Below are positions 1 to 28,106 of a stretch of 28,106 bases of DNA, one piece after another. Under the pieces are notes generated by a model. It had not been told where the DNA came from. It did not search any database and saw nothing but the letters and a program-made list of their open reading frames with translations. The stretch's first letter is position 1; each line of letters begins with the position of its first letter. Made by a program: the position numbers and the translations under genes. Origin of the DNA: a virus; the IMG/VR virus record IMGVR_UViG_3300031521_000299, positions 1-28,106 of that record; one strand, given 5' to 3'.

Positions 1-24
1 CCTTCTCTTCATATTAACTTTTGA

Positions 25-83
25 GGCTCTTAGCAGTTCTGCGGTCAGGCAGGGCATAAGTCTAAGAGTCTTTTTTTTTGGAG
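25..83 (+). promoter_or_regulatory. Terminator-like leader hairpin 1 (attenuator candidate) upstream of helicase gene
   Basis: An outer stem pairs 25-33 with 62-70; its core is CTCTTAG at 27-33 with CTAAGAG at 62-68. It encloses an inner hairpin, CTGC (39-42) and GCAG (49-52), with loop GGTCAG (43-48). Nine T residues (71-79) follow the outer stem directly, as in an intrinsic terminator, and run into the GGAG ribosome site (80-83) of the helicase gene. The same design recurs at 2767-2830. A terminator placed against the ribosome site of the next gene suggests transcription attenuation or antitermination. It could instead end an upstream transcript that is out of view. Confidence 0.6.
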
Positions 84-89
84 CATAAC

Positions 90-1793
90 ATGACAACGGA
101 ACAAGCTACGAGCTTAGATAGACTTATGCAAGCAAAATCTTTGTACATCTCTCCTAAGGGCAAGATCAAGTACGGTGGCTCATACAAGCCTCTTCCTGCT
201 GTAATAGGAGAGATATACCAACAATTCATGGGCATGATCTCCGAGGCAGACATCAGCACCTACATGCAAGCAAAAGTAGCAGAGTCGGTTACTACACAGG
301 GAGAAGCTCTTACGGAGACTCAAATTGAGCGTGAGTGCGATAATTTTCTCTCCGAATCCAATATATCATATAAAGATGGTGTGTGGTATCATGCCAAAGC
401 ATCCGTTCCTGAAGATGATATTGTATCTATTATTGACTCATTGGCAACCAATAAAGCTATTGCTAAAACACTTAATGTACCTCCTATGGCTATACTTAAA
501 TATGCTCGTGCAATGCCATCCATGCAAAAAGTAATGTCAGCACAGAAGCGTATAGATGACTGCAACAAGTTTGTGGGTGACTGCGCTGGATATAGTGATG
601 TATTTGCAAACGCATTCTATAATTGCTATGAGCTACAATGTGATAGAGAGGTATTTATACGTAGTATGAAGCAACTGTTGCTTAACATTAAAATACAGAT
701 ATGCACGCAACGAAACATCATAATGCATAGTGGAATTATACTATGGGGTGCTGCTGGCACGTATAAAACCAAAGGATGGGAGGATTTATTTAGCGAGTTT
801 CTGGGTGACACCTACATCACCCCTGAACTGACGCAACTACTGGACAGCAGGTGGATATCAGCAGCAACAGCTCTGGTTGGTAACGTGGACGAGTTTTCTC
901 GTGGCCGAGATGGCAACATGGATATAGATGACACAAGCCTGCAAGCGTCTCTCAAGAGCATTACCGGTTGCAGCAGTAAAGACGCCAGATCTATGGGCAC
1001 TAACCACAGTTCCAAGGTACATGTGTCGCTATCTCTAGTAGGCACAGCCAACCAGGAGCCATGGAAAACCATCTCATTTGACGAGGCTCTGAGTCGTAGG
1101 TTTATAATGCCTAAGATTGGGCTGCAGGCCAACCACGCCGCCTTCGTGGCCCACCCAGAAGACGCTCTGCTTGTTTGGGGACCTAGGGACGCACAAAATG
1201 TACCCCTTAACCACGACTGCCTGCTTAGAGCCTTGAGCGACATCAGTATTGACTCTCCAAATTTCTTACCTACTGTAGGAGACTCGTATTATCCAAATTT
1301 TGAGTCTGAACGGACCAAGTATCTACGTCAGTCTACTGTCTCTGACTGGATTGACGATAGAGGCGTACTGTTCTGCCGCGACGAACTACACTGGATGCCT
1401 CTTGACGACGCTTATCGCCAGTACAAGGCTTATTGCGGAGAGACAAAAAGAGCCACGAAAACCTGGCCTAATTTCCGTCGCGACCTGGAGAATGTCCCAG
1501 GCTATAACATTAGAGTTGTTGATAAGCACAAACAAATAAATATAGACATACTTGACATGTATACACTAGACGAGTATAGCCGTGTCAAGACACCACAGAG
1601 TTCTGCGGTTACAGCACCACAAGTCTGGACGCCTGGATTAGGAGCACCAAAAGTAGCACCACAACCTCTGACTACAACATTATCTGACTTTATGGCTGAT
1701 CGTCCCGTACCACAGCCGCCACAAAAAACATTAGAACAGGTAAAGGATCTAAACATTTCAGCATTCGGCTCAACTTTTGGTGGGGCTAACTAA
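90..1793 (+). CDS. SF3/D5-type replicative helicase (P-loop ATPase)
   Basis: A 567-aa protein. The start is ATG 90, because GGAG at 80-83 sits 6 nt before it; an in-frame TTG at 78 would overlap that site. The ATPase core is readable. Walker A is GAAGTYKT at residues 220-227 (K226, T227), an acidic Walker B pair is D267-E268 in NVDEF, a sensor-1 asparagine is N321 in GTANQ, and a possible arginine finger is R336-R337. This spacing fits the superfamily 3 / virulence-associated-protein-E-like helicases of phages, which unwind DNA as hexamers at the replication origin. The N-terminal 200 residues lack primase motifs that I can see, and the C-terminal 60 are proline-rich and probably disordered. 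The stop overlaps the start of the primase gene (TAATG), so the two are probably translationally coupled. The family is fairly secure; origin specificity is unknown. Confidence 0.8.
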   Translation: MTTEQATSLDRLMQAKSLYISPKGKIKYGGSYKPLPAVIGEIYQQFMGMISEADISTYMQAKVAESVTTQGEALTETQIERECDNFLSESNISYKDGVWYHAKASVPEDDIVSIIDSLATNKAIAKTLNVPPMAILKYARAMPSMQKVMSAQKRIDDCNKFVGDCAGYSDVFANAFYNCYELQCDREVFIRSMKQLLLNIKIQICTQRNIIMHSGIILWGAAGTYKTKGWEDLFSEFLGDTYITPELTQLLDSRWISAATALVGNVDEFSRGRDGNMDIDDTSLQASLKSITGCSSKDARSMGTNHSSKVHVSLSLVGTANQEPWKTISFDEALSRRFIMPKIGLQANHAAFVAHPEDALLVWGPRDAQNVPLNHDCLLRALSDISIDSPNFLPTVGDSYYPNFESERTKYLRQSTVSDWIDDRGVLFCRDELHWMPLDDAYRQYKAYCGETKRATKTWPNFRRDLENVPGYNIRVVDKHKQINIDILDMYTLDEYSRVKTPQSSAVTAPQVWTPGLGAPKVAPQPLTTTLSDFMADRPVPQPPQKTLEQVKDLNISAFGSTFGGAN

Positions 1794-2668
1794 TGTTATA
1801 CAAGACTAACAAGTATCAAAAAGAGTGGCTACAGTTTAGTCAGGATCAAGCCTGGGATTATTTCTTCCAGATTTTACCGCAACCTAACACCATAGATAAA
1901 AATAACTGTCCTGTATATATGTTTGCACATGCATCAGCCGAGCAGCATGACATAAGTACCATTACAGATATCTATGCTATCATGCTAGACTACGAGGATG
2001 GGACGACGCCAGAACAGTTTGTAAGGCAGTATCCAGATCTACAGTATTACTGGTATACTAGCCGATCACACACACCTGAGAGCCCTAGATTCCGTGTGGT
2101 ATTGCCACTCATGGAGCCTATTGATTACCAGCAGATCCATAACCCACAAGCCAAAGCTGCTCTACAAGATTACTTCCCAGGCAACGACGGCACCAGCTAT
2201 ACTAATCTACAGTGCGTGCCTAACAGAGGAGACTACTATAGCTGGGGCTACAATATTGGTGAATACTATAGTCTTAGTAGACTACGCAAACAAATTGCTG
2301 AATCTCCAGCACTGAGTAGCTTGCCCAATAAGCGTACTTATGTCCAAGAGGCTGGTGAGTACAAGCATGTAGACGATTGGATGTCTTATGCTACAGCAGT
2401 CCGCAAAGCCCATCTGGAACGTCTAGCACTGCTTCCACGGTCGTCTGGTCACTCTAGCTATGGTGACTACTGTAGTCTTGTTGGCACCATGCTAAGAGTA
2501 CATGCTAATGGTATGTGGATCTGGCAGGTACAAGAGATAATGGATATAGTGTATAGCAGGCGTCCAGAGAAAAACATAGCCAAGATGATCCAGGAGTTTG
2601 CTTCTCGCAGACCATTAGATGCGCCGCAGAAGCCTACAACCAAGTCGTTCAGTCAACTAGGACATTAA
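1793..2668 (+). CDS. Archaeo-eukaryotic-type (AEP) primase, stand-alone
   Basis: A 291-aa protein whose ATG shares one base with the helicase stop. It shows the AEP primase/polymerase signature. An acidic metal-binding motif, LDYEDG, lies at residues 65-70 (D66, E68, D69). It is followed by YTSRSH, with the SxH-like motif ending at H93, and then by RFRVVLPL beginning at R99, the usual third conserved strand. In many phages and plasmids this module is fused to an SF3 or RepA-like helicase; here the partners are separate neighbouring genes with helicase first. The C-terminal 90 residues are helical and may be a PriCT-like accessory domain, which is a guess. The likely role is primer synthesis for phage replication. 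The family call rests on motif spacing alone. Confidence 0.7.
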   Translation: MLYKTNKYQKEWLQFSQDQAWDYFFQILPQPNTIDKNNCPVYMFAHASAEQHDISTITDIYAIMLDYEDGTTPEQFVRQYPDLQYYWYTSRSHTPESPRFRVVLPLMEPIDYQQIHNPQAKAALQDYFPGNDGTSYTNLQCVPNRGDYYSWGYNIGEYYSLSRLRKQIAESPALSSLPNKRTYVQEAGEYKHVDDWMSYATAVRKAHLERLALLPRSSGHSSYGDYCSLVGTMLRVHANGMWIWQVQEIMDIVYSRRPEKNIAKMIQEFASRRPLDAPQKPTTKSFSQLGH

Positions 2669-2741
2669 TAAAAAGTTTTGCAAATATGTAAAAACCGCGT
2701 GCAATTCTTAATTTTGTTACTATCTTTTGTTAGAGAGAGGT

Positions 2742-2830
2742 CTGACCCACCTCACAAGCACTCTTAGCTCTCAGGCATTGTCACGGGTCAGGTGACATTT
2801 AAGTCCTGAAGAGCGTTTTTGTTTTTGGAG
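2742..2830 (+). promoter_or_regulatory. Terminator-like leader hairpin 2 with loop-complementary upstream segment
   Basis: GCTCTCAGG (2767-2775) pairs with CCTGAAGAGC (2805-2814), giving 9 bp with one bulged A. Inside lies a perfect hairpin, GTCAC (2780-2784) and GTGAC (2792-2796), with loop GGGTCAG (2785-2791). GTTTTTGTTTTT (2815-2826) follows, then GGAG (2827-2830) and, 6 nt later, the ATG at 2837. CTGACCC at 2742-2748 is the exact complement of the loop, so a pseudoknot or competing fold is possible. The stem differs in sequence from leader 1, but the GGTCAG loop and the overall design are kept. The rest of the 2669-2836 gap is AT-rich, with no promoter I can call. Confidence 0.6.
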
Positions 2831-2836
2831 AATAAC

Positions 2837-3013
2837 ATGAAATCCATAGAATCAGTAACAATAGACAATATCATACGTGACACAAAGGCACTCCAGCATG
2901 CAACACAGGCATACAGTATAAATAAGCACAGCATGCCGCCAGAGCTATTTGAGGAGTCACAAGAAGATCGTCCTATGATCGAGCCTATCAGCAATAACTG
3001 GAGTGAGGTATGA
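2837..3013 (+). CDS. Small hypothetical protein (58 aa), early operon
   Basis: The start is ATG 2837, preceded by GGAG at 2827-2830 with 6-nt spacing, the same GGAG-N6-ATG arrangement as the helicase gene. The product is 58 aa, with no recognisable domain, membrane segment or cysteine motif. It is first in a three-gene run, and its stop overlaps the next start (ATGA, 3010-3013). Its expression is presumably set by the hairpin leader immediately upstream. Function unknown. Confidence 0.65.
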   Translation: MKSIESVTIDNIIRDTKALQHATQAYSINKHSMPPELFEESQEDRPMIEPISNNWSEV

Positions 3014-3318
3014 CGCAGGCAGGCCAGTTATCAGATTTATTGAAACGTTTAGCTGCTCAAGTAGAGACACTAAATAAGAGCAGTATCTACCACATGCGCC
3101 ATCCTCTAATACTGTTGTACTGCTGGCTATCTAAGCTAGACGATACTGCTACTACAGATAAGGCTAAAGCTATTGTTGAAGAGCTTGACAAAGCTATCAA
3201 TAAACTATCCACACACTACAAGCCAGGTAAATGGGCAGATGAACAGCTTGCAGCAGAGTCTAGAGAGCTAGCCCACGAAGCACTAGATTTCGGTATATCT
3301 TTATTTGGGGATGTGTGA
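3010..3318 (+). CDS. Hypothetical helical protein (102 aa), early operon
   Basis: The ATG at 3010 overlaps the upstream stop (ATGA), and GAGG a few bases earlier lies inside the previous gene. The product is predicted to be mostly helical, with leucine-rich heptad-like stretches at about residues 5-25 and 50-70. There is no signal peptide or recognisable catalytic motif. It is coupled on both sides to other small early genes, which suggests one cistron set, perhaps host takeover or replication accessory factors. I do not recognise the family. Confidence 0.65.
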   Translation: MTQAGQLSDLLKRLAAQVETLNKSSIYHMRHPLILLYCWLSKLDDTATTDKAKAIVEELDKAINKLSTHYKPGKWADEQLAAESRELAHEALDFGISLFGDV

Positions 3319-3620
3319 TGCCCGATGCTAATCCATACATGGACATGTTCAATAGTGGGATTGCTGGGGATGGTCTTACTGCATATTTAGGTAGGGTTAG
3401 CAATCAGCAAAATGCAGCCAATCTGACTTATGTAAATGATACCGAGAATAGAGTACAGCATCTTGAGTACACTAATTCACAGCTACAAAGAGTACTTGTT
3501 GACATATCAAATAAGATTGAAGCCTACGAAGAAATCTCCAAAGCTCAAGCTGATTTAATTCTAAATATTAAGCAAAGAATAGATGCGATAGAGTCATCTA
3601 TTATAACATTAACAGACTAA
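3318..3620 (+). CDS. Hypothetical coiled-coil protein (100 aa), last gene of early operon
   Basis: I chose ATG 3318, which overlaps the previous stop as TGATG and has GGGGAT about 7 nt upstream; a GTG one codon earlier is the alternative. Residues from about 40 to 95 form a long run of heptad-like hydrophobic positions, which suggests a coiled coil and oligomerisation. The stop codon (3618-3620) overlaps the stop of the minus-strand gene at 3617-4045, so early and late transcription units meet here with no visible terminator between them. Function unknown. Confidence 0.65.
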   Translation: MPDANPYMDMFNSGIAGDGLTAYLGRVSNQQNAANLTYVNDTENRVQHLEYTNSQLQRVLVDISNKIEAYEEISKAQADLILNIKQRIDAIESSIITLTD

Positions 3621-4045
3621 GCGTATCTCTTTTTGGCTGATAGCCAGGCATCCCAGCAGATGTCTCCGCCAAGTAAAGCGTAGTCAGCAGCAGCCCGCTT
3701 ATTATTGATATACCTACGAGGATCGTACCAACCGTACAGATCCTTTACTCGTTTCAAACAATTACGGTAAAATCTTAAATTAGCCCCCTCCCACGCAGCC
3801 TTAGAAGCGTCTTTGATATATTCGAACTCGGCGTCGTGGATCATTGTAGCTACATCAGCGTATGGTAGTAGTATAGATAAAGTACGTCTAACTATAGATG
3901 GAAAACTGTCCGGTCCAACACCATTAGCCGCTTTCTGAAGCTTGTCAGGGCCTAATATACAAACCACATAAGGTGATTCAGCTTGTATTCTGCTGGATAT
4001 TTCCAGCAGATCGTCTATTTCCTGTATTGTGTAATAATAGCTCAT
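3617..4045 (-). CDS. Lysis-cassette protein with HD motif resembling phospholipase A2
   Basis: A 142-aa protein coupled to the endolysin: its ATG and the endolysin stop overlap as ATGA at 4042-4045. It contains NGVGP (residues 41-45), then IHDAEFEY with H70-D71, and a C-terminal block AAADYALLGGDICWDAW. This order resembles a widespread group of small phage proteins with NGxGP...HDxxY...AD. The HD pair also echoes the calcium and catalytic region of secreted phospholipase A2 (CCxxHDxCY), but the flanking cysteines are missing. A role in membrane breakdown during lysis or entry is inference only. There is no signal peptide or membrane segment. Confidence 0.6.
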   Translation of the reverse strand: MSYYYTIQEIDDLLEISSRIQAESPYVVCILGPDKLQKAANGVGPDSFPSIVRRTLSILLPYADVATMIHDAEFEYIKDASKAAWEGANLRFYRNCLKRVKDLYGWYDPRRYINNKRAAADYALLGGDICWDAWLSAKKRYA

Positions 4046-4422
4046 TTGGGCATCTCCACGTGGTCTAAGTCTCTAAAGCTAAAGTAGAAGCCTGCTGTTA
4101 ATCCTTGCTTGACGGCTATATCAGCCATCTTTTTGTACAGGCACGCATCACTCCAGTTGATACTTCCATCGTCATTAAGTACAACAGCATCCCAGGATTC
4201 TCCTGATTGATGCCTGGACTTATTATTATATCCATCACATTTTGTGACTATCTTGCCAGGTGCTGTCCTACCTTGTTCGTACAGCATATGCTGATATTCC
4301 GCGTCACGCAAAGTTTGAACAATCTTAATGTTTAGACCGGCCTCTGTACAAAGACGTATGAACTTTAGGCAAGCATTCTGCGCATCTGGTTTTAGGTCTT
4401 CAACTTTTCGACTGTTGATCAT
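4042..4422 (-). CDS. Endolysin, M15/VanY-type L-alanyl-D-glutamate peptidase
   Basis: A 126-aa single-domain peptidase. It carries the M15 zinc signature: SRHQSGESWD gives H71 and D78 in the SxHxxGxxxD motif, and DLDH near the end supplies H121 as third ligand (D118xxH121). The upstream segment QTLRDAEYQHMLYEQGRT is the conserved substrate-side region seen in T5 Lys and Listeria phage Ply500. It should cut the L-Ala-D-Glu bond of peptidoglycan stem peptides. It has no signal peptide and no cell-wall-binding domain, so it needs a holin to reach the wall. The unusual residue is tryptophan at position 77, where the family normally has a small residue before the aspartate. It overlaps the upstream small gene as TGATG. 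Confidence 0.85.
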   Translation of the reverse strand: MINSRKVEDLKPDAQNACLKFIRLCTEAGLNIKIVQTLRDAEYQHMLYEQGRTAPGKIVTKCDGYNNKSRHQSGESWDAVVLNDDGSINWSDACLYKKMADIAVKQGLTAGFYFSFRDLDHVEMPK

Positions 4423-4625
4423 CAGATGGCATCCTCAATCTTGCCAATAACAGCACTAATTATCTCGTGTACAACATCCTGCGGCACAGTTACACCATGT
4501 GTTACTAATACAGTCGTCACAGCACTAGCCGCAACGCTGGATCCTTCTGTAATAGCTCCTCGTAGGATCGTCCTTGCCAGTGTGCTATTGCTAAAAAGAC
4601 TTTTGATTTTTGTGAATATACTCAT
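4422..4625 (-). CDS. Small hydrophobic protein, possible holin (67 aa)
   Basis: A 67-aa protein immediately upstream of, and overlapping, the endolysin gene, which is the usual holin position. It has a basic N-terminus (MSIFTKIKS), a moderately hydrophobic stretch at about residues 28-48 rich in A, V, S and T, and an amphipathic C-terminal helix with acidic end. The hydrophobicity is weak for a classical transmembrane segment, so a holin role is inferred mainly from position. Its start overlaps the stop of the 577-aa gene (ATGA at 4622-4625). Confidence 0.4.
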   Translation of the reverse strand: MSIFTKIKSLFSNSTLARTILRGAITEGSSVAASAVTTVLVTHGVTVPQDVVHEIISAVIGKIEDAI

Positions 4626-6355
4626 TGTTCATCTTTCTTTTCTTTTTGTTTGAGCAAATAGCTTCCTAACCCGGCAGCAATTGGTGCTGCTGCTAGCGGG
4701 CGCATAGAATTACGCCACATATAGCTCTCCGGATAGGATAAACTACGTGGGTTAAATACGACATGCACATTTTGTGGAATCAAGCCAGCAGCATACTTCT
4801 CTGGATCCGCAAATTGCCAAACCTGATCACTTAAGTTCCCTGGATCTACTTGATTTTTATAAATAACAGCATCTTTACCTTGTTTGCGAGCATTCGCTAT
4901 CTGCAGATTTTGATACTCGTGTCCACCCTGCTCAAACGGCATATTGGGCACGTATTCAGGTTCGCCCGGCAAAGCTTTATGCCATCCCTCACCCCGCTTA
5001 TCTATAATTCTAGGGTTTTTGATGAATGGTACGTAAGTAGCATATTGTCCCTGGAGCCTAGGATCACCCGCTAATATATTATTGTATACTGTCTGTATAT
5101 CACTAGATCTATGTTGTTGATATGTATCAGCCCAATCTTCCAACGCTTTAACAGACGAAAACATCTTAGGAAGATTGTCTTTAGTTATTTTACCTGATTG
5201 TATTGCTGCCTTTATAGCGTCACCATACTGTGGAGTCTCCAGTATAGGGTGACTGTAGCTTTCGGCGCCAATAGTACGATTTGATAACCATTTGGGCTTG
5301 TACCATAAACCGCTTGCAGGATCCTGGTGGAAATCTAACTCTTCGGCTCCATGAAGCATTTCATCTTCATTGGGGTTCCCTTTATAGGCCATCGTGTATG
5401 ATGCCTGATCAGGATTAAACGTTTTAGGGCTCCATCCCGCATATAATTCTCGCTGCACAGACGGATCCACCCCACTCATACGCTCCGCATATAGTTGCCC
5501 CTCGGGGGTACGCATATCTGTAGTATAAGCATTGTTGCCTACTAACAAATCATCAAAAAAAGGATTTTTAGTGGTGCTAGACGGCACAAATCTTGGCTTA
5601 CCTTCATCAATAAGTTTCTTTTCAATATCTTTAGATCCAGGTATAGCATCGTAGTTTAATACCTGATAAGTTGGCACACCACCAACATCTTCCGCAGGTA
5701 TGGTTCTAGGTTTAGGTCCAATGTTTAAGTTGGGCGCTTGTAGTGGCGTTCCTGGCCACGGTTCAAACGATGCTTCTGCTCTTGTACTAGGACCGACAAA
5801 ACCGGTCTTCATGCTTTCGCTAGCTTCTGGTACTACCTCACGACTAGCAAAATTAGACGCATCCGTCATAGCAGACCTTAAACCAGCATCGGTTAATTCG
5901 TCACTACCTTTGGATGCGGGGACCGCGTTAAGAGCACCGGATAGCAACGCGTTAGCAATATATTCTTTTGCTGATTTTGTTTTATAGTCGGGGGCCTGCT
6001 TGCTGAATGGGTGCATAGAATCAAATAAATAGCCACCAAGTCCAGCAGCAATAGACCACGGGACACCAAGTTCTGGAGATGCTAATCCCGCTAGTATTTC
6101 ACCAGGATGGTCTTTTATATATTGACCACCCCTTATCAAATTCTCCCTAGCTAGTGCAGGAACATCAGACAACTGGGGACCCTGCTCTGGGCTAGTATTA
6201 CTTACATCTTGAGCTATAGGTAAGTTATAGTTGTGTAGTAACCCACTCAGCAGAGTGTTTCCATGTAATACCTCGCCACCAAGATCTAAGACTGGCCTTC
6301 CTTGGTCATCCAGAACCCATCCAGCACCAGGTATTTGATCTAAGTTGTTATCCAT
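4622..6355 (-). CDS. 577-aa protein with ADP-ribosyltransferase-like C-terminal region
   Basis: The N-terminal 150 residues include a glycine/alanine-rich hydrophobic patch at about 90-115, like phage ejection proteins. Residues about 435-555 show a pattern seen in ART domains of phage polyvalent proteins: a strand ending FIKNPRIID, then IANARKQGKDAVIYKNQ, then HVVFNPRSL. These correspond to the NP-(I/V)-x-D, the GxDavI and the vvFxPxxI blocks. A clear HG(S/T) NAD-binding block is not obvious; LHGAEELDFH is a weak candidate. A second hydrophobic stretch lies near the C-terminus before KQKEKKDEQ. It sits between lysis genes and could be an injected or host-modifying effector. The ART call is tentative; the gene itself is secure. 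Confidence 0.6.
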   Translation of the reverse strand: MDNNLDQIPGAGWVLDDQGRPVLDLGGEVLHGNTLLSGLLHNYNLPIAQDVSNTSPEQGPQLSDVPALARENLIRGGQYIKDHPGEILAGLASPELGVPWSIAAGLGGYLFDSMHPFSKQAPDYKTKSAKEYIANALLSGALNAVPASKGSDELTDAGLRSAMTDASNFASREVVPEASESMKTGFVGPSTRAEASFEPWPGTPLQAPNLNIGPKPRTIPAEDVGGVPTYQVLNYDAIPGSKDIEKKLIDEGKPRFVPSSTTKNPFFDDLLVGNNAYTTDMRTPEGQLYAERMSGVDPSVQRELYAGWSPKTFNPDQASYTMAYKGNPNEDEMLHGAEELDFHQDPASGLWYKPKWLSNRTIGAESYSHPILETPQYGDAIKAAIQSGKITKDNLPKMFSSVKALEDWADTYQQHRSSDIQTVYNNILAGDPRLQGQYATYVPFIKNPRIIDKRGEGWHKALPGEPEYVPNMPFEQGGHEYQNLQIANARKQGKDAVIYKNQVDPGNLSDQVWQFADPEKYAAGLIPQNVHVVFNPRSLSYPESYMWRNSMRPLAAAPIAAGLGSYLLKQKEKKDEQ

Positions 6356-6357
6356 AA

Positions 6358-6687
6358 TTAATTACCAGCAGCATTACCATTGGTTAACTTGTATGCTTTT
6401 GCTATGTCTGTATAGGTACTTGAGGCGGCTGCCTTGGCTGTATGTAGATAAGCGCTACTATCAACAGTCCTTGACAAGTCAATCTTTTGCGACTCAGAGC
6501 CCAGGTTAAACGCTAGTGAGAAGACCAGCGCAATGAAAATAACATAATGTTTCCAGTCAAACAGTTGCGGCTTTTTTTGTTTCAATTCTGCCACTTCTTG
6601 GCGAACATCAGCAATATCAGACCGCAAATCATCTCTTACACTGTTTACTAGAGCAACAATTAGCTGGGTTGAGTCATTGCCTGGCAT
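6358..6687 (-). CDS. Membrane protein with N-terminal coiled coil and one TM segment (holin/XhlA-like candidate)
   Basis: A 109-aa protein. Residues 10-38 form an amphipathic heptad pattern with many D, E, R and K, residues 47-63 are one strongly hydrophobic transmembrane segment (HYVIFIALVFSLAFNLG), and the remaining 45 residues are polar. The topology of cytoplasmic coiled coil plus one TM resembles XhlA-type and other phage lysis accessory proteins. It lies two genes upstream of the endolysin pair, so lysis or membrane anchoring is plausible. The ATG directly follows the stop of the 46-aa gene (TAAATG). No lipobox is present, so it is not an obvious spanin. Confidence 0.6.
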   Translation of the reverse strand: MPGNDSTQLIVALVNSVRDDLRSDIADVRQEVAELKQKKPQLFDWKHYVIFIALVFSLAFNLGSESQKIDLSRTVDSSAYLHTAKAAASSTYTDIAKAYKLTNGNAAGN

Positions 6688-6828
6688 TTATCTCGTCTTA
6701 ACCTTTCTTTTATCTGCATCGACAAACTCCTTGCCTACCTTTTGGGGTATGCTACCCTTCTTAGCAAATTTAGAGTTATGCGCCACAGCCTCCATTAACT
6801 TATGCTGTGATTTTAACTTACTTGGCAC
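6688..6828 (-). CDS. Small conserved phage protein of the MPSKxKxQH type (46 aa)
   Basis: The start is GTG 6828, inside the end of the upstream 58-aa gene. The 46-aa product begins MPSKLKSQHKLMEAVAHNSK and continues with FAKKGSIPQKVGKEFVDAD. I recognise this as a short, lysine-rich phage family of unknown function that typically reads MPSxSKxQxxFMxAVAHNPxFAKKxGVPQxVGKEFxxAD. AAGG lies upstream inside the preceding gene. The stop abuts the next start (TAAATG). The match of every block to the family supports a real gene despite its size and GTG start. It is short enough to be missed by common length cut-offs. Confidence 0.75.
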   Translation of the reverse strand: MPSKLKSQHKLMEAVAHNSKFAKKGSIPQKVGKEFVDADKRKVKTR

Positions 6829-6994
6829 GTTTCACCTTCGCGTTATGGGCTTTACGACCCTTTTCGTCGGCCTTCATATCAGCCTTGGAGCCCTCTTTCG
6901 CATGTGGACCACCTTTTTTATCTAGCTTGGCGTCCTGTTTAGAGTTCTCCCAATCCTTATGTGTCTTAATGATTTTTCCGTGAAAGTCTTTCAT
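6818..6994 (-). CDS. Very basic small protein (58 aa)
   Basis: ATG 6994 is preceded by AAGGA with 6-nt spacing, a strong ribosome site placed just after the stop of the 254-aa structural gene. The 58-aa product has about 18 lysine and arginine residues, few hydrophobics and a repeated K-x-D/H-x-K feel, ending KVKRAK. It looks intrinsically disordered and nucleic-acid binding or charge-balancing, but no family is recognised. Its end overlaps the GTG of the following gene, so the two are probably translated together. It is below usual ORF length cut-offs. Confidence 0.65.
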   Translation of the reverse strand: MKDFHGKIIKTHKDWENSKQDAKLDKKGGPHAKEGSKADMKADEKGRKAHNAKVKRAK

Positions 6995-7005
6995 GCTATA
7001 TCCTT

Positions 7006-7770
7006 TTACTCTGCATATCCCGCTTCAAGCCCAATCAATAGAGCTGCAGCAGTTGGTGTTATTGTTAAGGACAAAGCTTGTGCATTTGCCCAGTCTGTGA
7101 ATGCTACCTTTGTGACAAGCACGGCAGCGGCATTATCTACAAGCGTATTGCGCTGTAGATATATGTAGTTATTTGTTTGATCTAGAATAAACTCCAATTT
7201 GCGTATCTGTTGCTGACCTGTAGTAGTACCAGTATAAAGTGTAGTTGTACCAAGCTTAAGTGTTAAAGTCCAACTAGTAGATGCTGTAGGGCAGTAGATG
7301 TTGTAGTTAAGAGCAAACTTAATCGTCTTACCTGTCAGTGGTGGCACAATTTTGAATCCTTGTGTAGATACTGCACTAATAATATCAGTAGCAGTACCAG
7401 CAGGCAGCGATAGTGGAGTATAGTTGTAAAGAGTCCGTTCAACCAGAGCAGAATTATTACTAGAATCAGCATTGATAGAGTTAATAGTAACGCTAACTGT
7501 ATTGCCATTAGAGTTAACTAAACTTACTCCCAATCTGCCCACCACACCTGTTAAGGTCAGCGCTATAGAAGAATTAGCACCATAGTTTGTGACAGGAACA
7601 GAGGTTATCGTTGATATGTGACCATTCTGGCTTGACACAATATCATACCCGAAAGCGTCTGTAGTAAGATTAGTTATGGTTACAATAGCGTCATATATGG
7701 CATACTCAGTACCATACCAGACGTAATCTGTAGATGTCGTTGATTGATTAATTAGTGTCACATTAGCCAT
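7006..7770 (-). CDS. Putative virion appendage protein (254 aa, beta-rich)
   Basis: The start is well defined: GGAGGG lies about 6 nt before ATG 7770. The protein is rich in T, S, N, V and I, with alternating hydrophobic residues typical of beta-sandwich phage appendage proteins. It has no membrane segment and no catalytic motif. It is the last gene of the fibre block and follows the 192-aa protein by 12 nt. It is probably a structural or adhesin component of the tail fibre complex. The exact role is unknown. Confidence 0.6.
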   Translation of the reverse strand: MANVTLINQSTTSTDYVWYGTEYAIYDAIVTITNLTTDAFGYDIVSSQNGHISTITSVPVTNYGANSSIALTLTGVVGRLGVSLVNSNGNTVSVTINSINADSSNNSALVERTLYNYTPLSLPAGTATDIISAVSTQGFKIVPPLTGKTIKFALNYNIYCPTASTSWTLTLKLGTTTLYTGTTTGQQQIRKLEFILDQTNNYIYLQRNTLVDNAAAVLVTKVAFTDWANAQALSLTITPTAAALLIGLEAGYAE

Positions 7771-7782
7771 GATGCCCTCCAG

Positions 7783-8361
7783 TTAAGCTGATACAACGTT
7801 TAAGTAAATATTGCCTATGTCAGACGCCGTGAATGACATGCTAGCCGATGCACTGAATGCCCAGTCAGGAGCATACCCAGGACAGTCACATGTACCACTC
7901 AAAGTATATTGATCTACATACCGTTCACCAACATAAAAATAGTAAGTAGTGCCTGCTATCAGTGCTGGTTTGGTTGTATATGTTTTTGTTATTAGTTGTT
8001 GCTGATAAGTGCCTGTAGTAGCACCAGCCGTCACTGTTATTCCAGTTGTTCCAGAGAAACAAGCATTAGTTACAGGTATTAGATTACCACCCGATAACGT
8101 CCATATACCACACACACCGTTATTGAGGGTAGCAATGTTGGAAATGCGCGAAAAGGAGGAGACGCTTATGTTTGTTGCTGGTTTATATGCAGCCACATAA
8201 GTGTTACCTGATGTCATTTTGATCCATGTAGATGTCGTCGGTGCTGTCCATACTTTTGTGCTGCCTAGATATACACTCTTAGCAACACTTGATCCGAGAG
8301 CAAGATTTGAAACGCTATGCTGTACGCCGGATCCATCTACATATACAAGTGATGCTGTCAT
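7783..8361 (-). CDS. Putative tail/fibre accessory protein (192 aa)
   Basis: The ATG follows the stop of the collagen-like 67-aa gene by one base (TAATATG). The N-terminal 45 residues hold the phrase KSVYLGSTKVWTAP, a short beta motif that recurs at the ends of phage minor structural proteins as (V/I)YxGSxxVW. The rest is S/T-rich and beta-like, with a CDCP segment near residue 155. It has no signal peptide. Context places it within the receptor-binding gene block. I cannot assign a more precise role. Confidence 0.6.
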   Translation of the reverse strand: MTASLVYVDGSGVQHSVSNLALGSSVAKSVYLGSTKVWTAPTTSTWIKMTSGNTYVAAYKPATNISVSSFSRISNIATLNNGVCGIWTLSGGNLIPVTNACFSGTTGITVTAGATTGTYQQQLITKTYTTKPALIAGTTYYFYVGERYVDQYTLSGTCDCPGYAPDWAFSASASMSFTASDIGNIYLNVVSA

Positions 8362-8362
8362 A

Positions 8363-8566
8363 TTAGGTCGTCACTATGTAGAGAGTATTGGCCACTGGAG
8401 ATCCCGGCATTGTGGTAACGACACTAATACTGCTAAATCCCTGCGGACCTTGAGCACCAGCAGCACCTTGTGCTCCTTGGACGCCAGTTCCAGCGGATCC
8501 TTGTGGTCCCTGAGGACCTTGAACTCCAGCACCTGCAATTAGTGTAGTACCACGTCTAAAACTCAT
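8363..8566 (-). CDS. Small collagen-like fibre protein (67 aa)
   Basis: A 67-aa protein made of a short N-terminus, about 30 residues of Gly-X-Y repeats rich in PQG and AQG (roughly residues 12-43), and a C-terminal cap ISVVTTMPGSPVANTLYIV. The cap parallels the end of the 345-aa collagen-like protein (ITVSTSAPTGTPANNALWLV), so the two genes are probably partial paralogues. Glutamine and proline in the repeats suggest a collagen-like triple helix. The start has only weak Shine-Dalgarno complementarity. It is probably a thin fibre or trimeric tip in the receptor-binding apparatus. Confidence 0.7.
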   Translation of the reverse strand: MSFRRGTTLIAGAGVQGPQGPQGSAGTGVQGAQGAAGAQGPQGFSSISVVTTMPGSPVANTLYIVTT

Positions 8567-8576
8567 ATTATTTTAC

Positions 8577-9605
8577 CTATTTCCAAGAACTATTTATTCC
8601 GCCATATGGTGTAGCAAGTTTCCACGTACCGTTCACACCAACATAAGCTGATGTGACTGGTTTCCATGTTGCATTGCTGTAGATATATAGTTGTTTTGTT
8701 GGCGTAACCGCAGGCACCGATCCAAGAGTAAGCTCGTCACCAGATATCCATATGTTATCTTTTGCGTCAACAATGCCAGAGAACTGCGCACCACTCCAGG
8801 TAGCTGTATACTCAAGTGTAAACAAGCTAAAATTAGTTGTACTGTAGACCTGACGTGCATAGTTTGATAGATAATACCTACCATCATTATCTGGGAAGCA
8901 GCCCCACCACTGTTTAGTTAATCCAACATCTGCGCCTGTATAGCTGCCTGTTGTTCCATTGAACACATATGATGTATCAAATATAGGGGCATAATATCTG
9001 CTCCCTATTAAAGCAAACTGAGTATAAGCATACCCTCCGTAGCCTGAGGTTGACCAACTTGCTCCATTATCAGAGCTATAATACATGTTAGAATTACTAT
9101 TACCAGTAGATGTACCTATTGACGCCCATATAATACCAGATGACGTGTGCCGTATGCAAGATACTGTAAGAGATTGTGCATTAACAGGTATATTATTAGA
9201 TGTATCGGTCCAAGTAAGACCATTGTTTACACTTTTATAAATATGACTATCATAACATCCAAAATAAATAGATCCATCTGAAGTCTGGTCACAGCAGTTT
9301 ATACTAGCAGGGAAAGCTGTTGTTGTTGTAGTCCATGTAGCGCCATAATCATCAGAAAAACAATATGTACCCGAACTAGAAAAGCCCAATACACGCCCTG
9401 TTGATGTTACAAATCCGCTGTTCCACGCTTGTAATGGAGCTGTTGTTAAATCAGTCCAAGTTACTCCATTATCCAGTGTTTTCTTTACAGCGTTAGCTGA
9501 TGTAGACGGAAACACATAAACAATATTATTAGTATAATCTACGGCGGGGCACTGCTCTGTGCGGAATGTAAGAGGTGTACTCCATGTTCTTACGGGGGCC
9601 GTCAT
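8577..9605 (-). CDS. Asp-box (BNR) beta-propeller fibre protein
   Basis: A 342-aa protein with four Asp-box motifs, (S/T)xDxGxxW: TLDNGVTW at 43-50, SDDYGATW at 84-91, SVNNGLTW at 125-132 (N for D) and SSDNGASW at 177-184. Their spacing of about 41-52 residues fits successive propeller blades, as in sialidase-fold proteins. I see no sialidase FRIP motif or arginine triad, so binding rather than cleavage of glycans is more likely. The C-terminus carries two WK-type repeats (NATWKPV and NGTWKLA). Its ATG overlaps the stop of the collagen-like gene (ATGA), which suggests that the two products are made together, perhaps as parts of one fibre. Confidence 0.7.
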   Translation of the reverse strand: MTAPVRTWSTPLTFRTEQCPAVDYTNNIVYVFPSTSANAVKKTLDNGVTWTDLTTAPLQAWNSGFVTSTGRVLGFSSSGTYCFSDDYGATWTTTTTAFPASINCCDQTSDGSIYFGCYDSHIYKSVNNGLTWTDTSNNIPVNAQSLTVSCIRHTSSGIIWASIGTSTGNSNSNMYYSSDNGASWSTSGYGGYAYTQFALIGSRYYAPIFDTSYVFNGTTGSYTGADVGLTKQWWGCFPDNDGRYYLSNYARQVYSTTNFSLFTLEYTATWSGAQFSGIVDAKDNIWISGDELTLGSVPAVTPTKQLYIYSNATWKPVTSAYVGVNGTWKLATPYGGINSSWK

Positions 9606-10639
9606 GCACTCACCACCAGCCAGAGAGCATTATTAGCTGGAGTACCTGTAGGAGCAGACGTAGAAACAGTAATGTTAGCATTACCTATAGTTCCTTGATT
9701 ACCTTGGCTGCCTTGTGCTCCAACAGATCCCTGACTGCCTGTAGCTCCTTGAACTCCTTGCTTTCCTTGCACACCTTGTGCTCCTGTTGCTCCTGTTGCT
9801 CCTTGAGGTCCTTGAGGTCCTTGAGGTCCTTGAGCACCACTTCCACCACCACTAGTGTCATCAGTTATGTAATAGTCAGTTGTAGATGACCACGATCCAA
9901 GCGCATTATATTGAGCAAGAGTACCAACCCACTCTGAAGATCCACCAGCAGCACCCTGAGGACCTTGCGTACCAGCCGCACCTTGAACACCTGCTGAACC
10001 CTGCGCGCCTTGAACTCCGGTACCAGCCGCACCTTGCGGTCCAGTAGCTCCCTGATTTCCCTGAGCACCTGCAGCACCTTGGCTACCGTTAGTGCCAGCT
10101 ATACCTTGATTACCTTGGTTACCTTGAGATCCATTAGCACCTTGGGGACCTTGAGCACCGGCAGTACCAGAACTGCCCTGAGAACCCGTAGCTCCAGTAG
10201 CACCTTGAACACCCTGAGGTCCTTGAGGTCCATTACCTGATCCAATAGGACCTTGATTACCTTGGTTACCTTGTGCTCCAACAGATCCTTGCGGTCCTTG
10301 AATACCGGTAGTACCATTTGATCCTGCCACGCCTTGAGGTCCTTGAACGCCAACTCCAGCAGTTCCCTGGGGTCCTTGAGTACCTTGGTATCCTGTACCA
10401 CTTCCAGAGTAATATGGGTACCATGCTCCAGGAGTAGTACCTGTAATAACACGAGCCTTAAAAGCCGCCTGATTACCATCTACAGCAGCAATTTGTACTG
10501 TCTCTCCGAGAATAGCATCTGTAGACACCCACCCATCAGATAAATATCTCCAAGTTTTACCTGTATCCAAAGCAACAGCAGTTGAGTTAACTGCTGGTGT
10601 AGTTGTCAATAGCTTAGTCTCTTTTTCAAAGGTCACCAT
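9602..10639 (-). CDS. Collagen-like tail fibre protein (345 aa)
   Basis: GGAGG lies 9 nt before ATG 10639. Layout: an N-terminal domain of about 80 residues, a first Gly-X-Y tract at about 81-232, a globular insert WVGTLAQYNALGSWSSTTDY (about 237-256), a second Gly-X-Y tract at about 265-319, and a C-terminal cap at 322-345. The insert resembles the WxGTxAQYxAL...TxYxIxD module found between collagen segments of phage fibres. GPQG and GNQG triplets dominate, and hydroxyproline is not expected in bacteria. A trimeric rod is the probable structure. It sits between the tailspike and propeller genes. The N-terminal domain is presumably the virion anchor, by inference. Confidence 0.85.
   Translation of the reverse strand: MVTFEKETKLLTTTPAVNSTAVALDTGKTWRYLSDGWVSTDAILGETVQIAAVDGNQAAFKARVITGTTPGAWYPYYSGSGTGYQGTQGPQGTAGVGVQGPQGVAGSNGTTGIQGPQGSVGAQGNQGNQGPIGSGNGPQGPQGVQGATGATGSQGSSGTAGAQGPQGANGSQGNQGNQGIAGTNGSQGAAGAQGNQGATGPQGAAGTGVQGAQGSAGVQGAAGTQGPQGAAGGSSEWVGTLAQYNALGSWSSTTDYYITDDTSGGGSGAQGPQGPQGPQGATGATGAQGVQGKQGVQGATGSQGSVGAQGSQGNQGTIGNANITVSTSAPTGTPANNALWLVVSA
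9668..10400 (-). repeat. Degenerate 9-bp Gly-X-Y coding repeats with larger internal duplications
   Basis: Nine-base units such as CCTTGAGGT repeat in tandem, three copies in a row near 9802-9834. A longer block is duplicated: 9695-9730 and 10253-10288 match over 36 nt with 2 mismatches, and a related copy lies near 10103. This region is prone to slippage and length change. Confidence 0.85.
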
Positions 10640-10641
10640 GA

Positions 10642-13600
10642 TTAAGCCTCCAGCTTAATGAAGTATCTTGTTAGTGTCTCTTGTACCGAAGTAAAGGATG
10701 TGGGTACCACTGAAGACGTAAGGTTATCCTTCTTAAGAGACAAGAAGTATGGCGATATGTCGTTGAATAGTGCAGATGCTGTGAGACCACCAATACTTGC
10801 CCCAGTGCTGTTGGTAACAAAGCCTAGATAGTATCTACCCCCAGGCAAAGTTAGTGCGGTAGATAGGGAGTCACAATTACCATAGATAAAGCCGGGTGTG
10901 GTTATACCAACATTATTACTGTATGCCAGAGTATTGTATGTAGACGTTGACGAGCTATACTGGCCTAGCGTGAAGTGAAATGTATCTGATGAAGACCCTG
11001 CTTGCCCTAAGACGGCAGTGAATCTGCTTGTTGGCGATATAGTAAACCCAGATTCCAGGTCAAACCCCGTCCAATATAGGCTCCATTGCTGTGGTGAGAA
11101 GACAATGGCACTCTGGATTAAAGCCTTTGAATATGTATCTACAACAAGCAGGGAAGATCCACCACCACTCGGTGTGCGTGGTTCCCACTTACTGTCAGCA
11201 TCAATCCATGTTAATACTTGGTTGTTGATTCTACTGGCAACAGAAACATCGGCAAGATCGCTTAGATGTAGATTCTTCCCAATGTCAGCGCTGCTACTTG
11301 GTACTATTTTGCCATTTTCATCTGTACCAAATACAGAAGTACTGGGCATATCTACCAAAAATGCGTCACCAGATACTCCTAAGCCTTTTTCACATACGAG
11401 CCTCTTGTGAGATGGTATACTATCCACAAGCAACTCAAATATCAGCGGTGTAGAGTTATACATGTTGGTAACATACCAGTTCATGCCGTCCGACTGAGAG
11501 TCCCAGATAGCAAGCGTAGAACCAGTACCAGTACCGATACCATCTGTATATTTAGTCCAATGGATGCCATCATCTGAGTAGGCATAAATGGGATCCGAAG
11601 CGTGCTGCTTGAGCGCTGTTGTAGCTACCCACAACCCATAAGCAGACTGTATGCTAGACCACCAAGTATATGGATCGCTAGTTATGTTGCCAAAAGTAGT
11701 ACCAAGACGATCTACTTTTACAGTCCCATAACTGTCAGAGGAACTATTACGAACATAAATAGGTAGTAAGTTAAATGCAGAAGGCGTAAACGTCCCTGTA
11801 GTAGCTTCTGATACGTTAGTATAGATGCGTCCTGTATCACGATCAATAATGTTGTACGTTCCGTAATGATCAGAACCAACCCCTGAAAATCCAGCACCGT
11901 CATAGGTCTGATTGTACTGATAGCTATGAGCGGTTATAGTTACAACTAACCCGGATGCAGGTGCAGCAGCAAGACGTACATTAATGGTACTTGTTCCACC
12001 GTCATAGGCAACATTGGAAACAGTAAGAGAATTTCCACCAGAGTCAACCGCTGTTGCTGATGGCGAGTTGTAAGACTGATATGGTTGACATGCCAACGCA
12101 AACGTATCAGATGATCCATCACCCGTAATAACACGAACTAAATCGGCATTAGTTCTTGGTGGGTTAGACTTTACTGTAGTTCCCGTACCAGCAATTGTTT
12201 CCTTATAGTTTACACCACCAAGTTGATATCCGGTGTACAAAAATCCACCAGTATTGACTGAACAAATATGTGCTGTATTTTTTGGCAGATTTGGACAAGG
12301 TGTCCATACCCAACCAGATGCCTTGAATGTTCCATCATCATTATAGTTTGCTGGTATATCCTCAAGTAGATATACATAATTATCAACAAATCCACCATAC
12401 ATCCAATAATAATTGCTACCATCTTTAATGTAAGCAGCACATGACGCTGCACCCTGAGGTATCCTGCTATACGAAGCATCTGCCGTAAGTAAACTTGTAT
12501 CTCGTGTAGTAGAGTTATATCTATCAAATGAGTTGTATATCTCACCTGTGCTACCAAAGGCACACCACACACGCTTGCGAATTTGTGTCCCAGTAGCATT
12601 CAGTACATAGGCATAACCTGGAATGCAAGACCTGCCGTACACAGCACCAGCATCTCCGGTACCAGGATTCCATGCTAGATTATTTCCTTGCGCATCTTTT
12701 AGCGTTTTTGCTCGCAGAGATGCTCCTATACCTGTAAGTTGGCAAACACCTACTTCATCAGGATAAGCACCAAATAAATCATAGGATGGTGGATTCATTT
12801 TGTCTAGAATTTCACCATAAATAGTATCCGTATTAACATGCAAACCTAGATGCTTATATGTATTATCAGCGCCTATATCGGATACTACGATATTAACATT
12901 CCCTGCAGCATCAGTGTCACCAATAATTTTGCTAGATAAATATCCTGCAGTAGAGTCTGCTTGATCTACTTTTACTTTTCCACCAATGTCATCAATAGAC
13001 TGCCACTTATACTGGTCATCAGAAGAATCATGTATTAAGGCAGATGTTGTATTTGACACAGGTTCCGGAAACTCTTTTACTACCTGTGGATTCCACCAAT
13101 ACTTATCGCCAGATAAAACTAATGAATACTCACCTGCAGGCAATGCTGTGAATACAGGTTGATCATTGACATTTATAGGTAGATCAAAATGTGGTGCTAG
13201 ATTTCTTCTAAGAGTTCTATCAACATTAATAATTTCAGCACCAGATATTAGATTAACTTCTTTCCACAGATCTTTAGTTGGATCTCCACCATCATAAGAT
13301 AATAGATACCACAGTGATGTGCCTGTAGTAAAATTACTCTGCTGCAGTTGGGCCGCAATAGGATACCCATATTTTACCATCATCTCCTTGTCCGTATTGG
13401 AAAGCAAGGTAGCGTCCATTTCTGGTGGTTTTGGGTATGATTCTAAGCAGATAAACCAAGTGAAGAACCTATGCAAATCTACATCTGATGTAGATCCTCC
13501 TCCGCCAGCTTGTACGTTATCACGCGTATAAAGAAGGGAGCCATCTGCGTCCTTAAGAACAACAAGATACAAACCAGATTCTGGATATATCTGTGGCATA

Positions 13601-13770
13601 GTGCCAGAAGCATCCAATGTAATTGGATTTGGTGCCACTACAGTATTAGCAACATCATACCATATATTTTTAGGCGTCGTGGTAGATCCAGCAACGAAGA
13701 ACTCTACAGTTCCTCCAGAAACCGGCCTGCCCTTAAATGTAAACTGTTCTAGGTACCATCCAAAGTTCAT
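10642..13770 (-). CDS. Tailspike/tail fibre 2 with head-binding domain (1042 aa)
   Basis: I chose ATG 13770, preceded at 5 nt by CTATATA. An in-frame GTG at 13785 would add five residues but lies inside that box. Residues 1-88 form a head-binding domain (GRPVSGGTVEFF..., NPITLDASG, GLYLVVLKDADG) shared with the 872-aa spike, and a GGGGS linker follows at about 89-93. The central part is beta-rich. Near residues 730-750 there is an Asp-box-like YSDDGIHWTKY, so part may be a propeller. The last 150 residues are predicted beta and may trimerise the protein. I see no catalytic signature. It is probably a receptor-binding protein attached to the tail. Confidence 0.75.
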   Translation of the reverse strand: MNFGWYLEQFTFKGRPVSGGTVEFFVAGSTTTPKNIWYDVANTVVAPNPITLDASGTMPQIYPESGLYLVVLKDADGSLLYTRDNVQAGGGGSTSDVDLHRFFTWFICLESYPKPPEMDATLLSNTDKEMMVKYGYPIAAQLQQSNFTTGTSLWYLLSYDGGDPTKDLWKEVNLISGAEIINVDRTLRRNLAPHFDLPINVNDQPVFTALPAGEYSLVLSGDKYWWNPQVVKEFPEPVSNTTSALIHDSSDDQYKWQSIDDIGGKVKVDQADSTAGYLSSKIIGDTDAAGNVNIVVSDIGADNTYKHLGLHVNTDTIYGEILDKMNPPSYDLFGAYPDEVGVCQLTGIGASLRAKTLKDAQGNNLAWNPGTGDAGAVYGRSCIPGYAYVLNATGTQIRKRVWCAFGSTGEIYNSFDRYNSTTRDTSLLTADASYSRIPQGAASCAAYIKDGSNYYWMYGGFVDNYVYLLEDIPANYNDDGTFKASGWVWTPCPNLPKNTAHICSVNTGGFLYTGYQLGGVNYKETIAGTGTTVKSNPPRTNADLVRVITGDGSSDTFALACQPYQSYNSPSATAVDSGGNSLTVSNVAYDGGTSTINVRLAAAPASGLVVTITAHSYQYNQTYDGAGFSGVGSDHYGTYNIIDRDTGRIYTNVSEATTGTFTPSAFNLLPIYVRNSSSDSYGTVKVDRLGTTFGNITSDPYTWWSSIQSAYGLWVATTALKQHASDPIYAYSDDGIHWTKYTDGIGTGTGSTLAIWDSQSDGMNWYVTNMYNSTPLIFELLVDSIPSHKRLVCEKGLGVSGDAFLVDMPSTSVFGTDENGKIVPSSSADIGKNLHLSDLADVSVASRINNQVLTWIDADSKWEPRTPSGGGSSLLVVDTYSKALIQSAIVFSPQQWSLYWTGFDLESGFTISPTSRFTAVLGQAGSSSDTFHFTLGQYSSSTSTYNTLAYSNNVGITTPGFIYGNCDSLSTALTLPGGRYYLGFVTNSTGASIGGLTASALFNDISPYFLSLKKDNLTSSVVPTSFTSVQETLTRYFIKLEA

Positions 13771-13788
13771 ACAAATATATAGCACATG
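13768..13788 (-). repeat. 21-bp upstream repeat, copy A
   Basis: These 21 bases are identical to 16410-16430 and span the start codon, the 5-nt spacer and the CTATATA box of each tailspike gene. The flanks do not match, so the repeat ends sharply on both sides. Confidence 0.95.
13776..13782 (-). promoter_or_regulatory. Late start-box CTATATA for 1042-aa spike
   Basis: CTATATA followed by TTTGT and then the ATG at 13770. It is one of seven boxes at exactly this distance from a start codon. No Shine-Dalgarno sequence is present between box and ATG. Confidence 0.65.
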
Positions 13789-13793
13789 GATAG

Positions 13794-16412
13794 TTATGCA
13801 GTCTTTAGCACAGTCGCGCTAAATTCTATTGTGCAAGCTACACCACTAGGTGTGCTGACTTGAGCATCTGCAAATATATCACCCCAGCGCAAACCTGAAC
13901 TCCATATTGCTGGTGTTGATGCTGTAGGTCCATATAGGCTTTGTACTAGACCCCTGGGGTTAGATACAGATGTGTGTTTTGCACCTAGCAAGGCAAAGTT
14001 AGCGTGATCACCAAAAATACCACTAAGCCCATATGGTATATTACATTCTAGGTGTGTATATGGAATCGCATCACTCTGTATTGCATTAACTGCTAACAAT
14101 GTGCTACCAATTAATATGACATTAGAATTAATCCAATACTTCAGCGCATCCGAAATAGGATTAACATTTATACTGCAGGTGTAAGTATCATCAGCAGTTA
14201 ATGGTACTGTTGTAGAACCACTTACAGTTCTAGCCCAGCTTAACGATATTTGTAATACAGCTACTGATTTGCTTAGGGCTATTAGTCTAATACTATCTGT
14301 TCTTGCAGGAACATTAGTAGTCATATTAGTGCAATCAATAGTAAAATCGGTCCCACTAACCAAAATATTGGAACTCTTACCTGGTATGATATAGCCAGAC
14401 GCGTCTGTAGCTAAGAAATCAGCACTGAGTATTTGTGGCAGGCATGGGCTATACAGAAAAGGGTTGGCGTAAGCCCCATTCTCAGATCTGTCATAAAGAT
14501 TGAAACCAATAATGTTGGACGCAGTTGCGTTCATCTTAGAACTAATTGTTGCCGAGTGTCCTGTCAATAAAGCAGGTGATGTCCAGTACACACTATTTGC
14601 ATCGGCATACTTATAGTACTTTAGAGTAAGACCTGTAGATTGTGAGTATGAGTATAGTGGATAATAGTTAGCTATACTCTGAGTTATGGATGGTGTGTAA
14701 TTAAGGATAGGACCAGCACTAACAGGACTATCCGATGTTGCTGTTATTGTGTAGTTTGTTGATAGATTTCTGAATCCAAAGGTGTCTCCAGCCTTAACTG
14801 CTGGGAACGACACGCCTGATGTATTTGTACTTAAATTTAATGTATTGAAAGTTCCAGGAACAACATTAAAATTAGCTGTATAGAATGTTATAGCGCCTGC
14901 TGCGACATAACTACCATCAGAATCTGCGGTGGCTGTTATTGTAGTTACTAGGGTTGAACCATTGTATATCTGGAACATATCTCCTGTTTTTACAGCGCCA
15001 AAGCTATGGTCAACATAAAGCTTATTATCAGTATACTCAGCATTAATGGTTCTAGTTGACCCTAGGCCATTATAGTTATTCTGTATGGTTGTATATTCTA
15101 TATCCAGTGTTCCTGTTACATTCAAGGCAACATATAAATTTAAGGTGCCTTTACCGTGGATAGATAGATTGGTAAATGTTCCCAAACTAGTCATAACAGG
15201 ATATGTTTTTCCATCAGGTATTTCTAACTTACCGGACAGAGATGCCATTTTAACTTCAAAAACCCAATCTGTAGTCTGTGTACCAAACCAATCAGGCATC
15301 ATATAATTATCACCAAAGTCAAAAGCATAATTGGCTACATTAGTGCGATCAAGATTGAATATCTGATATGGAACTTCAGGCAGCGCTATGTTAGGAATAC
15401 TTATGGTCATTGTACCACTAATAATGCCAGTACATACAATAATGGAATTATTTATAAACATTAGTGGATGCGTTGTTGATATATTCTGTGATGCAATATT
15501 GATGGTTCTATCAAGTATAAGTGTCTGATCGCTAGATGTTACAGATCCTAAAAACTTACTTAAGATGTCATCATCTGATATATCGGAAAAGTATGTGAAC
15601 TTTATTTCGTCAGCAGCAGACGCATCAATCTGAGCTGTTACGTTTTGTCCAAATATATTTGTACTATCAGGTAGAATCTTACTGCCAGCAGCAAAGGTAA
15701 CTCTAATGCTATTACCAGAAACAAAGCTGCCCCCACCACAGATTGTAACTCCTGTAGGTATGGTAAGATTTGACGTTATATATATCTTACCCATTAAACG
15801 TAGGGGCAAATTGTGCCTAGCAGACGAGCGCAATGCCACAACCATAGGCCCACTCTGGCTCACTAATGCATCATATACTACACCAAACCACCGAGGATTC
15901 ATATAGCCATCGGTAATTCTACGCCATACCATAGACCCAGACGTATTAGTTAGAATAACACCATCATCATCAATTTCAGTAGATCCAGGCACAAGTTCAA
16001 ACAAGCCCTCACCGCCATCACCTGCGGTTTCTCGTCCAGTACAGTAAGCTACAGTAACATTTCCTGCCAATGCTCTGATATCATTGTAAGTTCCAACAAA
16101 TGTATATCCTACACTAGAACTAGGGTCTTCACCACCACCAGAACCTAAACCGTCAACAGGAGGAACTATCTGACCTCCGCGATAGTCAGATACACGTATA
16201 CGATAAAGACCTAAACCGTAGATTGCGCCAGGCCAGCCAGACGCGTCACAGATAACGGGATTAGTGCGGGGTATGGTGCATGCAAGATCACTGTAAACTG
16301 CCTTCCCGATATCATTTCCAGATTCGGAGAAGAACAACTGAGCACCCGATGCTAGCTTACCATCATTTGTGCATTCACGTAGGATAACTGGAGTTAATAG
16401 AGTACCGGCCAT
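13794..16412 (-). CDS. Tailspike 1 with head-binding domain and beta-helix-type body (872 aa)
   Basis: The start is ATG 16412, with the CTATATA box 5 nt upstream. Residues 1-80 are a head-binding domain like that of the 1042-aa protein (SGAQLFFSESG, NPVICDASG, GLYRIRVSDYRG). After a GSGGG linker comes the typical entry to a right-handed beta-helix tailspike: GRETAGDGGEGLFEL (residues 126-140), DDDGVIL and WRRITDGYMNPRWFGV (163-178). In P22-like phages such proteins bind and often cleave host surface polysaccharide. No catalytic residues can be placed by eye. Strand-and-turn repeats rich in T, S and N continue to about residue 600, and the C-terminus is probably a trimerisation or second binding domain. 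Confidence 0.8.
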   Translation of the reverse strand: MAGTLLTPVILRECTNDGKLASGAQLFFSESGNDIGKAVYSDLACTIPRTNPVICDASGWPGAIYGLGLYRIRVSDYRGGQIVPPVDGLGSGGGEDPSSSVGYTFVGTYNDIRALAGNVTVAYCTGRETAGDGGEGLFELVPGSTEIDDDGVILTNTSGSMVWRRITDGYMNPRWFGVVYDALVSQSGPMVVALRSSARHNLPLRLMGKIYITSNLTIPTGVTICGGGSFVSGNSIRVTFAAGSKILPDSTNIFGQNVTAQIDASAADEIKFTYFSDISDDDILSKFLGSVTSSDQTLILDRTINIASQNISTTHPLMFINNSIIVCTGIISGTMTISIPNIALPEVPYQIFNLDRTNVANYAFDFGDNYMMPDWFGTQTTDWVFEVKMASLSGKLEIPDGKTYPVMTSLGTFTNLSIHGKGTLNLYVALNVTGTLDIEYTTIQNNYNGLGSTRTINAEYTDNKLYVDHSFGAVKTGDMFQIYNGSTLVTTITATADSDGSYVAAGAITFYTANFNVVPGTFNTLNLSTNTSGVSFPAVKAGDTFGFRNLSTNYTITATSDSPVSAGPILNYTPSITQSIANYYPLYSYSQSTGLTLKYYKYADANSVYWTSPALLTGHSATISSKMNATASNIIGFNLYDRSENGAYANPFLYSPCLPQILSADFLATDASGYIIPGKSSNILVSGTDFTIDCTNMTTNVPARTDSIRLIALSKSVAVLQISLSWARTVSGSTTVPLTADDTYTCSINVNPISDALKYWINSNVILIGSTLLAVNAIQSDAIPYTHLECNIPYGLSGIFGDHANFALLGAKHTSVSNPRGLVQSLYGPTASTPAIWSSGLRWGDIFADAQVSTPSGVACTIEFSATVLKTA

Positions 16413-16430
16413 ACAAATATATAGCACATG
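16410..16430 (-). repeat. 21-bp upstream repeat, copy B
   Basis: Identical over 21 bases to 13768-13788, covering the start codon and CTATATA box of the 872-aa tailspike. This suggests duplication of the promoter and start region together with the spike N-terminus. Confidence 0.95.
16418..16424 (-). promoter_or_regulatory. Late start-box CTATATA for 872-aa spike
   Basis: CTATATA, then TTTGT, then ATG 16412. It lies about 20 bp from the divergent TTGACA of the plus-strand small gene, so the two promoters could interfere with each other. Confidence 0.65.
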
Positions 16431-16440
16431 TAAAAACCTG

Positions 16441-16469
16441 TTGACATGGGCGCATTTTTGTGTTAACTT
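16441..16469 (+). promoter_or_regulatory. Sigma70-type promoter of the 55-aa plus-strand gene
   Basis: A perfect -35 hexamer TTGACA (16441-16446), a 17-bp spacer and TAACTT (16464-16469) as -10. The -10 keeps the three most conserved positions (T, A and final T). The predicted transcript starts near 16476, leaving a leader of about 27 nt with AAAGGA at 16491-16496. Confidence 0.6.
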
Positions 16470-16502
16470 CTATCCATAGCCAATAACACGAAAGGATTGA
16501 GG

Positions 16503-16670
16503 ATGTCTATCATAGCAGCACTTATAGTTCTTATAGTAATTATTTGTGGTATATTTCCACTACTCGGCGTAACGGGTTATATTTGTTTTTTTATGTGTGG
16601 TGGTTTGATATACAATGTGTGCATAAAAGCGTATAAACTTTACCACAAGTTTGTTCCCGGCAAAAAATAA
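16503..16670 (+). CDS. Small two-TM membrane protein, moron-like (55 aa)
   Basis: A short ORF on the strand opposite to all its late neighbours. The start ATG has AAAGGA 6 nt upstream and a TTGACA promoter before that. The product begins MSIIAALIVLIVIICGIF. It has two closely spaced hydrophobic segments (about residues 3-24 and 25-41) with a glycine between them, four cysteines, and a basic tail ending KFVPGKK. Topology is probably a hairpin with the tail inside. Its TAA ends exactly where the convergent ejection gene's stop begins (16671). Its own promoter and reversed strand are hallmarks of a moron; superinfection exclusion, holin or anti-defence roles are possible, but none is shown by sequence. 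Confidence 0.6.
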   Translation: MSIIAALIVLIVIICGIFPLLGVTGYICFFMCGGLIYNVCIKAYKLYHKFVPGKK

Positions 16671-17954
16671 TCACCTTGCTGCTTGGTTTTGCTTCCTAAT
16701 TAGTGCAGGTGCTGATCCTATCAAGTCACCAACACCAAAACCACCCAAACCAGAAATGAGTGATAGTGGCTTGCTACCATAATCAACACTTGATTTTATT
16801 ACGGATGGAATTGCAAAATTATTGGTTAAAGAACTTACTAGAGGACCCGCAATTCTTGGGTGTAGTTCGCCCATAATCTGGGCTGTCTTTTGAACTTTAT
16901 TAGGTAGCCCACTAAGAAAGTTCATACCTTTAGGAGAATCCGGTAACTCTATACCCTTATTGATGCCCTTATAAAAATCAACGGCCTCTTTATCCGATGG
17001 CATGGCCGTTAAGCCAAAACCTTTATAAGATTCTGGATTAGAACGAACCATATACGACTTTATTGCATCTAGTTTTGTTCGTTGGGCATTAGAAAGAGCA
17101 TCTGCTAGAGCTTCGTCTGTATTGCTCAAAGTCCAATCATCTCTGGATGCTGTTGGTGCGCTATAAACGGGAACAGTGTTGTCTTTGACAGCATTAGATA
17201 TTCCTGGATTGAATTCCTGGTTAATATCACTTAAAGCACTTCTGTTTTTTGCATATTGCGCTTGTGCTGCGTTTTCAGCTTCTTTGTATGCTGCTTTTCT
17301 GGCACCAGGACCACCAAAAAAAGATCCCAAATCACGCATTAAAGCAGATGTTAGGCCCGAACCTAGACCAGCACCAAGAGCTGACCCACCAACAGACAAG
17401 GCATTCTCAGATATCGGTTCTGTTTTCCACTCATTGGGCTCATCTGTCAGAGGATTGGCTTTGTTTATAGCTTCACCGGCACCAAAAGCTGCTGCGTTTA
17501 TCAAGCCAGCAGTTAATGGGGATGCTTCTGGAAATAGAGCTGTAGCGCCAATGGCTGCAACAGTGCCTGGATTTTTCTTTGCTAAGTCTACTACAGGACC
17601 GGCATAATCTCTATCTAAACGATTGAGATAGTCCTTTGTTGGCTGTACAAAAGTTTCATTTATAGCTGTAGGTACACTTGTTTCTAGTGTTGTTTGACCA
17701 TTATCGGTTCCTGACGTTGGAAGTGTATCATTAGACTGCAATCCAGAATTGCTGGATCTTACCTGCCCCTGATGCTGATTCCCATAAGTATTATAAAATG
17801 TTGACGAATCAGATACAGATGCCCCACCAGAAGCTAATGCTTTGCGAACCTTCTCGGAGAAGTTGGGATCCTGCATCTTTTGGGCAAAAGTAGATCTATC
17901 TACTGTAGCGCCTAAAGACTCTAATCCATTAGCTATATCATCTACTGTAGCCAT
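16671..17954 (-). CDS. Ejection/internal virion protein, gp16 position (427 aa)
   Basis: The ATG overlaps the previous stop by one base (TAATG). It is the third of three ejection-type genes and occupies the place of P22 gene 16. Residues 120-163 contain an A/G-rich hydrophobic stretch (TVAAIGATALF...AGLINAAAFGAG), and 187-205 a second (VGGSALGAGLGSGL), both like glycine-zipper membrane-inserting helices of ejection proteins. The N-terminal 90 residues are S/T/N-rich and polar. It is shorter than P22 gp16 (609 aa). The inferred role is release into the envelope during infection to help DNA transit; the assignment rests on position and composition. Confidence 0.6.
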   Translation of the reverse strand: MATVDDIANGLESLGATVDRSTFAQKMQDPNFSEKVRKALASGGASVSDSSTFYNTYGNQHQGQVRSSNSGLQSNDTLPTSGTDNGQTTLETSVPTAINETFVQPTKDYLNRLDRDYAGPVVDLAKKNPGTVAAIGATALFPEASPLTAGLINAAAFGAGEAINKANPLTDEPNEWKTEPISENALSVGGSALGAGLGSGLTSALMRDLGSFFGGPGARKAAYKEAENAAQAQYAKNRSALSDINQEFNPGISNAVKDNTVPVYSAPTASRDDWTLSNTDEALADALSNAQRTKLDAIKSYMVRSNPESYKGFGLTAMPSDKEAVDFYKGINKGIELPDSPKGMNFLSGLPNKVQKTAQIMGELHPRIAGPLVSSLTNNFAIPSVIKSSVDYGSKPLSLISGLGGFGVGDLIGSAPALIRKQNQAAR

Positions 17955-19723
17955 TAGAATGATGATCCTGATAATGGTCCTGCAGTCTTTTTAGGTGTAA
18001 AAGCACCAGGACCTGTCTTCTTACCTGCCGCAGGTCCTCCGCCTACACCACCTTTATATTCAGGAAAAAACTCATCAAATTTGTCGCCTTTGCCATAGGC
18101 AGACCATTTGTTTCTGATAAAGTCACTAGTACCTTTTACAAGATATTTAGCGCCATCAATGCTATTTATACCTAATGCTGATTGGTATGCTTGCACCATG
18201 CCGGTAGCAGCAGCATTAGCAGCAGCACCACTAAGTCCGTTTTGTACTAATCCATTTGCTGCACTTTTTACAACGTCGCCTATGTTTGCACCATTCTGTA
18301 CCTGCTGACCAACAGCGTCAACCATACCCTCGCCAACAGGCAAGTTCATACCTTTAATTATTGACTTGCCAAGCATCAACTTAAACGCGCCCCACTCCGC
18401 AGAATTAGGCGATGGTGGATTTTGCATTAAGCTTATGATTTCTTTATCAGCGGCAGAAGCATCAGTTAAATTCTGTTTCTCTGCTGGCGATGGGAGGTAG
18501 CCACTAATAGCCGGATGTGATACCTGACTGAATTCCTTCTCTTGGTTGGCTTTAGCCATAGAATACTGATCTCTACCAAGAACTTCAGATAATGCTGTAG
18601 TATTACCATCAGCTAAAGCTTTAGCAGCAGCAGTTTTAGCGGCCATAACCTTAGCCCCATATGCTTGCACTTCTTGTGTATATCCAAGAACATCAAGCCT
18701 ACCGTCTTTCATTTGGGGGGTAGGTACAGGAACTCCATGAGCTGCTTGTTCAAGTATCGCATCAACACCTTGTTGATTTTGTGACTTACCCATCTTAGCT
18801 AAAGTAGCATCAACACCCTGCTTCAGATTTAGATTTCCTGTTTTTACTACATTATCATAATTAAATATATTTGCATTATCGCCACTAGTTGTTGTTGTAC
18901 TGCCGTTCGGTAGTGTTGGCGTTCCTGATCCAGAATCAGCAAGACGCTCTAAAATGCTACGCCTATCTGGTGTAGAAGTATATGACATACTATTGTCTTG
19001 AGGCGCAGGAGCAGTAAAGGTACCACCACTATTGGCTTCTGGATTAGACGCATGTACAACAACCTGATTAGATGCTGTATTATCATCACTAGAAGTCATA
19101 GCTTTAGCTCCTGTTACAGGCTTAGGGCTAAATGCAGCAGCACCGGTATGTTGTTCTTGCACCTGATTTTGCTGAGATTGTGTAGGAGTAAAAGCTGCGG
19201 CACCATTAGCTCGTGCTGCAGCTCTAGCCCTAACTTCATCTGATGTGTCAGGAGAAGCATCTAAATTTAATGTGCTATTACCTTGAGGGGCTCCGGCACC
19301 TTGTTCATTATTATATTGAATAGACTGACCAGCAGGTATCTGTTCACCATCAATAGAATTCATTCCACCAGCCCCAGGCTGTCCTGGTAGCTTACTTTGA
19401 TCTCTAAGAGCATCAGGATTAAGGCTAAGTGTCTTCAACAGCATATTTGTTGTGCTCTGATTAGTAGCAGTATTATATGTGTCGTTCTGATTTGCTAGCC
19501 ATGCCTTTACCGCATCCGGGCCAACACCATGAGACGATGCTGCATGTATAAAGCCAAACTGGTCCAGAGAACCATCATCATTTGTATGGGCAGACTGCAA
19601 ATTTCTCAGTAATTGCTTATTTGCCCAGTCAATCTCATCGCGTGAACCCTGCTGAGCTGTGTTTAATGCTTGTGCGGATTGAAGAGGGTTCATACCGCCG
19701 GTAACATCTGCGAAAGCAGTCAT
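17954..19723 (-). CDS. Ejection/internal virion protein, gp20 position (589 aa)
   Basis: The start ATG 19723 is preceded by a GGGGGG run formed by the end of the upstream gene. The middle region (about 100-300) is low-complexity (N, Q, A, S, T, P) and probably disordered. A short motif GAAAFTP/GAAAFSPKP recurs at about residues 174 and 195, and again as GAFTPKK near the C-terminus. Residues about 480-530 are A/G/V-rich (GLSGAAANAAATGM). Length and composition resemble P22 gp20-type DNA-transfer proteins (471 aa), and it lies between the gp7-position and gp16-position genes. No enzymatic motif is visible. Confidence 0.6.
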   Translation of the reverse strand: MTAFADVTGGMNPLQSAQALNTAQQGSRDEIDWANKQLLRNLQSAHTNDDGSLDQFGFIHAASSHGVGPDAVKAWLANQNDTYNTATNQSTTNMLLKTLSLNPDALRDQSKLPGQPGAGGMNSIDGEQIPAGQSIQYNNEQGAGAPQGNSTLNLDASPDTSDEVRARAAARANGAAAFTPTQSQQNQVQEQHTGAAAFSPKPVTGAKAMTSSDDNTASNQVVVHASNPEANSGGTFTAPAPQDNSMSYTSTPDRRSILERLADSGSGTPTLPNGSTTTTSGDNANIFNYDNVVKTGNLNLKQGVDATLAKMGKSQNQQGVDAILEQAAHGVPVPTPQMKDGRLDVLGYTQEVQAYGAKVMAAKTAAAKALADGNTTALSEVLGRDQYSMAKANQEKEFSQVSHPAISGYLPSPAEKQNLTDASAADKEIISLMQNPPSPNSAEWGAFKLMLGKSIIKGMNLPVGEGMVDAVGQQVQNGANIGDVVKSAANGLVQNGLSGAAANAAATGMVQAYQSALGINSIDGAKYLVKGTSDFIRNKWSAYGKGDKFDEFFPEYKGGVGGGPAAGKKTGPGAFTPKKTAGPLSGSSF

Positions 19724-19726
19724 CTA

Positions 19727-20512
19727 TTAACCCCCCATCCCATACAGGCTATCTAATGCAGAACCTGCTGAGGATTGACTATTTGCAATGTTGCCAAATG
19801 TGTTGTTGATACCCGAGTTGAAGTTCTTGGCCTTGGAAGCATTAGTATTCCACGCCGTCTCAGCTTGTCCCTGATAATCTGTGTTGATACCAGAGTTGTA
19901 ACCTTGCTGAAGTTGCTGGTTAGAATTAGTTGCAGACAAGCCCATATTAGCCAGATTACCGTAGTTTTGGATCTGCTGCTGCTGATAATTGTTGTTGTTA
20001 GAGTAATTCTGTTGTTGCTGATTAAACGTCTGATTATTGCCTTGAAGCATCTGATTATAAGCATTGTTATAATTAGTCATGGCAAGATTGGCTGTGTTTG
20101 CGGATAGTGCCTTAGCTAAACCACCACCAGTTCCACCGGAAGCGATAGCATTAGCTTCCATAGCTTTATTGCTTTGGTCTGTAGTATAAGCAGCCGACGG
20201 GTTAAGATAGTTATTAACAGCATTGCTTGCAGAATTATCAGTAACAGTTGGTGTTGTCGCTTGCTGACGATTAACTATACCAGACGTGAACCCATTTAGC
20301 CCAGTTTCACCACCAGAAGTGTACGGCGAGTAAGCTGCGTTAGCTCCTTGCTGCCCCTGCTGAAGAGTGTTTATACCCTTGTTAGAAAGATTTTGATAAT
20401 CTTTGTTTGCTGTATTTAGGGAGTCATTAGCTTGCTGCATGCCGATATAGTTACCGAGTGCAGAAGTTAGTGCTCCTGATGATTCTCCGAGTGATCCAAA
20501 TAATCCAGCCAT
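19727..20512 (-). CDS. Ejection/internal virion protein, gp7 position (261 aa, N/Q-rich)
   Basis: ATG 20512 has the CTATATA box 5 nt upstream. The N-terminus MAGLFGSLGESSGALTSALG is small-residue rich, like phage DNA-injection proteins, and is followed by helical polar segments. Residues about 153-185 are an extreme asparagine/glutamine tract (NQQQQNYSNNNNYQQQQ). Size is close to P22 gp7 (229 aa), and the gene is first of the ejection trio. It probably leaves the virion with the DNA. P22 gp7 is processed after synthesis; whether this protein is cannot be seen. Confidence 0.6.
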   Translation of the reverse strand: MAGLFGSLGESSGALTSALGNYIGMQQANDSLNTANKDYQNLSNKGINTLQQGQQGANAAYSPYTSGGETGLNGFTSGIVNRQQATTPTVTDNSASNAVNNYLNPSAAYTTDQSNKAMEANAIASGGTGGGLAKALSANTANLAMTNYNNAYNQMLQGNNQTFNQQQQNYSNNNNYQQQQIQNYGNLANMGLSATNSNQQLQQGYNSGINTDYQGQAETAWNTNASKAKNFNSGINNTFGNIANSQSSAGSALDSLYGMGG

Positions 20513-20517
20513 ATTAT

Positions 20518-20524
20518 TATATAG
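20518..20524 (-). promoter_or_regulatory. Late start-box CTATATA for gp7-position ejection gene
   Basis: CTATATA, then ATAAT, then ATG 20512. The box begins directly after the TAA of the upstream gene (20525-20527). Confidence 0.65.
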
Positions 20525-21001
20525 TTAATTCTTGATTGTGTATGTCAGGTATACAACACGACGACCTAACGGTATAGTTACTTCTTTTGTTCCAGCAAGA
20601 TACTCTGTGTTTTCATATATAAAAGGCAGAGCAGACTCAAAGGGCAGATCTAGACTAAATGCTGCTGGTGATGCAGATCCCAAATCATGCGATATGCAGC
20701 ATAACGACCCATTTAACACATGAGTAAGAGTCTTGCTCCAACTACTTCCATTGTATAGATAACTGTCTGTGCCAATTGTACAAGTATTACCAGCAACAGA
20801 ACTCGGTGGATATGCTGTTACAATGCCCAAATACTTTGATGTACCTGTAACAGGAGATTTGTTCTGTGGTGTACTAGATCTTGTAGCAATATCACCAAGA
20901 TTCTTGAGATACTTTGTCCAAGGAAGAGACATCATACCACTGTCTAGTAATGGTGTGTTTACTGGGATGGGACTAGCAATTACTTTTTGATCAGTAGACA
21001 T
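20525..21001 (-). CDS. Small virion-associated protein in tail-needle position (158 aa)
   Basis: It lies between the gp10-like and gp7-position genes, where P22 has the tail needle gene 26. The N-terminus has the phrase PLLDSGMMSLPWTKYLKNLGDIA, matching a common N-terminal motif of short phage structural proteins (P...W..(F/Y)L..L). The remainder is beta-like, with YLYNGSSWSKT, a motif often seen in fibre or needle tips. There is no long heptad coiled coil of the gp26 kind, so needle identity is doubtful. The ATG follows the gp10 stop closely (TAACATG). Confidence 0.55.
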   Translation of the reverse strand: MSTDQKVIASPIPVNTPLLDSGMMSLPWTKYLKNLGDIATRSSTPQNKSPVTGTSKYLGIVTAYPPSSVAGNTCTIGTDSYLYNGSSWSKTLTHVLNGSLCCISHDLGSASPAAFSLDLPFESALPFIYENTEYLAGTKEVTIPLGRRVVYLTYTIKN

Positions 21002-21002
21002 G

Positions 21003-22559
21003 TTAGAACCTGCAGGGTAAAGACTCTACGATTATACCTATAAGAATAACTTGCACAGGAGCTGTTACGGATATTCGCCAAACTCTATTTCTTCCTATTC
21101 CAGATGTAAATACACGGCTACGTTTGAAATATTCGCCCATTCGTCCCATAGGAGCATCTGTCTCACTTGACCAAGATTCTCCAGAATCATCAGACCAAGC
21201 AATCCAGCATTTAGGTTCCATAGCATTATCGTATACTGTGTCTTTAGCTAAACCTACACCCTGTTGAAAAATTGGTTGAACGGCATTATAACGGACAAGA
21301 GTACCATTGTTAAAGCTGATGGGGCTTGTTTTGATACACTTTATGTAATTAGTCAACTCGTTGTCTGGATTGTCGTTAAGATAGTATGTTGGATCAAACT
21401 CAAACACTGTGCTGTGTGTGCTATGACCAACGATAAGCTTATCAAAATTATGCGTTGCATATAATGCTTTATGTGCTTCAACAAGTCCTGTTGCCTGATT
21501 AAGGTATGTTCTCTCATGCCAAGAATCTGTAACTGTGTCGTAAACAAAAGTACGTCCTCCCTTGGGAAATTGAAGAACATAAAATGTATGACCTGCTTGA
21601 GAATAAGCATAACCTATTGCATCCGAGTATGTATCCATCTCTTCAATAATCTGCTCTAACCCACGCTTGCTTATACGCTGTGGTTGCATACCATTGTTAG
21701 TAAATACGCCAACAATACCAGTTCTGTCTGAACCTAACCAATATACATTGTTAGCAATGTTGACAATGGAACGTGGAGAACTACAGCCTATCTGCATTAT
21801 GGCACCATCATATCGTGCATATAGTTGTCCATTATAGTTACCTGTATCATAAGCTACTTCACAAGTATTCAACCCAAACAGCCACACATAGTTCTGAGCA
21901 CAACATAAACCAACAATATTATCTGCTTGAGCAAACTTACGACCTGACTGGATTGGATTCCAATAGCCATCAATTACTGCTGGATCATAATCTTTAGATG
22001 TATTATCGGCATTATAAGCATAATAAGGGTTTGAGTAGTAGTATTCATTCGTATTTGGTACATTGATGATAAACCTTGTATCATTATAAGCTACATGTGT
22101 CGGTGCTAGAGTACCTTCAGCATTTCCTGGAAAATACTCATCTCTAATCTGTGTGAATGTAATTGTAGTATAGTCAAATATATAACCAGCAGAACCGTCA
22201 ACAAGCATCAACTGCTTGCCATTCTCAGCCATCTGTACTTGCTCTGTAGATGTGATTAATGTACCAAGTTCTGTTTTAGAACCATTCATATCTATTTCAT
22301 AGAACTTATTACCAAACACACCATAAGTTGCTCCGGCTGCGGATGTGTATAGTCCACGACAAGCTCCTTTATTTATTGCATCTGTTGTTCCAAACTTACG
22401 CATGCCTGGTATCTTGAGCAAATAATATTGAGCTTTAGAGTTCTCTGACTGTGCTACTTCAAGATATAAATTTTGACATACCTCAATACCAAGAGAGTAG
22501 AATGGTGAAGCATAAGGCTTTGATCCTAGCGGTATAGTAGTAGCTGTAATATTAGCCAT
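21003..22559 (-). CDS. Packaged DNA stabilisation protein, P22 gp10-like tail hub
   Basis: A 518-aa protein (P22 gp10 is 472). The N-terminus PLGSKPYASPFYSLGIEVCQNLYLE and the sequence PGMRKFG...CRGLYTSAAGATYGVFGNKFYEI match the phage stabilisation family, which forms the tail hub beneath the portal and gp4. Repeated beta blades (NVYWLGSDRTGIVGVF, FVYDTVTDSWHERTY) suggest a propeller. The ATG lies 3 nt after the gp4-like stop, and GGCGGGG within the end of that gene could serve as ribosome site. Gene order portal-scaffold-coat-gp4-gp10 supports the call. Confidence 0.85.
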   Translation of the reverse strand: MANITATTIPLGSKPYASPFYSLGIEVCQNLYLEVAQSENSKAQYYLLKIPGMRKFGTTDAINKGACRGLYTSAAGATYGVFGNKFYEIDMNGSKTELGTLITSTEQVQMAENGKQLMLVDGSAGYIFDYTTITFTQIRDEYFPGNAEGTLAPTHVAYNDTRFIINVPNTNEYYYSNPYYAYNADNTSKDYDPAVIDGYWNPIQSGRKFAQADNIVGLCCAQNYVWLFGLNTCEVAYDTGNYNGQLYARYDGAIMQIGCSSPRSIVNIANNVYWLGSDRTGIVGVFTNNGMQPQRISKRGLEQIIEEMDTYSDAIGYAYSQAGHTFYVLQFPKGGRTFVYDTVTDSWHERTYLNQATGLVEAHKALYATHNFDKLIVGHSTHSTVFEFDPTYYLNDNPDNELTNYIKCIKTSPISFNNGTLVRYNAVQPIFQQGVGLAKDTVYDNAMEPKCWIAWSDDSGESWSSETDAPMGRMGEYFKRSRVFTSGIGRNRVWRISVTAPVQVILIGIIVESLPCRF

Positions 22560-22562
22560 CGA

Positions 22563-23297
22563 TTATACCCCGCCAAAGAAGTTAAATGGACTGCCACCCG
22601 AGAAGTCATTACGTGTTCTGTGCATTCCGTTCATCAAACCTCGTGCCTTGATATGCTTGCTGCAGCCACTAAGTTGTATGATTAATCCTTGAGGAACATC
22701 CTGACCATACAGACCAAGCAATCTAGTAGCTAACTCAAGATATAGCATTTGGAAGTATTCGGGAGGGTCAATATAGGGATCTGTTACATTCTCATAATCT
22801 GTTAAGTATCTACGACCTTGTACGCGTACAGCCCATCCCTGAGATAGTCCTGGATAAAAATAAACATTTTGCAGAGGATATTCAGAATCCAGATAAGCGC
22901 TATCTGGAATAGCAAACACATTCTGTACTATTTTAGATCTGTACTCTTCATATGTTTTTAACGTCAATAAAAAGTTATTATTACCGTTTGCCGAGCTATT
23001 CATCAGTATGATCTGATCTATAGAACTTGGTCTTATTGGTATATCACCAGCAATAGGGTTTAACGGGTCTGTGTTGTCCGTACCTAATGTGATAAATTGT
23101 TTGTTTGTGGTTGCTGAATATGTCTGATCAAACTTAAGATTAGCTCTATTGTTGATAGAATACTCTGCTCGTATAGCATTAAGCAGCATCAGTGCTTCTC
23201 GTGCTTGGTTGGGTGGTATGCTATCATTAAAATATGCAACACCGGCTGCCCTAAGTGCCGAGAATAACAGGTCGTATACAGTGAGAGTACTTAGCAT
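22563..23297 (-). CDS. Head-to-tail adaptor, P22 gp4-like tail accessory factor (244 aa)
   Basis: I chose ATG 23297 (MLSTLTVYDLLFSALR), which has CTATATA 5 nt before it; an upstream GTG-like extension of 11 residues would run through that box. The opening pattern of AL...G...F.D..PP.QAREALMLLNAI is typical of the P22 tail accessory factor family. That factor binds the portal first and closes the packaged head. At 244 aa it is longer than P22 gp4 (166), with extra C-terminal sequence ending GGSPFNFFGGV. It begins a new transcription unit after the coat terminator and is tightly followed by the gp10-like gene. Confidence 0.8.
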   Translation of the reverse strand: MLSTLTVYDLLFSALRAAGVAYFNDSIPPNQAREALMLLNAIRAEYSINNRANLKFDQTYSATTNKQFITLGTDNTDPLNPIAGDIPIRPSSIDQIILMNSSANGNNNFLLTLKTYEEYRSKIVQNVFAIPDSAYLDSEYPLQNVYFYPGLSQGWAVRVQGRRYLTDYENVTDPYIDPPEYFQMLYLELATRLLGLYGQDVPQGLIIQLSGCSKHIKARGLMNGMHRTRNDFSGGSPFNFFGGV

Positions 23298-23302
23298 ATC
23301 AA

Positions 23303-23309
23303 TATATAG
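23303..23309 (-). promoter_or_regulatory. Late start-box CTATATA for gp4-like gene
   Basis: CTATATA, then TTGAT, then ATG 23297. It stands just downstream of the coat terminator, as expected for a promoter that restarts transcription. Confidence 0.65.
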
Positions 23310-23316
23310 GTAGAAA

Positions 23317-23345
23317 TGAAAAAGCCCCACATTTCTATGAGGCTC
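23317..23345 (-). terminator. Intrinsic terminator after coat gene
   Basis: On the minus strand AGCCTCA pairs with TGGGGCT (7 bp including one G-U) around an 8-nt loop, followed by TTTTTC. It lies about 30 nt past the coat stop and just before the gp4-like promoter box, so it would cap high-level coat transcription. Confidence 0.75.
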
Positions 23346-23373
23346 AGTTTTATGTTACAATAAGATTTTCTGC

Positions 23374-24642
23374 TTAGTTGTGACGAATACGGATAATCCA
23401 CTCAGGACGTAAAGTCTTAAATCCTAAGAAACTATCAAGACGCGAGACAAACCCTACCGTGCCCGAAGCTCCTACCATGTCATACCCACGAAGGAAACGA
23501 ACGCGTAGCTGATTCTCATCAATCTCTTCGGCCATGTCAAACGAACTCTTCTTCGGCATCTCAAACTTGGGAGATACAGCAGCAATAGCGGCGCGATGGA
23601 ATACCAAGGATTCCTGGCCACTTGCAGCAGTAGCATCAATGAGAGTAAGAGTTGTGCTTGCAATAGGTGCAGAGATGTTCTGATCTGGACCAGAAACAAC
23701 GGGAGCAGGAGACACCGTTACAGTAGTTGCACCAATAGCTGCCGCAGTAACCACCGTGAACTGCTTGTAGTTTGCAGTTACGGCCTTAGTAAGAGGATTA
23801 ACATGATAAACAGTAGAAACGAACACGTCTCCGGCATTAACCGCTCCTGTAAGAGCAGTAACTGTCAAAGTACCGGTTTCAGCATAAGCAGACAAGCTGT
23901 TACTAGCTGCAGAAGTTACAGCCAATGTACCCTGAGCGCCGTTTACGTGTGTAGCCATAGACTGAGAAACGTTGAACTCAATGCCGGAGAAGTCTCCAAT
24001 GTATCCCTTTGTGTAGATACGAGAAATTGATTCCTGGGCATTAAACAGCGTTAACTGAGCGTTAGCAAGCTGACGGTTAGCACGCGGTGACAAAACACCA
24101 ACAATATCACCATCGTCCGGGCAGCCAGAGTCAAGAAGGACCTGGAATGCATTAAGAATAGTATCGGAAGTCAATGCTGTAGCATACGAACCAACAACCC
24201 AACCAGCACTATTTGGGGTAGCAGTAGTAACGCCACCATCAACAGATGAACCAGCATAGCAGTTAACACAGGCACTAGCAATATCTGTATCAAATGTAGC
24301 CGCAAGCACTGCCACGGCCTGCTTTACATAGCGCGAAGAGAAGTCTTCAATCTTCAGGGCAAGATCAGCATCAAAGAAAGTAAACGGAACAGTGTACGAG
24401 TTAGAAACAGTCAACTGCGAATACTTTTCAGTTACTGCCTGAGCACTGAATGCTAGGTTGTTGCGATTTACTGAAAACAGGACAGGAATACGAACACGGT
24501 ACTGAGCACCAATCTTATTCTCTGAAGTAGCAAACTTATCGTTATACTGCCAGTCAACCTTGCGAGCAACGATCAAGCTGTTCTCAAACTGCATCAGTAA
24601 TTCCTTACTGATGATGGTAGAGGTAAGTACTGTATTAGCCAT
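23374..24642 (-). CDS. Major coat protein, P22 gp5-like
   Basis: A 422-aa protein (P22 coat is 430). The sequence around YRVRIPVLFSVNRNNLAF, TVPFTFFDADLALKIEDFSSRYVKQAVAVLA and DTDIASACVNCY follows the P22-like HK97-fold coat pattern, with DFxxRYxKxAxxxLAxxxDxxI as the backbone-helix landmark. An insertion with small residues (about 215-320, rich in A, V, T and G) corresponds to the extra domain on the P22 coat. It has a long structured leader with a promoter box about 130 nt upstream and a terminator behind it, so it is probably transcribed as a short abundant message. The ATG has only a weak GTGAG ribosome site. Confidence 0.88.
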   Translation of the reverse strand: MANTVLTSTIISKELLMQFENSLIVARKVDWQYNDKFATSENKIGAQYRVRIPVLFSVNRNNLAFSAQAVTEKYSQLTVSNSYTVPFTFFDADLALKIEDFSSRYVKQAVAVLAATFDTDIASACVNCYAGSSVDGGVTTATPNSAGWVVGSYATALTSDTILNAFQVLLDSGCPDDGDIVGVLSPRANRQLANAQLTLFNAQESISRIYTKGYIGDFSGIEFNVSQSMATHVNGAQGTLAVTSAASNSLSAYAETGTLTVTALTGAVNAGDVFVSTVYHVNPLTKAVTANYKQFTVVTAAAIGATTVTVSPAPVVSGPDQNISAPIASTTLTLIDATAASGQESLVFHRAAIAAVSPKFEMPKKSSFDMAEEIDENQLRVRFLRGYDMVGASGTVGFVSRLDSFLGFKTLRPEWIIRIRHN

Positions 24643-24682
24643 TATTGTATCTCACTTTTCTGCCTATTAGGCGGTTATGTTT

Positions 24683-24718
24683 GCCCTGCACATTTTTTAC
24701 TTCTCATCTATGCAGGGC
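24683..24718 (-). promoter_or_regulatory. Stem-loop in coat gene 5' leader
   Basis: GCCCTGCA (24683-24690) and TGCAGGGC (24711-24718) form a perfect 8-bp stem with a 20-nt loop. There is no T-tract on either strand, so it is not an intrinsic terminator. It sits about 40 nt before the coat ATG inside the 143-nt gap 24643-24785. mRNA stabilisation, processing or translational control of coat is a plausible role. A small dyad, GCCTATTAGGC, lies at 24662-24672. Confidence 0.6.
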
Positions 24719-24777
24719 TTGCATTGTGAGAATTACAACTAAGGTATTTTAACGAGTTCTTAGCCCCTCTAATAATT

Positions 24778-24784
24778 TATATAG
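24778..24784 (-). promoter_or_regulatory. Late box CTATATA without adjacent start codon (coat promoter candidate)
   Basis: CTATATA lies one base after the scaffold TAG and about 130 nt before the coat ATG; no ATG follows at +5. As the only intergenic copy not fused to a start codon, it suggests the box is a transcription rather than a translation signal. Confidence 0.6.
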
Positions 24785-24785
24785 T

Positions 24786-25667
24786 CTACCTACCAGTACG
24801 CCATTTTCTATATTCTGCTGGACTCATATCTTCAACTCTCTTTGTTGGTGCCCTAGTACCCTTTACTGTTGGTGTTACAGGCTTTGTACTCTGCGTGAAT
24901 GTTGGTTTACTATCAGATTCTTCTGATTCGGATGTGTCGTTAGATACGGGGGTACGTGAGAACTTTGCACTCCACTTTGCCATTGCCCTAATTGCGCCAA
25001 TCTCATCATTAGATGATAGCATTTGCATAATGTCAGCACCATCTGTACACAAGTGCTTAATAAGATCTGGACCATTCTCGTCAGTAACAATCGCATACCG
25101 TACCTGAGGGGATAGTTTTGTAGCATACTGTTTAGTAAACCAATCAGTAGCCTCCTTAACTTCTGGATCAGCCTTGATAGACTCTTCTAGGCGCACTTCA
25201 AATTTAGATGCTAGGTCTTTTTCTACCTGAGCAGCGGCACGCTGATATTCTTGCTGTCTCTGTCTTGCTTCAAAAGCCTTAAATGTTTCCTGCTGGAGAT
25301 ACGCCTCACGAGCCTTGAGCCAAGCATAATTATCAACCTCACCATCAGCGGTCTTGAATTGTTCAGGTTTAATGTCATCAATATTTGTGATCTCTGGCAT
25401 TTTAGGGCCATTGACCTTAGCTTCTAATTCAGAATACTTCTGCTGCATCTCATTATAGCGTGCTTCAGTTTCTCTGAACTTGTTGTTAACTTCCTGAAAC
25501 CTATGATACGGAATTGGATCAGGTTCCTTTTTATTCCAGGGACGCTCTGGTTTGGTTTCTTCTGGTGTTGGTGTAGCTTCAGAGTTATTGGTAGTTTCAA
25601 CTACTTCAACTGGATTAGATTCTACTTCAACTTCTACTGGTTCTGTAATGGGTGTTTCTGTGTCCAT
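24786..25667 (-). CDS. Scaffolding protein, P22 gp8-like
   Basis: A 293-aa protein (P22 scaffold is 303). I chose ATG 25667 (MDTETPIT), 5 nt after a CTATATA box; an upstream in-frame start would add 12 residues encoded through that box. The N-terminal 65 residues are acidic and proline-rich. Residues about 70-165 are a highly charged coiled coil (FRETEARYNEMQQKYSELEA). The end is basic, with SPAEYRKWRTGR, the helix-turn type coat-binding tail common in scaffolds of P22-like phages. Position between portal and coat supports the call. It would direct procapsid assembly and then leave the shell. Confidence 0.8.
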   Translation of the reverse strand: MDTETPITEPVEVEVESNPVEVVETTNNSEATPTPEETKPERPWNKKEPDPIPYHRFQEVNNKFRETEARYNEMQQKYSELEAKVNGPKMPEITNIDDIKPEQFKTADGEVDNYAWLKAREAYLQQETFKAFEARQRQQEYQRAAAQVEKDLASKFEVRLEESIKADPEVKEATDWFTKQYATKLSPQVRYAIVTDENGPDLIKHLCTDGADIMQMLSSNDEIGAIRAMAKWSAKFSRTPVSNDTSESEESDSKPTFTQSTKPVTPTVKGTRAPTKRVEDMSPAEYRKWRTGR

Positions 25668-25672
25668 ACTTT

Positions 25673-25679
25673 TATATAG
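25673..25679 (-). promoter_or_regulatory. Late start-box CTATATA for scaffold gene
   Basis: CTATATA, then AAAGT, then ATG 25667. It follows the portal terminator. Confidence 0.65.
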
Positions 25680-25681
25680 TA

Positions 25682-25695
25682 GTACAGGCATGTAC
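25682..25695 (-). promoter_or_regulatory. GTACA-N4-TGTAC dyad at scaffold promoter
   Basis: A 14-bp inverted repeat, 5-bp arms around a 4-bp centre, directly upstream of the scaffold CTATATA box. It resembles the longer dyad at 28025-28040 at the same kind of promoter. It is a possible protein-binding site. Confidence 0.45.
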
Positions 25696-25708
25696 AACAA
25701 CACAATAA

Positions 25709-25735
25709 TAAAAAAGAGAGCTTGTTAGGCTCTCT
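25709..25735 (-). terminator. Intrinsic terminator after portal gene
   Basis: On the minus strand AGAGAGC pairs perfectly with GCTCTCT around a 7-nt loop and is followed by TTTTTT. It begins about 6 nt after the portal stop and precedes the scaffold promoter. Confidence 0.85.
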
Positions 25736-25741
25736 AAATTA

Positions 25742-27673
25742 TTACTGTTGGTTTGGTTTCACGACTAGCATATTTAATTCAGTTTTATGAATGTCGTGTC
25801 TATGATCCATTTCTTGCTGGAATATCTTAGTCTGATTCTCAATATGACGATTAACTATGTCGTGCTCCATCTTTGTAGCTTCCAAAGATTTATCTTCCTT
25901 AGAATCTGCTTGACGTAGAGATAAGTCATATTGATACTTTGCTTGCATAGCTTCCATCTGCATCTGATGCTTAGCCTGTTCTGCCTGCAAGTGAGTGGCC
26001 TGCTCCTGCTTAAGAGCCTGGTTCTCTGCTTGCATTTGTTGCATTTTCTGTTGCATCTGCTGCATCTGATTCTGTGTGGCAGCTAGCTGTTGTGGTGCTT
26101 GATCAGCATTGCTTGGATTAGATGCAGCAAGTACCTGTGATGGTATTGCAGCTCTTAAGCGCATAGCCAGCTCATCAGCACCTGTGAAGTTCAGGTTCTT
26201 TACAATCAGATCACCAGCAAGTTGCATCATGGCGGGGTATTTTGTGACCAAGTCAGATAGACGATCGGCTGTCTCGGATCTCTGTGACTCGTAGGTAGGT
26301 CCTGTACTTAGACGGATGCTATACTTACCTGATGTAAGATCGTGTTTAACCCATTGACCATTTTCAACGTATGCTTGGTTGATCTTAGCCGCAGTAATCT
26401 GACCATCTTCACCCATGATCTGAGCTATCTTAGGTTCGTCATAATAATGTGGTATAGCATCTACTAAGATCTTGCCCAACATCAAGATCCCATCTTTGAG
26501 CGAATCATAATAGTTATAGATACCAATGTTTCCCTCTGAAATTTGCAGATTTATAGCCTTACCAGACTGTGTTTGAGGGATGTCCTGTAATGGGTCTCTA
26601 ATACCAATAGCCGATCTTAGATCTGTATCAGCATCCTGCGCTGCTTGGATAAGTGCTGTTGGTGGTACCTGTGGTTGTATTGGTACAGGAGCACCGGTGC
26701 CAGAGTCTTCGTATGGCAGATAATTATACTGTTGTATGTTGTTGGAATCCCAAACCTTTTGGTAAGGACCCATCTGTTTATCAGATATCAGCCACTGCTG
26801 CTTTGCAGATCTAGCTAAATAATCAGCTATTTCAGACTTGGTATAGTTGAGTAGTTTTTGGATATCCTTAACGTCACGACAAATGCCCTTATACTCTTTT
26901 ATATCATCAACAACAAACTCTTCACCAACAATATAAACAATAGGAATATATCGCGGCTTATAGTTATCTAGCTTCTCCAGAATCTCATTGGCTGTCATGA
27001 TGACCATTTTAACTTGACCATCTTCTTTATACCAATACTCTGCTATCTGTACCTTATCCTTTTGAAACCAATTGCTCTCAGGATCTAATGGTTCTGTGCT
27101 AGCTTCTGGGTACTTCTTTTCAAAATCCTTTTTCAGCATCCATGATATAACGAACGCATATTTCATATCTTCAAAGCAAAAACGTTCGGCATCTGGATCA
27201 ATATATACATTAGTAGGGTCGCGAATACCACGAATATAGAAATCAGGTTCGCCATCCATATCTGGCTCAATAACTACACGAAAAGCGCCAAGTCCGCCCA
27301 TCATCTCTTGCTTCAAGGAGTTGGCAAATACGGTCTTAGCATTACTATTATACATGATATACTTGATAAGACCATCATATACTTTTGCAGTATTCTGATC
27401 AGCACCATCCGTATATGGACTACACGCCAATGACGGCATGTTCATTCTAGCATTGTTAACAATATATTTAATATTGGCTAATAGCTTATTGTAGTTTAGA
27501 GAAGATCTGTCTTCCATGTTTCGTATCTTGAGAATCTTATCATCCCACTGGTTCCCCGCGCAGAATCTAACATCCTCACGATATTGGTCATGTATACGCT
27601 CCCACTGATCGTGAGCATACTCAAATCTCTCTAATGCTTCCTTAATCAGGTCTTCTTCAGTTGTATCAGCCAT
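25742..27673 (-). CDS. Portal protein, P22 gp1-like
   Basis: A 643-aa protein (P22 gp1 is 725). The N-terminus (FEYAHDQWERIHDQYREDVRF..GNQW), the segment NYNKLLANIKYIVNNARMN and the central DPTNVYIDPDAERFCFEDMKYAF belong to the P22-like portal family, which forms the dodecameric DNA channel at one capsid vertex. Residues about 527-595 are a glutamine- and methionine-rich coiled coil (QMQQMQQKMQQMQAENQAL), matching the position of the P22 portal barrel helix. ATG 27673 has a CTATATA box 5 nt upstream and no Shine-Dalgarno site. An intrinsic terminator follows. Confidence 0.9.
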   Translation of the reverse strand: MADTTEEDLIKEALERFEYAHDQWERIHDQYREDVRFCAGNQWDDKILKIRNMEDRSSLNYNKLLANIKYIVNNARMNMPSLACSPYTDGADQNTAKVYDGLIKYIMYNSNAKTVFANSLKQEMMGGLGAFRVVIEPDMDGEPDFYIRGIRDPTNVYIDPDAERFCFEDMKYAFVISWMLKKDFEKKYPEASTEPLDPESNWFQKDKVQIAEYWYKEDGQVKMVIMTANEILEKLDNYKPRYIPIVYIVGEEFVVDDIKEYKGICRDVKDIQKLLNYTKSEIADYLARSAKQQWLISDKQMGPYQKVWDSNNIQQYNYLPYEDSGTGAPVPIQPQVPPTALIQAAQDADTDLRSAIGIRDPLQDIPQTQSGKAINLQISEGNIGIYNYYDSLKDGILMLGKILVDAIPHYYDEPKIAQIMGEDGQITAAKINQAYVENGQWVKHDLTSGKYSIRLSTGPTYESQRSETADRLSDLVTKYPAMMQLAGDLIVKNLNFTGADELAMRLRAAIPSQVLAASNPSNADQAPQQLAATQNQMQQMQQKMQQMQAENQALKQEQATHLQAEQAKHQMQMEAMQAKYQYDLSLRQADSKEDKSLEATKMEHDIVNRHIENQTKIFQQEMDHRHDIHKTELNMLVVKPNQQ

Positions 27674-27678
27674 AAATT

Positions 27679-27685
27679 TATATAG
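27679..27685 (-). promoter_or_regulatory. Late start-box CTATATA for portal gene
   Basis: CTATATA, then AATTT, then ATG 27673. It begins one base after the stop of the 108-aa gene. Confidence 0.65.
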
Positions 27686-27686
27686 T

Positions 27687-28013
27687 TCAAACGGTTTCTG
27701 TTGACAGTTTTGCGAGCGTCAGATCTTGTTCTACACTTTCCATAGTGTCCTTAGCCATACTCTCTAACTTATCTGTAGCGTCGCGAACGGCCAAATTTGC
27801 CTTGATCATCTTATTGATTAGCGAGAGAATATTGATCTTTGGTATGTAGATCTTACCTTTGTAGCGTATGCCTTGAGGCATGATTTCATGCTTCATTAAA
27901 CCTCCTAAAATTTCATTATCAAATCCATATCGAGGAAGATCCTGGATAAGTATCCATTCACCGCGAGAAAATCTAAAGTTGTCGGGTACGGGAGAGTCTG
28001 TATTTGTTGTCAT
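27687..28013 (-). CDS. Small protein with MerR/excisionase-like HTH, possible small terminase (108 aa)
   Basis: ATG 28013 follows a CTATATA box by 5 nt. Residues about 25-65 (LPRYGFDNEILGGLMKHEIMPQGIRYKGKIYIPKINIL) have the order of a MerR/excisionase-type winged helix: helix, turn, recognition helix, then a basic wing with a YIP strand. The C-terminal 40 residues are helical and could oligomerise. This two-part layout recalls lambda Nu1, and its place beside the portal makes a small terminase possible. It would, however, lie after rather than before whatever the upstream gene is. A transcription factor is the main alternative. Confidence 0.5.
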   Translation of the reverse strand: MTTNTDSPVPDNFRFSRGEWILIQDLPRYGFDNEILGGLMKHEIMPQGIRYKGKIYIPKINILSLINKMIKANLAVRDATDKLESMAKDTMESVEQDLTLAKLSTETV

Positions 28014-28018
28014 GTATT

Positions 28019-28025
28019 TATATAG
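28019..28025 (-). promoter_or_regulatory. Late start-box CTATATA for 108-aa gene
   Basis: CTATATA, then AATAC, then ATG 28013. Confidence 0.65.
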
Positions 28026-28040
28026 TACAGATATCTGTAC
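28025..28040 (-). promoter_or_regulatory. 16-bp perfect palindrome at promoter of 108-aa gene
   Basis: GTACAGATATCTGTAC is perfectly self-complementary and overlaps the first base of the CTATATA box. It shares GTACA/TGTAC arms with the dyad at 25682-25695. An operator or activator site is possible. Confidence 0.5.
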
Positions 28041-28106
28041 TACCTACCAGTAAAAGAGAAAGGTGACGATCCTGTATGTGCTACAGGCTCTTCTATTGTT
28101 ACAGGA
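28040..28106 (-). CDS. 3' end of an upstream late gene (partial)
   Basis: An open frame enters from the right edge and ends with TAG at 28040-28042. The last residues read VTIEEPVAHTGSSPFSFTGR. Its stop overlaps the palindrome upstream of the next gene. Position just before the 108-aa and portal genes makes a terminase subunit likely, but 21 residues are too few to identify it. It ends in TGR-stop like the scaffold gene, through a shared 12-base stretch. Confidence 0.45.
   Translation of the reverse strand, partial: PVTIEEPVAHTGSSPFSFTGR

Follow-up and report, generated by a model that had tools for sequence, protein, structure and literature searches.

We describe seven genes in a bacteriophage genome whose mRNAs probably begin directly with the initiating ATG. 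In the window, which is the whole 28,106-nt stretch of DNA analysed here, CTATATA is followed by exactly five bases and an ATG in seven places (CTATATANNNNNATG), all on the minus strand. We propose that CTATATA would be the single -10-type element of the late promoters of this phage, fused to the start codon, and that a phage-encoded sigma-like protein would redirect the host RNA polymerase core to it. The first transcribed base would then be the A of the ATG, give or take about one position, which would yield leaderless mRNAs, and the later genes of each operon would be translated mostly from ordinary Shine-Dalgarno (SD) sites. Taken as a whole, we favour this explanation on balance, with modest confidence. 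We infer leaderlessness and late timing from the geometry of the sites and the gene content; the transcription start and the factor are likewise predictions.

The window is an IMG/VR record and a fragment of a longer genome. Over the regions compared, it is an exact match to part of the 35,624-base contig IMGVR_UViG_3300030047_000065, whose ends share about 205 bases, which suggests that this contig is probably complete. Judging by its gene content, the genome is that of a P22-like podophage, a small and poorly known bacterial virus. It encodes a P22-type structural module with portal, coat and Hc3 (DNA stabilisation) proteins, as well as a large terminase, a collagen-like tail protein and a VanY-type endolysin.

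All seven minus-strand starts listed by an earlier, sequence-only reading of this DNA were found where that reading had placed them. Dinucleotide-shuffled versions of the window contained 0.13 copies of CTATATA-N5-ATG on average and two at most, and none of 100 shuffles reached seven. The bare heptamer was not enriched (9 observed versus 10.1 expected), so the unusual part is its pairing with an ATG at exactly five bases. Among minus-strand spacings of 0 to 24 nt between box and ATG, N5 occurred seven times, N9 once, N16 twice and all others not at all. There was no significant depletion of stray CTATATA within genes (4 versus 8.9, fraction 0.06); the remaining copies all lie inside genes, at 8684 in the window, at L008 2976 and 2983 on opposite strands, and at L009 730. 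When the seven starts were aligned, only the bases from -12 to -6 and the ATG were invariant. Position -13, where conservation ends, is a purine in six starts (RCTATATA) and a C in one, the base just 5' of the ATG (-1) is a pyrimidine in all seven, and 30 of the 35 spacer bases are A or T.

The boxes stand in front of single genes and gene runs. From the right-hand end of the window, the first (28011..28025, minus strand as are all that follow; spacer AATAC) starts a 108-aa gene at 27687-28013 that has no SD site. The second (27671..27685, AATTT) starts the portal gene (25742-27673; PF16510, 1e-121) and the third (25665..25679, AAAGT) the scaffold gene (24786-25667; phrog_8865, 1.4e-14). The box at 23295..23309 (TTGAT) starts an operon running from 23297 to 20525, which includes the Hc3 gene (21003-22559; phrog_578, 3.6e-81), and the box at 20510..20524 (ATAAT) starts an operon from 20512 to 16671. 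The last two boxes share the spacer TTTGT: the one at 16410..16424 starts an 872-aa gene (13794-16412), and the one at 13768..13782 starts a gene run from 13770 to 3617, in which a 1042-aa protein comes first and tail and endolysin genes follow. Since the sites at 13770 and 16412 have "catgtg", box, spacer and ATG in common, these two are not fully independent.

None of the seven box starts has an SD match of at least 4 nt, compared to 20 of the 31 other starts (Fisher P = 0.0025). The lack of SD sites claimed earlier for the box genes is thus borne out, but it is not unique to them, as 11 of the 31 other starts have no SD match by the same rule. The earlier statement that no TTGACA-like box recurs upstream also stands: the seven starts share no -35 box, and every alignment column from -70 to -17 stays at or below 1 bit. 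A TA-like signal some 10-12 bp upstream of the start codon has been described as an in-silico sign of leaderless genes (Zheng 2011, PMC3160421), and all seven starts show it, with TATATA beginning 11 bases 5' of the ATG and no SD site.

Two additional promoter-like boxes depart from the 5-nt spacing, so that exactly five bases are found at seven of nine promoter-like boxes. The claim that the distance never varies is therefore correct for the seven listed sites and incorrect for these two. The first, on the longer contig (L008:4587-4593), is separated by six bases from an ATG at 4600 and precedes small ORFs and the terminase gene. The second (aCTATATA, 24784-24778, minus strand) has no adjoining start codon. 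It lies one base past the scaffold stop and 135 nt upstream of the ATG (24642) of the P22-type coat protein gene (23374..24642, minus strand; PF11651, 2e-27). This coat box and the four boxes at 28013, 27673, 20512 and 13770 start 0-14 nt past the preceding stop codon. Two of the boxes have a terminator-like hairpin shortly upstream: one hairpin lies after the coat gene (23322..23345, minus strand), with a T-rich tail that ends beside the 23309 box, and one after the portal gene (25715..25735, minus strand), upstream of the 25679 box. Considering that the searched stretch has 16 terminator-like sites where 11.8 are expected, any single site is weak evidence.

The positions of these boxes bear on whether CTATATA could be a translation-initiation signal, that is, a ribosome site of the non-SD kind, with the true promoters elsewhere. 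The box does occupy the position of an SD site in seven genes that have none, but a ribosome site fits poorly with the fixed spacing, with boxes that lie away from any start or at six bases, and with boxes found at operon starts and not at internal genes. Nor is CTATATA known to match the anti-SD region of 16S rRNA. The hairpins right before two boxes, the closeness of boxes to preceding stop codons, the six-base spacing on the longer contig and the box 135 nt from the coat gene all fit promoters better than ribosome-binding sites, and we consider a ribosome site improbable.

The sequence that separates the coat box from the ATG of the coat gene is predicted to be highly structured. The stretch 24630-24772 folds at -38.8 kcal/mol (z -4.03), and none of 200 shuffles was as stable. 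In the predicted structured leader of the coat mRNA (24643..24772, minus strand), AUUCUCAC forms the outer helix with GUGAGAU just before the ATG. Such a leader may stabilise or regulate the coat mRNA. Two pairs of promoters are alike beyond the box: the coat box (24784) and the 28013 site have both ACTGGTAGGTAG, which lies upstream, and CTATATAAAT in common, and the 13770 and 16412 sites are paired by "catgtg" and an identical spacer. These pairs look as if they were cassettes copied within the genome.

The sequence-only reading had suggested looking for the motif in the rest of the genome and in relatives, and one relative, IMGVR_UViG_3300048598_000020, was found by a scan with an Hc3 alignment, among the best 80 matches listed. 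Its Hc3 protein is 93% identical to that of the window phage, and the DNA is about 64-76% identical in the longer matches. CTATATA-N5-ATG is kept at all four orthologous starts that its contig covers (23297, 20512, 16412 and 13770), and the four orthologous predicted late starts all read CTATATATTGGTATG; the remaining orthologous sites fall outside the contig. In this comparison, which rests on one relative, identity from -60 to -13 is 16, 35, 24 and 9 of 48 positions, with the box identical at seven of seven positions each time. At start 13770, the box is thus kept despite an upstream identity of 9/48. We consider the fusion of promoter and start codon, as first proposed from the sequence, very probable, because box and spacing are kept in a relative with diverged flanks, because all seven starts lack an SD site and two boxes have hairpins upstream, and because the coat gene has an upstream box with no adjoining ATG.

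The gene content around the replication module differs somewhat between the two phages. GIY-YIG and HNH endonuclease-like genes flank this module in both (L008:188-694 and L009:428-994; relative, L196:5134-5712 and 6184-6747), with two HNH copies in the relative and one in the window phage. Different large proteins are encoded at the corresponding place (window 78-1793, plus strand, versus L196:2335-4260 in the relative), and the similarity between them is confined to a short stretch at the C terminus (47.6% over 42 aa). This difference is possibly the result of a replication-module swap.

The motif was rare in wider surveys. Searches for close relatives with the portal, ATPase-like, gp55-like and terminase proteins returned only the phage's own longer contig. 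CTATATA-N5-ATG was absent around the best 80 loci listed from a distant portal scan, from 52 P22-like records searched over their full length (48 of the 80 contigs and four phage records), and around the other 79 of the best 80 Hc3 loci listed. Twenty of the best 80 Hc3 contigs were searched whole, and the motif was found in two: four times in the relative and once in another contig, where we take it as chance. Two more viral scans contained no further close member, the first returning one 22%-identical locus, and two scans of bacterial genomes contained no member of the lineage. We also scanned, without guidance, 135 contigs no shorter than 6 kb (1.88 Mb in all, with pieces of T4, phiEco32 and P23-45 among them) for any AT-rich hexamer that recurs at a single distance upstream of ORF ATGs in four or more cases. 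The scan was positive for three sequences only: the window, the relative and Thermus phage P23-45.

A phage polymerase or a sigma-like factor had been suggested as the reader of the box, and the genome favours the second of these. T7 promoters carry a CACTATA core, which CTATA resembles, so the box could in principle belong to promoters for a T7-type single-subunit RNA polymerase encoded by the phage. T7-type promoters, however, span about 20 bp, unlike the seven starts, in which nothing is conserved beyond -13. The contig looks complete, yet none of the 30 proteins scanned, which include every gene product of at least 200 aa, matches an RNA polymerase; a six-frame RNA_pol search, run with no working control, was negative as well. 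A T7-type promoter is therefore very hard to credit. That a phage sigma-like factor reads the box is likely, given the presence of two clear sigma-like genes and one possible one.

These three sigma-like genes lie in the part of the genome that is missing from the window. The first encodes a 266-aa protein (L008:985-1785; phrog_351, 5.1e-10). The second encodes a 188-aa ECF-like sigma factor (L008:2553-3119) that matches Pfam Sigma70_ECF above the cut-off and phrog_1740 at 1.6e-13. The third encodes a 129-aa protein (L008:3990-4379) with a weak PHROG match to the T4 late sigma (gp55) family (E 0.063). Ranked by an eight-sequence gp55 profile, the 129-aa ORF comes first of 217 phage ORFs (E 0.078). 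With Aeh1 added to the profile, it scores 7.1 bits versus a best of 4.4 among 3519 background ORFs of 100-220 aa, and its E-values by local gp55 profiles range from 0.056 to 0.078. Pairwise BLAST gave an E-value of 0.22, and neither a six-frame search with the gp55 PHROG family (E up to 10) nor a PDB search with the 129-aa protein returned a match. Predicted structures were too poor to be used as search queries, with a mean pLDDT of 38.7 for the 129-aa protein and 43.0 for the 266-aa protein. The profile ranking is thus suggestive only. The gp55-like 129-aa protein is the leading candidate, and its identification as the specific factor is quite possible while falling a little short of likely. 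Because its homology to gp55 is weak, we keep the ECF-like sigma and the 266-aa protein as candidates.

Searches with these proteins in other phages gave few hits. With tblastn against phage records, the 129-aa, 266-aa and ATPase-like proteins had no match, and the 188-aa protein had four weak matches, to crAss-like phages. The counterpart of the 266-aa protein in the relative is 39% identical and scores weakly as a sigma factor (0.031 in one search, no match in another); the contig of the relative does not include the region of the gp55-like and ECF-like genes. Upstream of the 266-aa gene (L008:950-985), six bases separate a host-type TTGACA-17-TATATT from the ATG. Given this near-consensus promoter, the regulator encoded by the phage may be an early product, perhaps likewise translated with no leader. 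Host-type promoter-like matches in that L008 stretch are at chance level (21 versus 21.7 expected), and the promoter was not evident by eye in the relative.

The predicted late promoters resemble those of T4-type phages in their layout. The T4 late promoter is described as an 8-bp box starting at -13, with no -35 element and with AT-rich downstream DNA, and in the late box of Aeromonas phage Aeh1, a/gC replaces TA at -13/-12 (PMC2988020). The T4 gp55-type box is TATAAATA (-13 to -6) and the Aeh1 box is RCTAAATA, one base from the RCTATATA present at six of the seven window sites. The window phage shares the lack of a -35 element and the AT-rich downstream DNA with this type, and its boxes would be in the T4/Aeh1 register (-13 to -6) only with a transcription start at the A of the ATG. 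Unlike T4, it encodes only a weakly gp55-like protein. The distance to the gene also differs. In 45 kb of T4, 13 boxes are followed by gene starts at 14-73 nt, and in 49 kb of Aeh1, seven RCTAAATA boxes are followed by gene starts at 18-33 nt, with SD sites visible after most of these boxes, whereas a leader of 0 nt is predicted at the seven window sites.

A podophage with its own sigma factor is also known. In phiEco32 and SU10, the sigma factor gp36 is reported to use one -10-like motif, tAATGTATAtA, and the sigma gene is under a consensus host promoter (PMC4281155). The window phage is similar in being a podophage with sigma-like genes of its own, one -10-like motif, and a host-type promoter before one of these genes, but CTATATA differs from the gp36 motif AATGTATA. 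In 50 kb of phiEco32, genes start 33-59 nt after five boxes, so that leaders follow these boxes, unlike the predicted leaderless starts of the window; the T4 and phiEco32 lists cover boxes up to 80 nt from an annotated start. The ECF-like protein showed no pairwise similarity to phiEco32 gp36, and a PF07638 search of phiEco32 found no match.

A box fused to the start codon has a parallel in Thermus phage P23-45, where TTATTCYTTYATG is fused to an ATG 11 times (nine exact, two with one mismatch) in 50 kb, versus 0.08 expected, for a pattern chosen after inspection of its starts. Work by Berdygulova in 2011 is said to have found the middle and late mRNAs of this phage leaderless. As in the window phage, the box lies at a fixed distance from the ATG, but its sequence differs, and the host phylum of P23-45 itself favours leaderless genes. 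P23-45 is described as using the host holoenzyme on extended -10 promoters (PMC7403470). In Deinococcus-Thermus bacteria, -10 motifs are reported 6-7 bp before ORFs with leaderless mRNAs (PMC12340547); these are bacterial genes read by RpoD from a degenerate motif, unlike the starts of the window phage. In phage phiKZ, the late motif TATG overlaps the transcription start (PMC4666361). The window phage would likewise have a short late motif at the transcription start, but transcription in phiKZ begins at the G of TATG and is carried out by a multisubunit polymerase of the phage itself, for which no match was found in the window phage. From its sequence, the present case appears to join two known kinds, the sigma-type phage late box and the leaderless fusion.

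These parallels allow for the same fused, leaderless promoters being read by a host holoenzyme, of the sigma-70 type or another, perhaps with help from a phage protein, while the sigma-like genes serve other promoters. TATATA does resemble the sigma-70 -10 box, and the host-type promoter before the 266-aa gene, the Deinococcus-Thermus motifs and the TA-like signals of bacterial leaderless genes are consistent with this reading. A -35 box is nevertheless absent at all seven sites, the invariant C at -12 and the fixed 5-nt spacing suit the T4/Aeh1 late box better, the host-type promoter count is that expected by chance, and the phage carries sigma-like genes of its own. We therefore regard reading by a host holoenzyme as unlikely, and prefer a phage sigma-like factor.

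If confirmed, this lineage joins a phage sigma-type box with a position locked to the start codon, which differs from the one-box phage late promoters examined in T4, Aeh1 and phiEco32, where 14-73 nt lie between box and gene. Tentatively, the lineage may have fused a gp55-type late sigma promoter to the ATG, leaving the first gene of nearly all late operons leaderless and the abundant coat gene alone with a structured leader, in which case a one-step switch could shift the structural genes to 70S/AUG-first translation. Since the other phage genes mostly use SD sites, the phage would offer a clean natural system for leaderless translation. Confirmation would also suggest that a gp55-type late switch operates in a 35-kb P22-like podophage.
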